Positions 1 to 64,000 of a stretch of 64,000 nt of DNA are shown in pieces (positions within the stretch are counted from its first letter, which is position 1; each line of letters starts with the position of its first letter). The stretch is from Acinetobacter sp. NCu2D-2 (GTDB lineage Bacteria > Pseudomonadota > Gammaproteobacteria > Pseudomonadales > Moraxellaceae). Made by a program: the position numbers and the translations under genes. The stretch is taken from positions 1,922,001-1,986,000 of the forward strand of contig NZ_CP015594.1 in the NCBI RefSeq assembly GCF_001647675.1, written 5' to 3'. The notes beneath the pieces were generated by a model, which was not told where the DNA came from, ran no database searches, and was given only the letters and a program-made list of their open reading frames with translations.

Positions 1-81
1 ATAAGCTGCACCTAAAAAGCCAATCGTAATACCTGCAATTACCAATGGTGCTAAAACTTTATTGGGCTTTTTCGAAGACAT
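1..81 (-). CDS. Partial membrane protein, N-terminus only
   Basis: The reading frame begins at an ATG whose complement is at 79-81 and runs off the left edge after 27 codons. An AGGAG Shine-Dalgarno lies about 8 bases upstream. The visible part has a short basic head (MSSKKPNK) followed by a hydrophobic stretch rich in Ala, Ile and Gly, consistent with a membrane anchor or signal anchor. Too little is visible to name a family. Confidence 0.6.
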   Translation of the reverse strand, partial: MSSKKPNKVLAPLVIAGITIGFLGAAY

Positions 82-115
82 GATATGGCTCCTCTATGAT
101 TTGTTTAGAATATAA

Positions 116-148
116 AAACAAAATCGACCACATCATTGTGGTCGATTT
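116..148 (-). terminator. Rho-independent terminator of the channel gene
   Basis: An 11-bp perfect stem (AAATCGACCAC at 121-131 with GTGGTCGATTT at 138-148) is followed on the minus strand by a T-rich run. It lies just after the stop codon of the mechanosensitive-type channel gene at 165. Confidence 0.85.
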
Positions 149-164
149 TTTGTTCATTGCCTAC

Positions 165-1868
165 TTATTTCGGATCATCTAACGATGGTGGATCATTCGG
201 ATTGATGTCCACTTTCGGTTCAGTCTCACCTGTTGAACCAAATGGGTTATTCGCTTTAGACTCATTTGGGTCGACATTAACCGCATTTTGGGTTGCATCA
301 CGTTCTTTTGCAGGAACATCTGCTGTATTGGAAAGTGGTTTTGCAACCGTTGAGGTTGAAGCAGGTGTGGTATCTGAAGTACGTTTTGGATTTGGCTGAT
401 TGCCTTCTTTTTTGGCTTTTTCAATCAAATCTGTCAACACACGTTCAGCAGGTTGACGACCACCTAAACCAAATGCCAATGCGAATGCAACAGCGACAGA
501 GCCAAGCGTTAAACCAAAAGCAAGGTTAACAATTGAATCCGCAATACCCATGGCACGTAGACCCATGGCAACCACTAAGCCCATAATCAGTACACGAACC
601 AAATTCGCTAACCAACGTGAACTATTGTATTCACCACGCTGTACGATATTCGCCACAATGTTGGCAAGCCAGAAACCAATCACTAAGATCACTGCGCCTA
701 ACAGAATATTGGCACCAAATTGGATAAACATCGCAATCAGGTCACTGACTTGTTCAAGACCAAGACGACTTGCCGCTTCAGAAACTGCAAATAGCATGGT
801 AAATAGAATAATCAGACAACCGACAACTTTAGAAAGTTTGGTTTCACCAAAGAAACGTTGAATATCTAGTTTTGCAGGAACATCATCAACGCCGGTACCT
901 GCAACAACTTCAGTCACCAAATTCGCAACCAGTTTTGATACCACAAATGCAATGATCAGAATCAATGCTGCTGCAATGATCTGTGGAATTGCGTTCATGA
1001 TTTGATATAGCATCGCGGTCGCAGGCTGAGAAATCGCCTCAATACCCAATGCTTCAAAGGCAATAATCAGCGATGTAATCAGAATGACTGCGAAGATGAA
1101 TGAACCAATCAAATGCGGCAGATTGGTATTTTTAAAGATACCAACTTTCTCTGCTTGCTGTTGGACATTCAAGCTGCCTAAAAGTCCTTCAATAATGCCG
1201 CGGACGATTTTTGCCAAAATATAACCGACAAAAATGATAACGCCAGCAATGAAGATATTAGGTAAGTAGCCAACGACTTCATTCACCATATTTTGAATTG
1301 GGTAAAGCAGCCCTGTCAGACCAAGAATTGAAAGTACAATTGGCAAGAACAGCAATAAAATTAACCAGTAAACAATTTCACTGATATTTTCACTAAGTGG
1401 ACTCACGCCTACATCGGCGCTAAGTTTTTCATCCAACTGCGTACGATTTAACAGTTTTTGTAAACCTACTTTTACTAGATTTGCGACAATCCAACCCACA
1501 AATGCGACAGCCACAGCAGCAAGCAATTGCGGAATGAATAACAGGAATTGCTGAATCATATTACTGAATGGACCACTTACACTGGTCAGATTCAGCACAT
1601 TCAATGCACCAATCACTGCCATTACAAGAATGATCCAGAACACGACTCGCGCCACAATATTTTCAATATTTGAGCGGTGACCTGTCGCATTACTTAAGCG
1701 TTGATTCGTTCCCAATTTTTGCAGGACTTTTTTGACTCCTGCAGCGACCAAGAGTGCAATCACCCAACCAATAAGTAAAATCGCGATTGCACTGATAATC
1801 GGATGGAATTGGTCCCAGTAATACATGGCATCAAATCCGCCACGTGGACCTCTCATATATTCATTCAT
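165..1868 (-). CDS. TM-helix-repeat (mechanosensitive-type) ion channel protein
   Basis: This 567-residue polytopic inner-membrane protein has several repeats in which a hydrophobic helix containing a GW(I/V)xA or GxxxA pattern is followed by a short amphipathic segment (examples around residues 25-50, 115-140, 205-230). That is typical of the conserved TM-helix family related to MscS-like channels (CmpX type). The last membrane part carries LTLGSVAVAFALAFGLGGR, like the glycine/alanine-rich pore helix of MscS, followed by a cytoplasmic tail of about 90 polar residues rich in Thr, Pro and Asn. A GAGGG Shine-Dalgarno precedes the ATG. The expected role is release of solutes under membrane tension, or modulation of membrane state. 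The family is clear; gating and physiological role are inferred. Confidence 0.8.
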   Translation of the reverse strand: MNEYMRGPRGGFDAMYYWDQFHPIISAIAILLIGWVIALLVAAGVKKVLQKLGTNQRLSNATGHRSNIENIVARVVFWIILVMAVIGALNVLNLTSVSGPFSNMIQQFLLFIPQLLAAVAVAFVGWIVANLVKVGLQKLLNRTQLDEKLSADVGVSPLSENISEIVYWLILLLFLPIVLSILGLTGLLYPIQNMVNEVVGYLPNIFIAGVIIFVGYILAKIVRGIIEGLLGSLNVQQQAEKVGIFKNTNLPHLIGSFIFAVILITSLIIAFEALGIEAISQPATAMLYQIMNAIPQIIAAALILIIAFVVSKLVANLVTEVVAGTGVDDVPAKLDIQRFFGETKLSKVVGCLIILFTMLFAVSEAASRLGLEQVSDLIAMFIQFGANILLGAVILVIGFWLANIVANIVQRGEYNSSRWLANLVRVLIMGLVVAMGLRAMGIADSIVNLAFGLTLGSVAVAFALAFGLGGRQPAERVLTDLIEKAKKEGNQPNPKRTSDTTPASTSTVAKPLSNTADVPAKERDATQNAVNVDPNESKANNPFGSTGETEPKVDINPNDPPSLDDPK

Positions 1869-2020
1869 GTATTGTCGCCCTCTTTTTTGTCATGACTATT
1901 TATTGGAATTGTGTGACTCATTCCTGAGAATTGAGTTCCATGCTGCGTTATAGGCTGTGCACTCTTGTTTTTTCATTTCAATACATGTTGCACAATCCAT
2001 AAAATTCGTTATCCAAAAGC

Positions 2021-2050
2021 AAAAAAGCCCTAGCAACGATGCAGAGCTTT
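2021..2050 (-). terminator. Probable terminator of the 84-residue membrane protein gene
   Basis: An imperfect hairpin formed by AAAGCTCTGC and GCTAGGGCTTT on the minus strand ends in a T6 run. It lies immediately downstream of the stop codon at 2063. Confidence 0.6.
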
Positions 2051-2062
2051 ATGTCGATTGAT

Positions 2063-2317
2063 TTATTGTTTATCTCGGGGTTCATCACCCGCAGTACCTG
2101 TGGTGGTGCTGTTCATTGTTGCGGGTTCAGCGCCTGGATTTGGGTGCCCAGGGGGTGCTTCACTCGCGCTTGGTTTCATTCCAGCGAACATGTAAAGTAA
2201 AATTGCTAACAAGAAAATACCAACCAGAACCAAGATATATACAGGAATACGTTTACGTCCTGCCGATCCTGAACTTTCATTGTTTGAAGGTGGTACTTTA
2301 TTAAAATCATCAACCAT
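2063..2317 (-). CDS. Small single-pass membrane protein, unknown function
   Basis: The protein has 84 residues when started at the ATG at 2317, which has a GTGAGGAAGG Shine-Dalgarno at proper distance. A longer GTG start at 2329 would overlap that ribosome site and is less likely. There is a polar N-terminus with a GRKR basic patch, one transmembrane helix (about residues 25-45, IPVYILVLVGIFLLAILLYM), and then a flexible Pro/Thr/Gly-rich tail. The topology suggests a cytoplasmic N-terminus and a periplasmic disordered tail. No family recognised. It stands alone between the channel gene and the divergent gene at 2597. Confidence 0.75.
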   Translation of the reverse strand: MVDDFNKVPPSNNESSGSAGRKRIPVYILVLVGIFLLAILLYMFAGMKPSASEAPPGHPNPGAEPATMNSTTTGTAGDEPRDKQ

Positions 2318-2596
2318 GACCTTCCTCACTATTTGTTATTCATTTCTCGATATTCATCATAACAATGGATAAAAATCGCTTCTGTGACAAAACATGGTGA
2401 GATGGTGAAGACATGTAAGTTATTTATTACATTAAGTTCAATATTTATTTCTATAAGAAGAATCTTAGGTTTAGCTATCACAAAATTTATAGATGTTTAT
2501 TGCGTTCGTGGTGAATGCGCTCGTTCTTAATGGCTCTCCTTTATAGCGCCGAAATGCGTTATAATTATGCACCTCGTTTTTATGCATTTGAGCTTT

Positions 2597-3019
2597 ATGG
2601 CGTATAGTCAAAAAAGTGTATCGCTTGATTTAGACACAGACGTCACACATCAATGTGCCCTGCACTACACTCGTGATCAGCATCTGATTGGAATTATTGA
2701 ATTTAGCAAACCAAGCTATGTACTTCGTTGGCAAGATCTTGAATTTTTCCGTCGTCGCACTGAAGAATTATCCGTGATGCCGTTCCCTGAATGTATTAAT
2801 GCGATGGTTATTGATATCCGTAATGTGACCGCCTATTTGGACAATGAAGTTCCTATTATTCCTTGGCGCTTATTAGAGGAAGAATGTCCTGTACGTTTAG
2901 TGGTTCCATCTGAACGTATGGATCATTATGCGGGTTTCTTTGAACCAACTTGGCTGACAAGTGATGTAGAAACAGCGATTCAGGAAATTCGTGAACATAT
3001 GGATATGTTTGTACACTAA
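2597..3019 (+). CDS. Conserved hypothetical cytoplasmic protein
   Basis: Starting at the ATG at 2597 gives 140 residues beginning MAYSQKSVSLDLD. Upstream in-frame ATGs at 2567 and 2582 exist but lie in an AT-rich leader and look non-coding. The protein is soluble, with no signal or membrane segment. It alternates predicted strands and helices (for example CINAMVIDIRNVTAYLDN around residues 75-92, then VRLVVPSERMDHYAGFFEP), reminiscent of small STAS-like or SpoIIAA-like alpha/beta folds, but no diagnostic motif is visible. From memory it resembles a protein common in Acinetobacter genomes. Function unknown. Confidence 0.75.
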   Translation: MAYSQKSVSLDLDTDVTHQCALHYTRDQHLIGIIEFSKPSYVLRWQDLEFFRRRTEELSVMPFPECINAMVIDIRNVTAYLDNEVPIIPWRLLEEECPVRLVVPSERMDHYAGFFEPTWLTSDVETAIQEIREHMDMFVH

Positions 3020-3031
3020 AGAATACCTCAT

Positions 3032-3059
3032 AAAAAACCTCCTGAATGGAGGTTTTTTT
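3032..3059 (+). terminator. Rho-independent terminator
   Basis: The AAAAAACCTCC / GGAGGTTTTTTT hairpin with a GAAT loop and T7 run follows the 140-residue gene ending at 3019. Confidence 0.9.
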
Positions 3060-3065
3060 GTGCCT

Positions 3066-3178
3066 ATAAGGCCCCTTCTCTGCTAAAGAAGAGGTTGGGG
3101 AGGATTCAAGAATTTATAAATCATCTAATGACTCTAATCACTCCAAACTTCTCTTTGGAAAAGGGAGGAATCAAATCC
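3066..3178. repeat. Interspersed GGAGGG-type intergenic repeat, copy 1 (degenerate)
   Basis: This segment contains CCCCTTCTCTGCTAAAGAAG, GGTTGGGGAGGATT and, further on, TTCTCTTTGGAAAAGGGAGG. They match, in inverted orientation, the modules of two clearer copies at 27858-27960 and 61475-61544. It ends directly at the fpr stop codon. It does not code for a protein that I can support. Confidence 0.55.
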
Positions 3179-3179
3179 A

Positions 3180-3941
3180 TTACCAATAATTCTCTACTGC
3201 AATATTTCCTTCACCACGGCGGTTCATCGTTAAACCACGTGCTTTTAATGCTTCTTTGGTATCTTCAACCATTTGTGGATTCCCACAGAGCATCACATGT
3301 GTGGTTTCTGGATTAAATTGCATACCTGCTGCTTTTTCAAGTTCACCATTTTCAATTAAAACAGGTAAACGCTCATGTAAAGCTGCATTTGGATCACGAG
3401 TAATAATTGGGATGAACTTAAAGCCTGTATGCCCCTCTCCAAATGTTCCAGCAATTTCCTGAATACGATCAACATAGGCCAATTCAGCTTGGGTTCTCAC
3501 GCTATAGACCAAGTGAATGTTTTGATAATTTTTCCATGTTTCAAAATCTTGCAACATGCATAGAAATGGAGCGAGTCCCGTTCCAGTTCCCAGCAACCAT
3601 AAATCTTTAGGCAATGGGAGTTGATAACGTGCAAGAGTTAAGTATCCATAAGGAATCTTTTCTAAATAAAGCTCATCACCCACTTTAAGATGTTGCAAGT
3701 TCGAGGTGAATGCACCATCTGGTACAACAATTGAGAAAAATTCTAGCGTTTCATCGAAAGGTGAAGATACCACTGAATAGGCGCGAACCACCAATTCATC
3801 ACCAACTTTCAACCCAATACGTGCAAACTGACCAGCGGTAAACTTAAAATGAGCAGGCCGTGTCATCGTGAAACTAAACAAATTATTGGTCCAACGATGT
3901 ACAGATAAAACTTTTTCTAGACTAAATTTCTCAATTGACAT
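3180..3941 (-). CDS. fpr: Ferredoxin--NADP(+) reductase
   Basis: This 253-residue flavoprotein of the bacterial FPR family transfers electrons between NADP(H) and ferredoxin or flavodoxin. FAD-binding RAYSVVSSP is at residues 53-61, the nucleotide-binding glycine loop LLGTGTGLAPF at 115-125, and the NADP-domain motif VMLCGNPQMV near residue 217. The C-terminus ends in an aromatic (VENYW), the stacking residue region typical of this class. Length matches the family (about 255-260). It is divergently transcribed from a LysR regulator at 4027 with 85 bases between the starts, an arrangement like Pseudomonas fprA-finR. Control by that regulator, probably in oxidative stress, is inferred. Confidence 0.93.
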   Translation of the reverse strand: MSIEKFSLEKVLSVHRWTNNLFSFTMTRPAHFKFTAGQFARIGLKVGDELVVRAYSVVSSPFDETLEFFSIVVPDGAFTSNLQHLKVGDELYLEKIPYGYLTLARYQLPLPKDLWLLGTGTGLAPFLCMLQDFETWKNYQNIHLVYSVRTQAELAYVDRIQEIAGTFGEGHTGFKFIPIITRDPNAALHERLPVLIENGELEKAAGMQFNPETTHVMLCGNPQMVEDTKEALKARGLTMNRRGEGNIAVENYW

Positions 3942-4026
3942 GATTTCAACGTGGCATCAAAGACTATGCTCATGGTAGCATGATGGAATATTTTATTAAT
4001 ATTTTTTAAATGTTAAGGCTATATTC

Positions 4027-4905
4027 ATGCGCATGACTTTACGCCAGTTGGCTGTTTTTGTAGCAGTCGCTCAAGAGGGTACCGTAACGAAGGCAAGCGA
4101 TGCAGTAAAACTTACTCAAAGTGCTGCGAGTATGGCTTTGGCGGACCTCGAAGATGGTTTAGGGGCTCCCCTATTTGACCGTCTTGGAAAGCGTCTACAA
4201 CTCAATGACTTAGGTCGTTTTTTACTCCCACAAGCACTCGAAATTTTAGGTCGCTGTGAATCTTTTGAGCAAGCTGCTAAAGGTGAGCTTCAAAGTATCG
4301 ATTTACGCCTTGGTGCGACACTGACGATTTCCGATTACTTGATGCCTGATTTAATGGCAGATTTTCTTAAGATTCAGCCACAAGCTCACTTACAGCTTCA
4401 GGTCGGCAATACCCGTCAAATGATTGAAGCCGTCAATCAGTTCCAACTCGATTTGGCACTCATTGAGGGTTCTTGTCATTTACCACAGCTTCAATGTATT
4501 CATTGGCGCGATGATGAACTCGCAGTGTGCTGTGCACCTGACCACCCACTTGCACAATTAGACCGTCCATTGACTGCTGAAGATTTTAAATCGGTTGAAT
4601 GGATTTTACGTGAAGAAGGTTCTGGTACACGTGAAGTCTTTGACAATGCGATTTTAAAAGATGTTCCTGATGCTAACATTCGTTTGACGCTTGGTCATAA
4701 CGAAGCGATTTTAAAAATTGTCGCTGGCGGTATTGGTATGTCATGTATTTCAAAACTGGCAATTGATCCTTTACTTGAAAAAGAACAATTGGTTGTACTT
4801 GATACTCCATTCTGGTCTTTGACACGTCCTTTGTTTATGCTGGTGCACCGTCAGAAATATCAAGGTCCGGGTTTAAAGGCCTTTATGAAATTCTGCGAAG
4901 AATAA
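4027..4905 (+). CDS. LysR-family transcriptional regulator (FinR/YeiE-like)
   Basis: This 292-residue regulator has an N-terminal winged helix-turn-helix (about residues 4-62, including TLRQLAVFVAVAQEGTVTKA and SQSAASMALADLE-type helix positions) and a C-terminal effector-binding domain (about 90-290). The early region closely follows the pattern of YeiE and FinR (LRQL.VF, QSA.S.AL.DLE, LFDR.GKRL.LN..GR.LLP.AL). The divergent arrangement with fpr supports a role in activating fpr. The ATG at 4027 leaves only a weak ribosome site; a second in-frame ATG at 4033 is possible. The inducer is not predictable from sequence. Confidence 0.88.
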   Translation: MRMTLRQLAVFVAVAQEGTVTKASDAVKLTQSAASMALADLEDGLGAPLFDRLGKRLQLNDLGRFLLPQALEILGRCESFEQAAKGELQSIDLRLGATLTISDYLMPDLMADFLKIQPQAHLQLQVGNTRQMIEAVNQFQLDLALIEGSCHLPQLQCIHWRDDELAVCCAPDHPLAQLDRPLTAEDFKSVEWILREEGSGTREVFDNAILKDVPDANIRLTLGHNEAILKIVAGGIGMSCISKLAIDPLLEKEQLVVLDTPFWSLTRPLFMLVHRQKYQGPGLKAFMKFCEE

Positions 4906-4912
4906 AATCCTT

Positions 4913-4940
4913 TAAAAAAAGCGCCAAAAGGCGCTTTTTT
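4913..4940. terminator. Bidirectional terminator between the LysR gene and the cold-shock gene
   Basis: The A-rich/T-rich flanked hairpin AAAAAAAGCGCC AAAA GGCGCTTTTTT lies between convergent genes ending at 4905 and 4965, and can serve both. Confidence 0.9.
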
Positions 4941-4964
4941 AATAGTTAATTAATTTCTAAATGC

Positions 4965-5258
4965 TTAACCACGCAAATTATTGAGCAATGCAGATGTAAT
5001 CGATTGGTTATGCTTTGCAACTTTAGATTTTTTAGCTTTTTTCGAGTTATCTTCTACACGCTGAATTTTAATGGCTTTATATTTTTCGCCATTTTGAACC
5101 ACGTTAAATTTAACGCGCTCATTGCGTTTCGGTTCACCCTCTTCCGCAGGAAAATCTGAAATATGGAAGAATACATCACCTTCAGCAGAGCCAATAAAAC
5201 CAAAGCCTTTGGCAGCATCATATTGCTTTACTTTACCTTGATATAATTCATCTTTCAT
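4965..5258 (-). CDS. Cold-shock-domain nucleic-acid-binding protein
   Basis: A 97-residue protein with an N-terminal cold-shock domain (about residues 5-68). It carries RNP1 KGFGFI (17-22) and RNP2 VFFHI (29-33), which bind single-stranded RNA or DNA. A basic Lys-rich extension (about residues 70-85, KKAKKSKVAK) follows, so it is longer than the usual 70-residue Csp proteins and may bind RNA more broadly. An AGGTC ribosome site precedes the ATG. RNA chaperone activity is expected; whether it is cold-induced cannot be seen. Confidence 0.9.
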   Translation of the reverse strand: MKDELYQGKVKQYDAAKGFGFIGSAEGDVFFHISDFPAEEGEPKRNERVKFNVVQNGEKYKAIKIQRVEDNSKKAKKSKVAKHNQSITSALLNNLRG

Positions 5259-5298
5259 ATGTCTGACCTATTTTGAACATGTGCATGTATACAGTATA

Positions 5299-5329
5299 TA
5301 AAAAAGAGGCTATGACAGCCTCTTTTTTT
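5299..5329 (-). terminator. Terminator of upp
   Basis: The hairpin AAAAAGAGGCT ATGAC AGCCTCTTTTTTT lies between the upp stop codon at 5346 and the cold-shock gene start. Confidence 0.88.
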
Positions 5330-5345
5330 GATTCAATCAATATGA

Positions 5346-5981
5346 TTAGTCTTTTTGAACTGAACCGAAAATTTTGTCACCCGCATCGCCAAGACCAGGA
5401 ACGATATAACCATTTTCGTTCAAGCCATTGTCAATTGATGCTGTGAAGATTGTCACATCAGGATGTGCTTCTTCAATACGTTTAATCCCTTGAGGTGCAG
5501 CCACAAGAACCATTACGCGAATATCTTTACAACCACTTGCTTTTAATACATCAATTGCCGCAACTAGAGATGAACCAGTCGCAAGCATTGGGTCAATAAT
5601 CATCGCAATACGGTTTTGTACATCAGGTACTAATTTTTTATAGTAAGTACGTGCTTCTAATGTTTCTTCATCACGTTCAAGACCAAGTACCGATACTTTT
5701 GCACTTGGAATGAGGTTTAAGAAACCATCCAACATACCAATACCAGCACGTAGAATTGGCACAACAGTGATTTTTTTACCCGCAATGCGCTGAGTAACGA
5801 CTTTACCATTCCAACCGTCAATTTCATGTTCAACAACAGGTAAATCTTTTGTTGCTTCATAAGTAAGAAGCATAGTTACTTCTTGAGCAAGCTCGCGGAA
5901 GTTTTTAGTGCTGATATCTGCACGTCGAAGTAAACCGAGTTTATGTCGAATAAGCGGATGACGAATTTCATGGATAGCCAC
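5346..5981 (-). CDS. upp: Uracil phosphoribosyltransferase
   Basis: This 211-residue enzyme converts uracil and PRPP to UMP in pyrimidine salvage. The PRPP-binding loop DPMLATGSS is at residues 130-138. The uracil-binding C-terminal stretch [18 protein letters not shown] is intact, and [11 protein letters not shown] (residues 73-83) is the other family signature. Length equals the E. coli enzyme within a few residues. Monocistronic, with its own terminator and no uracil permease next to it in this window. Confidence 0.96.
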
Positions 5982-6047
5982 GGGAGAACACCTAAAAGGT
6001 TAAATTAAACTTCAACTATTATAATGGCATTTTGCCTTTTGGATAAA

Positions 6048-6078
6048 TAAAAAAGCCCCCAATCATGGAGGCTTTTTT
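6048..6078 (-). terminator. Terminator of the nuo cluster
   Basis: The hairpin AAAAAGCCCCC AATCAT GGAGGCTTTTTT (one mismatch) follows the nuoN stop codon at 6106 on the minus strand. Confidence 0.85.
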
Positions 6079-6105
6079 GTAATAACGCTTTAATCTTTCG
6101 ATTAA

Positions 6106-7650
6106 TTAGTTAATACCGCTTTGAACCAAAGTGTAAATGAACTGTTGTAGTTCAGGTGAGATCGCAAAGAACGCAAACTTAGAGAATGCAATAATTGGAT
6201 CTGGGTAAACACCGATGACAAGAACTGCAAGCGCAGCAAGTAATACCATGATACCACCCACTTTTTGACCCCAATGGTTCACTGCATCAATACGTGGGTT
6301 TTCAGGTGGTGTCATGTATAACACAACCATCACACGTAAGTAGTAGTACAAACCGATACCAGAACCTAGAATCACCATCGCAGCAAGGAACCAAGATTCA
6401 CCTGCAACTGCAGTTTTGATCACTAGGAACTTACCGATGAAGCCCGCTGTAAGTGGAATACCTGCAAGAGATAACATCATCACTGTTAATACGGCAGTTA
6501 AGACTGGACGGCGCCAGAACAAACCACGGTACTCAGCCAAGCTACCCGCTTCATCTGTGTTGTTATACGGACTAGACATGAGTGTAACCACACCGAATGC
6601 ACCAACAGTTGTTAATACATAAGTGATCACGTACACGTTTACAGATTCGAAAGTCGCAAAACCTTGAACTTGTAAAAAGTCAGTATTACGCGCAGATACG
6701 ATCGCAACCAATAAGTAACCAAAGTGAGCGATTGAAGAGTATGCAAGGATACGTTTCAAGTTCACTTGTTTTACTGCAAGTAAGTTACCTGCAAGGATTG
6801 AAAGTACTGCAATCACAGTCAATAGTGTGATGAAGCTTTCTGAAATGATTAAGCCAGAAGACAATACATAACGTACAAACAGACCAATCATTGCCACTTT
6901 TGCAACAGTTGCAAGGAAAGTCGCGATTGGCGCTGGTGCACCTGCGTATACGTCTGGTGTCCATTTGTGGAATGGTGCAAGCGATAATTTAAATGCCACA
7001 GCAAATACAATTAATGCAAGACCAATCACCACAGCTGGTTGGCTAAATGCAGAGAACAATTTACCTGGTTCAGCAGCGAAGCTTAAAGAACCTGTGTAAG
7101 CGTAAACATATGCCATACCCATCAACAACATTGCCGAAGCAGTTGCTGAAAGAACAAGGTATTTGATACCCGCTTCAAGCGATTGAGAACGTTGATGTGT
7201 ATAAGCCAATAAGCCATATACAGGGATCGACATCAACTCAAGGCTAATGAAGAATGATGCATAGTGTGTACTTGCCACCATCAGTAAAGCACCTGTTACC
7301 GATGCCAACATCAAGATATAAAGTTCTTCGCGGTTATCTTTATAGGTTTCGATATACGCGTGAGACAAAGTACCACAAGCCAATGCAGCCACTAAAATCA
7401 CGAACTGATACAACATCGTAAATGGATCTACGATGAATAAGTTCATCACATTTGCCGGAGCAAATTTACCTGCAAGCAATACAAAGATAATGTAAAGCGC
7501 TGCAAGGTTTAAGCCCACAACCGTTGTCGTAGCGACAAGGTTGTGGTTACGTTTAATTGCCGTAAGAAGCATTGCAACGACTGCTGTCAAAGCAACGATC
7601 ATTACAGGGGCAATCGGCATAATCTCAGAAAAAGACATTGTGAAGTTCAT
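6106..7650 (-). CDS. nuoN: NADH-quinone oxidoreductase subunit N
   Basis: A 514-residue antiporter-like membrane subunit of complex I, part of the proton-pumping arm. It is almost entirely hydrophobic, with about 14 helices. It holds the conserved broken-helix and charged positions around FISLELMSIPVYGLLAY (Glu in TM5 type) and AFKLSLAPFHKWTPDVY (Lys in TM7 type). It is the last gene of the cluster, 3 bases after nuoM, and is followed by the terminator at 6048-6078. Slightly longer than E. coli NuoN (485). Confidence 0.96.
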   Translation of the reverse strand: MNFTMSFSEIMPIAPVMIVALTAVVAMLLTAIKRNHNLVATTTVVGLNLAALYIIFVLLAGKFAPANVMNLFIVDPFTMLYQFVILVAALACGTLSHAYIETYKDNREELYILMLASVTGALLMVASTHYASFFISLELMSIPVYGLLAYTHQRSQSLEAGIKYLVLSATASAMLLMGMAYVYAYTGSLSFAAEPGKLFSAFSQPAVVIGLALIVFAVAFKLSLAPFHKWTPDVYAGAPAPIATFLATVAKVAMIGLFVRYVLSSGLIISESFITLLTVIAVLSILAGNLLAVKQVNLKRILAYSSIAHFGYLLVAIVSARNTDFLQVQGFATFESVNVYVITYVLTTVGAFGVVTLMSSPYNNTDEAGSLAEYRGLFWRRPVLTAVLTVMMLSLAGIPLTAGFIGKFLVIKTAVAGESWFLAAMVILGSGIGLYYYLRVMVVLYMTPPENPRIDAVNHWGQKVGGIMVLLAALAVLVIGVYPDPIIAFSKFAFFAISPELQQFIYTLVQSGIN

Positions 7651-7653
7651 GGC

Positions 7654-9267
7654 TTATTGGATCTCCACATTTTCAAGTTGAGTGGTTACTTGATCAGCAA
7701 CTTCAACTACTTCTTGAACTGGAATGTAGCTATTCGCTAACCACGCCATGCTTGAGTTAGATACATCAAGGAAGCTTTGTGGATATAGACCAAGCCAAAG
7801 TAGACCAAGCGCACAGATCAACAGCAATACGATTTCACGTGCACCAAGATCTTTTAGGGGATTTGCATAGTGTGCTTTTTGCTCTTCATTCGGTGTACCG
7901 AACAATGCTTTGTGGATCAGGATTAAACCGTATAGACCCGCAAAGACTAAGCTGATTGCAGCAATAATCGTAAACGCTGGGAATTTACCGAATGAACCCA
8001 TAAGAATCAGGAATTCACCAATAAAGTTACCTAGACCTGGAATACCAACAAGGGCTGCAATAAAGAACATTAAGAAGAATGCTAAGTACGGGAATTGACC
8101 GCGAATACCACCCATCAAACGCATATCACGCGTATGAACACGTTCATACACTTGACCACACATAATGAACAATGCAGCAGATGAAAGGCCGTGAGCCAAC
8201 ATCATGATCATCAAACCTTGGAAAGTTAAGATGTTACCTGCGTAGATCGCAAGTAATACAAAGCCCATGTGTGAAATTGACGTATACGCCAATAAACGTT
8301 TCATATCGGTTTGCTGGAAAGCACACCAAGCACCGTAGAAGATACCGATTAAACCGAGAATGATCGCGATGTCAGCAAATTGTGCTGATGCCGCTGGGAA
8401 GAATGGAATAACGAAACGAAGCAAACCGTACGCAGCAGTCTTAATCAAGATACCTGCAAGGTCGACAGAACCCGCTGTAGGCGCTTGAGCATGCGCATCT
8501 GGTAACCAACCGTGCAATGGGAAAACTGGAAGTTTTACCGCAAAACCGATGAATAAGCAGACCATGAATGCATAAGCAATCGCTGGTGCTTGAGCATCTA
8601 AAGTATTTGCAACTTGCATCAAGTATTTATAGTTGAAACTGATTTGACCCGTCATTGCATAACCTACAGTCACAAGACCGAGGATACCAATCAGCATGAT
8701 TAAACCAGCAACTTGAGTATAGATGAAGAATTTAGTTGCAGCGTATACACGTGACTTACCTTCTGCGCCTTTATGACCCCAAAGGGCAATCAGGAAGTAG
8801 ATAGGAACCAGCATCATCTCCCAGAAGAAGAAGAACAGGAACAAGTCAATCGCAAGGAATACACCGATCACACCACCTAAAGACCATAAAAGGTTTAAGT
8901 GGAAGAAACCAACATTCTTTTGAATTTCACCCCAAGAACAGCCGACTGCTAACACACCAAGAAGTGCGGTTAAGCCAACCATAAGAAGTGAAAGACCATC
9001 CACCGCTAAGTGAATGTTAATACCGAGAGTTTGAATCCACGGTAAATTAAACTCAGCAGCCCACGAAGGAGTTGCACTGCCAAGTTCATAGTTATATGTA
9101 CCGTTTTGCCAAAGGACAATGGTGAGCACCAAAGTCACCAGCATACCGACTAATGCGATATAGCGTGGCAGATGTTGGTCGAGTTTATCGACCAACCAGC
9201 ATACAAAACCTGCAATGAACGGAATGAGGATCAGAGCCGGCAAAATAATATTGTTTGGAGCTTCCAT
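7654..9267 (-). CDS. nuoM: NADH-quinone oxidoreductase subunit M
   Basis: A 537-residue antiporter-like proton-channel subunit of complex I. Key signatures are FFFFWEMMLVPIYFLIALWG (essential Glu, about residues 140-160) and AVKLPVFPLHGWLPDAHAQAP (Lys/His, about 235-255), followed by the helix with the second Lys (DMKRLLAYTSISHMGF). The C-terminal tail of about 25 polar residues extends past the last helix. One base separates it from nuoL. Confidence 0.96.
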   Translation of the reverse strand: MEAPNNIILPALILIPFIAGFVCWLVDKLDQHLPRYIALVGMLVTLVLTIVLWQNGTYNYELGSATPSWAAEFNLPWIQTLGINIHLAVDGLSLLMVGLTALLGVLAVGCSWGEIQKNVGFFHLNLLWSLGGVIGVFLAIDLFLFFFFWEMMLVPIYFLIALWGHKGAEGKSRVYAATKFFIYTQVAGLIMLIGILGLVTVGYAMTGQISFNYKYLMQVANTLDAQAPAIAYAFMVCLFIGFAVKLPVFPLHGWLPDAHAQAPTAGSVDLAGILIKTAAYGLLRFVIPFFPAASAQFADIAIILGLIGIFYGAWCAFQQTDMKRLLAYTSISHMGFVLLAIYAGNILTFQGLMIMMLAHGLSSAALFIMCGQVYERVHTRDMRLMGGIRGQFPYLAFFLMFFIAALVGIPGLGNFIGEFLILMGSFGKFPAFTIIAAISLVFAGLYGLILIHKALFGTPNEEQKAHYANPLKDLGAREIVLLLICALGLLWLGLYPQSFLDVSNSSMAWLANSYIPVQEVVEVADQVTTQLENVEIQ

Positions 9268-9268
9268 T

Positions 9269-11158
9269 TTATTTCCCCACTACCTGAATCACGAGCAAGA
9301 TCATCAGTAGAACCACAACGCCGAATGCCATGCTTGAAGCATATTCGCGTAGTGAACCTGTTTGACGTGAACTTGTGAAGCTATGACCGCCTTTCACAAG
9401 TGCAGGAAGCACTAACCACAAGCCATCAACTGGGTCACGACCAAAGAGTTTCGCGAAGAATAAGTAAGGTTTCACGAAGATTAAGTCGTACAACGCATCA
9501 AAACCAAGTGCATTACGGCAGATGTTGGCAAGACCAGTACCAAATGAAGTTGCTGCAAATGATTTCACTGCATTATAAGCAAAAGCAAATAACACAACGC
9601 CAATCGCAAGACCAACAAGTGCAATACCCACTGCAGTGTATTCAGCAGAGTGCATACCATGTTCAAGTGCTTCAGGCACATTAAACGCAGGAATACGCGC
9701 TGCATTCAAAATGCTTTCTACAGGCGCTTTAAGTGCTGCACCAACGAAAGTTGAAAGCACTGCAAGGATACCGAGTGGCAACCAGTAAGTCGCACCTTTA
9801 ATTGCATGGTAAGGTGTGTTTTCTTTACCAAAGAATACAACCCAAATTAAACGGAATGTATAAATTGAAGTTAAGAACGCACCAGCAACACCTGTCCAGT
9901 ATAAGCAGTCATAAACTGCAACTGATTGACCTGCAACCCATACTGCACCAAGAATTGCATCTTTAGAGAAGAAGCCTACAGTTAAGAATGGAATTGCCGC
10001 CAAGGCACCGCCACCAATCGCGAAACATGCAAATAAGAATTTGTTATGTTTGAACAAGCCACCCATTTTGAAGATGTTTTGTTCGTGATGGTAAGCAAGG
10101 ATCACCGCACCTGAAGACAAGAATAACAATGCCTTGAAGAATGCGTGAGAAAGCATGTGGAATAGACCTGCTTGGTATGCTTCAGCACCTACAGCCATGA
10201 ACATATAACCGAGCTGACTCATTGTAGAGTAAGCCAAAATACGTTTGATGTCTGTTTGAACCAATGCTGCAAAACCAGCCACGATCAATGTCACCGCGCC
10301 TGTAATTGAGATAAACACCATCACTTCAGGCGCTTGTTCAAATACAGTGAACATACGGCAGCATAGGTAAACACCAGCGGTTACCATTGTTGCAGCGTGG
10401 ATCAATGCAGATACAGGTGTCGGACCTGCCATTGCATCTGCCAACCATGTTTGTAATGGAATTTGTGCAGATTTACCTGCCGCACCCAAGAACAACATTA
10501 AAGCAGTCCAGATTGCAATTGAAGAGCTCTGAGCCAAAACTGTTGGCGCAGCAGCAACGACTTCTGCAATGTTTAGCGTACCGAATTGTTGGTAGATCAG
10601 GAACAATGCGATGAGTAAGAATACGTCACCTACACGCGTTACTGTGAATGCTTTGATTGCTGCTAAACCATTTTTCGGGTTTTCATAGTAGTAACCAATT
10701 AACAGGTAAGAACACAGACCAACACCTTCCCAACCTAAGAATAACAACGCAAGGTTATCACCCAAAACAAGCAATAACATGCTTGCAACGAACAGGTTGA
10801 AGTAAGAGAAGAAACGTGCGAAATCGTGTTCACCACGCATATACCATGTCGCGAAGATGTGAATCAGGAAACCCACACCTGTGATCATGCCTGTCATTAA
10901 TAATGACAAACCATCAAGGTGTAAGCTAATGCCAGGTGCAAAACCACCCACATTAAACCAAGTCCACAAATGCTGAACATTTGCTACAGAACCATTGTTA
11001 GTAAAATCAAGACCTGCAATCAATGCAAAAAGTGCTGATAAACCCACTGAGCCTGCACCAATAATGGCAGCCACAGATTCAGGAAGCTTGTTACGCCCTG
11101 CCGCTAAAAGGACAAAACCAATGAGCGGGAATAAAATTGTTAGATATAAATAACTCAT
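9269..11158 (-). CDS. nuoL: NADH-quinone oxidoreductase subunit L
   Basis: A 629-residue subunit, the largest antiporter-like subunit at the distal end of the membrane arm. It has [20 protein letters not shown] (essential Glu), [20 protein letters not shown] (Lys), and a C-terminal extension forming the long lateral helix and terminal TM helix, ending in a valine/leucine-rich segment. It overlaps nuoK by 4 bases, which suggests translational coupling. Confidence 0.96.
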
Positions 11159-11463
11159 CCGCGCATCTCACTAGCAGCATCCACATCCAAGTGATGGAAG
11201 CGATGATAGAACTGAAGGACGATCGCAAGACCAATACATGCTTCAGCAGCAGCAAGCGTCAAGATCAAGATAAACATGATTTGACCATCTGGCTGTGCCC
11301 ATGCACTACCTGCCAAAACAAACGCCAATGCAGCAGCGTTCATCATGATTTCAAGGCTCATTAAAATAAATAGTAGGTTGCGTCGCACCATCACACCGTA
11401 AAAACCCAGTGCAAAAAGAATAGATGCAACGATCAGACCATGCTCTAAAGGGATGTTGCCCAT
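11155..11463 (-). CDS. nuoK: NADH-quinone oxidoreductase subunit K
   Basis: A 102-residue three-helix membrane subunit homologous to MrpC. It carries the two conserved membrane glutamates, in [19 protein letters not shown] and in [12 protein letters not shown], which are part of the central proton axis of complex I. It overlaps nuoJ by one base (stop/start) and nuoL by four. Confidence 0.96.
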
Positions 11464-11984
11464 TATTCCTTGTCCTCTTCTGCACTTGGTTCACGTTTGC
11501 CAAGATGGTATGCCGCCACAATCGCGCCTAGCAATAACATCGCAGCAACTTCAACCAATAGTAAGTACTGAGTAAAGAGTGATGTACCCACAGCTTTAGG
11601 ACCAACCACTTCTACACCCATCACTTGAGCAGCTTGTGTGTAGTCAGAGTTGAGTGTCCATACAAGTACAAGACCCATCAAGAAGCTCATGAGTGCCGGA
11701 TATGCCCAAGCAGATGAATTTAACCATTTGCTTTCTTGTTCAACAGTTTGATGACCTAGGTTGAGCATCATGACCACGAACACGAACAACACCATGATCG
11801 CGCCCGCGTAAACGATGATCTCAAGGGCAGCCGCGAACGGTGCACCTACAACTAAGAACATCCCTGCTGCAGCAAGAAGTGACACAATTAAGCTCAGCAA
11901 AGCATGTACTGGATTGGTGTTGGTCACAACACGAATCGTAGAGACGATGGCCACAAGTGCCATCAAATAAAACGGCCACATCAT
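11463..11984 (-). CDS. nuoJ: NADH-quinone oxidoreductase subunit J
   Basis: A 173-residue, five-helix membrane subunit. It carries the conserved [20 protein letters not shown] segment (TM3, with the pi-bulge Tyr). The C-terminal tail is acidic (EPSAEEDKE). It overlaps nuoI by 4 bases. Confidence 0.96.
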
Positions 11985-12523
11985 GGTAATAGACTCCGTA
12001 CATCAACAGGCTTACTTTCACGTTGCGCTTGACCTTTGTCCTTACCTGCAACTGCCATACCGGTTACACGGTAGAAGTTATAGTCAGGATATTTACCAGG
12101 ACCTGAAATCAATAAGTGTTCTTTTTCATAGACTAAGTCTTGACGAACATATTCACCGAGTTCGAAGTCAGGGGTCATTTGAATCGCAGTAGTTGGACAT
12201 GCTTCTTCACACATACCGCAGAAAATACAACGTGAGAAGTTGATACGGAAGAATTCCGGATACCAACGACCATCTTCTTTTTCTGCTTTTTGTAAAGAAA
12301 TACAGCCGACAGGACATGCAACCGCACATAGGTTACATGCCACACAGCGTTCCTCGCCATCTGGGTCACGCGTCAACACGATACGACCACGGAAACGTGG
12401 TGGTACGATGTCTTCGGCTTTCACCTCTGGATATAAAATGGTGTCACGTTTACGCGTTGCGTGAGTGAAGACCATCCACAACGTACGAACGATTGACCCG
12501 AATCCAGCTAGAAATTTAAACAT
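11981..12523 (-). CDS. nuoI: NADH-quinone oxidoreductase subunit I (2x[4Fe-4S])
   Basis: A 180-residue peripheral subunit carrying clusters N6a and N6b. The two ferredoxin motifs are complete: C60, C63, C66, C70 ([12 protein letters not shown]) and C99, C102, C105, C109 ([12 protein letters not shown]). It passes electrons from NuoG towards NuoB. It lies 18 bases after nuoH and overlaps nuoJ. Confidence 0.97.
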
Positions 12524-12541
12524 TTTGTTCTCCCTGCTGTC

Positions 12542-13555
12542 TTAGGCCGTATGATTCATCAGAATCACAGCACCAGTCACCAAAAGGTTAACCAACGCCA
12601 ATGGCAAGCAAATTTTCCAACCAAAGTTCATCACTTGGTCATAACGTGGACGCATTAAAGAACCACGCGCCAATACAAACATCATCACAAAGAATGCTGT
12701 TTTGATAATGAACCAGAATGCTGGAGGTAGGAAATCAAGTCCGAATGGTGCTAACCAACCACCGAAGAATAAGGTTACGATCAATGCAGAGATCAGAACC
12801 ACGTTGACGTATTCCGCAACGAAGAACATCCCCCATTTCATACCGCCGTATTCGACATGGTAACCTTCCGCCAATTCTTGCTCTGCTTCGGGTTGGTCAA
12901 ATGGATGACGGTGAGTAACCGCAACACCCGCAACCACGAAGATTAAGAAACCTAAGAATTGAGGAACGACAAACCAAACACCTTGTTGTGCTTCTACGAT
13001 TTCACGCATGTTGAATGAGCCTGCAATTGCAACCACACCCATCAAGGAAATACCTAAGAACACTTCATACGAAATGGTTTGAGCCGCAGAACGTAGACCA
13101 CCGAGTAATGCGTATTTGTTATTTGATGACCAACCACCAAATAGAACCGCATACACTGCAAGACCAGCCATTGCCATAAAGAACAATAGACCGATGCTCA
13201 TGTCCGCCACACCTAAATAAGGTGAAACCGGAATAACCATGAACGACAGTACCGCAGTTGCCATCGCAACTGCTGGTGCCATACGGAAGGTTAATTTGTC
13301 AGCAAATTTTGGTGTCCAGTCTTCTTTGAACATGATTTTCAGCATGTCGGCAACGATTTGGAAAATACCACCCGGACCAACACGGTTTGGACCGTAACGG
13401 TCTTGCCACAAACCTAAAAGACGACGTTCAATAAAAGACATCAACGCAGCGATCAAAACTACAACAAGTAAGATCACAATTGCTTGCAGAACTGAATAGG
13501 CGATTGGCCAGTTTTCAGCCCAAAGCGGCGTTTGACGGATTAATTCTTGTTCCAT
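12542..13555 (-). CDS. nuoH: NADH-quinone oxidoreductase subunit H
   Basis: A 337-residue membrane subunit forming the quinone-binding cavity with NuoB and NuoD. Conserved loops are present: [20 protein letters not shown] (about residues 42-61) and the acidic stretch [20 protein letters not shown] with several Glu residues. Three bases separate it from nuoG. Confidence 0.96.
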
Positions 13556-13558
13556 GAA

Positions 13559-16237
13559 TTACACTCCTACCGCGACTGAAACAGGCTCTGCAAGAGATAC
13601 CGTTGGTGCTAGACCAATTGGGTAACCAATATAACCTGTTGGTAAATATTCAATCACTTGTACAGGAAGAACGATTGAAGTCTCACCTGCTTTCACAGTG
13701 ATCTTCTGCCCATCTTTCACATTCAAGCGAGTTGCATCTTGTTCGCCCACTGCAAATACCGCTTCAGGAATACGCGATTCCATTGCCGGCGTTTTCACAG
13801 TGAATTCACCAGACGCAAAGATGTGATGCATTGGCACGAGACGGAAGCTATCCGTGTTCACAAGCACAGGTGCCGGCGCTACATAAGTACGTGCTGGACG
13901 TTTTGCCAAACGGTCGAATAAACGAACGCCCGAATCACCACCTTGTAAATGACCACCCACTTTGTCTTGGAATTTGTTCCAAGCTTGTGGCGAGTTCCAA
14001 CCTGCAGACCATGCAAATGGTACAAGTGCAGATGGGGTTTGATTACCGACATAACCTTCCATTGAGAATGTTAATGCAGAATCTTTATCAGTCGGCTGTT
14101 TCGGCTCATGTACAGAAATTGGCGCACGCATTGCAGTACGACCTGAGTAACGACGTGGTTCACGTGCGACTTTTAAGCCATGTACGCGGAAGCCGGCATC
14201 AGGTGCAACGTCTTGAATCGCTTCCAAAGCAGGAACGTTTTTCGCAACAGACTCGATGACATCATCAAGTACTGTCCAAGAAATCGCTTTACCTTTTACG
14301 CCTGTTTCAATGGCATGTAACCAGCGCCAAGATTCTTTGATCGCAAGTTCAGGTTTGTAGTAGCTTGGGTCATACACTTGATAGAAACGTTGTGCACGGC
14401 CTTCTTGAGATACCACAGTACCATCACCTTCAGCGAAGCTTGCAGCAGAAAGTACAATATTGGCTTTCTTCACAGTTTCAGTTTCTGAATGATCAAGTAC
14501 GATCACTTCTTTGCCTGAAAGTGCAGCATCCACTTGTGCAGCAGGTAAACGACGATAAAGGTCATTTTCCACAATCACCACTGTGTCATAGTCTTGTGCA
14601 AATGCTTGCTCAAGGCTGTTGCCACCGAAGATTGCTAAGCCCATTGAGTTCACTTCAGGAACAGTCAATGTTAAGCCCGCATTACCCAAGTTTTGCGCTA
14701 CTTGTGCAGCAGCTTCCATGATCGCAGCGTCTTGTAAGCTTGTACCTGAAATCACAAGTGGTTTCTTCGCAGCTTTTAAGGTGTCGGCAATGGTTTGTGC
14801 AAATGCTTTCGCATCGTCATCAAGACCCGTAATCGCTTCACCTTTTACGCCTGCAGCAATCGCAAAGCCTAAACGCGCGATGTCGTTTGGAGAAGCAACC
14901 ACTTCACCTTCCGCAACGTCTGACAAACGTGTTTGTGTTGCTGCCAAAATGTAAATCGGAGATTTAGCATCTTGACCAATACGTTGAACAGGTTCAGCCA
15001 ACCATTCTTGGGTACGACGTTCTGCTGCCATTTCTTTGGCTTTGTTTTTCGCTGCTTGGCGAACAGACAAGGCCATACGTGGTGCAGTTTGAGTGAGGTC
15101 TTCGCCTAGAATTAACACCGCATCGTAGCTTTCGATTTCACGCATACCTGGGTTATAAACACCCTCGGTTTGCATAATAGATGCAGCTAATTCAACCAAG
15201 TTTTGCTCTTTTTGAGCCATACCGGTTGAGTAGTTGTCTTGACCAACAAGCTCACGAAGCGCGAAGTTTGATTCAAGCGATGCACGTGGCGAACCAATAC
15301 CCAAGACTTTTTTGCCTTGGATTTTTGCAATTACGGTATCAAGTGCAGTATCGACAGATACTGTTTCTACGTTTGCACCTGTACGGAATTGTGGTTGACG
15401 TGGACGATCTGCACGGTTCACATAACCGGTACCGAAACGACCTTTATCACATAGGAAGTATTGGTTCACTTCACCGTTGAAACGGTTTTCGACACGACGA
15501 AGTTCGCCATAACGTTCACCCGGTGAAATGTTACAACCTGAAGAACAGCCTTGGCATACGCTTGGCGCATACTGCATGTCCCATTTACGGTTATAACGTT
15601 CTGAGTGAGTTTTGTCAGTGAATACACCTGTTGGACATACTTCAGTCAAGTTACCTGAGAATTCAGACTCTAATGTGCCTGATTCTGGACGACCAAAGTA
15701 CACACGTGATGCGTTGGCATATACGCCAAAGTCTGTACCGCCTGCGTAGTCTTTGTAGTAACGAACACAACGGTAACATGCGATACAACGGTTCATCTCG
15801 TGCGCAATAAACGAACCTAATTCTTGGTTGTAATGCGTACGTTTAGTGAAACGGTAACGACGACGGTCGTGTTGGGTCATTACAGTCATATCTTGTAAAT
15901 GACAGTGACCACCTTCTTCACAAACCGGACAGTCATGTGGGTGGTTGGTCATCAAGAATTCAACAACAGAAGCACGGAAATCTTTCGCTTCTTTGTCTTC
16001 AATCGAGATGTAGGTATTGTCAGCAGCAGGTGTCATACATGACATCACCAAGCGACCGCGAGTATCTTCAGGGTTCGCGTATTGAGTGACAGCACATTGA
16101 CGGCAAGAACCGACAGAACCTAAGGATGGATGCCAACAAAAGTATGGGATATCAATGCCAAGACTCAAACATGCTTGTAGCAAGTTTTCCGAGCCGTTGA
16201 CTTCATACGATTTGCCATCGACATGAATTGTAGCCAT
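13559..16237 (-). CDS. nuoG: NADH-quinone oxidoreductase subunit G
   Basis: An 892-residue iron-sulfur subunit, similar in length to E. coli NuoG (908). The N-terminal 2Fe-2S domain has [15 protein letters not shown] and a later Cys. The His-Cys 4Fe-4S motif follows ([17 protein letters not shown]), then [11 protein letters not shown]. The extra N7 cluster motif is present (CQGCSSGC followed by a distant Cys in FLCDKGRFG), as in E. coli and Thermus. The molybdopterin-oxidoreductase-like domain that follows is catalytically vestigial in this family. It lies 11 bases after nuoF. Confidence 0.96.
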
Positions 16238-16248
16238 AGTCGAATTCC

Positions 16249-17580
16249 TTAAGCTTGTTCTACGTTGCTAGTTTGAGCAGCTGCGTTTACAACTTTTGCT
16301 TCAAACTCGCCACGGAAATGTTTGAGTGCGCCCATAAGTGGTTCCATAGCACCTGGAGCGTGAGCACAGAAAGTTTTACCAATCCAAAGCTTACGAGTCA
16401 GTTCTTGTAAGTGATCGATATCTTCTTTTTTACCTGTACCATCTTCCAATGCTTTAAGCGCTTTAACCGCCCAAGGTAAACCATCACGGCATGGTGTACA
16501 CCAACCGCAAGACTCACGCGCAAAGAATTCTTCTAAGTTACGGGTTGCTGAAACCATACATTGAGTCTCATCGACCACCATAAGCAAACACGTACCTAAA
16601 CGTGAACCTGCTTTCATGATGTGTTCCGCATCCATAGGAAGATCAATATGCTCTGCTGCCAAGAAGTCAGTTGAAGCACCACCTGGTAACCATGCTTTCA
16701 GTTTTAAACCGTCACGCATACCACCGGCATGTTCTTCAATCACTTCACGTGCAGTGGTACCAAATGGAAGCTCCCAAAGACCTGGGAATTTCACCTTACC
16801 TGATGCACCGTAGATTTTTGTACCTGGATCTTTCGATTTACCTTCAGATAAACCGACATACCATTCAGGACCACGCAGCATAATCGCTGGCAAGTTGTTG
16901 TAAGTCTCTACGTTGTTGACAATCGTAGGACGACCCCATGCACCTGCAACTTGTGGGAATGGCGGCTTGGTACGTGGATTGGCACGGCGACCTTCAAGCG
17001 AGTTAATCAATGCAGTTTCTTCACCACAGATATAACGACCCGCACCGGTATGCACGTGTAACTCGAAGTTCCAACCTGAACCAAGGATGTTTTCACCCAA
17101 GTAGCCTTTAGCACGAATTTGCTCTAAAGCTTCGTTCAAGTATTTCGCAGCTTCAATGTATTCGCCACGAATGAAGATATAACCTTGAGTTGCTTCAAGC
17201 GTATAGCCTGCAATCAACATCCCTTCGATCAACTGATGAGGAAGTTTTTCCATCAACAGACGGTCTTTAAAGGTACCAGGTTCCATCTCATCGGCATTAC
17301 AAATCAGGTAACGTGGACCTGAATTGTCATTTGGCGCCATGAGTGACCATTTGATCCCTGCTGGGAAGCCTGCACCACCACGACCTTTTACAGTCGCTGC
17401 TTTGATCACTTCGAGCACTTCTTTGGGTTGCATTGAAATGGCTTTTTTAAAGCCTGCATAACCTTCTAGAGCTTCATAGTCATCTGCACTGCGTACAGCA
17501 TCTTGCTTACTCAAACGCCAAGTCAGCGGGTGAGTTTCTGGGTTACCGTCGCCATAAATTGGTTTTGGTTCAGTATTCAT
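16249..17580 (-). CDS. nuoF: NADH-quinone oxidoreductase subunit F (NADH/FMN-binding)
   Basis: A 443-residue subunit that oxidises NADH. The glycine-rich NADH site [13 protein letters not shown] (residues 66-78) and FMN site [19 protein letters not shown] (179-197) are intact. The N3 4Fe-4S ligands are C358, C361, C364 (ESCGWCTPC) and C405. It overlaps nuoE by 4 bases, so the NADH-input module E-F-G is translationally linked. Confidence 0.97.
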
Positions 17581-18086
17581 ACATACTTCTCCAAGAGCTG
17601 TTTAATTGAAGTCACTTCAACCAAACCGTGCGTATCTTCGTCAATCATTAAGGTCGGACCTTTGTCACAGTTACCTAAGCAGCAGATTGGCAATAAAGTG
17701 AAACGACCATCTGCAGTCGTTTGACCAAATGAAATACCCAATTCACGTTGGAATGCTTCTGCTAAAGTTTCCGCGCCCATCAAGAAACATGCGATCGAAT
17801 CACATAATAAAATTACGTGACGACCGACAGGTTGACGGTAAATACGGTTATAGAACGTCGCAACACCTTCCAAGTCCGCAAGGCTCATTGAAAGCATTTG
17901 CGCGATGGCATTCATTTGCGCGTCGTCTACCCAACCATTACGGCGTTGTACACATTTGAGCGCATCAAGACACGCTGCACGTGGGTACGGATAGTGACCT
18001 ATGTGATGTTCAATTTCGTGGATTTCGTCAGCTGTCAAAATCCCTTCAACATTCACACGTGGTTTTTTATCAGTCAAAATCATCAT
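17577..18086 (-). CDS. nuoE: NADH-quinone oxidoreductase subunit E (2Fe-2S)
   Basis: A 169-residue thioredoxin-like 2Fe-2S protein. Cluster N1a ligands are C95 and C100 (CDSIAC) and C136 and C140 (CLGNC). The usual helical N-terminal region precedes them. It lies 14 bases after nuoCD. Confidence 0.96.
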
Positions 18087-18100
18087 AATGCGATTACCCC

Positions 18101-19888
18101 TTAGCGATCCACGTCAGCCATTACGACGTCAATTGTCGCTAAATAAATGATTAAGTCAGACATTAAGCTGCCATTAATCACAGAAGGCATTTGCTGTAAA
18201 TGCGTGAAGGTTGGTGTACGAATACGGGTACGGTAACTCATGGTTGACTTGTCTGAAGTCAAGTAGTAGTTCGACGCACCTTTCACCACTTCCGCCATGA
18301 CAGAGCTTTCGCCCGCTGGCATTACAGGACCCCATGAAACGCTTAAGAAGTGCGTAATCAAAGTTTCAATATCTTGTAATGTTTTGTCTTTTGGTGGTGG
18401 AACAGCCAATGGATGATCCGCTTTGTGTGGACCTGCAGGCATGTTATCAAGACATTGCTTGATAATTTTCAGTGATTCTTCAATTTCACGGAAGTGAACA
18501 AGAACACGTGCGTACGCATCACCTTCATACTCAAGTGGCACATCGAAATCGTAGTTTTCGTAGCCACTGTATGGACGATATTTACGAACGTCGAAATCAA
18601 TACCTGTCGCACGAAGACCTGTACCTGTTACACCCCAAGCCAATGCTGATTTTGCATCGTATTGTGCAACGTTACGTGTACGACCGATAAACACTGAGTT
18701 TTTAAGCGCTGCGGTGTAGTACTCTTTCAGACGGCCTGGCATCCAATCCAAGATTTCACGGATCAGTTTATCCCAACCATTTGGAAGATCATGCGCTGTA
18801 CCACCGATACGGAACCATGCTGGGTGCATACGGTAACCAGTGATCGCTTCGATCGCGTCATAGATTTTTTGACGGTCAGCGAACATATAGAATACAGGGG
18901 TCATACCGCCGGCATCCTGAATCGCAGTACCAATAAACAATAAGTGGTTATTGATACGGAACAATTCAGACATCATGACACGGATACATTGTGCACGGTC
19001 AGGAACAGTGATGCCTGCCATTTGCTCCACACCCAATACATAAGGCATGTTTTGCGCACAACCACCTAAGTAGTCAACACGGTCTGTATATGGAATGAAT
19101 GAATGCCAAGTTTGACGTTCAGCCATCTTTTCCACACCACGGTGGTGATAACCGATATCAGGCACACAGTCTTTCACTTCTTCACCGTCCAACTGCAAGA
19201 TTACACGGAAGGCACCGTGTGCAGATGGATGGTTAGGACCCAAGTTCAAGAACATGAAATCTTCGTCAGCATTTCCGCGTTTCATACCCCAATCTTCAGG
19301 TACGAAGCGAAGATGTTCTTGCTCGTAATCTTGTTTCGCTTGGTTCTGCATGTACGGTGTGTATTCAGTCGCACGAGCAGAATATTCTTTGCGAAGTGGA
19401 TGACCTTCCCAGTAAGTCGGCAACAAAATACGACGGAGCATTGGATGCCCTTCGAAATTGATACCAAACATGTCGTAGGCTTCACGTTCGTACCAGTTGG
19501 CATTTGGCCAAATGTTTGTTGCAGTTGGGATGTTGAGATCACTCTCAGCAAGCGCAACTTTAATACGGATGTCCGTATTACGCTCTAGCGACAACAAATG
19601 ATAGAACACAGTGAAGTCTGACGCAGGTAAACCGTCGCGGTGCGTACGTAAACGCTCATCTACCGCTGACAAGTCGAACAGCATCACGTATGGACGTGAC
19701 ACGGTACGCAAGAACATCAAAACTTCTTGTACACGTGCGCGCTCAACCCAAACTGTCGGGAAATCCTCGAAAGTCGTTTGCACATAGAAGTTCTCACCAA
19801 ATTTGGTTTTGAGCTCTTCTACAATTGCAAATGCAGGGCGGGAATCAACTGGAGTTGATTCTGGCATAGCAATGTCAGTTTCAGCCAT
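18101..19888 (-). CDS. nuoCD: NADH-quinone oxidoreductase fused subunit C/D
   Basis: A 595-residue fusion of the 30-kDa subunit (about residues 20-190, with [20 protein letters not shown]) and the 49-kDa subunit (about 205-595, starting [20 protein letters not shown]). The D part carries the quinone-site His and Tyr region ([21 protein letters not shown]). Fused NuoCD is known in E. coli, Pseudomonas and Acinetobacter, so it is not an anomaly. The 86-base gap to nuoB is the longest in the cluster. Confidence 0.97.
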
Positions 19889-19974
19889 TGGCTTGGCTTC
19901 CTATTTAATACAAATTCAGTCAACTTAAACGACAACAACACCCAAAGCGGGTGCAGCAAAATTTGTCATCTAAA

Positions 19975-20655
19975 TTATTTAATTTCATCCATCGAGCGAA
20001 GATTTTTCACAGCAACACGCTGTTCTTTCTTACGGTCACGTTCTGGCATCATCTTTGGCTTATACACGGGCTTAAGATCATCACCAATTACCGCTGAAAG
20101 TGGACGGCGCTCGAGTTGAATTTGGTCTTGCAACAACATTAATGCCTGAATTAATGCTTCAGGACGAGGTGGGCAACCTGGGATATAGACATCGACTGGG
20201 ATGATTTTATCCACACCTTGTACAACAGAGTAAATGTCGTACATACCACCTGAGTTTGCGCATGCACCCATAGAAATAACCCATTTCGGTTCAAGCATTT
20301 GTTCATACAAACGTTGAATAACCGGAGCCATTTTCATGAAGCAAGTACCTGCAACAATCATCAAATCCGCCTGACGAGGCGAAGCACGAATAACCTCAGC
20401 ACCGAAACGTGACAAGTCATGTACGCCTGTTAAAGTCGTCGCATACTCTACGTAGCAGCAAGATGTACCAAAGTTAAACGGCCAAACTGAGTTCTTACGA
20501 CCCCAGTTTACTGCTGTGTGCATCACGTCCTCTAAACGAGTCATGAACACATTTTTATTCACTTCTTCTTGTAAAAGCGGATCTTCTACCGGGATACGCT
20601 CTTGAAGTGGATATTGATCAGCATCCGGATTCGCACGGGTTAAAGTGTATTTCAT
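19975..20655 (-). CDS. nuoB: NADH-quinone oxidoreductase subunit B
   Basis: A 226-residue subunit holding the terminal N2 4Fe-4S cluster next to the quinone site. The ligands are the tandem C66-C67 (TSCCYVEYA), C132 (MGACANSGG) and C161 (PGCPPRPEA). It lies 6 bases after nuoA. Confidence 0.97.
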
Positions 20656-20661
20656 CCCGAG

Positions 20662-21207
20662 TTACTCCTTATCAGATGATTTAGCCGGTGAAGATTTCAC
20701 ACGACCAGATGATTGAGCTGGGATTTGACCAGTAGGGTCTGTTACCAATTCTTCAATTGAGTTAAAGCGAGTAATTTCTGCAAGATCCATATTTGGTGAG
20801 CCAATTTTGAATGACTTACCAGCTGCCTTACGTTTGTCAGTTGGTGCCCAATTCAACGCACCTACCTTCACTGCATAGACCAATGCAATCAATAGATCGA
20901 TTACAAAGATTGCTACAGTTGTGAAACCAAACCACCCTGCTTCACGCACTGATGTAGACCATGCATAAAGGTAAAGTGCTTCGATATCAAACACGACAAA
21001 GAAAATTGCAACTAAATAGAATTTCGCAGACAAGCGGATACGAGCTCCACCTGCACCGACTACGCCTGACTCAAACTGCTCCTGCTTAGCACGGCCCCAT
21101 GACTTACCCCCTAGGAGTAATGGAACTGTAAGCATAAAGACGCATAAAAATGTAACGCCGATCACGAAGGCAATAATTGCCCAATCGTATGGAGTAATGG
21201 CACTCAT
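20662..21207 (-). CDS. nuoA: NADH-quinone oxidoreductase subunit A
   Basis: A 181-residue three-helix membrane subunit beginning MSAITPYDW. I chose the ATG at 21207 because it has an AGGAG ribosome site about 10 bases upstream and matches NuoA N-termini; an in-frame extension to 21279 lacks support. The TM1-TM2 loop carries the conserved segment with KFYLVAIFFVVFDIEALYLY. The hydrophilic C-terminal tail (about 50 residues) is longer than in E. coli. First gene of the cluster. Confidence 0.94.
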   Translation of the reverse strand: MSAITPYDWAIIAFVIGVTFLCVFMLTVPLLLGGKSWGRAKQEQFESGVVGAGGARIRLSAKFYLVAIFFVVFDIEALYLYAWSTSVREAGWFGFTTVAIFVIDLLIALVYAVKVGALNWAPTDKRKAAGKSFKIGSPNMDLAEITRFNSIEELVTDPTGQIPAQSSGRVKSSPAKSSDKE

Positions 21208-21608
21208 GCGGGGATAACTCCTGGCAGGCCTATTTATTAACAAAGAATGTATGTATTGGCCTTCAAATACACCAAACACAAAATTAATCCGATCAATTGT
21301 ACCTGATTTTGGAATTCACTTGCTAGCTTATAAGGCTTAGTCTTTTGGATGATTTTTTACGCAAAACCATTATTTTCAGGGATTGTATCCCCGAGACTGT
21401 CAGACAATCGCTTTATTAAATTAATATTGTAATTTTTATTAATTTTTCACAGTTTGTCAGATTATTTGCTGCACAGTAAGACTTAAACAGACTTTTCGAT
21501 GAATCATTGTGTAATTTTTGCAACATAACTCTTTCTAAACTTCATGCTTTTTTTAGAGTGTGATATTCCTATGTGCATCATTACAATGAAGAATAAGGAC
21601 ACATGACA
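21208..21608. other. Intergenic region between nuoA and the divergent small gene
   Basis: This AT-rich region of about 400 bases between divergent starts presumably holds the nuo promoter on the minus strand and the promoter of the gene at 21609. I could not identify a convincing -35/-10 pair or a regulator site in it. Confidence 0.5.
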
Positions 21609-21965
21609 ATGAGTTTAGACTTTTTACATAAACCAAATTATTTTATGTTTGCCCAACTCTTTATTCATCATTTAGAGCGTTATATTGATAAAAATCCAGA
21701 CAGTAGCAGCGCAACATTTGAACTCGATCAAATCCATGCGCTCTTTCAAGAAGACAAAGCCTCAGCGAGCACCAATTTAGATGGAATTTTAAACATTGCA
21801 GACGAGTACAAAGTAGACAGCCTCGAAGGCGACCAAAAGCTCATTCAGCAGTACCGCATTGATGCAAAACACAATACCTTATGGGTCGAATTTAACTCGC
21901 ATGCATTGGCTGGGTTAAAAGCAGGAAATCGCCTCATTCCACCCAATGCCGAAATTCAGGAATAA
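21609..21965 (+). CDS. Conserved hypothetical protein
   Basis: 118 residues starting MSLDFLHKPNYFMF. The ATG at 21609 is preferred over the ATG two codons upstream because the AAGGA ribosome site lies 9 bases before it and only 3 before the other. Soluble, acidic, no signal peptide. The first half is helical (FAQLFIHHLERYIDKNPD) and the C-terminal half looks like beta strands. No motif recognised. Divergent from nuoA and convergent with bfmS. Confidence 0.75.
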   Translation: MSLDFLHKPNYFMFAQLFIHHLERYIDKNPDSSSATFELDQIHALFQEDKASASTNLDGILNIADEYKVDSLEGDQKLIQQYRIDAKHNTLWVEFNSHALAGLKAGNRLIPPNAEIQE

Positions 21966-21980
21966 TTAAATTTCAGCCAT

Positions 21981-22009
21981 AAAAAAACGATGCAGATGCA
22001 TCGTTTTTT
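21981..22009. terminator. Bidirectional terminator between the hypothetical gene and bfmS
   Basis: The hairpin AAAAAAACGATGCA / TGCATCGTTTTTTA lies between stop codons at 21965 (+) and 22018 (-), with A-run and T-run on its two sides. Confidence 0.9.
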
Positions 22010-22017
22010 ATTGTCAT

Positions 22018-23667
22018 TTATTCTTTATGACCAATCATCTTGTGTTTATTTTTCTTGTGATAACGCTCCGCAGGCCATGTCATGGTGAAACGAGCCCCGC
22101 CCAATTCTGGACTTTGATCGACATGAATTTTGCCACCAAACCAGAACGCAATACGACTCACAATCGATAAACCTAGGCCATACCCACCCGATGCACGGGT
22201 ACGACTGTCATCTAAACGAGCAAAGGCTTCAAAAATACGCTGGCGATCTTCTTCTGGAATACCAGGACCATCATCTTCTACCGACACATAAGCCTGTCCG
22301 TTTTCATCTAGCCCCCCGCTAATCAAAATACGCTCATCACAATAACGAACTGCATTCCCTACCAAGTTCTGAACCACACGATGTAAATAGCGACGTTCCG
22401 CTTCCACCGTTAATTCATCAGGCATTGGCAACAGTTCAATCTGTTTTTGAGTTTTTAGCGCTTCTGTTTCAATCACGACTTGATCAAGCACTTCAAACAA
22501 TCTGATTTTTTCAAAATCGAGTGATGGTGTGCCCTGCTCCAGCTTCGCATAGGTCATGATTTCATCAATCAAAGTATTCAGTGCTTCAATATCTTTATCG
22601 ATTTGCTCCATTTGCTGTAGACGATATTCATAGTCATCTTCATCGGCGAGCATTTCCATGGCAAAACGAATCCGAGCAACAGGTGTGCGCAGCTCATGCG
22701 AGACCGCACGCATCAACTCACGCTGTGACTCTATCAAACGCTGGATGTGATCCGACATATTGTTATAGCTTGATGCCAGCAATGCCATTTCATCTTTACC
22801 ATCAATCTCAAGACGCATCGACATATTACCCGACTTCATCTTGTTTAAAGCATAGCTCACTTCGCGCAGCTTGCGCTGTAAAGGAAGCAATAGACCATAG
22901 ACACCCAAACTTAAAACAAACAGACTGAGTAAGGTAATCCCTGCTGCCAACTGGAATGGCATCCAGTTAAAGAGTGGCACAGGCCCCATGACCAAGACTT
23001 CAGAGGTTGAGCCTGGCATTGGAGAAACAATAGAAATAGTTGTACCGCGAATAGACGCACTGTCACGATACAAAATAATGCTGTGATCTAAACGTAAACG
23101 TCCGATTTGTTCAGAATCCAGCGGTAAGTTCTGAACATTTTGAATTCCAATCGGATATGAGAAATATTCTTGAATCTTTTTAAGATATTCTTTTTCTTGA
23201 CCCGGATAATAAACCAAATAATCCAAAATAAAGACCGGCAAAGCCTTCATCTGGCGTTCAGTGATATTATCGGCTTTTATATAAAGGTAATGACTGTCAT
23301 CATCTTTTAGACCAATGACCACATAAGCCACACTAGTCTGTGCATCCCAACGCACCACCGCACGACGTTCTTCAATACGACGTTTTTCGGTACGTGTTAG
23401 CTCTACTTTGGCAGCCTCCACATAATAAATGGGAAGTTCGAGCAAATCGGAAGCATCAGAAATCCAATCTACTTTTTGCTGAGCATTTGGCTGCCGTGCC
23501 ACACCCTCACTAATAATATAAGCGATACCATCGGTCAAAGATTCGCGATACTCTTGCGCACGTTGGTAGTTAATAATTTGTACCAACAGATAGCCGAACA
23601 AAGCGACCAGCATAACAAGAATGACGAGTCCCGCATAAATGCGCAAAAATATACTGTGTTTAAACAC
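22018..23667 (-). CDS. bfmS: Sensor histidine kinase BfmS
   Basis: A 549-residue membrane sensor kinase matching Acinetobacter BfmS in length and order. TM1 is at about residues 9-31, a periplasmic sensor domain spans 32-235, and TM2 is at 240-262, followed by a HAMP linker. The HisKA domain carries the phospho-acceptor H324 (AVSHELRTP). The ATPase domain has the N box (NLVGNAVRYC), G1 (VEDDGPGIP) and G2 (GYGLGLSIV). It lies 56 bases after bfmR. In A. baumannii this pair controls envelope structure, Csu pili, biofilm formation and antibiotic tolerance; here that is by homology. The stimulus is not visible. Confidence 0.93.
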   Translation of the reverse strand: MFKHSIFLRIYAGLVILVMLVALFGYLLVQIINYQRAQEYRESLTDGIAYIISEGVARQPNAQQKVDWISDASDLLELPIYYVEAAKVELTRTEKRRIEERRAVVRWDAQTSVAYVVIGLKDDDSHYLYIKADNITERQMKALPVFILDYLVYYPGQEKEYLKKIQEYFSYPIGIQNVQNLPLDSEQIGRLRLDHSIILYRDSASIRGTTISIVSPMPGSTSEVLVMGPVPLFNWMPFQLAAGITLLSLFVLSLGVYGLLLPLQRKLREVSYALNKMKSGNMSMRLEIDGKDEMALLASSYNNMSDHIQRLIESQRELMRAVSHELRTPVARIRFAMEMLADEDDYEYRLQQMEQIDKDIEALNTLIDEIMTYAKLEQGTPSLDFEKIRLFEVLDQVVIETEALKTQKQIELLPMPDELTVEAERRYLHRVVQNLVGNAVRYCDERILISGGLDENGQAYVSVEDDGPGIPEEDRQRIFEAFARLDDSRTRASGGYGLGLSIVSRIAFWFGGKIHVDQSPELGGARFTMTWPAERYHKKNKHKMIGHKE

Positions 23668-23723
23668 CTAAAGTTTTACCCGCTTTATATTTGCAAGAAC
23701 GCAACTGAAAAGACGGTATGATT

Positions 23724-24440
23724 CTACATACCGTTAGTTTCTTTCACAAATAAATAACCTTTACTGCGTACTGTTTTAATACGTTTCGGGTTTTCAGGAT
23801 CATCACCAATTTTTGGACGAATACGTGAGATACGCACGTCAATCGAACGGTCTTGACCATCATATTCAATACCACGCAGACGTTCGAAAATATCTTCACG
23901 AGATAAAATACGACCTGCATTTGAAGCCAATAACCATAAAAGGTCATATTCAGCGCTGGTAAAGTCGACCAATTCATTGTTCAGTGTCACTGAGCGACCA
24001 CCGTTATCAATCACAAGGTCATCAAACTCAATGCGTTGAGCAACTTCATCTTCAGCCACTTTATCTGTACGACGTAACAAAGCACGGATACGCGCTAACA
24101 GCACACGTGGCTGTACAGGTTTAGCGACATAGTCATCTGCACCCATTTCAAGACCAAGTACCTGATCCATGTCTTCAGTACGTGCAGTCAACATTAAAAT
24201 AGGTTGATGATAATGTGGACGAACTTCACGACAAATTGTTAAACCATCTGCCCCTGGTAACATTACATCTAGAACGACCAAATCTGGTTGTTCTGCAATA
24301 ATCCGACGAATGGCACGGTTACCATCCGGCTCAACCCCGACTTCAAGTCCATTACGAATTAAATATTCTTGGGTTAAACGAGCAAGACGCTCATCATCTT
24401 CAACAATTAAAATCTTGGGTAACTTTTCTTCTTGACTCAT
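23724..24440 (-). CDS. bfmR: OmpR-family response regulator BfmR
   Basis: A 238-residue response regulator. The receiver domain (about 9-122) has acidic-pocket residues E14-D15-D16 (IVEDDE), phospho-acceptor D58 (VVLDVMLPG) and K108 (VAKPVQP). The C-terminal winged-helix DNA-binding domain (about 140-235) ends with the RSKGYLF motif. The sequence follows A. baumannii BfmR almost residue for residue from memory. BfmR is known to autoregulate its promoter; a palindrome at 24520-24534 lies 80 bases upstream of the start. Confidence 0.95.
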   Translation of the reverse strand: MSQEEKLPKILIVEDDERLARLTQEYLIRNGLEVGVEPDGNRAIRRIIAEQPDLVVLDVMLPGADGLTICREVRPHYHQPILMLTARTEDMDQVLGLEMGADDYVAKPVQPRVLLARIRALLRRTDKVAEDEVAQRIEFDDLVIDNGGRSVTLNNELVDFTSAEYDLLWLLASNAGRILSREDIFERLRGIEYDGQDRSIDVRISRIRPKIGDDPENPKRIKTVRSKGYLFVKETNGM

Positions 24441-24519
24441 GTATATAGCCCCTTTATTAATCGGACGTATCCTTTAGAAATCCAATAGATACGTTTCATA
24501 TAATGTGCAATATACACAC

Positions 24520-24534
24520 GTTTACATTGTAAAC
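24520..24534. promoter_or_regulatory. Palindrome upstream of bfmR
   Basis: GTTTAC-ATT-GTAAAC is a 6-bp perfect inverted repeat with a 3-bp spacer, in the shared upstream region of bfmR and nrdA and closer to bfmR. It could be a transcription factor site. Assigning it to BfmR itself would be a guess. Confidence 0.4.
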
Positions 24535-24707
24535 AAGATAGCGTTCACCAAACTGATACATCAATATCGTATTTTGTAATATTTTCTTGCAGATTTTAAA
24601 TTAGGTGTTGTTTCTTTCAACAATACTTCTTTACAGCCATGTTAATGCTGTATACCTCCTGCATAAATTCTGTCTATTTAAATTGTGACATTGTTAACTG
24701 TTTATAG

Positions 24708-24716
24708 TTATCCACA
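24708..24716 (+). promoter_or_regulatory. DnaA-box-like site upstream of nrdA
   Basis: TTATCCACA is an exact match to the consensus DnaA box and lies about 300 bases before nrdA. In E. coli, DnaA boxes upstream of nrdAB couple reductase expression to replication. A single box by chance is possible in AT-rich DNA. Confidence 0.5.
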
Positions 24717-24874
24717 ATGTTATCTATAAGCACTTTTCTCCAGCTTTGTTATGCTAGACCTTGCCGAATAAGGCTTGTAAGAAAATGACAAAAATACGGA
24801 TTTTTTTGAGATGGATTCTCAAGTGCTTTCACTGAAATATTTATTAAAATGTCAATATTGATCTACCCTAAATT

Positions 24875-24890
24875 TTCCCGTATCTTGTGT
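24875..24890 (+). promoter_or_regulatory. Candidate NrdR box 1 (nrdA)
   Basis: TTCCCGTATCTTGTGT matches the NrdR consensus ACACWATATATWGTGT at 10 of 16 positions, with the right half intact. It is 32 bases (three helical turns) upstream of a better box, the usual arrangement of NrdR operator pairs. Confidence 0.5.
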
Positions 24891-24906
24891 CCAATTAATT
24901 TATAAA

Positions 24907-24922
24907 CCACTAGGTCTTGTGT
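24907..24922 (+). promoter_or_regulatory. Candidate NrdR box 2 (nrdA)
   Basis: CCACTAGGTCTTGTGT matches the NrdR consensus at 12 of 16 positions and lies 87 bases before the nrdA start. Paired at 32-bp spacing with the box at 24875, it supports repression of nrdA by NrdR. Confidence 0.6.
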
Positions 24923-25008
24923 TTATTCCTCAAACACTGTGGCACACTTTTTGCCCAGTTCAAATGGTCCATAAACATAAAAATAGATGACAATGGAGCT
25001 ATGCTAAC

Positions 25009-27846
25009 ATGAGCGTAATCACTTCAACTCCGGGTCAACTCCAGGTGATCAAACGCACCGGTGATGTTGCCGCTTTTGATGCAGAAAAAATTTCTGTCGC
25101 AATTGGTAAGGCTTTTTTGGCTGTTGAAGGTCAACAAAGTGCAGATTCAAGTCGTATTCACGATCGTATCGAGCAATTGACAGAAATGGTCATGAATACT
25201 TTTAAACGTCGCTTACCATCTGGCGGTACGATTCACATTGAAGAAATTCAAGACCAAGTTGAACTTGCACTTATGCGTACTGGCGAGCAAAAAGTTGCGC
25301 GTGCCTATGTCATCTATCGCGAACAACGCTCTGAAGCTCGTAAACAGTTAGGTGCGAACCACCACCCTACACTGCAAATTACAGATGCTGAAGGCAAACT
25401 TAAGCCTTTAGATCTAAGCGCGCTTACAGCTCATGTTGCAAAAGCTGCTGAAGGCCTTGAAGGTATTGACGTTCAAGCCATTGTTGATGAAACAGTGAAG
25501 AACCTTTACAACGGCGTAAAAGAGGCTGACATCTCAACTACAATGATGATGGCAACGCGTACTCGTATTGAACAAGAGCCAAACTACACTTATGTGACTG
25601 CACGTCTTTTACGTGACAACTTAGTGGCAACAGGTCTTGAGTTCTTAGGTTTACCTGCAGATACAAACGAAGGTGATGCTTTAGAAACTTTCCTTAAGAA
25701 AGGTATCGAGCTTGATCTTCTATCTCCAGAACTTCTTAATTTTGACCTTGCAAAATTGGCTGCTGCGATTCAACCAGAACGCTCTAACCAATTTACTTAC
25801 CTAGGTCTACAAACATTATTCGACCGTTACTTCATCCACTCAGATGGCGTACGTTTCGAACTTCCACAACTATTCTTCATGCGTGTTTCAATGGGTCTTT
25901 CATTGAACGAAGAAAATCGTGAAGAACGTGCAATCGAATTCTACAACTTGTTGTCTAGCTTCGATTACATGGCGTCTACACCAACCCTGTTTAACTCTGG
26001 TACTTTACGTCCACAGTTATCAAGCTGCTACTTAACGACTATTGATGATGACTTGTATGACATTTATGGCGCAATGCGTGATAACGCAATGTTGTCTAAA
26101 TGGGCAGGTGGTTTAGGTAACGACTGGACTCCAGTTCGTGCGCTTAACTCGTACATCAAAGGCACTAACGGTAAATCTCAAGGTGTTGTTCCGTTCCTTA
26201 AAGTAGCGAACGATACTGCAGTTGCAGTGAACCAAGGTGGTAAGCGTAAAGGTGCAGTATGTGCATATCTTGAAACTTGGCACTTGGACATCGAAGAATT
26301 CCTAGAGCTTCGTAAGAACACAGGTGATGACCGTCGTCGTACACATGACATGAACACAGCGAACTGGGTTCCTGATTTATTCATGCAACGTGTATTTGAA
26401 GATGCTGAATGGACACTGTTCACGCCTTCTGAAACACCGGATCTTCACGACTTAACAGGTGCTGAATTCGCTGAGCGTTATGCTTACTACGAAAGCATCG
26501 CCAAAGAAACAGACATGCTTCATAAGAAAGTTCGTGCGAAAGACTTATGGCGCAAAATGTTATCTATGCTGTTTGAAACAGGTCACCCTTGGATCACATT
26601 CAAAGACGTTTGTAACTTACGTTCACCGCAACAACACGTTGGTGTAGTTCACTCATCTAACTTGTGTACAGAAATTACGTTGAACACAAGCAAAGACGAA
26701 ATCGCGGTATGTAACTTAGGTTCAATCAACCTTGTACAACACGTAAAAGGTGGCGTTCTTGATCGTGAAAAACTAGCCCGTACAGTAAAAACTGCTGTTC
26801 GTATGCTCGACAACGTGATTGACATCAACTACTACGCTGTTCCACAAGCGCGTAACTCAAACTTGAAACACCGCCCTGTGGGTATGGGTATCATGGGCTT
26901 CCAAGATGCATTGTATGAAATGAATCTTGCCTATGGTTCTGATGCTGCGGTTGAGTTTGCTGATGAATCAATGGAAGTGATTTCTTACTACGCCATTCAA
27001 ACTTCAAGTGATCTTGCGGTTGAACGTGGTACGTATGAAACTTTCAAAGGTTCACTATGGGATCAAGGCATCTTGCCAATCGATTCTTTAGACATCGTAG
27101 CGAAATCTCGTCCAGAACGTATGTTTGAAGTGGATCGTACTCAACGTTTGGATTGGGACACTTTACGTGCCAAAGTTCAAAAAGACGGTATGCGTAACTC
27201 AAACGTCATGGCGATTGCACCAACTGCAACGATTTCAAACATTTGTGGCGTGTCTCAATCAATTGAGCCTACATTCCAGAACTTGTACGTAAAATCGAAC
27301 TTGTCTGGTGAATTCACAGTGATTAACCCGTACTTAGTACGTGCACTTAAAGATCGCGGTCTTTGGGATGCAGTGATGGTGAATGACTTGAAACACTTCG
27401 AAGGTTCAGTACAAAAAATTGCACGTATTCCTGAAGAGCTTAAAGCGATCTTCGCAACTGCGTTTGAAGTTGAAACTCGCTGGATCGTGGATGCTGCGTC
27501 ACGTCGTCAAAAATGGATTGATCAAGCACAGTCGCTTAACCTTTACATCTCTGGTGCAAATGGTAAGAAACTTGACATCACTTATAAGATGGCTTGGTTA
27601 CGTGGTCTTAAGACAACGTATTACCTTCGTGCATTGGGTGCAACGTCTGCTGAGAAGTCAACAATCAATACTGGTGCATTAAACGCAGTTAAACCAACAA
27701 CTGTTGCCGCTCCAGTTGCTGCTGTAGCACCTGTGGTTGAAGAGAAAAAACCTGAAGCACCTGCAGAGGAAGAAGGTTTCACTCAAGCAGCACCAGTGCC
27801 AATGGCATGTTCAATTGACAACCCTGATTGTGAAGCTTGCCAGTAA
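25009..27846 (+). CDS. nrdA: Class Ia ribonucleoside-diphosphate reductase, alpha subunit
   Basis: This 945-residue catalytic subunit reduces NDPs to dNDPs. An N-terminal ATP-cone (about residues 10-110) gives dATP/ATP activity control. The active-site cysteine is C340 (LSSCYLTT), and the substrate-binding triad N551, C553, E555 is in NLCTEITLN. The C-terminal shuttle pair is in CEACQ at the very end, after a Pro/Ala/Glu-rich flexible linker (about 900-930). GGAG lies 10 bases before the ATG. It is longer than E. coli NrdA (761), as for the Pseudomonas/Acinetobacter type. nrdB follows after 500 bases containing a repeat and a tiny membrane protein gene. Confidence 0.96.
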   Translation: MSVITSTPGQLQVIKRTGDVAAFDAEKISVAIGKAFLAVEGQQSADSSRIHDRIEQLTEMVMNTFKRRLPSGGTIHIEEIQDQVELALMRTGEQKVARAYVIYREQRSEARKQLGANHHPTLQITDAEGKLKPLDLSALTAHVAKAAEGLEGIDVQAIVDETVKNLYNGVKEADISTTMMMATRTRIEQEPNYTYVTARLLRDNLVATGLEFLGLPADTNEGDALETFLKKGIELDLLSPELLNFDLAKLAAAIQPERSNQFTYLGLQTLFDRYFIHSDGVRFELPQLFFMRVSMGLSLNEENREERAIEFYNLLSSFDYMASTPTLFNSGTLRPQLSSCYLTTIDDDLYDIYGAMRDNAMLSKWAGGLGNDWTPVRALNSYIKGTNGKSQGVVPFLKVANDTAVAVNQGGKRKGAVCAYLETWHLDIEEFLELRKNTGDDRRRTHDMNTANWVPDLFMQRVFEDAEWTLFTPSETPDLHDLTGAEFAERYAYYESIAKETDMLHKKVRAKDLWRKMLSMLFETGHPWITFKDVCNLRSPQQHVGVVHSSNLCTEITLNTSKDEIAVCNLGSINLVQHVKGGVLDREKLARTVKTAVRMLDNVIDINYYAVPQARNSNLKHRPVGMGIMGFQDALYEMNLAYGSDAAVEFADESMEVISYYAIQTSSDLAVERGTYETFKGSLWDQGILPIDSLDIVAKSRPERMFEVDRTQRLDWDTLRAKVQKDGMRNSNVMAIAPTATISNICGVSQSIEPTFQNLYVKSNLSGEFTVINPYLVRALKDRGLWDAVMVNDLKHFEGSVQKIARIPEELKAIFATAFEVETRWIVDAASRRQKWIDQAQSLNLYISGANGKKLDITYKMAWLRGLKTTYYLRALGATSAEKSTINTGALNAVKPTTVAAPVAAVAPVVEEKKPEAPAEEEGFTQAAPVPMACSIDNPDCEACQ

Positions 27847-27857
27847 TTGGTGAGTTT

Positions 27858-27960
27858 TAAATCCTCCCCAGCCCTCCTTTAATAAAGGAGGGAGTTCACA
27901 GCCCCAAAATCTGAGATGTGAGAGTCCCTCTTTTTTAAAGAGGGATTTAGGGAGATTAAA
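27858..27960. repeat. Interspersed GGAGGG-type intergenic repeat, copy 2
   Basis: The segment contains CCCTCCTTTAATAAAGGAGG (a nearly perfect palindrome) followed by a spacer and CCCTCTTTTTTAAAGAGGG, a second palindrome, ending in TTTAGGGAGATT. Copy 3 at 61475-61544 has the same two palindromes in the same order. It lies in the nrdA-nrdB interval. Confidence 0.7.
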
Positions 27961-27980
27961 AAATAAATAAAGGAAACCAC

Positions 27981-28115
27981 ATGGAACCCATGACCCCAAA
28001 CTATATGTTAGGACTTGCAGCCCTTGTGATTTCCTTTGCTGTTTTGTTTTATGTCCCTGCTGTGTATTTTTGGCTAAAAGCGAGAAATAAACATAAACAC
28101 AATCAAAAAAAGTAG
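27981..28115 (+). CDS. 44-residue single-pass membrane protein between nrdA and nrdB
   Basis: The ATG at 27981 follows an AAAGGAAA ribosome site by 5 bases. The frame codes for 44 residues: a short N-terminus (MEPMTPNYM), a hydrophobic helix (about residues 10-33, LGLAALVISFAVLFYVPAVY then FWL) and a basic tail (KARNKHKHNQKK). The positive-inside rule predicts the tail in the cytoplasm. The good ribosome site, hydrophobic helix and basic tail argue for a real gene. Function unknown; any link to ribonucleotide reductase is by position only. Confidence 0.65.
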   Translation: MEPMTPNYMLGLAALVISFAVLFYVPAVYFWLKARNKHKHNQKK

Positions 28116-28251
28116 TTTTTAAAACACGAATTACTTCTTTTGATTATGTGAAAGCATGATCAAACATAAATAAAAATCAGGAGAGCTGGTTTACCAACTT
28201 TCCAATTGACTAAATTTTGTTAAACATTTTAAAGGAATAGGAACCCCCACG

Positions 28252-28274
28252 CATTTCATTCACCGGATGAAATG
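28252..28274 (+). other. Inverted repeat in the nrdB leader
   Basis: CATTTCAT and ATGAAATG form an 8-bp perfect stem with a 7-base loop (TCACCGG), about 80 bases before the nrdB start. It is followed by GTTTTG but has no long T-run. It might be an attenuator, an RNA processing site or a weak terminator for the small upstream gene. Confidence 0.35.
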
Positions 28275-28352
28275 GTTTTGAAACGACGACAGGTTTATAA
28301 TACTTGTCTCCTTTTCAAATGGGGTTCACCTTTTATACTTAAGGAGAATCCC

Positions 28353-29636
28353 ATGTCTATCCTAAGTTGGGACGATTTCGAAGATGATTCGCAAAAATCG
28401 GCTGCACCTGAACACCAGTCTGCGCCCGTCGAACCGCAAAAAGCGGCTAATCCACAAGTGGTATCTCATGCACGCGACGAATCGCCGCGTGTGGCAGCTG
28501 CACAACCCGCTCGAACCGCTAAAACATACGCAACAGATTCAACCGATCCGTTGGCAAGAGCATCTAACGCCTTAGAAAACTTAGACGTTGCACCTGGTCT
28601 TGAAGAACTTGAGATGGGTGCACAGCGTGTTCAAGTTGACGACAAAGCAATGATTAACTGTCGTGCTGACTTGAACCAGCTTGTTCCATTCAAATATGAA
28701 TGGGCTTGGCAAAAATATCTAGACGGTTGTGCTAACCACTGGATGCCTCAAGAAGTCAACATGAACCACGATATCGCATTGTGGAAATCTGAAGACGGCT
28801 TAACTGAAGATGAACGTACGATCGTGATGCGTTCTCTTGGTTTCTTCTCTACTGCCGATTCATTGGTTGCAAACAACTTGGTATTAGCAATTTACCGTCA
28901 CATTACTAACCCAGAATGCCGTCAGTACATCTTACGTCAGTCTTTTGAAGAAGCGATTCACACGCACGCTTACCAATACTGTATCGAATCTTTAGGTATG
29001 GATGAAGGCGAAGTCTTCAACATGTACCGTGAAATTCCATCAGTTGCACGTAAAGCAGCATGGGGCTTGAAATATACTCAATCTCTCAGTGATCCTAACT
29101 TCAAAACGGGTACACCTGAAAACGACCAAATCTTGCTTCGCAACTTGATCGCATTCTACTGTGTACTTGAAGGGATCTTCTTCTACTGTGGTTTCTCACA
29201 AATCTTGTCAATGGGTCGTCGTAACAAGATGAATGGTGTTGCCGAGCAATTCCAATACATCTTACGTGATGAATCAATGCACTTGAACTTTGGCATCGAC
29301 ATGATTAACCAAATCAAGATCGAGAACCCACACTTGTGGACTGCTGAATTCCAAGAAGAAATCGTACAAATGATTCTTGAAGGTACGATGCTTGAAATCG
29401 AATACGCGCGTGACACAATGCCACGTGGTGTACTCGGTATGAATGCTGGCATGATGGAAGAATACTTGAAGTTCATCTGTAACCGTCGTTTAAGCCAATT
29501 GGGCCTACCTGAACAATTCGTTGGTGTGAATAACCCATTCCAATGGATGTCTGAAATGATGGACTTACGTAAAGAGAAGAACTTCTTCGAAACTCGCGTA
29601 ACTGACTACCAAACTGGTGGTGCGTTAAGCTGGTAA
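28353..29636 (+). CDS. nrdB: Class Ia ribonucleoside-diphosphate reductase, beta subunit
   Basis: A 427-residue diiron-tyrosyl radical subunit starting [11 protein letters not shown], chosen because AAGGAG lies 6 bases before the ATG; the in-frame extension upstream starts in non-coding leader. The metal-site motifs are ST-A-D in helix 1 ([12 protein letters not shown]), E200 and H203 (EEAIHTH), E in EGIFFYCGF and E/H in [10 protein letters not shown]. The radical tyrosine is Y207 (EAIHTHAY). An extra N-terminal extension (about 85 residues, Pro/Ala/Gln-rich, low complexity) precedes the catalytic domain. It partners with NrdA encoded upstream. Confidence 0.95.
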
Positions 29637-29649
29637 TAGAAAGATTCAA

Positions 29650-29680
29650 AAAAATCCCGTCTTAATGGCGGGATTTTTTA
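29650..29680 (+). terminator. Terminator of nrdB
   Basis: The hairpin AAAAAAATCCCG TCTTAATG CGGGATTTTTTA follows the nrdB stop codon at 29636. Confidence 0.9.
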
Positions 29681-29752
29681 TTTGATAAGAAATATTTAAA
29701 TTCAAATAAATATAGCTATAATCAAATTAAAATCAAAAACTTAAATATTAGA

Positions 29753-30229
29753 ATGACAAATAATACGCTTCAGCAAAAGCTACAAGAATTTCCAAAGGCC
29801 GTATGGGTGCAGATGTATCGTGATCGTATACAACTGTTAAATCACCAAGGACAGGTAGAACATACAATTTTACCCATTCAGAAATATGATCATCCCCGAA
29901 CAATTATTGCGAATTTCGAAGCCGCTGAAATGACATTGAAGCAGTTAATCAAAATGAAAAAATTACCATGGTATGACCCAAGCTATATCCTGTTTTTACA
30001 AGTAAAAGAAGAATTTGAAGATGGAATTACCTTTGTAGAGAATCGAGCGTTACGTGAGCTTGGCTACAATGCAGGTGCTAGAAATGTTCTTATTTTTGAT
30101 CATCAAGGGCAATGGTTAAATACCGAAAAACAGCCGAAACGGTCCGCTTTTATTAACCCTGTTTATAGTAATGTGATTTTAATCATTGTGATTGGCCTGA
30201 TTCTGTTGGCAGCAATATTTCTGAATTAA
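29753..30229 (+). CDS. Tail-anchored protein with an MreB/actin-like segment
   Basis: 158 residues. The middle part, IIANFEAAEMTLKQLIK (residues 51-67) and VENRALRELGYNAGARNV (95-112), follows the pattern of MreB (IADFxVTExMLxxFI and VERRAIRESAxxAGAREV), suggesting a cut-down actin-like fold. The nucleotide phosphate loops of full MreB (about 345 residues) are not complete here. A C-terminal transmembrane helix (about 139-157) would anchor it in the inner membrane with the fold in the cytoplasm. A TATAAT box lies at 29717-29722, but no clear ribosome site is seen. The function is not known; the MreB relation is inferred from pattern alone. The next gene starts 43 bases later and may be co-transcribed. 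Confidence 0.65.
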   Translation: MTNNTLQQKLQEFPKAVWVQMYRDRIQLLNHQGQVEHTILPIQKYDHPRTIIANFEAAEMTLKQLIKMKKLPWYDPSYILFLQVKEEFEDGITFVENRALRELGYNAGARNVLIFDHQGQWLNTEKQPKRSAFINPVYSNVILIIVIGLILLAAIFLN

Positions 30230-30272
30230 GCCCAATTTATTCAATAATAAACCACCTAATAAAAAGTATATT

Positions 30273-30872
30273 ATGCCTAATACAGCTCCTTTATTTAGCG
30301 GTCGCTATCTTCCACTTTCTTGGATGATAGGGATGGGATTTATTGCCATCGTGATGACGCTTTTGCAATTTAAACAAGCGGAATTTACAGATCTTTTTAG
30401 CCTGAAAGATTGGTTCTATGTCCTTTCCACACAACCCATTCATGGCTGGCTGATGACAGCTTTTGTTTTTCTGGTCATCGTATTTGTTGCATGTACCAAA
30501 ATTATTGTGCGTCATGACAGTATCACAATTGAAGCATTTTCAATCTTGTTTTCGACGTTGGCAGAACGACAAAAAATAGAAAAGCTGCAACTATATAGTC
30601 ATGCAAAATCTCAAAGCTGGGCATTTAAATCACTATTTCCTAATAAAGCAATAACATTAGAAGAAGAATGGAAGAAGAGCGTCTTAGGGTTCGTGCTAAA
30701 ACCGGCTTACCGTTCAACACATCAATTAAACCATCTTGAGCTTAGGCAACTATCAACAGCAGATCGTCTACAACTCATACAAGTATTACAGCAATATTGG
30801 GACTTAAACCCAAGGTTAATTTTGGGTATAGATAAATTATCGCAACTGAAGCGAAAGTATAAACTCAGATAA
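30273..30872 (+). CDS. Two-helix membrane protein, possible PH-like cytoplasmic domain
   Basis: 199 residues with two membrane helices (about 14-32 and 57-77) separated by a short loop, then a cytoplasmic domain. The start of that domain (VRHDSITIEAFSILFSTLAE followed by KIEKLQLY) resembles the strand pattern of bacterial PH-like (DUF304-type) domains that follow two helices, but I see no diagnostic residues. It lies 43 bases downstream of the MreB-like gene on the same strand, so the two may form a small operon. Function unknown. Confidence 0.7.
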   Translation: MPNTAPLFSGRYLPLSWMIGMGFIAIVMTLLQFKQAEFTDLFSLKDWFYVLSTQPIHGWLMTAFVFLVIVFVACTKIIVRHDSITIEAFSILFSTLAERQKIEKLQLYSHAKSQSWAFKSLFPNKAITLEEEWKKSVLGFVLKPAYRSTHQLNHLELRQLSTADRLQLIQVLQQYWDLNPRLILGIDKLSQLKRKYKLR

Positions 30873-30910
30873 TTTTTATAATTAAAAGCAAAAGAATAAA
30901 AAAAGATGTC

Positions 30911-31534
30911 CTACTTACTATGAAACAACGCATACAAATTGGCATTAAATAAATTTTTGACTGAAACAGCATCACCCTTACTCAAAGTGCTGTTATAGAT
31001 CATACCCATCCAAATAGGTGAAAGAATCAATAAACAAAATTCAAATGCAGTTGATCTTAACTGTATTTCATTTCGTTCACTTGCAATCAACACTACTTTT
31101 TCAAGTTCAGTGATATAGGGTGAAAACATCACATTAAAATAAATCCGTTTGAGTTCAGGATGATGCTGACTTTCTTTTAAAATAATTTGCGCGATCCCTT
31201 CCCGTCCTGATGGCGCAAATGAATCAATGACTTTATCAAAGTGCTTTAATAAAAAATCATAAGCAGTGAGTTCTGGAGGGAGCATATCGGAATGGAAAAC
31301 CATATGGTTTTCACCGACCATCATGCGTGCAATCGCTTCAAAAATATCTTCTTTATTCGAATAATAACGATAAAGCGAACCTACACTGAGTTCAGCAGCA
31401 CTAGAAATATCCCGAATGGTTGTCTTAGAAAAGCCCTTTTTAATAAACAATTCCAAAGCCGCATTGAGAATGGTTTGCTTGGTGTGGTCTGTCTTCTCAC
31501 AACTTAAGCTTCGTGTACGTCTAGTGGTATCCAT
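30911..31534 (-). CDS. TetR-family transcriptional regulator
   Basis: 207 residues. The N-terminal helix-turn-helix spans about residues 18-64 (ILNAALELFIKKGFSKTTIR, then ISSAAELSVGSLYRYYSNKE), the classical TetR pattern. The C-terminal ligand-binding helices (about 80-205) are unlike any family I recognise. It ends convergently with the membrane protein gene at 30872 and lies downstream of a small secreted protein gene. The regulated gene is not evident; autoregulation is usual. Confidence 0.88.
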   Translation of the reverse strand: MDTTRRTRSLSCEKTDHTKQTILNAALELFIKKGFSKTTIRDISSAAELSVGSLYRYYSNKEDIFEAIARMMVGENHMVFHSDMLPPELTAYDFLLKHFDKVIDSFAPSGREGIAQIILKESQHHPELKRIYFNVMFSPYITELEKVVLIASERNEIQLRSTAFEFCLLILSPIWMGMIYNSTLSKGDAVSVKNLFNANLYALFHSK

Positions 31535-31553
31535 ATCGACCTAAAATTTATTC

Positions 31554-31583
31554 AAAAAAACAGCCTCATGATGAGGCTGTTTC
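31554..31583 (-). terminator. Terminator of the 51-residue secreted protein gene
   Basis: The hairpin ACAGCCTCAT / ATGAGGCTGT followed on the minus strand by T7 lies between the small gene stop (31600) and the TetR gene start (31534). Confidence 0.88.
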
Positions 31584-31599
31584 ATTATGAATTAGATCA

Positions 31600-31755
31600 T
31601 TAGTTTTTGCTATCAGCAGCTGGTGCAGCTTCACTTGCTGGAGCTTCATTTGCAGTTGTTGCGTCAACTGCTTCACTTGCTGGAGCTTCGTTAGCCAATA
31701 CGTTAAGTGACGCTACAAGTGCTAGACCTGCAAAAGTAAGTTTAACTAATTTCAT
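31600..31755 (-). CDS. Small secreted Ala/Glu-rich repeat protein
   Basis: This 51-codon frame has an AGAGG ribosome site 9 bases before the ATG and its own terminator. The first 20 residues (MKLVKLTFAGLALVASLTLA) form a signal peptide with a likely cleavage after LTLA. The mature part is acidic and contains NEAPASEA twice, spaced 14 residues apart, ending in APAADSKN. The same NEAPASEA coding unit is repeated in DNA, implying internal duplication. Probably a small periplasmic protein. Function unknown. Confidence 0.7.
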   Translation of the reverse strand: MKLVKLTFAGLALVASLNVLANEAPASEAVDATTANEAPASEAAPAADSKN

Positions 31756-31817
31756 ATGAATCATACCTCTAAAAATAAATAATCATTATGTTTGTGTTAT
31801 TACATACATAAATCTAT

Positions 31818-32792
31818 ACGCCAATCTCAACTTTTTAAGTCATTGAAATAAAAAGGACATAACCTCATTTTAAATCCGTCTATGAAAATAAAATTACAGT
31901 TATGTCCACTGAAGAATTTATCATCATTGTCTATTTAATCATAGAGGAAATTTACCCAACTATAGTCTCTGAACCATTAAGAAAACGTGGTTTTCCACCG
32001 GCTTTAACCGATATTGAAATTATCACAATGCAAATTGTTGGTGAGTGTCTCAAAATGGATACGGATAAAAGCATATGGATGTTTTTTAAAAACAATTACT
32101 TAAGTTGGTTCCCTCATTTAGGTTCATATCCTAACTTTTGTAAGCATTGTGCAAACTTATGGCAAGTTCATCAAAAAATCACAGCCCAATTAACTGCACA
32201 TTATGGTCAGGATCATATTCATTTTATTGATGGATTTCCTATACCTGTTTGTCGTTATAGTCGAGCAAAAAGACACAAGAATTTTAAAGAATATGCAGGT
32301 TTTAGTTATTGTGCTGCACAACAAGAGAAATACTATGGTTTTAAAGGGCATCTTGTAATTAATTTGGAGGGTATGATTACTGGCTATACTTTCGCTCCAG
32401 CAAATGTAGATGAGCGTGATGTTGCACCAGAAATCACAGAAAATATTCATGGGTTACTAGGTGCAGATAAAGGTTACTTAAGACCCAGCTTGAAAGAATA
32501 CTATAAATTTCAGTATGTTGATCTACAAACTCCTTTAAGAAAGAATATGCCGGACTCTAGATCTCAAGAATCAATGAGGTTGCTTATGAGAGCACGAAGG
32601 AAAATTGAAACGGTCATTGGTCAATTAACTGATCGCTTTAATATTCAAAAAGTAAGGGCAAGAGATTTATGGCACTTATCGCATCGTTTTATCAGAAAGA
32701 TTTTGTCACATACGGTCTGCGTCGTTATGAATAAAAAATGTGGTTATTCGCCGATTCAATTTGAAAAGCTTATTTAAAGTTGAGATTGGCGT
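31818..32792 (+). mobile_element. IS982-family insertion sequence, copy A
   Basis: A 975-bp element bounded by perfect 17-bp inverted repeats (ACGCCAATCTCAACTTT at 31818-31834; its complement at 32776-32792). A 6-bp target duplication ATCTAT flanks it at 31812-31817 and 32793-32798. It contains one intact transposase gene. A nearly identical copy in opposite orientation lies at 49154-50128. Confidence 0.92.
31902..32777 (+). CDS. IS982-family transposase (copy A)
   Basis: A 291-residue DDE transposase. The catalytic residues can be placed at D in HFIDGFPIPVC, D in LLGADKGYL and E in RRKIETVIGQ, with the IS982-type spacing and the Cys/Arg after the first Asp. It reads through the right inverted repeat region, ending within 15 bases of the element end. 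It differs from copy B at two residues seen (Met versus Ile in SIWxFF, and Tyr versus His in KExAGF). It appears intact. Confidence 0.9.
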   Translation: MSTEEFIIIVYLIIEEIYPTIVSEPLRKRGFPPALTDIEIITMQIVGECLKMDTDKSIWMFFKNNYLSWFPHLGSYPNFCKHCANLWQVHQKITAQLTAHYGQDHIHFIDGFPIPVCRYSRAKRHKNFKEYAGFSYCAAQQEKYYGFKGHLVINLEGMITGYTFAPANVDERDVAPEITENIHGLLGADKGYLRPSLKEYYKFQYVDLQTPLRKNMPDSRSQESMRLLMRARRKIETVIGQLTDRFNIQKVRARDLWHLSHRFIRKILSHTVCVVMNKKCGYSPIQFEKLI

Positions 32793-32910
32793 ATCTATAT
32801 AAAAATGAACAATGTTCATTTTTATATTATTTAACTTTGAAATACTTTTCTACAATAAATAACGTATCGTTACATGAAAAAAATAATGCCAAAATGATGT
32901 TATAGATATA

Positions 32911-32940
32911 AAAAAAGCGCGGATCACCGCGCTTTTTTTT
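32911..32940 (-). terminator. Terminator of the PqqU-like receptor gene
   Basis: The hairpin AAAAAAGCGCGG ATCA CCGCGCTTTTTTTT lies just after the receptor stop codon at 32953. Confidence 0.9.
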
Positions 32941-32952
32941 ATTTAGAATGCA

Positions 32953-35130
32953 TTAAAAGCTTTTTGTTACGCTTAAACCAGCGCTCCAATTACGTCCTTC
33001 TGCAGGTTCAAAGAAACGTTTATTACTTTCATTAACAATCACAGAACCTGAATAATCTTTATCAAATAAATTATCTACACGAGCAAACGTATTGAATGCC
33101 CAATCATCAATTGCCCAGCGATATCCCATATTTGCAGCTGTAACAACATAGCTTGGAGCAGTATCTGAATTTGCATCATTCACATAAATTTTATCGCTAT
33201 AACGAACATCTACGCCCGCATTGAAACCTTGTTTAGGCTTCCATCCTAAGCTTAAAAATGCCTGATTTTTCGCAATACCTGGAATATAATTTCCATTCGG
33301 AATTTCAGCTACAGCAACTTTTCCATCTTTATCTAAAATTTCGGGAATATCCGCATCAAACTTAGCATCAATATAGCTATAACTTGCTTGCGCGGTTAAA
33401 TCACCCCATACATTTTTATTCCAAGACAACTCAACACCCTGTCTTAAGGTTTGATCAGCATTGCGGAAAGTTGATCGACCAGAATCACTCGCTGCTGAAA
33501 CAATATCATCTTGAGTTTTTGTATAGAAAGCTGCTGCAGTAAAATCTCCAAGCATATTTGAAGATTTTAAGCCTAGCTCATAAGTCTCACTTTCAGCAGC
33601 TTTAAGATCAAATGGACGACTATTATCAATATCAGCGGGATATGCCATCTCTGTAAAGGTTGGTGTTTCGAAACCTTGTGCATAGCTTGCATACGCCATA
33701 AGCTCAGGTATAACTTTCCAACTAATCGCTAAAGATGGTAATAATTTTTGATAATCAGTTTTGCCTGAGTTATCACCATTTTCAGCAGTAATGTAATGAT
33801 CTTCAGATTTAAAATGCACATTACTATAACGCAAGCCTGCATCGACATTGATAGCATCATTTACAGCATATGATGCTTGAAGATAAGGATCTATATTCCA
33901 TAGAGTATTGTCTTCATCACGGCGTAATTCACCCTTAACGCCAAATTGCGAATCACCGATAAAGTTTTGAAATCCTTTACGCTCCTCGGTCATACCATCA
34001 ATCGCAACACCTGCAATCAATTTTAAGTTGGGTAAGACTTCTTTGCCTGTCCAACGGATATCTGTGCCGTAAAAATTACGATCAAAATCAATTACCCCAC
34101 CTGCATGCTTTTTACCAAGCTGACTAGTAAAAGGTTTGCAAACATCTGTACCCGTTTCATAAGCACATTTAGGCGTTGATTGGTATTGGGTAACTGAACG
34201 TTGGCCCGCATAGACCATTGCATAAATTTCATTTAAATCATTAATGGGTTTATTCCAGGTTAAACCTGTTTGAACCTGTTCAATGTCTTTGCGTGCATTG
34301 TATTTAATAACATTCGGGACAACTTGTTTTGGATTAGCTTTCCAATCTTTTCTTTCCAAGCCCCCTGGATCAGCAGCATCAATTTTTACGTAGTTATTAA
34401 TCCAATTGATCTTTGAACCATCCTCCAAATTCCAAGTCAGTTTTGCATTGGTTAGTACTTTATTGGCATCACTGTGATCTCGGAAACCATCGGTATCAAA
34501 ATAAGATGAACTTAAGATATAACTTGGCTCATTAGCATTTTTTGCGCCACCTTGTAATACAAGATTGGCTTGCCCTTTTTGATTACTCCCCGCTGCATAG
34601 CCTAGCGTAATCGAATCATCCCCTTGTCCTTCTTTGGTTTTGGTTAAAATGGTACCGCCAGAAGAGTTACCATAAAGTGACGATAATCCACCACCCAAAA
34701 CCTCAATATGATCCAGACTATTCAAATCAATATTTGAAGTCTGACCTTGACCATCCGGCATAGTTGCAGGAATACCATCGACATATAAACGAATACCACG
34801 AACACCAAAAGTTGAACGGGCACCAAAACCACGCATCGAGATTTGTAAGTCTTGCGCGTAGTTTTCACGATTATTCAGTTGTAATCCTGGCACCCCTTTT
34901 AAAGTTTCCGACAAATTTACATTCATGCCTTTTTGTTGTTCTTGCTGAATGTAATACGCTGATGCAGGCGTTGCCATCACATCACGGTCAGTACGTGTTG
35001 ACTCAATGACAATCGTTTCAAGTTGTTGTACGGGCTGAGCGACTTCTTCAGCATAAACGTGGTGACTAATGAGGGTAACCAGTGCTGCCAAGGTCGAACG
35101 TGTATAGGGTAATCTCGAAGGAAAATACAT
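32953..35130 (-). CDS. pqqU: TonB-dependent receptor, PqqU/YncD-like (PQQ uptake)
   Basis: A 725-residue outer-membrane receptor when started at the ATG at 35130, which has AAAAGG 10 bases upstream; a TTG at 35139 is too close to it. Signal peptide to about residue 27 (HHVYA-E), TonB box-like segment (ETIVIEST), plug domain (about 45-165) and 22-strand barrel ending in aromatic F. The plug segment NYAQDLQISMRGFGARSTFG and RGIRLYVDGIPATMPDGQGQ match E. coli YncD (PqqU) nearly word for word, as do ADPGG, WNIDPYLQ and RVDNLFDK. PqqU imports the redox cofactor PQQ. The neighbour gcd needs PQQ, which supports the assignment. Siderophore receptors would differ in these loops. Confidence 0.88.
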   Translation of the reverse strand: MYFPSRLPYTRSTLAALVTLISHHVYAEEVAQPVQQLETIVIESTRTDRDVMATPASAYYIQQEQQKGMNVNLSETLKGVPGLQLNNRENYAQDLQISMRGFGARSTFGVRGIRLYVDGIPATMPDGQGQTSNIDLNSLDHIEVLGGGLSSLYGNSSGGTILTKTKEGQGDDSITLGYAAGSNQKGQANLVLQGGAKNANEPSYILSSSYFDTDGFRDHSDANKVLTNAKLTWNLEDGSKINWINNYVKIDAADPGGLERKDWKANPKQVVPNVIKYNARKDIEQVQTGLTWNKPINDLNEIYAMVYAGQRSVTQYQSTPKCAYETGTDVCKPFTSQLGKKHAGGVIDFDRNFYGTDIRWTGKEVLPNLKLIAGVAIDGMTEERKGFQNFIGDSQFGVKGELRRDEDNTLWNIDPYLQASYAVNDAINVDAGLRYSNVHFKSEDHYITAENGDNSGKTDYQKLLPSLAISWKVIPELMAYASYAQGFETPTFTEMAYPADIDNSRPFDLKAAESETYELGLKSSNMLGDFTAAAFYTKTQDDIVSAASDSGRSTFRNADQTLRQGVELSWNKNVWGDLTAQASYSYIDAKFDADIPEILDKDGKVAVAEIPNGNYIPGIAKNQAFLSLGWKPKQGFNAGVDVRYSDKIYVNDANSDTAPSYVVTAANMGYRWAIDDWAFNTFARVDNLFDKDYSGSVIVNESNKRFFEPAEGRNWSAGLSVTKSF

Positions 35131-35302
35131 AAATGACAAACCTTTTCTTTAGGCCATTCTATTCAGGTTATGCACGGTATGCACATCCCATTGATAATCT
35201 TAAAATCTATGATGACTATTTTAATGTGAAACAGCTTGATTTGATCTTGAAGTAACAAATCAACACTATGTTTCTATTCGCGATAATCAATATATATCGC
35301 AA

Positions 35303-35331
35303 TAAAAAAGCCTGACGAATCAGGCTTTTTT
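35303..35331 (-). terminator. Terminator of gcd
   Basis: The hairpin AAAAAAGCCTGA CGAA TCAGGCTTTTTT follows the gcd stop codon at 35353. Confidence 0.9.
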
Positions 35332-35352
35332 ATATTGAGTGATTAACTCAAA

Positions 35353-37755
35353 TTATTTTTTGTCTGGAAGTGCATAAGCAACGATAGAGTCACCCATTTT
35401 GGTACCAAACGAACCATGACCGCCCGCCATGATAACAACGTATTGTTTACCATTTGCTTCGTAAGTCATAGGAGTCGCTTGACCACCTGCAGGAAGACGA
35501 CCTTTCCATAGCTCATCACCGTTATTTACGTTGATCGCACGGATATAGTTATCTTGAGTTGCACCTAAGAACATCAAGTCACCCGCAGTTGAGATAGAAC
35601 CACCCAACATTGGAACACCCATTTTAAACGGAGGTAATGGAACGCCAGGCATACTGTCACGAACAGTACCGATACGACGTTTCCAAGCCACTTGATGTGT
35701 ATTTAAATCAACACCAGCAACGAAGCCCCAACCAGGTTGTTTACAAGGTAAACCAAATGGAGATAGGAATGGGTTCATTTCTACACCGTATGGCACGCCA
35801 TACATTGGTTGAACACCTGCTTCTGTACCCGCACCTTTCGCAGTCTTAGGACGGTTTGGATCTTGTGGAATCAATTTAGATACAAATGGCAAGCCAATTG
35901 GGTTCATAACAGCAATTTGACGGTCTGGGTTAACAGACATACCGCCCCATTCGAACACACCCAAGTTACCAGGGAAGACTAAAGTACCATTTTCTGAAGG
36001 TGGAGTATAAATACCTTCATAGTTCAATTTCTTGAATGACACACGGCATACTAATTGGTCAAACATAGTGGCACCCCACATTTGTTTGTCAGTTAGTTTT
36101 TCTTTTGGTGCCATATCGAAGTCAGAGAACGGTTGAGTTTTAGAGTACCATTCACCTTTAGTTTGAGGACCACGTTTCACAGATTGTGGAACTGGTTTCT
36201 CTGTAATTGGCACAATTGCTTTACCGTTACGACGGTCAAGAACGAAGGCATTACCTGTTTTAGTCAATACATAGATTGCTGGAACAGTTTTACCATCTTT
36301 ATCTTTGATATCAGCTAATGTAGGTTGAGACGGTACGTCCATATCCCACAAATCGTGATGTGTTGTTTGGAAGTTCCAAACCAACTTACCAGTGGTTGCA
36401 TTCAATGCAAGCATTGAGTTTGCATAACGTTCGTCAAGCTCTGTACGGTGACCACCGAAGATATCCGGAGTACCTACACCTGTTGGAACATATACGATGT
36501 CCAATTTAGCATCATATGCTAAAGGTGCCCAAGCGTTTGGTGAGTTGTTTACGAATTTTTGACCTGGAGCAGGGATCGCATTTGGATCTTCAGCACCTGT
36601 ATCAAATACCCAAAGAAGTTCACCAGTATTTACGTCATAACCACGGATCACACCAGATGGTTCTTCAGTAGAATAGTTATCGGTTGTAGAACCCGCGATA
36701 ACAATCGTCGTACCCGTAATCACTGGAGGAGAAGTTGGGATATAACCACCTGGATAAGGGAATGGCATATCTTTTTGAAGATCTACTTCACCATTTTTAC
36801 CGAAGTCTGAACATGGTTTACCTGTTTGTGGATTAACCGCAACAAGACGACCATCGTTCACAGGAAGAATGACTTTCTGTGGACATTCAGCAGATGTTGT
36901 TTTCTTCGCAGCAAGACTTGCTTCAAAACCTACAGTATTGTTTGCATCATAGTAAGACACACCACGACATGTTAAATGTTGGTAAGTGTTGTCTGCTTTT
37001 AATACAGGATCGTAGGTCCATTTTGCTTTACCAGTTGCAGGATCAAGCGCTGTCAATTTTTGGTGAGTTGTACATAAGTACATGTTGTCACCAACTTTAA
37101 TTGGCGTTACTTGGTTAGTTGTTTCACCTGAGTCGTTTTCAGTTTTAAATTCGCCAGTGTGATATTCCCATGCAACTTCTAAGTCTTTAACGTTGTCTGC
37201 ATTGATTTGTTTCAATGGAGAATAACGTAAACCTGTTTGAGTACGACCATATGCAGGCCAGTCTTCATCTGCAACACCAGGAATTGGTTGATGTTGAGCA
37301 GGTTGTTTAGACGTTAACTCACCACGAATTTCTTGTGGGTCGTTAAAGATAGAGTAGATCATTACCAAAATAGTAATAACCAATGAACCGCCTAGTGCGA
37401 TTTTTGCAGTTTTAGCATTATCAAAACCACGAGTTACCGCAGGAATCAATAACAATAAACCGAATAGACCTAAGATGTCTAAACGTGGAGCAAGCGCGAA
37501 GAAGTCAGAACCAACTTCCCAAAGGCCCCACACAACTGTACCCAATACGAGTGCAGCGTAAACAATCAGTGCAGAACTTTTTAGCTTTTGTAATAAAACT
37601 GCGGTCGCAATGAAGAGAATACCCGCGATGATGTAGTACCAAGACCCACCAAGAACCGCGAGATAAATCCCTCCGATCAGCAGCACTAAACCAAAAATAG
37701 CAGCAACAACTGCTAGGATGGTTTTAAGTACCGAACCTGATGATGAAGTATTCAT
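35353..37755 (-). CDS. gcd: Membrane-bound PQQ-dependent glucose dehydrogenase
   Basis: 800 residues when started at the ATG at 37755 (AGGTG ribosome site 6 bases upstream); a GTG start 9 bases earlier is possible. Five N-terminal membrane helices (about residues 10-145) anchor a periplasmic eight-bladed quinoprotein propeller (150-800). The sequence follows Acinetobacter calcoaceticus GdhA closely (for example GVADEDWPAYGRTQTGLRYS, TTHHDLWDMDVPSQP, GGQATPMTYE, MAGGHGSFGTKMGDSIVAYA). It oxidises glucose and other aldoses to lactones in the periplasm and feeds electrons to ubiquinone. PQQ synthesis genes are not in the window; the PqqU-like receptor next to it can supply the cofactor. Confidence 0.96.
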   Translation of the reverse strand: MNTSSSGSVLKTILAVVAAIFGLVLLIGGIYLAVLGGSWYYIIAGILFIATAVLLQKLKSSALIVYAALVLGTVVWGLWEVGSDFFALAPRLDILGLFGLLLLIPAVTRGFDNAKTAKIALGGSLVITILVMIYSIFNDPQEIRGELTSKQPAQHQPIPGVADEDWPAYGRTQTGLRYSPLKQINADNVKDLEVAWEYHTGEFKTENDSGETTNQVTPIKVGDNMYLCTTHQKLTALDPATGKAKWTYDPVLKADNTYQHLTCRGVSYYDANNTVGFEASLAAKKTTSAECPQKVILPVNDGRLVAVNPQTGKPCSDFGKNGEVDLQKDMPFPYPGGYIPTSPPVITGTTIVIAGSTTDNYSTEEPSGVIRGYDVNTGELLWVFDTGAEDPNAIPAPGQKFVNNSPNAWAPLAYDAKLDIVYVPTGVGTPDIFGGHRTELDERYANSMLALNATTGKLVWNFQTTHHDLWDMDVPSQPTLADIKDKDGKTVPAIYVLTKTGNAFVLDRRNGKAIVPITEKPVPQSVKRGPQTKGEWYSKTQPFSDFDMAPKEKLTDKQMWGATMFDQLVCRVSFKKLNYEGIYTPPSENGTLVFPGNLGVFEWGGMSVNPDRQIAVMNPIGLPFVSKLIPQDPNRPKTAKGAGTEAGVQPMYGVPYGVEMNPFLSPFGLPCKQPGWGFVAGVDLNTHQVAWKRRIGTVRDSMPGVPLPPFKMGVPMLGGSISTAGDLMFLGATQDNYIRAINVNNGDELWKGRLPAGGQATPMTYEANGKQYVVIMAGGHGSFGTKMGDSIVAYALPDKK

Positions 37756-37763
37756 ATCGAACA

Positions 37764-37921
37764 CCTATTTAAGATTCTTTTGAAAGCCCATGATTGGGAG
37801 ACTCCATGGGCACCATATTATTTTTAGTCACAAATACAGCTAAACCATCAGCATGCATCAATCATCAATGCATCAAAGTGCCGAAACAATCAAGAGTGTA
37901 TTTGCAACCAAAAACTGCGTT
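37764..37921. other. oprB-gcd intergenic region with an inverted repeat
   Basis: GCCCATG (37787-37793 region) and CATGGGC (about 37806-37812) form a 7-bp stem with an 11-base loop just upstream of gcd. On the minus strand the following bases are TTTCAAAAG, so it is at most a weak terminator; an operator or mRNA processing hairpin is also possible. Confidence 0.35.
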
Positions 37922-39181
37922 TTAGAATGCTGTGCTAAATTTAATACCGCCAACCCAAGCATTTTCACCGATATTTTTGCCACCTACGTTATGAACGTAT
38001 TGAACATTAGGACGGATCGTAAGCCAGTTAGTTGCATGAATACCGTAGTAAATTTCTGCATCAAACTCTTCGCCACGGTTTTCAATATCATCATTATTCA
38101 TGTTGATTCGACCAAAACCGATAGCGATTTCATCTTTAGGACGTGAGTCCATTGCACCTTTATAAACAAGGCCGATGTTTTGAGTATCTTGCTTCTCGTT
38201 AGTTTTAGCATCATGAACAGTTACATTCACAAAACCAGTTAAACCACGAGACGCATCACCGTTATGTGCAGTCAGTTGTTGTTTTGCAACAATCCAACCA
38301 CCTTGATGATGATCAGTCTCATTTTGAAGCTCTAAAGGTGTTACACCGTCAAGAATTTTCGCATCTGCAGTACTGTAGTAGTAACCTGCACGGTATTCAC
38401 CAGGAAGTTTTTGTGCACCTAGTTTTGGTGTCCACACAACTTCAGCTGGAAGAATTGCACCCTTAGAACCATCAGTACTTAAGTTAAAACCTTTACCGCG
38501 GTTTAGGTTTTCAGGGTTGTACTCGTAAGCACCCACTTGAGCATAAACTTCAGGTGTAACATTGTATTTCACACGTGCAGCCCATTGAGATACAGGCCAG
38601 TTATACCATTGATCACCAACAGCATTACCCACTTGTGAACCACACAGTGTTAAGTTTTGGAAGTCACAGTCGAAACTGTTGAAGTCTTCACCTTCACCGA
38701 AACGACCGACTTTTACATCTAATTTTTGATCTAAGAATTTTTTCTTAATCCAAAAATCAGTTAAACGCCAAGTTTGTCCACGACCCCAAACTTCTTGAAC
38801 TGAACTTAAATGACCATTCAAAGCATCAGAAGTATTAGAGAGATTGCGACCATTACGTTCAGTCACGGTAATTTGTGCTTCAGTGTCTTTCCAACCTGCA
38901 ATTTTTTCGAGGTCAAGATGAGCACCTAACGCAAATTGATCTGCATATTCAGTACCATGGCTAGTCGAACGTTTTGCATCAAGCACAGTTGCCATTTCGC
39001 CAGTATAACCAAAGCTGAAATCGACACCTTTTTGTTGAAGTGCAGTACGTTGACCATTCCAATCACCAAGCATCCATTGACCTTCTGGGTCGAATGCATC
39101 AGCAGCATGTGTAGCTGTATTTGCCAATAGCAAAGCAGCTAAGGATGTGTATACAGCCTTAGATAACGGGGAGAGAAACAT
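37922..39181 (-). CDS. oprB: OprB-family carbohydrate-selective porin
   Basis: A 419-residue outer-membrane porin. Signal peptide to about residue 27 (LANTATHAA-DA). The mature protein starts with the GQWMLGDWNGQRTALQQKGVD pattern of OprB-family proteins and ends in an aromatic residue (KFSTAF) typical for barrel insertion. In Pseudomonas and Acinetobacter such porins admit glucose into the periplasm, where Gcd can oxidise it. It lies upstream of gcd on the same strand (about 165 bases between), which supports the role in glucose uptake. Confidence 0.9.
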   Translation of the reverse strand: MFLSPLSKAVYTSLAALLLANTATHAADAFDPEGQWMLGDWNGQRTALQQKGVDFSFGYTGEMATVLDAKRSTSHGTEYADQFALGAHLDLEKIAGWKDTEAQITVTERNGRNLSNTSDALNGHLSSVQEVWGRGQTWRLTDFWIKKKFLDQKLDVKVGRFGEGEDFNSFDCDFQNLTLCGSQVGNAVGDQWYNWPVSQWAARVKYNVTPEVYAQVGAYEYNPENLNRGKGFNLSTDGSKGAILPAEVVWTPKLGAQKLPGEYRAGYYYSTADAKILDGVTPLELQNETDHHQGGWIVAKQQLTAHNGDASRGLTGFVNVTVHDAKTNEKQDTQNIGLVYKGAMDSRPKDEIAIGFGRINMNNDDIENRGEEFDAEIYYGIHATNWLTIRPNVQYVHNVGGKNIGENAWVGGIKFSTAF

Positions 39182-39458
39182 TAAATGATCGCCTTAATCA
39201 CACACTTAGTTGGGATATTTTACACTGTTTTAGTTTAATATTTGTTAGTTATAGATAATAAGTCTATATAAATTAACAAAAGAATATGAATTTATGTAAT
39301 ATTTTTGTGAATTTTTCTACACATTTCTCGATTAATTTTAATAAATTAGCTCTATTTTTTACCTTTTCTTCACTTATAGAAATCATCAACCAAATTTGTT
39401 ATTTGTTTTTCCTATAAGTTATTTGTTTCATATCTAAAGGTTATGGATTTAAAAAACC
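39182..39458. other. AT-rich upstream region of oprB
   Basis: This stretch of about 280 bases is rich in A and T runs and should contain the oprB promoter reading leftward. No convincing promoter hexamers or operator could be picked out. The terminator remnant of the adhesin gene lies at its right end. Confidence 0.4.
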
Positions 39459-39470
39459 CCGCCGAGGCGG
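39459..39470. repeat. Left target duplication of the IS4-family element inside a terminator
   Basis: CCGCCGAGGCGG occurs at 39459-39470 and again at 40860-40871, directly flanking the element. Joining the flanks regenerates AAAACCCCGCCGAGGCGGGGTTTTT-type sequence, a strong rho-independent terminator whose stem was split by insertion. Confidence 0.9.
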
Positions 39471-39471
39471 T

Positions 39472-39504
39472 AATGCCAGTCAGTTAAGAAATTGACTGGC
39501 ATTT
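39472..39504 (-). terminator. Terminal hairpin of the IS4-family element
   Basis: AATGCCAGTCA (39472-39482) pairs with TGACTGGCATT near 39493-39503, giving an 11-bp stem. The transposase stop codon (39484-39486) is in the loop. The left IS end is thus part of the 3' hairpin of its own transposase transcript. Confidence 0.6.
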
Positions 39505-40788
39505 TCTTGGATATTTTTGTGCTTTAATTTTCACTACTCGCGGACATTGCCTTTGCCTTTTTTCAGGTAATACAAATATTTTAGATTGTTCAAATAATTG
39601 TGCTAAATGTTTGGGTAGATTTCCTGCTGATTCTAAAGGTGTGTGCCTTAAGATATTGATAATACTCATAGATGCAATATGGAAACTGATCCTTAAAGGA
39701 CTCACCTTTGCATGTTCAGCGATAAACCTCATCTGTCTTCTTAAGATATTATAAGCAATAAATACCCCCCACAATTCTTGATAGACCAAATCAGGTTGTT
39801 TGCTTCTTAAAATTCTTGCATCCTGTAAATCACTTTTAATTTCCCGATAACACATTTCTATTTCCCAACGCTGGATATAAAGCATTGCAAGGTCTTTGAA
39901 TGGATAAACTTCAGAATCTGTTAATGATGTAATGTAACGTCTTATTTTTCCTGCATATTCAACTTCAATTAAACGTGCTTCCCAATAGTCACCCAATGAC
40001 GGATTTATCTTTTTTGCTCTTGCTGAAACAGGCATTTTGATCTGAAAGTCATGGGCCGCATTATGATGAATCACTTCATAACGCAGGTTGTCCTTTGCTC
40101 GCATCAACCAATGACTCTCTTCTGCCTGAGATTGCCAACTCACTAAAAAATCAGCAGAGAAGTAAGCACGATCAAATAGGGTAATACTGCGAACTGGTGC
40201 TTTTAATTGACTGGCTAAGGTTAATTCACCTTGATCCATACTGCCAATTTGGGCATCAATCATTTCATGTGTATTGGTATTCACCAGGCAAGTCGCTCTG
40301 ACTTGTGGGTAAGGGGCAGCTGCTGTTTTGCCTTTGGATGAACCAAAGTGCTTAAAGTTTTCTTCTGTATGAGGCATAGACCAAACCACACCATCTACAG
40401 CACAAACGCATAGACCGTGAAAGTTGCTATATTGTTGTTGTGAGTCTTTAAACCATGCCTGACTTAATGTCGAAAATAAAGCACTCATGGGCTCTAAGCC
40501 TAAGCGCTGTCTTGCTTGTACGGATGCACTCGGTACACAGTATTCTGCCGTACCGAAAACAAGTTGCAATTGTTGAACCACATACCAAATCGGTTGATTT
40601 CGAAATAGAGCAAGTCCGATTACCAGCCAAACAACATGTTCAGCAGGCAGTTTTCTTTTTCGAATTGATGCTTTACCTGTTTGGTTTAAGCAATCTTCAA
40701 TCCAGTTTAAATCAATCAATTCACTGAATTGTGAAAGTGAAGGTAGGGTTTGTTTTAATGTTAAATCTAAATTCTGAGATAAATTCAT
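39484..40788 (-). CDS. IS4-family transposase
   Basis: A 434-residue DDE transposase. The YREK signature of the IS4 family is complete (Y-IQ-R-WEI-E-MCYREI-K). The first catalytic Asp is in CAVDGVVWSMP and the second in TLFDRAYFSAD. The gene uses almost the whole element: the start codon is 2 bases after a terminator-like hairpin and the stop codon lies within the left inverted repeat. Intact. Confidence 0.92.
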   Translation of the reverse strand: MNLSQNLDLTLKQTLPSLSQFSELIDLNWIEDCLNQTGKASIRKRKLPAEHVVWLVIGLALFRNQPIWYVVQQLQLVFGTAEYCVPSASVQARQRLGLEPMSALFSTLSQAWFKDSQQQYSNFHGLCVCAVDGVVWSMPHTEENFKHFGSSKGKTAAAPYPQVRATCLVNTNTHEMIDAQIGSMDQGELTLASQLKAPVRSITLFDRAYFSADFLVSWQSQAEESHWLMRAKDNLRYEVIHHNAAHDFQIKMPVSARAKKINPSLGDYWEARLIEVEYAGKIRRYITSLTDSEVYPFKDLAMLYIQRWEIEMCYREIKSDLQDARILRSKQPDLVYQELWGVFIAYNILRRQMRFIAEHAKVSPLRISFHIASMSIINILRHTPLESAGNLPKHLAQLFEQSKIFVLPEKRQRQCPRVVKIKAQKYPRKCQSIS

Positions 40789-40790
40789 AA

Positions 40791-40820
40791 AAAAAGAGCG
40801 TATTTACATACGCTCTTTTT
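40791..40820 (-). terminator. Intrinsic terminator in front of the IS4 transposase start codon
   Basis: A perfect 12-bp stem (AAAAAGAGCGTA at 40791-40802 and TACGCTCTTTTT at 40809-40820, loop TTTACA), followed on the minus strand by a T-run, stands 2 bases before the ATG at 40788. It would stop read-through transcripts from outside and would also mask translation, as known in principle for IS10 and IS50. Confidence 0.75.
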
Positions 40821-40859
40821 ACAGTATTTTAACTTTTTTTGCTTAACTGACTGGCATTA

Positions 40860-40880
40860 CCGCCGAGGCGGGGTTTTTGG
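40860..40880. terminator. Right half of the split adhesin terminator
   Basis: CCGCCGAGGCGGGGTTTTTGG is the part of the original terminator next to the adhesin stop codon (40886). On the minus strand the stem is now followed by TAATGCC of the IS rather than by a T-run, so termination of the adhesin transcript here is probably impaired. Confidence 0.6.
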
Positions 40881-40885
40881 ATTTC

Positions 40886-43800
40886 CTAGAATAGAATTGA
40901 TTTATTTTGTAGTAGATCTTCAAGCGTAATTGCTGAAGTTTGATTTGTTAACTCAATTAATGCTGTCGAAATAAGTGGACCACTACTGCCATCTCGATCA
41001 ATTGATAAAGTTACTGTAGATACAGCCTCATTATAAGTTAAACTGATATATTGATCCAAATTATGTGCATTCACACTTTGTCCCTGGAGCAGCTCTGAAA
41101 TATCAATTTTATCACCTTGCATCAGACTAAAATCAGTCCAAGTATCTTTACCATTACCACCTGTAGCATCCGTATTATTAAGTAAATCAAAGACTACTGT
41201 ATCAGCACCAAGTCCACCAGTAATAGTATCATTACCAGAACCACCATTTAGATAGTCATCACCTGCTCCACCATTGAGGGTATCATTACCTGATCCACCA
41301 CGGATGATGTCGTTAGCCGAACCACCCGTAAGCACATCATCACCATCGTATCCATAAATACGAACTGCACTAGTCAAAGTTGAGAAATTTAACTCATTAT
41401 CAGTATCGTCACCTTCTTTTAAGTAGCTTGGAGTGTCGCCACCTAATAAACCATCTAACAAGTTGAGATTTACTAAGCTACCGACGTTTTGTGTAGTTGA
41501 ACCTACACTATCAGTAGCGACAACTGTCACAGATTGGCCTATATTCAATCCAAGTAAAGATAAGCTCGATCTTACAGAGCCCAACATTTCTGTAATTTCT
41601 TGGATATCTAAGTACTCACCAGAAGCAGATTCAATAATAATATTCACACTTCCAGTATAAGTAGAGATAGCCGGTGTAACAACTACACCACCTATGATCA
41701 CGGCAGGTATCGTAATTTCCGTCCAATCTGGTGTTACAGATACACTGTAGCCAAATTCATTAGCTAAAGTTTGCGAGAACAACCAAGTTGGAATAGAAGT
41801 ACCAACACCTCCTGTAATAGCTAGCTTTAACTCTACTTTCGTCAGATCATCATTTAAATCGCCGACTACAAATTGTTGCTGTGATAAATCAATTAGATCT
41901 GCAGCATTACCACCTATTAAGCCTAGCAAGCTACCATCACTCGATTGAACCATAGGACGCACACTATCTACAACTGTGTACTCAAATGTATCAGTTGTTG
42001 TATTATCTGCAAGGTCAGTTACTCTCGCAGTAAAAGTATAGGTTCCTGGGGCTGGATTTGATCCTTCATCGAAGATAAATGACCAATTACCATTAGACCC
42101 AATAGTGCCAGTCGCTGGATTGTTTGTACTACCTGGGTTTCCAGCCGTAAGTTGATCTGACCATACTTCAATAAATGCTCCAGGCTCTCCTCGACCATAA
42201 AGTGTAGGAGCATTATCATCTGTCACTTCGCCAAAGTAGAAGTTACCCGTTTGACCCACAGCATCATAACCAGAAATAAAGTTCACATTAATTGATTGAT
42301 CAACCGTAATTTGACCTAAATCGAAAGTACCACTTTCTGAACCAACTGCATTAAGTTGACGTACTTCAACTGAAGTATAGACACCTTCCTCCAGTACAAA
42401 GCTTGTACCTACACCATTGATCCATGGACCATCATCTGTACGGTATTGCCAAGTTGCACCTGCTTCTAGACCACTAACAGTAATTTCACCATTACTGGTA
42501 TTACCATCAGTTTGACTTGAACCCGTATCAATATATGTTGCAGTTGGAACTGTAACATCAACATCGCCAATATTAATAGTAAGCGTCGCTTGACCACTTA
42601 ATTCACCGTTCGCTGCGGTATAAGTAAATACTTCCGTTTGCCCTAAACCGTCTGTATTAGTCAAAGTATAGGTATAACCACCATCCGTATTGAGTACTAA
42701 TACACCGTATGTTGTTTGAATTGTGATATTGCCGTTACCATCAGGTGAGTAAATCAAGCCATCATATTCCACACGACTTACGGTTGTACCAGCTGTTGGG
42801 AAATCAGCACCTGAATCACCATCTTCAATAATCACTTCACCTTCTAAAGAAGTATTAGTTAATTGAATCTCATTGACTTGCGTAATTACGGTAGTTTCCT
42901 GCCATACTGTCAACAAATTACTAAGCAAAGCATCTGCAATAGCATCTACAATCTCATCAGCATAATTGACAAGGCCTACTGAATTTAAAGTTTCCCTCAC
43001 AATATTAACAAGTACACCTACACCTAGCCCATCGACAAGATCAAGTGCAACTTCTAAAGCACTACGTACTGGAGTCAATAGAATCGGTAAAATATTAAAT
43101 TGATCAGTTAAGGTATTGATAACAGTATCTAAGATCAGGTCTTGATTATCTTGACCAAGTACAACGCCATTTTCACCTAAATCAGCTAATGTTAAACCAT
43201 TAACCAAACTACCTAACGTACTTTCATCATTGCTTACAACGACTGTATAGGCTCCAGCAGGTAATCCTTCTACTGTCACAGTTAAGCCATCGTCACCAAT
43301 TAAACCAAGTACTTGCAAACCAGCAACATCGCCCAAAAGTGAATTTTCAGTGACTGCTGAATACACAACAACACCATACTCATTTACGATATCTAAACGG
43401 AACGCATCAGCCACAGCAAGTAATGACGTTTGTTGAATTGTCACTGTTAAAGTACTTAGAGGACCCAAAGTGACAGAAACGACTGAATCAGTACCCGAGG
43501 TTGATTGACCTAAACCAATAACGTCAATATTGTTATTCACAACAGGATCGCCGACTACAACAGCGAATGTGCCAACATCAAGATCATCAAAGTCATCGTT
43601 GGCATCTAGAGGTAAAGTGACCGTTGTTGTAGATGAATCTGACTCATTACCGGCAGCGTCGGTCGCAGTAGCTGTTACCACGTCACCTGCAGAAAGACCT
43701 GGATTTGGCACACTCCAGTTGCCATTTGTACCTGCTATAGCGGTCGCTGTTGTATTGTCTGGGAATGTGACTGTCACTGTTGAACCAGGCTCTGATTTAC

Positions 43801-46800
43801 CAGTGATATCAGGAGCAGGATCTAAACCAAGATCTTGGATAAGATTAATCACTGGAGGCTGAGGTGCAGTCACATCAAGTAAACCAATATTTATAGTTAA
43901 AGTTGCATCATCTGTATAGGTGCCATTTACAGCGGTATATGTAAATACTTCAGTTTGATCAATACCATTTAGATCGTTCAAGGTATAAACATAGCTACCT
44001 GTAGTTGGATTGATAACTAAGATGCCATATTCTGTTTGAACTGTAATTTCTCCATCGACTGGTAAGAATACCTCACCCTCATATAAAACTTGAGTAATTG
44101 TAGTTCCGGCTACCGGTGCATCAGCGCCTTGGCCATCATCAGCAATCAATTCACCAGTAAGAACATTGTCAGCAAAAGTAACCGCATCTAATTGGGTGGT
44201 AACTGTAGTTTCTTGCAATACTGTAAGTAAATTACTTAGTAAAGCATTTGAAACAGCATCGATGATCTCATCAGCATAGCTCACAAGTCCGAAGGTATTT
44301 AATGTATTCGTAATAACGCCTACAGCTACCCCCACACCCACACCATCTAACACATCAAGTGCAAGCTCAAGTGCTGCACGTAATGGATTTAAAACTATCG
44401 GTAGAATATTAAACTGATCACTTAATGCATTGACTACTGTATCTAGGATTAAATCTTGGTTATCTTGACCAAGCACAACTCCATTTTCACCTAAATCAGC
44501 AAGAGTTAAACCATCAAGCAACTGATCTACGGTTCCTTGGTCATTGCGTACTAAAACATAATAGGTTCCTGGTGCAAGCCCTTCGATAGTGGCTGTTAAA
44601 CCATCATCTCCGACAATACCAAGTATTGGTAAACCTGCAACATCACCTAGCAATGAGTTTTGGGTAACTGCCGAATATACAACTACACCATTTTCGTCGA
44701 CCAAATCTAGACGGAAAGCATCACCTACTGCAAGTAAAGCTGCTTGCTTTACGGTGACAGTTAAGTTACCTAAACTATTTGGTTGGACAACCACTTCAAC
44801 TGCAGCATCAGTACCATCACTTGATTCGAGTAAACCAATTACGTCGACGTTTGACGTAGAATTTGGTTCTCCTGGTGTAACTACTGGCTCATCTAGCACT
44901 AGATTATCGATATCGTCATTTGCGACAAATAATTTGACTTCATACGCTAACGATTCACTCACAGGATCTGATGGATTACCTGCTGCATCATTCACCACCA
45001 CACTGACAGTCACTTCTGGAGTTGTGGCACCCGCGAGTACATCACCTGGGATCGACGCTGTGAAACTGCCATCACTGTTGTATGTCGCTGGATAGTCTTC
45101 TCCATCAATCGTCACTGTGACTTCAACAGTTGCTGGATCTGCATCATCTGGTAAGCCGTCAATTTGCCCTGTGATTTCGATCTCACCTTCTGATTCTGCA
45201 AGATTGACTACACCATCTTCCGCGATCGGATCAATCGTGATCTCAATCTCACTGTTATCTGGTGCTTCAAGGTCTATGTCATATGCCTGTGTTTCAGTGA
45301 CAGGATCCGATGGGTTACCTGCTGCATCACTCACCACCACACTGACAGTCACTTCTGGAGTTGTAGCTCCCGCAAGTACATCACCTGGGATCGATGCTGT
45401 GAAACTGCCATCACTGTTGTATGTCGCTGGATAGTCTTCGCCATCAATCATAACTGTGACTTCAACAGTTGCTGGATCTGCATCATCTGGTAAGCCGTCA
45501 ATTTGCCCTGTGATTTCGATCTCACCTTCTGATTCTGCAAGATTGACTACACCATCTTCCGCGATCGGATCAATCGTGATCTCAATCTCACTGTTATCTG
45601 GTGCTTCAAGGTCTATGTCATATGCCTGTGTTTCAGTGACAGGATCCGATGGGTTACCTGCTGCATCACTCACCACCACACTGACAGTCACTTCTGGAGT
45701 TGCAGCTCCCGCAAGTACATCACCTGGGATCGATGCTGTGAAACTGCCATCACTGTTGTATGTCGCTGGATAGTCTTCTCCATCAATCGTAACCGTGACT
45801 TCAACACTTGCTGGATCTGCATCATCTGGTAAGCCGTCAATTTGCCCTGTGATTTCGATCTCACCTTCTGATTCTGCAAGATTGACTACACCATCTTCCG
45901 CGATCAGATCAATCGTAATTTCTATCTCAGTACTGTCTGGTGGGGTTTGATCTACAGTAAAGCTATCAGTCACTGTTTGAGAAATAACGCCGTCATATTC
46001 CGCATACACTTCAACATTATACGTATCATCTACCAAGCTACCCACTGGTACATTCGCTGTCCATGTACCATCGAGACCCACTATCGCTGAAATTAATTCT
46101 CCATTCAATAAAACATGAACATCAGCTTCGACATGACTCACTGTGCCTGAAAGAATTAAAGTTGGTGCGAGTGCGGCTAACTCTGCAGCATTCAGATAAT
46201 CATCATCAGCTACATCGTTTAAGGTAACCAATGGTAATTTCACGACCACCGGATCACTAACATTACCTGCAGCATCTTGGGCTGAAATATTGATATTTTG
46301 ATCGAGTGGTAAGTCATTCGATAAAATTACTGACCAATCACCATCCGTGTCGTCTGCTATCACGATGATTGGGATAGATGAATCAGGAATCGTAATTACA
46401 ACTGTGGCACCAGGTTCAGTTATACCTTTTAAATCATAGTTCCCGTCATCTCCTGGAGTAATTGTGATATTGATTAGTTCTGGTACATCAACATCAACTT
46501 CATAAGCTAACGATTCACTCACAGGATCTGATGGGTTACCTGCTGCATCATTCACCACCACACTGACGGTCACTTCTGGAGTTGCAGCTCCCGCAAGTAC
46601 ATCACCTGGGATCGATGTTGTGAAACTGCCATCACTGTTATATGTCGCTGGATAGTCTTCTCCATCAATCGTCACTGTGACTTCAACAGTTGCTGGATCT
46701 GTATCATCTGGTAAGCCGTCAATTTGCCCTGTGATTTCGATCTCACCTTCTGATTCTGCAAGATTGACTACACCATCTTCCGCGATCGGATCAATCGTGA

Positions 46801-48790
46801 TCTCAATCTCACTGTTATCTGGTGCTTCAAGGTCTATGTCATATGCCTGTGTTTCAGTGACAGGATCCGATGGGTTACCTGCTGCATCACTCACCACCAC
46901 ACTGACAGTCACTTCTGGAGTTGTAGCTCCCGCAAGTACATCACCTGGGATCGATGCTGTGAAACTGCCATCACTGTTGTATGTCGCTGGATAGTCTTCG
47001 CCATCAATCATAACTGTGACTTCAACAGTTGCTGGATCTGCATCATCTGGTAAGCCGTCAATTTGCCCTGTGATTTCGATCTCACCTTCTGATTCTGCAA
47101 GATTGACTACACCATCTTCCGCGATCGGATCAATCGTGATCTCAATCTCACTGTTATCTGGTGCTTCAAGGTCTATGTCATATGCCTGTGTTTCAGTGAC
47201 AGGATCCGATGGGTTACCTGCTGCATCACTCACCACCACACTGACGGTCACTTCTGGAGTTGTAGCTCCCGCGAGTACATCACCTGGGATCGATGCTGTG
47301 AAACTGCCATCACTGTTGTATGTCGCTGGATAGTCTTCTCCATCAATCGTAACCGTGACTTCAACACTTGCTGGATCTGCATCATCTGGTAAGCCGTCAA
47401 TTTGCCCTGTGATTTCGATCTCATCTTCTGATTCTGCGAGATTGACTGTGCCATCTCCTGCAATTGGATCAATCGTGATCTCAATCTCACTGTTATCCGG
47501 TGCTGTGGTATCTGGTGCATTGACAGTGGTTGGTTCAGACTCGTTACCTGCTTCATCTTTAGCAACAACATTGATTTCTTCACCATTGGTCAGCGGCTCA
47601 TCTAGCTCTACACTAAAGTCACCATTTTCATCCGCAGTGTCTTCACCAATCACATTACCGTCTTTATCAGTGATAATGACCGTTGCCCCCGATTCAGTTT
47701 TACCCGTCACCGTTGTGCCGTCTTCGCTCACTACAACATCAGTTGGTGCACCCGGTGCTTCAAGGTCGATGTCATATGCCTGTGTTTCAGTGACAGGATC
47801 TGATGGATTACCTGCTGCATCACTCACCACCACACTGACGGTCACTTCTGGAGTTGTAGCTCCCGCGAGTACATCACCTGGGATCGATGCTGTGAAACTG
47901 CCATCACTGTTGTATGTCGCTGGATAGTCTTCTCCATCAATCGTAACCGTGACTTCAACACTTGCTGGATCTGCATCATCTGGTAAGCCGTCAATTTGCC
48001 CTGTGATTTCGATCTCATCTTCTGATTCTGCGAGATTGACTGTGCCATCTCCTGCAATTGGATCAATCGTGATCTCAATCTCACTGTTATCCGGTGCTGT
48101 GGTATCTGGTGCATTGACAGTGGTTGGTTCAGATTCATTGCCTGCTTCGTCTTTGGCAACAACATTGATTTCTTCACCATTGGTCAGTGGCTCATCAAGT
48201 TCAACCGTAAAGTCGCCATTTTCATCCGCAGTATCTTCACCAATCACGTTACCATCTTTATCAGTGATAATGACCGTTGCCCCCGATTCAGTTTTACCTA
48301 TCACTGTTGTGCCGTCTTCGCTTACCACTACATCACTTGGCGGATTTGGCGGGGTCTTATCTATAAAGTTTCCTCCACTAGAACTACCCCCATCAGCTGC
48401 AGCTGCGATTCCACCTACAGCAGCAATACCTGCAATCCAAGGCCAAATTGCCCCACCTTCATTTAAAGGAGCATCTGTTATTGGATGATATTTAATTACA
48501 TTTAATAAATTGCCAGCATCATCTGTAAATTCAACCCAATATAATTTCTCACCATTCTGAAACTCAATACGATTTTGCTCTAAAGGAAAATCAAAATAGT
48601 TTTCAATAACAATCACATCACCGTTTTTTAATGTAATTACGGCTGACTGACCATTTCTTGTTATATTTGCGACATCGTTAATGTCAGCTTCAATTCTAAC
48701 GATAGAATTACGATCTAAAATTACTACATTATTTTGAACATTTTGGATGGGTTGCCCATCTTGACTTGAAAACACATTGATATTCGCCAT
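40886..48790 (-). CDS. Giant type I-secreted Bap-like adhesin
   Basis: 2634 residues. The N-terminal 110 residues (MANINVFSSQDG..., then EFQNGEKLYWVEF) look like the BapA prefix domain. A hydrophobic Ala/Gly segment (114-132, AIWPWIAGIAAVGGIAAAA) may hold the protein in its exporter, as in LapA-type adhesins. Then come about eight Ig-like repeats of 113 residues or related units, with ASIPGDVLAGA and VSVVVSDAAGNPSDPV cores. Two long modules follow (DDIDNL- and DDFDDL-type, with IGDDGLT). C-terminal RTX repeats (about 2477-2533, GGSGNDTLNGGAGDDYLNGG) bind calcium, and a type I secretion signal ends the protein. It matches Acinetobacter Bap-like proteins. No secretion genes are in the window. 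Role: surface attachment and biofilm, inferred. Confidence 0.88.
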   Translation of the reverse strand: MANINVFSSQDGQPIQNVQNNVVILDRNSIVRIEADINDVANITRNGQSAVITLKNGDVIVIENYFDFPLEQNRIEFQNGEKLYWVEFTDDAGNLLNVIKYHPITDAPLNEGGAIWPWIAGIAAVGGIAAAADGGSSSGGNFIDKTPPNPPSDVVVSEDGTTVIGKTESGATVIITDKDGNVIGEDTADENGDFTVELDEPLTNGEEINVVAKDEAGNESEPTTVNAPDTTAPDNSEIEITIDPIAGDGTVNLAESEDEIEITGQIDGLPDDADPASVEVTVTIDGEDYPATYNSDGSFTASIPGDVLAGATTPEVTVSVVVSDAAGNPSDPVTETQAYDIDLEAPGAPTDVVVSEDGTTVTGKTESGATVIITDKDGNVIGEDTADENGDFSVELDEPLTNGEEINVVAKDEAGNESEPTTVNAPDTTAPDNSEIEITIDPIAGDGTVNLAESEDEIEITGQIDGLPDDADPASVEVTVTIDGEDYPATYNSDGSFTASIPGDVLAGATTPEVTVSVVVSDAAGNPSDPVTETQAYDIDLEAPDNSEIEITIDPIAEDGVVNLAESEGEIEITGQIDGLPDDADPATVEVTVMIDGEDYPATYNSDGSFTASIPGDVLAGATTPEVTVSVVVSDAAGNPSDPVTETQAYDIDLEAPDNSEIEITIDPIAEDGVVNLAESEGEIEITGQIDGLPDDTDPATVEVTVTIDGEDYPATYNSDGSFTTSIPGDVLAGAATPEVTVSVVVNDAAGNPSDPVSESLAYEVDVDVPELINITITPGDDGNYDLKGITEPGATVVITIPDSSIPIIVIADDTDGDWSVILSNDLPLDQNINISAQDAAGNVSDPVVVKLPLVTLNDVADDDYLNAAELAALAPTLILSGTVSHVEADVHVLLNGELISAIVGLDGTWTANVPVGSLVDDTYNVEVYAEYDGVISQTVTDSFTVDQTPPDSTEIEITIDLIAEDGVVNLAESEGEIEITGQIDGLPDDADPASVEVTVTIDGEDYPATYNSDGSFTASIPGDVLAGAATPEVTVSVVVSDAAGNPSDPVTETQAYDIDLEAPDNSEIEITIDPIAEDGVVNLAESEGEIEITGQIDGLPDDADPATVEVTVMIDGEDYPATYNSDGSFTASIPGDVLAGATTPEVTVSVVVSDAAGNPSDPVTETQAYDIDLEAPDNSEIEITIDPIAEDGVVNLAESEGEIEITGQIDGLPDDADPATVEVTVTIDGEDYPATYNSDGSFTASIPGDVLAGATTPEVTVSVVVNDAAGNPSDPVSESLAYEVKLFVANDDIDNLVLDEPVVTPGEPNSTSNVDVIGLLESSDGTDAAVEVVVQPNSLGNLTVTVKQAALLAVGDAFRLDLVDENGVVVYSAVTQNSLLGDVAGLPILGIVGDDGLTATIEGLAPGTYYVLVRNDQGTVDQLLDGLTLADLGENGVVLGQDNQDLILDTVVNALSDQFNILPIVLNPLRAALELALDVLDGVGVGVAVGVITNTLNTFGLVSYADEIIDAVSNALLSNLLTVLQETTVTTQLDAVTFADNVLTGELIADDGQGADAPVAGTTITQVLYEGEVFLPVDGEITVQTEYGILVINPTTGSYVYTLNDLNGIDQTEVFTYTAVNGTYTDDATLTINIGLLDVTAPQPPVINLIQDLGLDPAPDITGKSEPGSTVTVTFPDNTTATAIAGTNGNWSVPNPGLSAGDVVTATATDAAGNESDSSTTTVTLPLDANDDFDDLDVGTFAVVVGDPVVNNNIDVIGLGQSTSGTDSVVSVTLGPLSTLTVTIQQTSLLAVADAFRLDIVNEYGVVVYSAVTENSLLGDVAGLQVLGLIGDDGLTVTVEGLPAGAYTVVVSNDESTLGSLVNGLTLADLGENGVVLGQDNQDLILDTVINTLTDQFNILPILLTPVRSALEVALDLVDGLGVGVLVNIVRETLNSVGLVNYADEIVDAIADALLSNLLTVWQETTVITQVNEIQLTNTSLEGEVIIEDGDSGADFPTAGTTVSRVEYDGLIYSPDGNGNITIQTTYGVLVLNTDGGYTYTLTNTDGLGQTEVFTYTAANGELSGQATLTINIGDVDVTVPTATYIDTGSSQTDGNTSNGEITVSGLEAGATWQYRTDDGPWINGVGTSFVLEEGVYTSVEVRQLNAVGSESGTFDLGQITVDQSINVNFISGYDAVGQTGNFYFGEVTDDNAPTLYGRGEPGAFIEVWSDQLTAGNPGSTNNPATGTIGSNGNWSFIFDEGSNPAPGTYTFTARVTDLADNTTTDTFEYTVVDSVRPMVQSSDGSLLGLIGGNAADLIDLSQQQFVVGDLNDDLTKVELKLAITGGVGTSIPTWLFSQTLANEFGYSVSVTPDWTEITIPAVIIGGVVVTPAISTYTGSVNIIIESASGEYLDIQEITEMLGSVRSSLSLLGLNIGQSVTVVATDSVGSTTQNVGSLVNLNLLDGLLGGDTPSYLKEGDDTDNELNFSTLTSAVRIYGYDGDDVLTGGSANDIIRGGSGNDTLNGGAGDDYLNGGSGNDTITGGLGADTVVFDLLNNTDATGGNGKDTWTDFSLMQGDKIDISELLQGQSVNAHNLDQYISLTYNEAVSTVTLSIDRDGSSGPLISTALIELTNQTSAITLEDLLQNKSILF
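41190..41360 (-). other. RTX calcium-binding nonapeptide repeats in the adhesin
   Basis: The translated segment reads as five GGxGxDxLx-type nonapeptides (GYDGDDVLTGG, SGNDTLNGG, AGDDYLNGG, SGNDTITGG, LGADTVVFD), forming a parallel beta roll that folds on binding extracellular calcium after secretion. Confidence 0.85.
44990..45930 (-). repeat. 339-bp tandem repeats of the adhesin, C-proximal block
   Basis: Three successive near-identical 339-bp units (anchor sequence GACTTCAACAGTTGCTGGAT or its CACTTGC variant, at about 45118, 45457 and 45796) code for 113-residue Ig-like domains. Units differ at only a few positions, for example GTC/ATA and CAGTTG/CACTTG. Confidence 0.88.
46550..48060 (-). 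repeat. 339-bp tandem repeats of the adhesin, N-proximal block
   Basis: Four further anchor positions at about 46678, 47017, 47356 and 47950 have spacings 339, 339 and 594. The 594 spacing is the 339-bp unit plus a 255-bp unit coding for the VVVSEDGTTVTGKTESGATV-type domain. These units are nearly identical to the block at 44990-45930. Confidence 0.88.
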
Positions 48791-49153
48791 TTTTAATTCT
48801 CCACCATGCTTTTCGAATATTTATTCATAAAATCTTGTTTTAGATATCAGCAAAAAAAAGGTTCAGGAATGGCATTTTTTAGTGCGTGTACTTACAAATT
48901 TAACGTTCCATAAAAAAATCGTTACACCACTTAAACAACAAAAATTAAGATATTGTTTTTTATAAATTTTATAAAAAACTTAATAAATCACAAAATTAAA
49001 AATAACTGTTTAAAGAAGCACATTATTGGTAAAAAAAATGAAGTAAATCACACTAAAAATTTTTATTATTATTTTGTTATCAAAATTACATGAATTAACG
49101 TAAATTAATATTTAGCAATAAACATTTAAATACTATAAATTTATATAATATTT
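48791..49153. other. Upstream region of the adhesin gene
   Basis: This region of 363 bases is very AT-rich (runs of A and T of 6-8) with no reading frame. It should carry the adhesin promoter on the minus strand. An IS982-type element begins immediately beyond it at 49154. No clear promoter hexamers were selected. Confidence 0.4.
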
Positions 49154-50128
49154 ACGCCAATCTCAACTTTAAATAAGCTTTTCAAATTGAATCGGCGAAT
49201 AACCACATTTTTTATTCATAACGACGCAGACCGTATGTGACAAAATCTTTCTGATAAAACGATGCGATAAGTGCCATAAATCTCTTGCCCTTACTTTTTG
49301 AATATTAAAGCGATCAGTTAATTGACCAATGACCGTTTCAATTTTCCTTCGTGCTCTCATAAGCAACCTCATTGATTCTTGAGATCTAGAGTCCGGCATA
49401 TTCTTTCTTAAAGGAGTTTGTAGATCAACATACTGAAATTTATAGTATTCTTTCAAGCTGGGTCTTAAGTAACCTTTATCTGCACCTAGTAACCCATGAA
49501 TATTTTCTGTGATTTCTGGTGCAACATCACGCTCATCTACATTTGCTGGAGCGAAAGTATAGCCAGTAATCATACCCTCCAAATTAATTACAAGATGCCC
49601 TTTAAAACCATAGTATTTCTCTTGTTGTGCAGCACAATAACTAAAACCTGCATGTTCTTTGAAATTCTTGTGTCTTTTTGCTCGACTATAACGACAAACA
49701 GGTATAGGAAATCCATCAATAAAATGAATATGATCCTGACCATAATGTGCAGTTAATTGGGCTGTGATTTTTTGATGAACTTGCCATAAGTTTGCACAAT
49801 GCTTACAAAAGTTAGGATATGAACCTAAATGAGGGAACCAACTTAAGTAATTGTTTTTAAAAAATATCCATATGCTTTTATCCGTATCCATTTTGAGACA
49901 CTCACCAACAATTTGCATTGTGATAATTTCAATATCGGTTAAAGCCGGTGGAAAACCACGTTTTCTTAATGGTTCAGAGACTATAGTTGGGTAAATTTCC
50001 TCTATGATTAAATAGACAATGATGATAAATTCTTCAGTGGACATAACTGTAATTTTATTTTCATAGACGGATTTAAAATGAGGTTATGTCCTTTTTATTT
50101 CAATGACTTAAAAAGTTGAGATTGGCGT
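49154..50128 (-). mobile_element. IS982-family insertion sequence, copy B
   Basis: A 975-bp element with the same 17-bp inverted repeats as copy A, in opposite orientation. The 7-bp target duplication AATATTT flanks it at 49147-49153 and 50129-50135. Same length as copy A and almost the same sequence. Confidence 0.92.
49169..50044 (-). CDS. IS982-family transposase (copy B)
   Basis: A 291-residue DDE transposase, intact, with the same D, D and E positions as copy A (FIDGFP, GADKGYL, RRKIETVIG). It differs from copy A at two residues, so the two copies are recent relatives. It is transcribed towards the adhesin gene, whose start lies 379 bases downstream of its stop. Confidence 0.9.
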   Translation of the reverse strand: MSTEEFIIIVYLIIEEIYPTIVSEPLRKRGFPPALTDIEIITMQIVGECLKMDTDKSIWIFFKNNYLSWFPHLGSYPNFCKHCANLWQVHQKITAQLTAHYGQDHIHFIDGFPIPVCRYSRAKRHKNFKEHAGFSYCAAQQEKYYGFKGHLVINLEGMITGYTFAPANVDERDVAPEITENIHGLLGADKGYLRPSLKEYYKFQYVDLQTPLRKNMPDSRSQESMRLLMRARRKIETVIGQLTDRFNIQKVRARDLWHLSHRFIRKILSHTVCVVMNKKCGYSPIQFEKLI

Positions 50129-50206
50129 AATATTTATGAATATATTTTTAATATTCTTATTAAATTGACTGATTGCCTCTCACACAGTAAGAGGCAAATT
50201 TTTTGG

Positions 50207-50851
50207 TTAAAAGTATTTAAGTAATTCCGAAAATTGATCAATTTCGGCATAAGGTTTTGCAGCTTTTAGCTCATCCGCCGTGCCATAACCATATCGAACC
50301 GCAATCGTTTCAATTCCACTTCGACGAGCACCTAAAATGTCATGCTCACGATCGCCAACCATAAAGCATTCCTCAGGTTTTAAATGCTCTGTCGCAAGAA
50401 TATACTCGATTAAATCACCTTTATTGGTACGCTCGCCTGTTAGCTCACTTCCATAAATCTTTTCAAAGCATTGTGCTAACTCAAAATGTTCTAAAATTTG
50501 AACTGCATATATAGTTGGCTTAGCTGTCGCAATAAAAAGTCGATATCCTTTTTGCTTTAGTCTTTCTAAGGTTTCTTTTACAGTTGGATAAACTTTATTC
50601 TCATAAAGCCCAGTGACTGCAAAACGCTCACGATATCCACACAGCGCTTGCTCAGCTAAATCATCCTCAGAATCGACATTCAGTAATTTGGCTAATGAGG
50701 CTTTTAAGGGGGGGCCAATAATCCAGTCAATATTGATATCGTCTTGTATCGGAAATCCGACCTTAGCCAGTCCATAACGTGCTGAAGTGGTGATTCCTAC
50801 TTTAGGGTCTGTTAATGTCCCATCCAAATCGATCAGAATATTTTTAATCAC
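50207..50851 (-). CDS. HAD-superfamily hydrolase (Gph-like phosphatase)
   Basis: 214 residues starting at GTG 50851 (MIKNILIDLDGTLTDP), which has GAGG 7 bases upstream; a GTG two codons earlier is too close to it. Motif I is D8-x-D10 (DLDGTLTDP), motif II Thr is in LFIATAKP, motif III Lys in the TGERTNK region, and motif IV is GDREHDILGARR. An alpha-helical cap (about residues 20-85) fits phosphoglycolate-phosphatase or nucleotidase type members. Substrate not predictable. Confidence 0.85.
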   Translation of the reverse strand: MIKNILIDLDGTLTDPKVGITTSARYGLAKVGFPIQDDINIDWIIGPPLKASLAKLLNVDSEDDLAEQALCGYRERFAVTGLYENKVYPTVKETLERLKQKGYRLFIATAKPTIYAVQILEHFELAQCFEKIYGSELTGERTNKGDLIEYILATEHLKPEECFMVGDREHDILGARRSGIETIAVRYGYGTADELKAAKPYAEIDQFSELLKYF

Positions 50852-50950
50852 CCACACACCTCATATATCGTATTTTTGCAAAAGCTGATTTCAAAAATCG
50901 ACACATATTAACTGAATTCAGTTTTTTAAGGGTATGCTCATTGAAGTGAT

Positions 50951-51406
50951 TTATAAAGCATCAGGCTCAAAATTCATTGGTTTAACTTGCATCGTCATCA
51001 TATCGGCAGGTAAAGAAATATGCAGATGATTTACTTTCCAATTCTCATTCTTTTTTATAAAACCCATGGTAACTCGGCACCATTTCACTTTAGAAATACG
51101 TATTGGTTGAGTTTGATCAATCTTGCAATAACAGCTCAAAAAAGCTAAATCTCGACTGGCAAAAACCTTCATTTTTTGACGATGAACCTGGATCTCACCT
51201 GATAAGAAAGGTACATACTTATCCCAAAATTCGCGATAAGTTTTAAACCCTTCAAGCTGATAACCGATATCAAAGATATCTAAATTTTCATCACATAAGG
51301 GGGCAAGTTTTGATATGTCTAATTTGGAGATCGCATCATCCCACTGTTTTAGTTTAAAAATCACTGCGTGAGCGGACTGTTCATCTCCAACAATGTCTAC
51401 ATTCAT
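50951..51406 (-). CDS. NTF2-like/SnoaL-type protein
   Basis: 151 residues, soluble. The pattern of an N-terminal helix (AVIFKLKQWDDAISKLDISK), a CDENLDIFDIG strand, then FKTYREFWDKYVPFL and strands with EIQVHRQKMKVFASRDLAFLSC and WKVNHLHIS at the end matches the cone-shaped NTF2-like fold (SnoaL or ketosteroid-isomerase-related). No catalytic residues can be assigned. Adjacent genes on the same strand are separated by over 90 bases, so it is probably transcribed alone. Confidence 0.75.
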   Translation of the reverse strand: MNVDIVGDEQSAHAVIFKLKQWDDAISKLDISKLAPLCDENLDIFDIGYQLEGFKTYREFWDKYVPFLSGEIQVHRQKMKVFASRDLAFLSCYCKIDQTQPIRISKVKWCRVTMGFIKKNENWKVNHLHISLPADMMTMQVKPMNFEPDAL

Positions 51407-51704
51407 TTTGAACCCTTTTAATGCGCTAGGCGCCTATACTTTTCTAGTTTTAATTTGCAATCTCGACATCCTATCGAGGTGCTCTATATCGTTTTGACAT
51501 ACAAGATCAAAACCACACATCGCTATTTGCAATAACATTCATAAGAATAATTTAAGAATTAATATTATATCTGTCGTAGGCTTTATATCATACTTTTTTA
51601 GTTTTTCTGATTAAATATTGAGTATAAATATATATTTAAGCCGAATAAATACTTTATTAATCCATAAAAAAAACCTTGATCGGTCTTTTCTTAATTCTAA
51701 AATT
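51407..51704. other. AT-rich intergenic region
   Basis: A region of 298 bases of high AT content upstream of the NTF2-like gene. Apart from being promoter space I see nothing in it. Confidence 0.4.
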
Positions 51705-52076
51705 CTAAAATTCAGTTGCAAGCGTAACTTTGCTGTAGCAGCATTTTGGCATTTCAATGATTTCAACACAAATCTGCACTTCAAGATGATTCGGCTGCTG
51801 AAAGTGAGCTTGCGTCGCTTTAAGCACAGTATTGGAAATTTTTGCTTTGGTTTCGTCATCGCGACCACTAAGTAAAGCCACTTTTACATGTAAGTAACCG
51901 ATGTCCTTTTCCCCTAAACCCACCAAATAATCCGACTGCATCAGAGCACGACTTTTTAGCTCATCCGCACTTTTTACAAATTGACCATCAAGCATACTTT
52001 GATTAATCGCTTTTAAAATGGGCTGAGTCTCAATTGTTTTTAGGTTTTCAGAATACTCAAGATAGATATGTGGCAT
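51705..52076 (-). CDS. 5-carboxymethyl-2-hydroxymuconate isomerase-like (tautomerase) protein
   Basis: 123 residues with the catalytic N-terminal proline of tautomerases directly after the initiator Met (MPHIYLEYSENL). The length and the C-terminal strand region HLEVQICVEIIEMPKCCYSK fit the CHMI family, which forms trimers. In other bacteria such enzymes act in homoprotocatechuate degradation; no other degradation gene is nearby, so the actual substrate is unknown. Confidence 0.82.
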   Translation of the reverse strand: MPHIYLEYSENLKTIETQPILKAINQSMLDGQFVKSADELKSRALMQSDYLVGLGEKDIGYLHVKVALLSGRDDETKAKISNTVLKATQAHFQQPNHLEVQICVEIIEMPKCCYSKVTLATEF

Positions 52077-52165
52077 AACGCTGACCTCGTGCTTCGGCAG
52101 CCTTTTTATAACATGTTATAAATCGAAGCTAACGTCGAGATATTCCACTTGGTTTTATTTTAAGC

Positions 52166-52194
52166 AAAAAAATGAGGACAAAAGCCTCATTTTT
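52166..52194 (-). terminator. Terminator of the PhnA/YjdM-like gene
   Basis: The hairpin AAAAATGAGG / CCTCATTTTT with loop ACAAAAG lies after the stop codon at 52213 on the minus strand. Confidence 0.85.
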
Positions 52195-52212
52195 AAATCA
52201 GTTTTAAACGAT

Positions 52213-52551
52213 TTAAACTTTCTTTACGTATTCAGATTTAAGTTTCATTGCCCCAATACCATCAATTTTACAGTCAATATCATGACCATCTGATGCATCA
52301 TGGAGCAAACGAATTGATTTCACTTTTGTACCGACTTTGACTACCGATGATGAGCCTTTGATTTTCAAATCTTTGATGACAGTGACGCTATCACCATCTG
52401 CCAAGATATTACCATTAGCATCCTTAATCACGACCACATCATCAAGTTCCTCTCCCTCTCGCCATTCATGTGCACATTCTGGGCAAATTAATAAGTCCCC
52501 ATCTTCATACGTATAAGTGGACTGGCATTTAGGGCAAGCAGGTAGAGACAT
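52213..52551 (-). CDS. yjdM: PhnA-family zinc ribbon protein (YjdM)
   Basis: 112 residues. The zinc ribbon has C6 and C9 (CPKC) and C23 and C26 (CPEC) at the N-terminus. The PhnA domain follows ([20 protein letters not shown] and [16 protein letters not shown]), as in E. coli YjdM, formerly called PhnA. Despite the name, E. coli YjdM has no proven role in phosphonate use. It stands alone, with its own terminator. Confidence 0.9.
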
Positions 52552-52626
52552 CGCGACCTCAAAGGATAAAAATTAAAAAATCACTATAGCATTAGATCAC
52601 TATATATCTGAAATATTTAAATTATT

Positions 52627-53073
52627 TTATTCATCTGGAATTTGTGGATTCACCAGCCATGACAAAAGCTGTAACGACTCTTGCCAACTTAGATGACATG
52701 CTGCAGGTGGAATCAAATCAGGATAACCCACTTGCGTAATATGTAAGCTCGTTCCTACCGAAACTTTTTCAAAAATCACCGTCATTTCAATTTCACCGCT
52801 TAATTCTGGTGTTGTGAAATTGTCGGTATATCGGAGTAATTGATTCGGAACAACTTCATGATAGTTGCCATGAAACACATGCTTAGTACCTGTGGAAAAA
52901 TTGGTAAAGCTAATTTTATAACTCCCCCCTGTTTTCACCTCTGAATGTTCAACTTTGGCAATAAAACCATGTGGAGGTAGCCATTTAATAATGGCATCAG
53001 GGTTAGTAAAGGCACGATATACACGCTCTGGTGGTGCGCTAAATACACGGTGCAATTTCAGGGTATAACTCAT
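52627..53073 (-). CDS. SRPBCC (AHSA1-like) domain protein
   Basis: 148 residues in a single START-like cone fold. Family features are the N-terminal strand LKLHRVFSAPPERVYRAFTNP, WLPPHGFIAKV and the C-terminal helix HLSWQESLQLLSWLV. Members bind hydrophobic ligands or act as Hsp90-ATPase activator-like domains; the bacterial role is rarely known. Single gene, with a long gap upstream. Confidence 0.85.
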   Translation of the reverse strand: MSYTLKLHRVFSAPPERVYRAFTNPDAIIKWLPPHGFIAKVEHSEVKTGGSYKISFTNFSTGTKHVFHGNYHEVVPNQLLRYTDNFTTPELSGEIEMTVIFEKVSVGTSLHITQVGYPDLIPPAACHLSWQESLQLLSWLVNPQIPDE

Positions 53074-53232
53074 GATTGACGTCCTTGATTATTTTATTTC
53101 ATCTTTTTATTGTGTAACGACGATCATCCATCCGATGATCCAAATCATGTCTGAACGACATGAGCTTGAATGACACAGTATTTTATTGAGGTCATTCCAT
53201 TAATCTTAAAATTATAAATAAACAATACAACA

Positions 53233-53258
53233 ATGAAGCCCAAAATATCGGGCTTCAT
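53233..53258 (-). terminator. Probable terminator of the RraB-like gene
   Basis: ATGAAGCCC / GGGCTTCAT (9-bp stem, 8-base loop) follows the stop codon at 53273, with a modest T-rich tail. Confidence 0.65.
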
Positions 53259-53272
53259 ATAAACCAAACTTT

Positions 53273-53656
53273 TTAGCTCGATAGTGGCTCTTCATCATCG
53301 TCAATATCATCATAGACATATGCCATACAGCCCCAACCGTCGTACTCACCTTGGAAGTCTTCGGCTATTTTGCTAAACCACTGCTCTAGATCAACAATAT
53401 CTTCGTAGGCAGGTTCCATATAAACATAAATCGTGATCACCCACTCTAAGCGGTCACTTTCTTCATCTTGGAATAGGCTAATTTTTTGCTCTTCTTTCAG
53501 CAAATGTAGTGCACAGCGATCGGCATTTTCTTCGGCTGTAAATGCGATTGAAAACTCAATTTCATGCGGTTCTGTTAGATCATCACCATCCTGATGCATT
53601 TGCCAAAGCACTTCACCATTTTCATCATCTGGAAACTGTTGGTAATCACGTGACAT
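53273..53656 (-). CDS. RraB-family ribonuclease E inhibitor-like protein
   Basis: 127 very acidic residues. The central part (EIEFSIAFTAEENADRCALH, then WVITIYVYMEPAYEDIVDLE and GEYDGWGCMAYVYDDIDDDE) matches the RraB domain: a helix with ADRCALHL, a strand with V.IYV.M.P, and the terminal GEYDGWG motif. RraB in E. coli binds RNase E and changes degradosome composition; here the role is inferred. Monocistronic. Confidence 0.8.
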   Translation of the reverse strand: MSRDYQQFPDDENGEVLWQMHQDGDDLTEPHEIEFSIAFTAEENADRCALHLLKEEQKISLFQDEESDRLEWVITIYVYMEPAYEDIVDLEQWFSKIAEDFQGEYDGWGCMAYVYDDIDDDEEPLSS

Positions 53657-53845
53657 GAAAAAATCCTTATTATGATGCTGTTATTCTTATTTTTAGATTA
53701 GCTTATTTTTTAAACTTTAACGATAGATAGATCTAAAATATTTTTAAACCCAACACACCCGTTTAATTTTATTATTTAAATACAAAACAATGATTTAATA
53801 AAATTTTAATCACTCTTTAACCTTATATTTACATCTTGAATCAAC

Positions 53846-54781
53846 TTATCCCATCTGTTCATCACGGACTTGGGTACGTTCTAACTGCTTTAAAACAGCG
53901 GCGAACTTTAATTCTTCCAGCCTTAACTCCAAATAGCTTTCGAGTATGTGTGCCTGACTTAAATCCGTGCCTTTAAAGTTAATCAATACATAATCATCGC
54001 GTAGCGCCTGTAACAACTCACCTAAATTATCCGCAGTAAGCTGTTGTAAATACAAATCTGCCTTACTATTAAATGCCATGCCAATCAGTTCAACTGTTGT
54101 ATTACGACGACTGTCATCGACATAGTTACAGGTCGCAATTTGACCTTGTTGTTTAGCTTGCTCGATCCGCTCACGAATATCTGTTAAACGCTTTACAGCA
54201 TCATGTTGGTTAAAATCATCAATAAGCTGCTGCATAAAATGATCAGCAGAATAATTCAAGGTCGTTGGATAGCCTTGAATTTTATGTTCCAGTGCAGTAA
54301 TCACTTCACTTAAACGCTGCTGCTCTTCCGCCTGTTTAAAATAACCTTTTAGCTTTTCACGCGCCTGTTCATCTACATTTTGAAGCGCTTGCTTTTGGTA
54401 GCGATTGATATAGTCCTTTACACGCTCGATATAAGCTTTAATGTCCTCAATCATGATTGATGCATCGACCTTGGTCATTTCGACAAAGTTTTCAGCTTGC
54501 AGTGTTCTTGAAATAATATATTGCTCGATATCGCAGATATCTTGATACTTCAGATACTTATTTAAATCAGTTTTAAGACTACTGACTTGTACACGTAGTT
54601 GGGTTAATTCGTAGTTTAAATCATGTGTCTGGGTTTCATATTCAGCAAGTTTGGCTCGAGAATGATCAAGGTTTTCTTGCAGGGAACGAATATTGGTTCG
54701 TAATTGTTTACGTACTTGGATTGAATATAAAAATTGCAGAATCAAGGCAATGGCCAAAGCGAATACCGCGATCATCCACAT
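53846..54781 (-). CDS. Membrane-anchored coiled-coil protein, unknown function
   Basis: 311 residues started at the ATG at 54781, where AAGGA lies 7 bases upstream. One N-terminal transmembrane helix (about 3-23, MIAVFALAIALILQFLYSI) is followed by a long heptad-rich coiled coil (about 25-75, with LRTNIRSLQENLDHSRAKLA) and a helical domain with many Gln and Glu. The C-terminal part (DYVLINFKGTDLSQAHILES) may be a separate small domain. No family recognised; similar proteins occur in Acinetobacter from memory. Confidence 0.75.
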   Translation of the reverse strand: MWMIAVFALAIALILQFLYSIQVRKQLRTNIRSLQENLDHSRAKLAEYETQTHDLNYELTQLRVQVSSLKTDLNKYLKYQDICDIEQYIISRTLQAENFVEMTKVDASIMIEDIKAYIERVKDYINRYQKQALQNVDEQAREKLKGYFKQAEEQQRLSEVITALEHKIQGYPTTLNYSADHFMQQLIDDFNQHDAVKRLTDIRERIEQAKQQGQIATCNYVDDSRRNTTVELIGMAFNSKADLYLQQLTADNLGELLQALRDDYVLINFKGTDLSQAHILESYLELRLEELKFAAVLKQLERTQVRDEQMG

Positions 54782-54817
54782 GATATTTTCCTTATTAAAA
54801 TACGAACAACCCAACAC

Positions 54818-55184
54818 AAGGTGTGCAGGCGCATATTTTCACACGGTTTACAATTCAGTTACAAAGCTATTCATCTGATAATAGAAATGTTTTTATTATT
54901 GATATTTAAAGTGATTTTTATATTAATTCATTTTAAAGGCACCAATTCTTAAATCAAATACACTTTTAAGTTCGCCTAAAATTAGCATTTCATGATCATA
55001 ATATTCAAAGAATATAAGAGATATAATCTTTAAAAATTACATTTTAAATTGAAATAGTTTAGTTGACCATTGCAACTCCTGAGGATGCTTCAAAGCTGTT
55101 CGGCCCAGCTTTTTTAGCTTAATACTGAATTAAAACTCCTATTTATCCATTCTGAATTATGTAGATTTTTTGACGCAAAAAATT
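54818..55184. other. AT-rich intergenic region
   Basis: About 370 bases with no reading frame of note. It contains a short GC-richer piece around 55080-55110 (GGATGCTTCAAAGCTGTTCGG) but no identifiable element. I see no promoter or RNA gene I could support. Confidence 0.35.
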
Positions 55185-55213
55185 GCTTATTTCATTCATA
55201 TAACGAAATAAGC
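55185..55213 (-). terminator. Terminator of rluA
   Basis: GCTTATTTC (55185-55193) pairs with GAAATAAGC (55205-55213); on the minus strand the stem is followed by AATTTTTTG. It lies after the rluA stop codon at 55250. Confidence 0.7.
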
Positions 55214-55249
55214 TGTAACATAATTTTGGTCAATCGAGCTTTTCAGCTT

Positions 55250-55915
55250 TTAAAAAGGTACTGATGACTCGATCTGCATAGGTTGCTGAGTAATGGGATG
55301 ATGAAATGCCAAATAGCATGCATGTAATGCCAAACGCTTGAGTGGGCTTTGAGTCGGTGCAGGATGATAAATTTCGTCACCAGTAATCGGATGGCCGAGA
55401 TGCATCATGTGAACGCGCAGTTGATGTGAACGTCCGGTAATTGGGGTGAGCACGACGCGCGTCATATCTTGGTTGGCATCATAATGGACAGCTTCATATA
55501 AAGTTTGTGAAGGCTTACCCAACTCAAAATGCACCATTTGACGTGGACGATTTTCCCAATCTGTAATCAGCGGAACATCCACACATCCAGATCCACTCAA
55601 ATGCCCTTGAACCAAAGCTTCATAGCGTTTAGACACCGTTCTTGCCTGAAACATTTTACTGATTGCCACTTCTGCATCACGATGCTTGGCAAACATCAAA
55701 ATGCCCGACGTTGCCATATCTAAACGATGGGTAATTTTCGCCGTGGGGAACTGCTCAACCACACGTAGATAAGCACTGTCATGATGCTCAGGTAGACGCC
55801 CTGGGACAGAAAGTAATCCAGCAGGTTTATCAATAATGATAATGTCATCATCCTGATACAAAATATTCAGTGGGTCTTGCGGTGGAGCATAGACGAAGTT
55901 GTCGTTAAGTGGCAT
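55250..55915 (-). CDS. rluA: Pseudouridine synthase RluA
   Basis: 221 residues starting MPLNDNFVYAPPQDP at 55915; E. coli RluA is 219 residues and begins similarly. A TTG extension to 55945 is unsupported. Catalytic Asp motif HRLDMATSGI, and the whole chain follows RluA closely (PPQDPLNILYQDDDI, KPAGLLSVPGRLPEH, PLITDWENRPRQ, LKRLALHA). RluA isomerises U746 of 23S rRNA and U32 in several tRNAs. The start lacks a strong ribosome site, so the N-terminus is less certain than the rest. Confidence 0.9.
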   Translation of the reverse strand: MPLNDNFVYAPPQDPLNILYQDDDIIIIDKPAGLLSVPGRLPEHHDSAYLRVVEQFPTAKITHRLDMATSGILMFAKHRDAEVAISKMFQARTVSKRYEALVQGHLSGSGCVDVPLITDWENRPRQMVHFELGKPSQTLYEAVHYDANQDMTRVVLTPITGRSHQLRVHMMHLGHPITGDEIYHPAPTQSPLKRLALHACYLAFHHPITQQPMQIESSVPF

Positions 55916-56005
55916 GAAAATGACAATATGGGAGAAAAAGCGCAAAATAACAATGTCACGCTAGACTGTCAATGTACGCTTTCTATTTTTGGCAAAGGCA
56001 TAATT

Positions 56006-56461
56006 TTAAGCACGTGAGGTCGCTGCAAAATGTGTGGCATGCCCTGCTTGGTATTCATTGATCATACTTTGAATATCATGGTTTAAAAAAGCCGTGAGGC
56101 AATTTTGTGTGCTTTGCAAACTCATGTGCTCGAATGCCACGTAATCTGTGCGTTTCATTTTCAATAACCCGAATAAATTATGGGTTTCTACTTCAATTTC
56201 AATGTCTGTGTCTGCTGAAAACTCAAGTTGATGTGTCGGTGAGAGTGCATTTAATTTGATCTGTAAGCTGTGCTCCGTTTCTGTATTGGTCACTGTAAAC
56301 AGCACATCTGAACCTTGCATCTGTAATTGTAATATTTGTAATTGTTTCCAATTCATCGTATTGAACTTTTTTAAGATCTCAACAGCTTCAAACTCGCCTA
56401 ATTGTTCGGCATCATCAATGCTTTTATGATGAGGATAATTGATCTCCAATGCGAATTTCAT
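56006..56461 (-). CDS. Conserved hypothetical protein
   Basis: 151 residues. An N-terminal strand (MKFALEINYPHHKS), a helix with DAEQLGEFEAVEILKKFNTM, then three or four strands carrying SDVLFTVTNTETEHSLQIKL. The last third is helical and ends in TSRA. No signal peptide, no recognisable motif. Transcribed alone between rluA and a long intergenic region. Confidence 0.65.
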   Translation of the reverse strand: MKFALEINYPHHKSIDDAEQLGEFEAVEILKKFNTMNWKQLQILQLQMQGSDVLFTVTNTETEHSLQIKLNALSPTHQLEFSADTDIEIEVETHNLFGLLKMKRTDYVAFEHMSLQSTQNCLTAFLNHDIQSMINEYQAGHATHFAATSRA

Positions 56462-57159
56462 AACATGACTCCTCTATGGCCAGTTCAATTCATCTTAACA
56501 TTGCTCAAATAACAACCATCATTTAATTTCTGAATAACCTTTTGATTATCATCATTTTTAAAAATTATTTTTTATGATGTATTTCAAATAATTAGTTTTA
56601 TTTTTTGATCAATTATTCAGCTTATACATTACAGCGAGAATTGCGCTTTGCTCTGCACGAAATATGTGGAATATATAGATAATCTCAACAACAATGTGTT
56701 GTTAATAATAGGTTTGAAGAAAAATGTGTGGTGAAAATAAAGAAGAAGATATTTTTATTTTGAATTGTTATGAAGTTTTGAGGGTCTGGGAAAACTCTTG
56801 ATGGTTTACTTCAACTGACAAGCTTGGTAAGACTTGACCTTATAGCCTATAAACTTTTGATCTATAGCGTCCTAAGCCGAATCGAGACCTTTTGGGTTCG
56901 TACTGCACTCGCGTTTTGCGCCGCTGACAGCATACTACTCTTTTCGATCCCATCACACCCTTGAGATTTATAGTAGCTAAAATGCAGTGGGATTAATTTC
57001 CGATGTTTTCTTAATTTTTCTATTTTTTGAAAATTAATCCCAAGAAATTATCATTTAATAAAAAAAATATTCAAACCACCCTCTTAATTGCGTTTTTATC
57101 CCTAGTTTAGGTTCTTTTTAAGAATATTTTGTCTGCATTTTTTGGGTCTCATCTTATGC
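56462..57159. other. Long intergenic region with a GC-richer segment
   Basis: About 700 bases without a supported gene. The flanks are highly AT-rich, but 56860-56965 has clearly higher GC (CTAAGCCGAATCGAGACC, CTCGCGTTTTGCGCCGC), unlike its surroundings. No tRNA-like fold, known ncRNA motif or long frame was found in it. It may be remnant of an insertion or an unrecognised RNA. Confidence 0.4.
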
Positions 57160-57417
57160 TTACATCATGCGTTGTAGCCACTGTGCTGTGAACCACCATC
57201 CACTAATGGCAGTCATTCCACACATTAGGTTAGCCAAAATTTTATTCAGTTTGGTAAGTTCAGAGCCGTAAATTTTTAAATTGATGATATAAGCCAGCAC
57301 GCCATAGGTCAGACCAATCGCGCCACCAAATAGCGCTAAAATCATCGGCCATGCTGAATAGAAATGTGCAGTGCGGTCTACTTTGCTTTTTTCAGGTGCA
57401 TGTTCTAGGGTGGTCAT
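57160..57417 (-). CDS. Two-helix membrane protein, unknown function
   Basis: 85 residues started at the ATG at 57417 (MTTLEHAPEKSKVDRT), with GGGAGA 6 bases upstream. Two membrane helices: about residues 24-44 (PMILALFGGAIGLTYGVLAY) and 59-78 (ILANLMCGMTAISGWWFTAQ). The loop between is short and basic. No family recognised. Lies alone. Confidence 0.7.
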   Translation of the reverse strand: MTTLEHAPEKSKVDRTAHFYSAWPMILALFGGAIGLTYGVLAYIINLKIYGSELTKLNKILANLMCGMTAISGWWFTAQWLQRMM

Positions 57418-57533
57418 ATGAAATCTCCCGATTTTTGAGGCATGGTAATGCACTCATATGGTTCATTTTCTTGATATGGATGAGCACCTGCTCCCCCTAC
57501 CCTAAAATTGCAAAATCTAAGCCAAGTTTTGTT

Positions 57534-58244
57534 TTAATCTAAAAAGTTTAATGCATCAAAGTCTTTAACTTTAGACAAATAAATCGGTGCGTACTGAATC
57601 TTGCTCCATGTCTCTTTAAAGCGTTCAGGCTGTTCGACATCATGTTTATTAAGATTGTCTTTCACCAATTTTTTAGCGGTTAGAAAATTAATACTGATAT
57701 AAGTTTGCACAGTGGGACCATAATTTTCCGAGCGATCATAACCAATTAAACGCATATCGTTAGCGACCGTTTGGAATTTAAAGACCTGATAGCCATAGCG
57801 ACCATGTTGATAATTTAAATGCAGCACGCCCTGCTTAATCTCAGGAATAAGTTCAGGTGGAAAGTACACGCCACCATTTTCCTGATCGGAACTCATAGCC
57901 GTTAAGTTTTGAGTCAGTAACTGATATTTGTTTGTTGCCTTTTGCCCGAGCAAGACTACGATGCCCCGTCGATTGCGGTCATAGGTTTTGCCATTTTCTT
58001 GCACGATGCCTTGTGGTTTCGTGGCTTTGACAATTAATACAGCATCTTGAATATGGTCTTTATTTAAATCACTACGGGTGACTGAAAAGAGTGTATAGCC
58101 TTTAGGAATAAAGGCTTTGAAGGTTTTACTGTCTTTTTTAAGCTGTAATTGTTCAGCCGATATTTGAGTTTGTGCCATGAGATTTGGCGTACAGATACCG
58201 AATATCATCGCTATAGTGAATGATTTGAGATGCTGCTTCATCAT
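57534..58244 (-). CDS. Secreted protein with an EF-hand-like (VCBS/FG-GAP type) loop
   Basis: 236 residues. An N-terminal signal peptide (MMKQHLKSFTIAMIFGICTP, with cleavage after LMA) has a GGAG ribosome site before the ATG. The loop SDLNKDHIQDAVLIVK has the DxNxDxxxD spacing of calcium-binding FG-GAP or dockerin-type loops. The mature part has alternating strands (GIVVLLGQ, YQLLTQNLTA) that fit a small beta-propeller-like or VCBS-type domain. Likely periplasmic or extracellular; function unknown. Confidence 0.6.
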   Translation of the reverse strand: MMKQHLKSFTIAMIFGICTPNLMAQTQISAEQLQLKKDSKTFKAFIPKGYTLFSVTRSDLNKDHIQDAVLIVKATKPQGIVQENGKTYDRNRRGIVVLLGQKATNKYQLLTQNLTAMSSDQENGGVYFPPELIPEIKQGVLHLNYQHGRYGYQVFKFQTVANDMRLIGYDRSENYGPTVQTYISINFLTAKKLVKDNLNKHDVEQPERFKETWSKIQYAPIYLSKVKDFDALNFLD

Positions 58245-58317
58245 ATCTTTCTCCTATCTAGCTCTATCTATCAATGAATTGAGCTTTTATAAGTGGATAG
58301 TGCATCATCTATATTGA

Positions 58318-58896
58318 TTATGAAGCAGTGTGATCAAGTCTTTGCTGTTTCTTTTGTTTAATCCAACGCACGATCCAAATCATTGCAATAATCCCGACAA
58401 TGACCACCAATACAGGCACTAAAAACGATAATACGGAAAGGATGACGGCGCTGATCCATTCACCTGTTGAAAATACAGGATTTGCCACACCACCTGTGGT
58501 TGCTGTAGAAAGCCCTCGTACCGCCACGGTACTCATCTGCACTGCGCCTGCTGTTCCGCCGCCGACAATAATCGCCGCTGCCCAACTGGCAAACTGTGAC
58601 ATTTCCCCTGAGCTGACTGCCATAGTGGTGAGTGTGCCTGCGACCATCGCTGCAGGTGTAGCAATGGTGTCTAAGGCATTATCTACCCATGGAATATAAT
58701 AGGCTGCAATTTCACATACGGTTGCAATGCCTAACGCTAAACATACACTTGGCATGGCAAGCCATTCAAAGCCTTTCATCGGTTCGAACCAGCCAACAAG
58801 CGAGGCAAGGCTCATAATAAGTAATGGCACAAAGACACGAAAACCACATGCGGCACTCAGTCCAATGCCGATACATAAGCCTAAAATTGTTTCCAT
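58318..58896 (-). CDS. DUF4126 domain membrane protein
   Basis: 192 residues, mostly membrane. Family features are the N-terminal GIGLSAACGFRVFVPLL, the middle YIPWVDNALDTIATPAAMVA and the glycine-rich ASWAAAIIVGGGTAGAVQMS, followed by a C-terminal helix and a short basic tail (KQKKQQRLD). Function of the family is not known. No close neighbour on the same strand. Confidence 0.85.
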   Translation of the reverse strand: METILGLCIGIGLSAACGFRVFVPLLIMSLASLVGWFEPMKGFEWLAMPSVCLALGIATVCEIAAYYIPWVDNALDTIATPAAMVAGTLTTMAVSSGEMSQFASWAAAIIVGGGTAGAVQMSTVAVRGLSTATTGGVANPVFSTGEWISAVILSVLSFLVPVLVVIVGIIAMIWIVRWIKQKKQQRLDHTAS

Positions 58897-58942
58897 GTGG
58901 TCTACCTGTTTTTATATGTCTATTGTCTTTCTATAAGCTAAC

Positions 58943-58973
58943 AAAAAAGCCCTATGGAGTAATAGGGCTTTTG
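58943..58973 (-). terminator. Terminator of the zinc ribbon gene
   Basis: The hairpin AAAAAAGCCCTAT / ATAGGGCTTTTG lies after the 44-codon gene ending at 59019. Confidence 0.88.
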
Positions 58974-59018
58974 TTAAAACAGGGGGTGTCTGTTTTAGTA
59001 TTTTTTGCTTTTGTAATC

Positions 59019-59153
59019 TTATTTTTTAAATTGATTGCATAAGCATTTGGTACACGGTGGTAAACGATCCGTACCAATTTCTAAGTAAGCGCGTTTTCCG
59101 CACTGAACGCAAAAATAGAAACCTGTTCCCGGTTTAGAGCCAGCATTTACCAT
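59019..59153 (-). CDS. 44-residue zinc ribbon protein
   Basis: The frame begins at an ATG with GGAG 7 bases upstream and has its own terminator. The 44 residues contain CVQC (C15, C18) and CTKC (C34, C37), with an extra Cys at 39 next to the second pair. The knuckles have the CxxCG and PPCxxC form of short rubredoxin-like or DUF1451-type zinc ribbons. It probably binds one zinc ion. Too short for automated gene callers with a length limit. Function unknown. Confidence 0.75.
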   Translation of the reverse strand: MVNAGSKPGTGFYFCVQCGKRAYLEIGTDRLPPCTKCLCNQFKK

Positions 59154-59286
59154 TTTTGTTCTCCATGTGTTCTAGAAATGGTCGAACGAGTATAGCCCCA
59201 CTATTTGTTAAAGGTATTGTCCTTTTTGTTATAGGATTGTGGCAGTTGGGCGAAATATATTTGTAAACTACTTTTAAATCTTCAGT

Positions 59287-59725
59287 TTACAAATTTTGAT
59301 TGAACAACTTCGGAACAATTACTTCTAACTTTTTATTTAATGGGAAAATTTTTGTACTTGATACATACATAAATCCCTCATTTGGTGGTTCAGTTACAAC
59401 TCCAAAACAGCGACAATAGAAAAAAATTCCGTAAACATTTTTTAGAATATCTAATTTTAGTAAATTTTCATATTCCGACATAAAATATTCGCCCAAGAAG
59501 ATATTGACCTTTTTCACAAGTATCATTGTATTCTTATGATTTGTTTCAGCTATTAACTTACCGACATTAATAACTTCAGTAATATCCACAAATATCAATC
59601 CAAAATCATGTATTGAATCAACCTTACTATCTATTTGTTTAGCTGCTTTTTTATATTTTTTATAATTGAACTGGGACTTTTAATTCTCTTACATTCAACA
59701 TAAACAGTATCTTTTCCTTTTTTTA
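59287..59725 (-). pseudogene. 3' half of a disrupted PD-(D/E)XK nuclease-like gene
   Basis: The minus-strand reading continues the interrupted gene at 60774-61167 after removal of the IS element and one duplication copy. Joined residues are L-K-K-G-K-D-T-V-Y-V-E-C-K-R-I-K, the E-x-K strand of a PD-(D/E)XK nuclease. Near 59666-59681 the frame is lost: in the first frame a stop appears at TAG soon after. The frame used from there on (YKKYKKAAKQIDSKVDSIHD, DFGLIFVDITEVIN) runs open to the stop at 59287. A 103-residue open frame from 59598 therefore is only the tail of this protein, not a gene on its own. Confidence 0.65.
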
Positions 59726-59734
59726 GTTTAATAT

Positions 59735-60773
59735 GGCTTTGTTGCACAAACCTATCTATAAAGGCTTTTTCAGCGATATAATTTCCAAATGAATAAGCCT
59801 ACACAGAAAATCTACCGCACAACCAATTGGCCCGCATATAACCGAGCACTCATGAGTCGCGGAAATATTGCCATTTGGTTTGATCCTGCTACGCAATGGT
59901 ATGCGCCATCAAAAGGCAAACAAGGGCGAAATCAAACCTACTCCGACGCAGCCATCCAATGCTGCTTAATGATTAAATCCTTATTCCGTCTATCTTTACG
60001 TATGGTCACTGGCTTTGTGCAAAGTCTGATTAAACTTTGCGGATTAAATTGGACCGCACCAGATTACAGTACGCTTTGTAGAAGACAAAAGCATATTGAT
60101 ATTGCAATCAGCTACCAAAAAAGTAGCGATGGGCTGCATCTACTCGTAGACTCTACAGGCATGAAGTTTCTAGGTGAGGGCGAATGGAAACGCAAGAAAC
60201 ATGGAGCTGAATATCGTCGCCAATGGCGTAAACTACATATTGGTATAGATGCCAAAACCCTACAAATACGCGCTATTCAGCTCACAACCAATAATGTCAG
60301 TGATTCACAGGTGCTTGGTGATTTACTTAATCAGATTCCACAAGATGAGCAGATTGACTCTGTTTATACCGATGGAGCTTATGACACCAAGCAATGCCGT
60401 CAGGTTATTGCAGATCGGCAAGCACATGCGGTGATTCCACCTAGAAAAAATGCGAAACCATGGAAAGATACAAAAAGTAGCTCGCTAGAGCGAAATGAAT
60501 TACTTCGAACAGTTAAACGTTTAGGCAGGACATTATGGAAAAAATGGTCAGGCTATCATCGCCGCAGTTTGGTGGAAACCAAGATGCATTGCATCAAATT
60601 ATTAGGCGATAAATTAATGGCAAGAAGCTTTCCTAGTCAGGTGAATGAAATTCATGCACGTGTAGCAGTCCTCAACAGATTTACGGAATTAGGTCGACCA
60701 CTTACCCAAGTTACGCCTTAAATTTGGCTCAATTAGGGGCGCTTTGCATTTCAAATCTTTGTGCAACAAAGCC
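59735..60773 (+). mobile_element. IS5-family (IS903 group) insertion sequence
   Basis: A 1039-bp element with inverted terminal repeats starting GGCTTTGTTGCACAAA (59735-59750) and ending with TTTGTGCAACAAAGCC (60758-60773). A 9-bp target duplication GTTTAATAT flanks it (59726-59734 and 60774-60782). It carries an intact transposase gene and interrupts the nuclease-like gene. Confidence 0.94.
59789..60721 (+). CDS. IS5-family transposase
   Basis: 310 residues, intact. Catalytic residues: D in LLVDSTGMKF, D in SVYTDGAYDT and E in SLVETKMHCIKLLG, with the YREK-like surroundings of the IS903 group (RRQWRKLHIGIDAKT). Matches Acinetobacter IS5-type transposases from memory. Confidence 0.92.
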   Translation: MNKPTQKIYRTTNWPAYNRALMSRGNIAIWFDPATQWYAPSKGKQGRNQTYSDAAIQCCLMIKSLFRLSLRMVTGFVQSLIKLCGLNWTAPDYSTLCRRQKHIDIAISYQKSSDGLHLLVDSTGMKFLGEGEWKRKKHGAEYRRQWRKLHIGIDAKTLQIRAIQLTTNNVSDSQVLGDLLNQIPQDEQIDSVYTDGAYDTKQCRQVIADRQAHAVIPPRKNAKPWKDTKSSSLERNELLRTVKRLGRTLWKKWSGYHRRSLVETKMHCIKLLGDKLMARSFPSQVNEIHARVAVLNRFTELGRPLTQVTP

Positions 60774-61167
60774 GTTTAATATCAGAATCAGTATTTAATT
60801 CAATCTTATATTCTTTTGCATAAACAAATTTACTGGCAATCAGCAGTTCAAAAAGAAAATCACGCGATTGATCACTACTAGCAGCAAACTCCTGCCCTTT
60901 AAATAAAAATTTAGCTTGTCTTGACCAATTATCAATATTTATATGCTTTAAATTATTATAGATTTTTAAAAAATCAATCATTTCTAAATAAGCATTTTCA
61001 AGTTCAAAAACATATTTTTCATTAGCTACAAAATTATCTATATCTTTTAATTTTTTTTCATAAAATTTATACCTAGTTCTAGAATAATCGAAACCTATTG
61101 ACGTAAACCATTTACAAGCTTCATCAAGTTTCCCAAGTAAATCATAGTGATTATATGCAAAATACAT
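60774..61167 (-). pseudogene. 5' half of a disrupted PD-(D/E)XK nuclease-like gene
   Basis: 131 native residues begin MYFAYNHYDLLGKLDEACKW. An N-terminal helical part is followed by SRDFLFELLIASKFVYAKEY (residues 101-120, with the helix Glu of the nuclease fold, E107) and KIELNTDSDIK (121-131). The gene then runs into the IS; seven more residues of the open frame come from the element itself. With the tail at 59287-59725 the joined core is D127/D129 ... E142-C-K144. It overlaps the upstream small gene by 17 bases. Such orphan nucleases are often in defence or DNA repair; here the function is inferred. Confidence 0.65.
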
Positions 61168-61405
61168 TAATACTACCCAATATCTTAATCGTATTTATAT
61201 TTACATTTAGATTAATATACGAATTTAGTCCATCTCCTGAAGTAGCTAAGATTTTCATTCTATCCACGTGAAATTTTCCCGACTTTCCTGCATAACTGTA
61301 GGTATAAATTTTCGCTGTTCCATTAAATTTGACTCTGATGTAAGTATCCCCAATATCGTAATGTGTTACATTCGAATCATTATTGATATCTTTATAAATT
61401 TCCAA
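61151..61405 (-). CDS. Small protein overlapping the nuclease-like gene
   Basis: 84 residues, starting at TTG 61405 with AGGGA 6-7 bases upstream. The stop codon lies 17 bases inside the next gene (61167), so the two are translationally coupled. The sequence (YDIGDTYIRVKFNGTAKIYT, then YAGKSGKFHVDRMKILATSG and GLNSYINLNV) resembles the short KTSC-like domain proteins found near mobile elements, but the match is only by pattern. Function unknown. Confidence 0.65.
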   Translation of the reverse strand: MEIYKDINNDSNVTHYDIGDTYIRVKFNGTAKIYTYSYAGKSGKFHVDRMKILATSGDGLNSYINLNVNINTIKILGSINVFCI

Positions 61406-61422
61406 TTGTTTTCCCTAAAATA

Positions 61423-61454
61423 AAAACGCCCCAATTCACATTAGAGCGTTTTTT
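61423..61454 (-). terminator. Terminator of acnD
   Basis: On the minus strand AAACGCTCTAAT / ATTGGGGCGTTT form an imperfect hairpin followed by a T-run. It lies downstream of the acnD stop codon and of the interspersed repeat. Confidence 0.65.
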
Positions 61455-61474
61455 AAACAATTTCAATCACTTTA

Positions 61475-61544
61475 ATCCTCACCAACCCTCCTTTAAAAAA
61501 GGAGGGAGTTCCCCTCTTTAGAAAAGAGGGGTCAGGGGAGATTC
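61475..61544. repeat. Interspersed GGAGGG-type intergenic repeat, copy 3
   Basis: Contains CCCTCCTTTAAAAAAGGAGG, then CCCCTCTTTAGAAAAGAGGG, then TCAGGGGAGATTCT: the same two palindromes and tail as at 27858-27960. It lies directly against the acnD stop codon (61545). Confidence 0.7.
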
Positions 61545-64000
61545 TTAAACATTCCCCTCCAAGAAATCCTGCGCAAAACGTTGCAACACCCCACCCGCTT
61601 CATACACAGACACTTCTTCTTCGGTATCTAAACGACAGGTCACAGGCACTTTGATAATCTCATTCTTACCATCTGTCGTTGAACGCTCAATGACTAAAGT
61701 CAGGTCAGAACGTGGCGCAATATTGCCAATCACGCTATAGAGTTCCGTACCATCCAACTTCAAAGTCTTACGATCTGTGCCTGCTTTAAACTCCAGTGGC
61801 AACACGCCCATACCGACCAAATTGGTACGATGAATACGCTCAAAACCTTCCGCGACAATCGCTTCCACACCTGCAAGGCGCACACCTTTAGCAGCCCAGT
61901 CACGACTTGAACCTTGTCCGTAGTCTTTACCTGCAATCACGATGAGCGGCTGTTTGCGGTTCATATAGGTTTCTATCGCTTCCCACATACGCATCACTTC
62001 GCCTTCAGGCTCAACACGCGCTTTCGACCCTTGCTTAATCGTACCGTCAGAACGCACCACCATTTCATTAAACAGTTTCGGGTTGGCAAGCGTTGCCCGT
62101 TGTGCCGTTAAATGGTCGCCACGGTGTGTTGCATAAGAGTTAAAGTCTTCCTCAGGCAAGCCCATTTTCGCCAAATACTCACCCGCAGCCGAATCCAATA
62201 CAATCGCATTTGATGGTGATAAATGATCGGTGGTAATGTTATCGCCCAAAATTGCCAGTGGACGCATATTGGCTAAAGTACGCGGTGCTGCCAATGCTCC
62301 TTCCCAATATGGCGGACGACGGATATAGGTACTTTGCGGACGCCAATCATAGAGTGGACTTGGTGCTTTCTCAGCCTCACCCAAATCAAACATTGGAATA
62401 TAAACTTTCTTAAACTGCTCAGGCTTTACCGAAGTTTTGACCAAAGCATCAATTTCTTCATCGGATGGCCAAATATCTTTCAGGTAAATTGGATTGCCGT
62501 CTTTGTCCGTACCCAAAGCATCTTTTTCAATGTCAAAACGAATCGTCCCTGCAATCGCATAAGCCACAACCAATGGCGGAGAAGCCAAGAAGGCTTGTTT
62601 TGCATAAGGATGAATACGACCATCGAAGTTACGGTTACCCGAAAGTACTGCTGTGGCATATAGGTCACGGTCGATGATTTCTTGCTGAATCTTTGGATCT
62701 AACGCACCCGACATGCCGTTACAGGTGGTACATGCATACGCCACAATACCAAAACCAAGCTGTTCTAAATCTTTGAGTACGCCTGCTTCTTCCAAATACA
62801 ACGCTGCTGCTTTAGACCCCGGTGCAAAAGATGATTTCACCCACGGTTTACGCACTAAGCCGAGTTCATTCGCTTTACGAGCAAGCAAACCCGCAGCAAC
62901 CGTATTACGTGGGTTTGAGGTATTGGTACATGAGGTAATGGCAGCGATGATGATTGCGCCATCAGGCATTAAACCATCGGTACGATTTTCTACCACGCCT
63001 GCAATGCCTTTTTCTTTTAAATCACTTGTCGATACACGCGCATGTGGATTCGATGGCCCTGCAATATTACGGGTTACGGTTGATAAATCGAAACGTAACA
63101 CGCGTGGATATTCCGCTTGCTTCATGCTTGAGGCCCAAAGACCAATTTCTTTGGCATAGGTTTCAACCAGTTTGACTTGCTCAGGCTCACGACCGGTCAG
63201 GGTTAAATAATCAATGGTGTTTTGATCAATATAGAACATCGCAGCCGTTGCGCCATATTCAGGGGTCATATTGGAAATCGTGGCACGATCCCCCACCGAC
63301 ATACTGTCTGCACCTTCACCAAAAAATTCTAAATACGCACCGACCACACGTTCTTTACGTAAAAACTCGGTTAATGCCAACACAATATCGGTTGCGGTAA
63401 TCCCTGCTTGACGCTGACCTACAAGCTCGACACCAATAATATCGGGTAGACGCATCCAAGATGCACGACCAAGCATCACGTTCTCAGCCTCTAAGCCACC
63501 AACACCAATCGAAATCACACCCAAAGCATCGGTATGTGGCGTGTGTGAATCTGTACCTACACAGGTATCAGGGAAAGCCACACCATCACGGTTTTGAATC
63601 ACCGGTGACATTTTTTCTAAGTTAATTTGATGCATAATGCCGTTGCCTGCCGGAATCACATCGACATTTTCAAAGGCGGTTTTGGTCCATTCAATAAAGT
63701 GGAATCGGTCTTCATTTCGACGGTCTTCTACCGCACGGTTCTTCTCAAAAGCATCGGGGTCGAAACCGCCATATTCCACTGCCAATGAATGATCGACAAT
63801 CAGTTGTGTCGGCACGACTGGATTGACTTTAGATGGGTCGCCACCTTGTTCTGCAATGGCATCACGTAATCCTGCCAAATCGACCAATGCGGTTTGACCT
63901 AAGATGTCATGACACACCACACGCGCTGGATACCAAGGAAAATCATGCTCTTGCTTACGTTCAATCAGCTGACGTAAAGACTGTTCTAAAATGGCAGGAT
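61545..64000 (-). CDS. acnD: 2-methylcitrate dehydratase AcnD (Fe/S-dependent), partial
   Basis: At least 817 codons are visible; the frame continues beyond the right edge, so the N-terminus (about 45 residues) is missing. An internal GTG at 63920 is not the start. The text follows AcnD rather than AcnA or AcnB: CHDILGQTALVDLAGLRDAI, KNRAVEDRRNEDRFHFIEWT, and the tail RPQSTYIRRPPYWEGAL. Iron-sulfur ligands are in SCTNTSNP and CTTCNG. It acts in the methylcitrate cycle, dehydrating 2-methylcitrate for propionate breakdown. prpF usually accompanies acnD; it is not the next gene here (the next is the small protein at 61151). Confidence 0.92.
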   Translation of the reverse strand, partial: PAILEQSLRQLIERKQEHDFPWYPARVVCHDILGQTALVDLAGLRDAIAEQGGDPSKVNPVVPTQLIVDHSLAVEYGGFDPDAFEKNRAVEDRRNEDRFHFIEWTKTAFENVDVIPAGNGIMHQINLEKMSPVIQNRDGVAFPDTCVGTDSHTPHTDALGVISIGVGGLEAENVMLGRASWMRLPDIIGVELVGQRQAGITATDIVLALTEFLRKERVVGAYLEFFGEGADSMSVGDRATISNMTPEYGATAAMFYIDQNTIDYLTLTGREPEQVKLVETYAKEIGLWASSMKQAEYPRVLRFDLSTVTRNIAGPSNPHARVSTSDLKEKGIAGVVENRTDGLMPDGAIIIAAITSCTNTSNPRNTVAAGLLARKANELGLVRKPWVKSSFAPGSKAAALYLEEAGVLKDLEQLGFGIVAYACTTCNGMSGALDPKIQQEIIDRDLYATAVLSGNRNFDGRIHPYAKQAFLASPPLVVAYAIAGTIRFDIEKDALGTDKDGNPIYLKDIWPSDEEIDALVKTSVKPEQFKKVYIPMFDLGEAEKAPSPLYDWRPQSTYIRRPPYWEGALAAPRTLANMRPLAILGDNITTDHLSPSNAIVLDSAAGEYLAKMGLPEEDFNSYATHRGDHLTAQRATLANPKLFNEMVVRSDGTIKQGSKARVEPEGEVMRMWEAIETYMNRKQPLIVIAGKDYGQGSSRDWAAKGVRLAGVEAIVAEGFERIHRTNLVGMGVLPLEFKAGTDRKTLKLDGTELYSVIGNIAPRSDLTLVIERSTTDGKNEIIKVPVTCRLDTEEEVSVYEAGGVLQRFAQDFLEGNV

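Follow-up and report, generated by a model that had tools for sequence, protein, structure and literature searches.

We identified a three-gene locus in Acinetobacter sp. NCu2D-2 in which genes for an OprB-type porin, a membrane-bound PQQ dehydrogenase of the gcd type and a PqqU-type TonB-dependent receptor follow one another on the same strand, and which very likely serves PQQ-scavenging sugar oxidation in a bacterium apparently unable to make PQQ. Across the genus, PqqU and the membrane PQQ dehydrogenases are retained or disappear as a pair. In two separate PqqU clades the receptor gene is an immediate neighbour of a PQQ dehydrogenase gene, that of gcd in one and that of the quinate-cluster enzyme in the other.

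Organization of the oprB-gcd-pqqU locus

The locus lies within the window, the whole stretch of 64,000 nucleotides that was analysed. Its genes and flanking elements, in window coordinates, are:

31902..32777, plus strand: IS982-family transposase in the downstream flank (NF033520, 273.9 bits; cut-off 130)
32910..32939, minus strand: terminator-like hairpin after pqqU, at the end of the locus
32953..35139, minus strand: PqqU-type TonB-dependent receptor (putative PQQ importer), 728 aa from TTG, intact reading frame
35302..35333, minus strand: intrinsic-terminator-like hairpin with A and T runs on its flanks, between gcd and pqqU
35353..37764, minus strand: membrane-bound PQQ dehydrogenase of the gcd type (TIGR03074), 803 aa, intact reading frame
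37922..39181, minus strand: OprB-type porin, 419 aa, first gene of the locus, intact reading frame
39484..40788, minus strand: IS4-family transposase upstream of the porin (NF033592, 225.8 bits; cut-off 115)

The three intact minus-strand frames confirm what a sequence-only reading of this DNA had claimed, namely that receptor, gcd and porin lie on one strand. By sequence, likely ATG starts are found at 35130 for the receptor (listed TTG at 35139) and at 37755 for gcd (listed GTG at 37764). In profile searches the porin matched the Pfam OprB model (PF04966, 365.9 bits; cut-off 22.9), and among solved structures it matched 4gey, 'Porin B' (E 2.8e-146). The dehydrogenase matched PF01011 (760.6 bits) and the full length of TIGR03074 (1132.8 bits, positions 1-783 of 783; cut-off 832.65), a family of glucose, quinate and shikimate membrane PQQ dehydrogenases whose model cannot tell the substrates apart. 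It stands next to an OprB porin, an arrangement described for gdhA, shows 87-91% identity to the gcd-type enzymes of loci L061-L064 and 74-76% to those of L051-L060, and shares only 39-41% of its residues with the enzymes of the quinate cluster.

The gaps between the listed frames are 157 and 213 bp. The hairpin between gcd and pqqU folds with -20.3 kcal/mol in a 55-nt stretch (z -6.7; none of 200 shuffles reached this stability); it was absent from the output of the pattern scan and is strong by folding against shuffles. The hairpin after pqqU is comparable (-18.9 kcal/mol, z -6.5, again 0 of 200 shuffles). A terminator-like structure of this strength in the gcd-pqqU gap argues against a single transcript, so that the earlier description of the genes as one locus stands, but they are perhaps not one operon. 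A promoter scan returned 12 sites against a shuffle mean of 26, fewer than in shuffled sequence, and the base composition of the locus shows nothing plainly foreign. With IS elements on both flanks, expression of the locus is not assured, and the IS4-family element upstream of the porin may influence its transcription. An IS-borne composite cassette was considered and rejected: the two elements belong to different families, and in A. lwoffii S246-3 (L061) oprB-gcd-pqqU is found close to nrdB-nrdA, and no match to either transposase there spans half of its length. In the other A. lwoffii identified by name (L062), the 18 kb examined do not include nrdB and nrdA.

PQQ synthesis and gluconate use in the host genome

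The host, an Acinetobacter close to A. lwoffii, has a genome rated 99.94% complete. The earlier suggestion that PQQ synthesis may be lacking in this strain, together with the genome search for pqq genes proposed as its check, was borne out by profile searches for pqqB, pqqC and pqqE: neither pqqB nor pqqC had a match in the genome and pqqE had none above cut-off (best 27.5 bits; cut-off 381). The same pqqC model finds the gene in 43 of 175 Acinetobacter genomes; none of 14 control genomes passed the cut-off of any of the three models, of which those for pqqB and pqqE had no positive control of their own. Judged by these three genes, the host apparently cannot make PQQ, which would then have to come from outside.

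Neither edd (best 229 bits; cut-off 708) nor gluconokinase (21 bits; cut-off 113.75) was found above cut-off in the genome, which makes gluconate the probable end product and suggests that the oxidation of glucose probably serves energy gain alone. Elsewhere the genome encodes a second membrane PQQ dehydrogenase (L141:3721-6135, 804 aa; TIGR03074, 911.6 bits), so that Gcd is not the sole PQQ client. The idea of a self-contained glucose-to-gluconate module is supported in this amended form.

The receptor carries the residue signature of PqqU

The receptor scored above cut-off with the Pfam models Plug (60 bits) and TonB_dep_Rec_b-barrel (171 bits), and over residues 42-725 its closest solved chains were those of E. 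coli YncD/PqqU, 6v81 (E 7e-174) and 9c4o (E 4e-173). The PqqU signature has been given as Y/F/W99, R304 and R365 (Munder et al., PMC12124388). In our alignment these positions correspond to F111, R314 and R387 of the receptor, which makes the signature complete; the accessory residues K274 and R536 are both kept as K284 and R555, and N477 is replaced by T496. All 71 aligned Acinetobacter rows have threonine at the N477 site, and 7 of them have K or L at the R536 site. Comparison with the two PqqU structures thus shows the published PQQ-binding residues to be present, Y99 as F. The plug stretch, which had been read as carrying the exact signatures of E. coli YncD/PqqU, is a close match, but the stacking residue is F and not Y99.

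The signature was complete in 111 of 111 PqqU-type rows, namely the window and 110 others, eight of which are duplicates of the window or of each other (L021 is identical with the gene of the window, and L061-L067 account for seven others that are present twice). It was found in none of the six other TonB receptors detected in the genome, a rough control that aligns proteins of 25-30% identity. The receptor lies below the cut-off of the NCBI PqqU equivalog model NF041535 (744.2 bits; cut-off 1200), as does the receptor of locus L083 (811.5 bits); this places it outside that equivalog, and we call it a PqqU only by the residues that Munder et al. defined. By these residues, the receptor very probably brings in PQQ from outside. 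A siderophore receptor was rejected in view of the residues and of the co-occurrence with the dehydrogenase.

Receptor and dehydrogenase across Acinetobacter

Among 175 Acinetobacter genomes, 143 contain both receptor and dehydrogenase and 29 contain neither, while one has the dehydrogenase only and two the receptor only. The receptor was counted as present at a best E < 1e-80, which takes in a fragment in G143 and partial copies in G081, G101 and G127, and the dehydrogenase when over cut-off (144 of 150 genomes with any match). In G114 and G143 the dehydrogenase occurs only as short, interrupted remnants, and the one-contig genome G138 has kept PqqU with no PQQ dehydrogenase found. To take phylogeny into account, an nrdA tree was used, a quick tree with one support value covering 80 of the 175 genomes (the 29 that lack both genes, the three exceptions and 48 chosen by hand). 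In 15 independent pairs differing in the dehydrogenase, the receptor differed the same way in 13, the opposite way in one and was unchanged in one (sign test, p 0.0018). The gene pqqC is missing in 101 of the 143 genomes holding both genes, and PqqU is kept in 42 of the 43 genomes with pqqC. As the contrast between receptor and pqqC presence gave a median p of 0.375 (seven independent pairs) and producers keep PqqU too, PqqU follows the enzyme and not the lack of synthesis.

Of 150 PqqU matches listed for the genus, 25 lie no more than 1 kb from a listed TIGR03074 gene, a count in which second gene copies are incompletely represented, being made among the matches listed. The dehydrogenase lies on the same strand and upstream in all 25, so the linkage is not chance. 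In a receptor tree of 69 rows, the six quinate-linked PqqU rows form one clade (support 100) and the 23 gcd-linked rows all fall inside one clade of 27 rows (support 100). This tree is likewise a quick one with one support value, and long branches meet in its outgroup; it contains the window in place of L021 and 5 of 39 non-Acinetobacter loci, L048, L050 and L061-L065 having been dropped as duplicates. The receptor also adjoins a PQQ dehydrogenase in four non-Acinetobacter loci. Locus L083 of Acinetobacter sp. ANC 4204 has the order pcaHG, 3-dehydroquinate dehydratase, beta-helix protein, OprB porin, TIGR03074 dehydrogenase and pqqU, and its genome (G104) has no pqqC match. A. tandoii (L087) is another species with linkage of the quinate type.

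An explanation of the linkage by lack of pqqC was also considered. Raw counts were suggestive, with pqqC in the genomes of 0 of 40 dehydrogenase-adjacent PqqU genes against 42 of 102 others (p 6e-8); a phylogeny-aware comparison of five independent pairs was not significant (median p 1) and did not support the explanation. The neighbour check behind these counts covered 118 of the 150 listed receptor genes, 24 more being already adjacent, and left out eight (G075:C9, G138, G072, G135, G101, G127 and two pieces in G081).

Comparison with known systems

E. coli PqqU (YncD) and Gcd, reportedly also the topic of Hantke and Friz 2022, are encoded by genes that are presumably not neighbours. Like our host, E. 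coli is a non-producer of PQQ that has a receptor of the PqqU type together with a membrane-bound, PQQ-dependent glucose dehydrogenase, and the receptors share their binding residues apart from Y99F and N477T here. In contrast to E. coli, receptor, gcd and porin here form one locus and no Entner-Doudoroff entry enzyme for gluconate was found in the genome. PQQ-dependent growth of E. coli through PqqU and Gcd has been reported (Munder et al., 2025; PMC12124388). The pair oprB-gdhA, in which a porin adjoins the membrane glucose dehydrogenase as in our locus, is reported to be ubiquitous in Acinetobacter (PMC9162365); unlike in that paper, whose available text does not contain TonB, pqqU is here a third gene, in a genome without pqqC. 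The gene order of the L083 array resembles the A. baylyi pca-qui cluster with QuiA (PMC4213383, PMC12455638). In A. baylyi ADP1, however, quiA is followed by convergent pobS and a pqq cluster is present, whereas in L083 pqqU stands straight after the dehydrogenase. In four Burkholderiales PqqU lies within pqq biosynthesis clusters (PMC12124388) and thus also adjoins other PQQ genes; these are synthesis genes there and a PQQ-using enzyme in our pqqC-less host. PQQ enzymes of A. baumannii are mentioned elsewhere with no PQQ receptor in the same passages (PMC10112286, PMC8451467), and the main text of the PqqU study, as available, names Acinetobacter only in its reference list (PMC12124388). Each component is of a known kind; the linkage and the genus-wide pattern were not found in the literature searched.

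Proposed function and alternative explanations

Enzymes of the Gcd family oxidise aldoses to lactones and pass the electrons to ubiquinone. The catalytic domain of Gcd faces the periplasm, so that an inner-membrane carrier for PQQ would be unnecessary. We propose that the porin would let sugar into the periplasm and that the TonB-driven receptor would carry traces of PQQ across the outer membrane, a transport step that we infer from the computed residues and co-occurrence. PQQ would bind apo-Gcd in the periplasm, and the holo-enzyme would convert glucose and other aldoses to lactones with ubiquinone as electron acceptor. Gluconate would probably be released, the gain being proton-motive force and acid and not carbon. 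PQQ-producing neighbours would switch Gcd activity on, which suggests that an otherwise idle enzyme works whenever neighbours supply PQQ.

TonB receptors as a class mostly take up iron complexes, and the receptor might import an iron chelate or another ligand and stand next to gcd by accident, as its score under the curated NF041535 cut-off and the complete genome G138 would allow. The residues reported to be important for PQQ in E. coli are nevertheless kept, Y99 as F, losses of receptor and PQQ dehydrogenase coincide across the genus, and the two are neighbours in both PqqU clades and in the four non-Acinetobacter loci; we regard such an accident as highly improbable. It is also quite unlikely that Gcd is served mainly by PQQ diffusing through porins, with PqqU of minor importance in nature or acting mainly for the second dehydrogenase (L141:3721-6135). 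This second TIGR03074 enzyme would draw on the same PQQ pool, and E. coli PqqU is dispensable at 100-3000 nM PQQ (PMC12124388), but co-loss with the dehydrogenases implies that PqqU matters and, among the matches listed, 23 genomes of a single PqqU clade have retained it next to the dehydrogenase.

A decaying relic, with Gcd idle for want of PQQ synthesis and IS elements closing in, would agree with the IS982- and IS4-family transposases on either side, with the 29 genomes that have neither gene and with the dehydrogenase remnants in G114 and G143. The three frames are intact in the host, however, genomes with both genes and no pqqC are too many for a passing relic, and an end of use tends to remove both genes, as in those 29 genomes, which leaves this explanation only a very faint chance. 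For PQQ scavenging as the function of the locus, a wider reading can be offered to which we give an even chance: loss of PQQ synthesis in Acinetobacter would have been answered at least twice by moving pqqU beside a client enzyme, behind oprB-gcd or to the last position of a pcaHG-quiBC-porin-quinate dehydrogenase array, and sugar and quinate oxidation would be facultative, switched on by the PQQ of producing neighbours as a shared good within the genus.

Classical work on the Acinetobacter glucose dehydrogenase and its cofactor is said to be that of van Schie 1984 and 1985, for which the present pattern offers a molecular route. With pqqC missing from so many genomes holding both genes, activity should be conditional on outside PQQ. 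The genus pattern thus suggests conditional activity, unlike a review in which A. baumannii strains without the pqq cluster were inferred to have likely lost glucose dehydrogenase activity (PMC10269061). The gene-neighbour evidence further suggests that PqqU orthologues well under the NCBI cut-off serve PQQ enzymes. Acid from glucose would then be a trait that neighbours or medium may decide, and not a fixed property of the species.

A Porin, a PQQ Dehydrogenase, and a PqqU-Type Receptor in One Locus

Three minus-strand genes, for a porin, a PQQ dehydrogenase, and a PqqU-type receptor, certainly form one locus in this genome (3.05 Mb in two contigs, rated 99.94% complete; the window spans bases 1922001-1986000 of contig 1). 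The sequence-only reading had named these parts, and the model and structure matches agree with it. The features are as follows.

37922-39181, minus strand: OprB porin, first gene in reading order
35353-37764, minus strand: membrane PQQ dehydrogenase of the glucose/quinate/shikimate family (gcd), second
35302-35333: hairpin flanked by runs of A and T, between gcd and pqqU (-20.3 kcal/mol, z -6.7)
32953-35139, minus strand: TonB-dependent receptor (pqqU), third
32910-32939: second hairpin, closing pqqU (z -6.5)
L141:3721-6135 (fetched locus of the same genome, C1 near 1.62 Mb), plus strand: second membrane PQQ dehydrogenase

The frames of the porin and gcd are 157 bp apart. A single operon is less sure than a single locus, as a hairpin intervenes between gcd and pqqU. 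Transposases of the IS982 and IS4 types lie on the two flanks. In A. lwoffii S246-3 (locus L061) the same three genes have nrdB and nrdA close by, just as the window does, and neither transposase was matched near them; the arrangement is therefore probably of long standing in this group, with the IS elements as later arrivals. The identity of gcd to the window gene is 87-91% in four named linked loci compared to 74-76% in ten unlinked genomes. A BapA-like protein of 2634 residues, with Ig-like repeats and, at its end, RTX nonapeptide repeats, is encoded next to the upstream IS4 element (40886-48790, minus strand). A minus-strand frame at 31600-31755, which has the IS982 element on one side and a TetR gene on the other, encodes a secreted-looking peptide of 51 residues with EAPASEA repeats (by eye).

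The Receptor Carries the PqqU Signature

The closest solved chains to the receptor are two of E. coli PqqU/YncD (E 7e-174 and 4e-173; next best 5e-12). The NCBI PqqU equivalog is its top NCBIfam match, yet at 744 bits it falls under the cut-off of 1200. PqqU is defined, in the accessible part of Munder et al. (PMC12124388), by Y99 (F or W allowed), R304, and R365, with K274 and R536 also important in the E. coli protein. At E. coli positions 99, 304, 365, 274, and 536 the window receptor has F, R, R, K, and R, and T replaces N477 (numbering set by hand on the alignment with the solved PqqU chains). Variants growing like wild type in that source include one printed as N447E, which may mean N477. 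The three-residue signature is complete in 111/111 aligned rows (the window protein and 110 fetched rows, eight duplicates included). All 71 Acinetobacter rows have T at residue 477, where 36 of the 39 remaining rows have N; K takes the place of R536 in six of the 71 and L in one. None of the six other TonB receptors found in this genome has all three signature residues together in rough, distant alignments. Among named organisms, Acinetobacter supplies the receptor's nearest relatives, first A. lwoffii and A. variabilis (76% identical), in a search that may omit entries from this genome or one very close to it.

PQQ Synthesis and the Fate of Gluconate in the Host

The earlier suggestion that the strain may not make PQQ is supported by the whole-genome search. 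Profile searches of the host genome gave no match for pqqB or pqqC, and the best for pqqE reached 27.5 bits where the cut-off is 381, as other radical-SAM proteins would give. The same pqqC model matches 43 of the 175 Acinetobacter genomes. The PQQ propeller model PF01011 has two matches in the genome, gcd and the 804-residue relative elsewhere, which is 38-39% identical to gcd and 45-48% identical to the PqqU-adjoining enzymes of four non-Acinetobacter loci (L102, L103, L115, L116). Var. lwoffi makes the apo-enzyme; the van Schie papers from 1984 and 1985 belong to the classical work on glucose dehydrogenase and its cofactor in Acinetobacter.

Neither 6-phosphogluconate dehydratase (best 229 bits vs. 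708, probably a dihydroxy-acid dehydratase relative) nor gluconokinase (best 21 bits vs. 113.75) was found over cut-off in the host genome; in each search 2 of 14 control genomes pass. The glucose route therefore probably ends at gluconate, yielding electrons and acid only, in agreement with the accessible text of a review (PMC10269061), according to which many strains of A. baumannii break glucose down to gluconate but do not use it as a carbon source.

Receptor and Dehydrogenase Co-occur Across the Genus

Among 175 genomes, 143 have both receptor and dehydrogenase, 29 neither, one the dehydrogenase only (G152, an assembly 64% complete), and two the receptor only (G138, G143). In G143 the receptor match is just E 1e-87 and the dehydrogenase is a short interrupted remnant. 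G138 (one contig) has an intact receptor, no PQQ-propeller dehydrogenase was found in it, and it is a true exception. Its PqqU gene (L142:4467-6593, minus strand) is next to a homologue of window gene 50207-50857. Neither porin nor gcd matched within the fetched 14 kb around it, so both seem to have been lost there.

A tree of nrdA DNA from 80 genomes implies a minimum of 18 changes in the dehydrogenase and 17 in the receptor. Its well supported branches supply 15 independent pairs; the receptor moves in step with the enzyme in 13 of them, opposite to it in one, and is unchanged in one (sign test, p 0.0018). The presence of the receptor did not track that of pqqC (seven pairs, median p 0.375): the receptor is present in 42 of the 43 pqqC genomes, the remaining one being G152, and pqqC is absent from 101 of the 143 genomes having both receptor and dehydrogenase.

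Gene Neighborhoods of pqqU

For 25 of 150 listed receptor genes, a listed TIGR03074 gene (membrane PQQ dehydrogenase model) is found on the same strand within 1 kb upstream; for 71 the distance is 14-43 kb. Reading upstream from 118 receptor genes, 16 are directly behind a dehydrogenase, 25 directly behind an OprB-like porin, 72 beside mutM or mpg, and five have another neighbor. The porin of those 25 is of another subtype, 20-81 bp upstream with no dehydrogenase between (e.g., L066:6660-7958). With the listings combined, 40 receptor genes adjoin a dehydrogenase: 23 in the PqqU clade of the window (for the window and L061-L064 alone, the enzyme was checked to be gcd by sequence identity), 14 next to an enzyme sharing 89-100% identity with the one in L083, from Acinetobacter sp. 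ANC 4204, and three other or untyped (G026, G004:C224, G075:C26). Outside Acinetobacter, receptor and dehydrogenase are neighbors in four of 39 fetched loci (L102, L103, L115, L116). Genomes G004 (360 contigs, 7% contamination), G042, G075, and G107 each have two to three PqqU genes in differing neighborhoods, at least one beside a dehydrogenase.

In L083 the order up to pqqU is pcaHG, 3-dehydroquinate dehydratase, beta-helix protein, OprB porin, and dehydrogenase, which is the quinate cluster ending in pqqU. Its qui gene names are partly taken from PMC4213383, where A. baylyi ADP1 carries a pqq cluster. In ADP1, quiA is followed by convergent pobS (PMC12455638, accessible part), whereas the L083 dehydrogenase has pqqU behind it.

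In the receptor tree one clade (support 100) unites the six quinate-linked rows, and all 23 gcd-linked rows are inside another of 27 rows (support 100), the remaining four having the dehydrogenase missing or off contig. This tree joins the window with G173, G100, G019, G023, and G113; the nrdA tree puts G100 and G019 elsewhere, a discordance which hints that the locus may have spread horizontally.

In raw counts, pqqC genomes hold 42 of the 102 other classified receptor genes but none of the 40 linked to a dehydrogenase (p 6e-8). Linkage likely goes with lack of PQQ synthesis, and this is put no higher because the tree provides five independent pairs for the comparison and the result on them lacks significance.

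PqqU, Gcd, and the oprB-gdhA pair have been described (PMC12124388 and PMC9162365, accessible parts). According to the latter, porin and gdhA are paired across the whole genus, and outside the ACB clade pqq clusters occur in <20%; TonB was looked for in its text and not found. In the accessible main text of PMC12124388, Acinetobacter appears only in a reference; its data files may list members. No report of PQQ uptake by Acinetobacter was found by title and abstract start in the accessible literature, which covers subscription papers thinly. The parts are of known kinds; the surprise is that the pattern spans the genus and that the gene linkage recurs. The mechanism first proposed, in which the receptor scavenges PQQ for Gcd, is very probably right, and the locus is very probably what is predicted here, a PQQ-scavenging sugar-oxidation unit.
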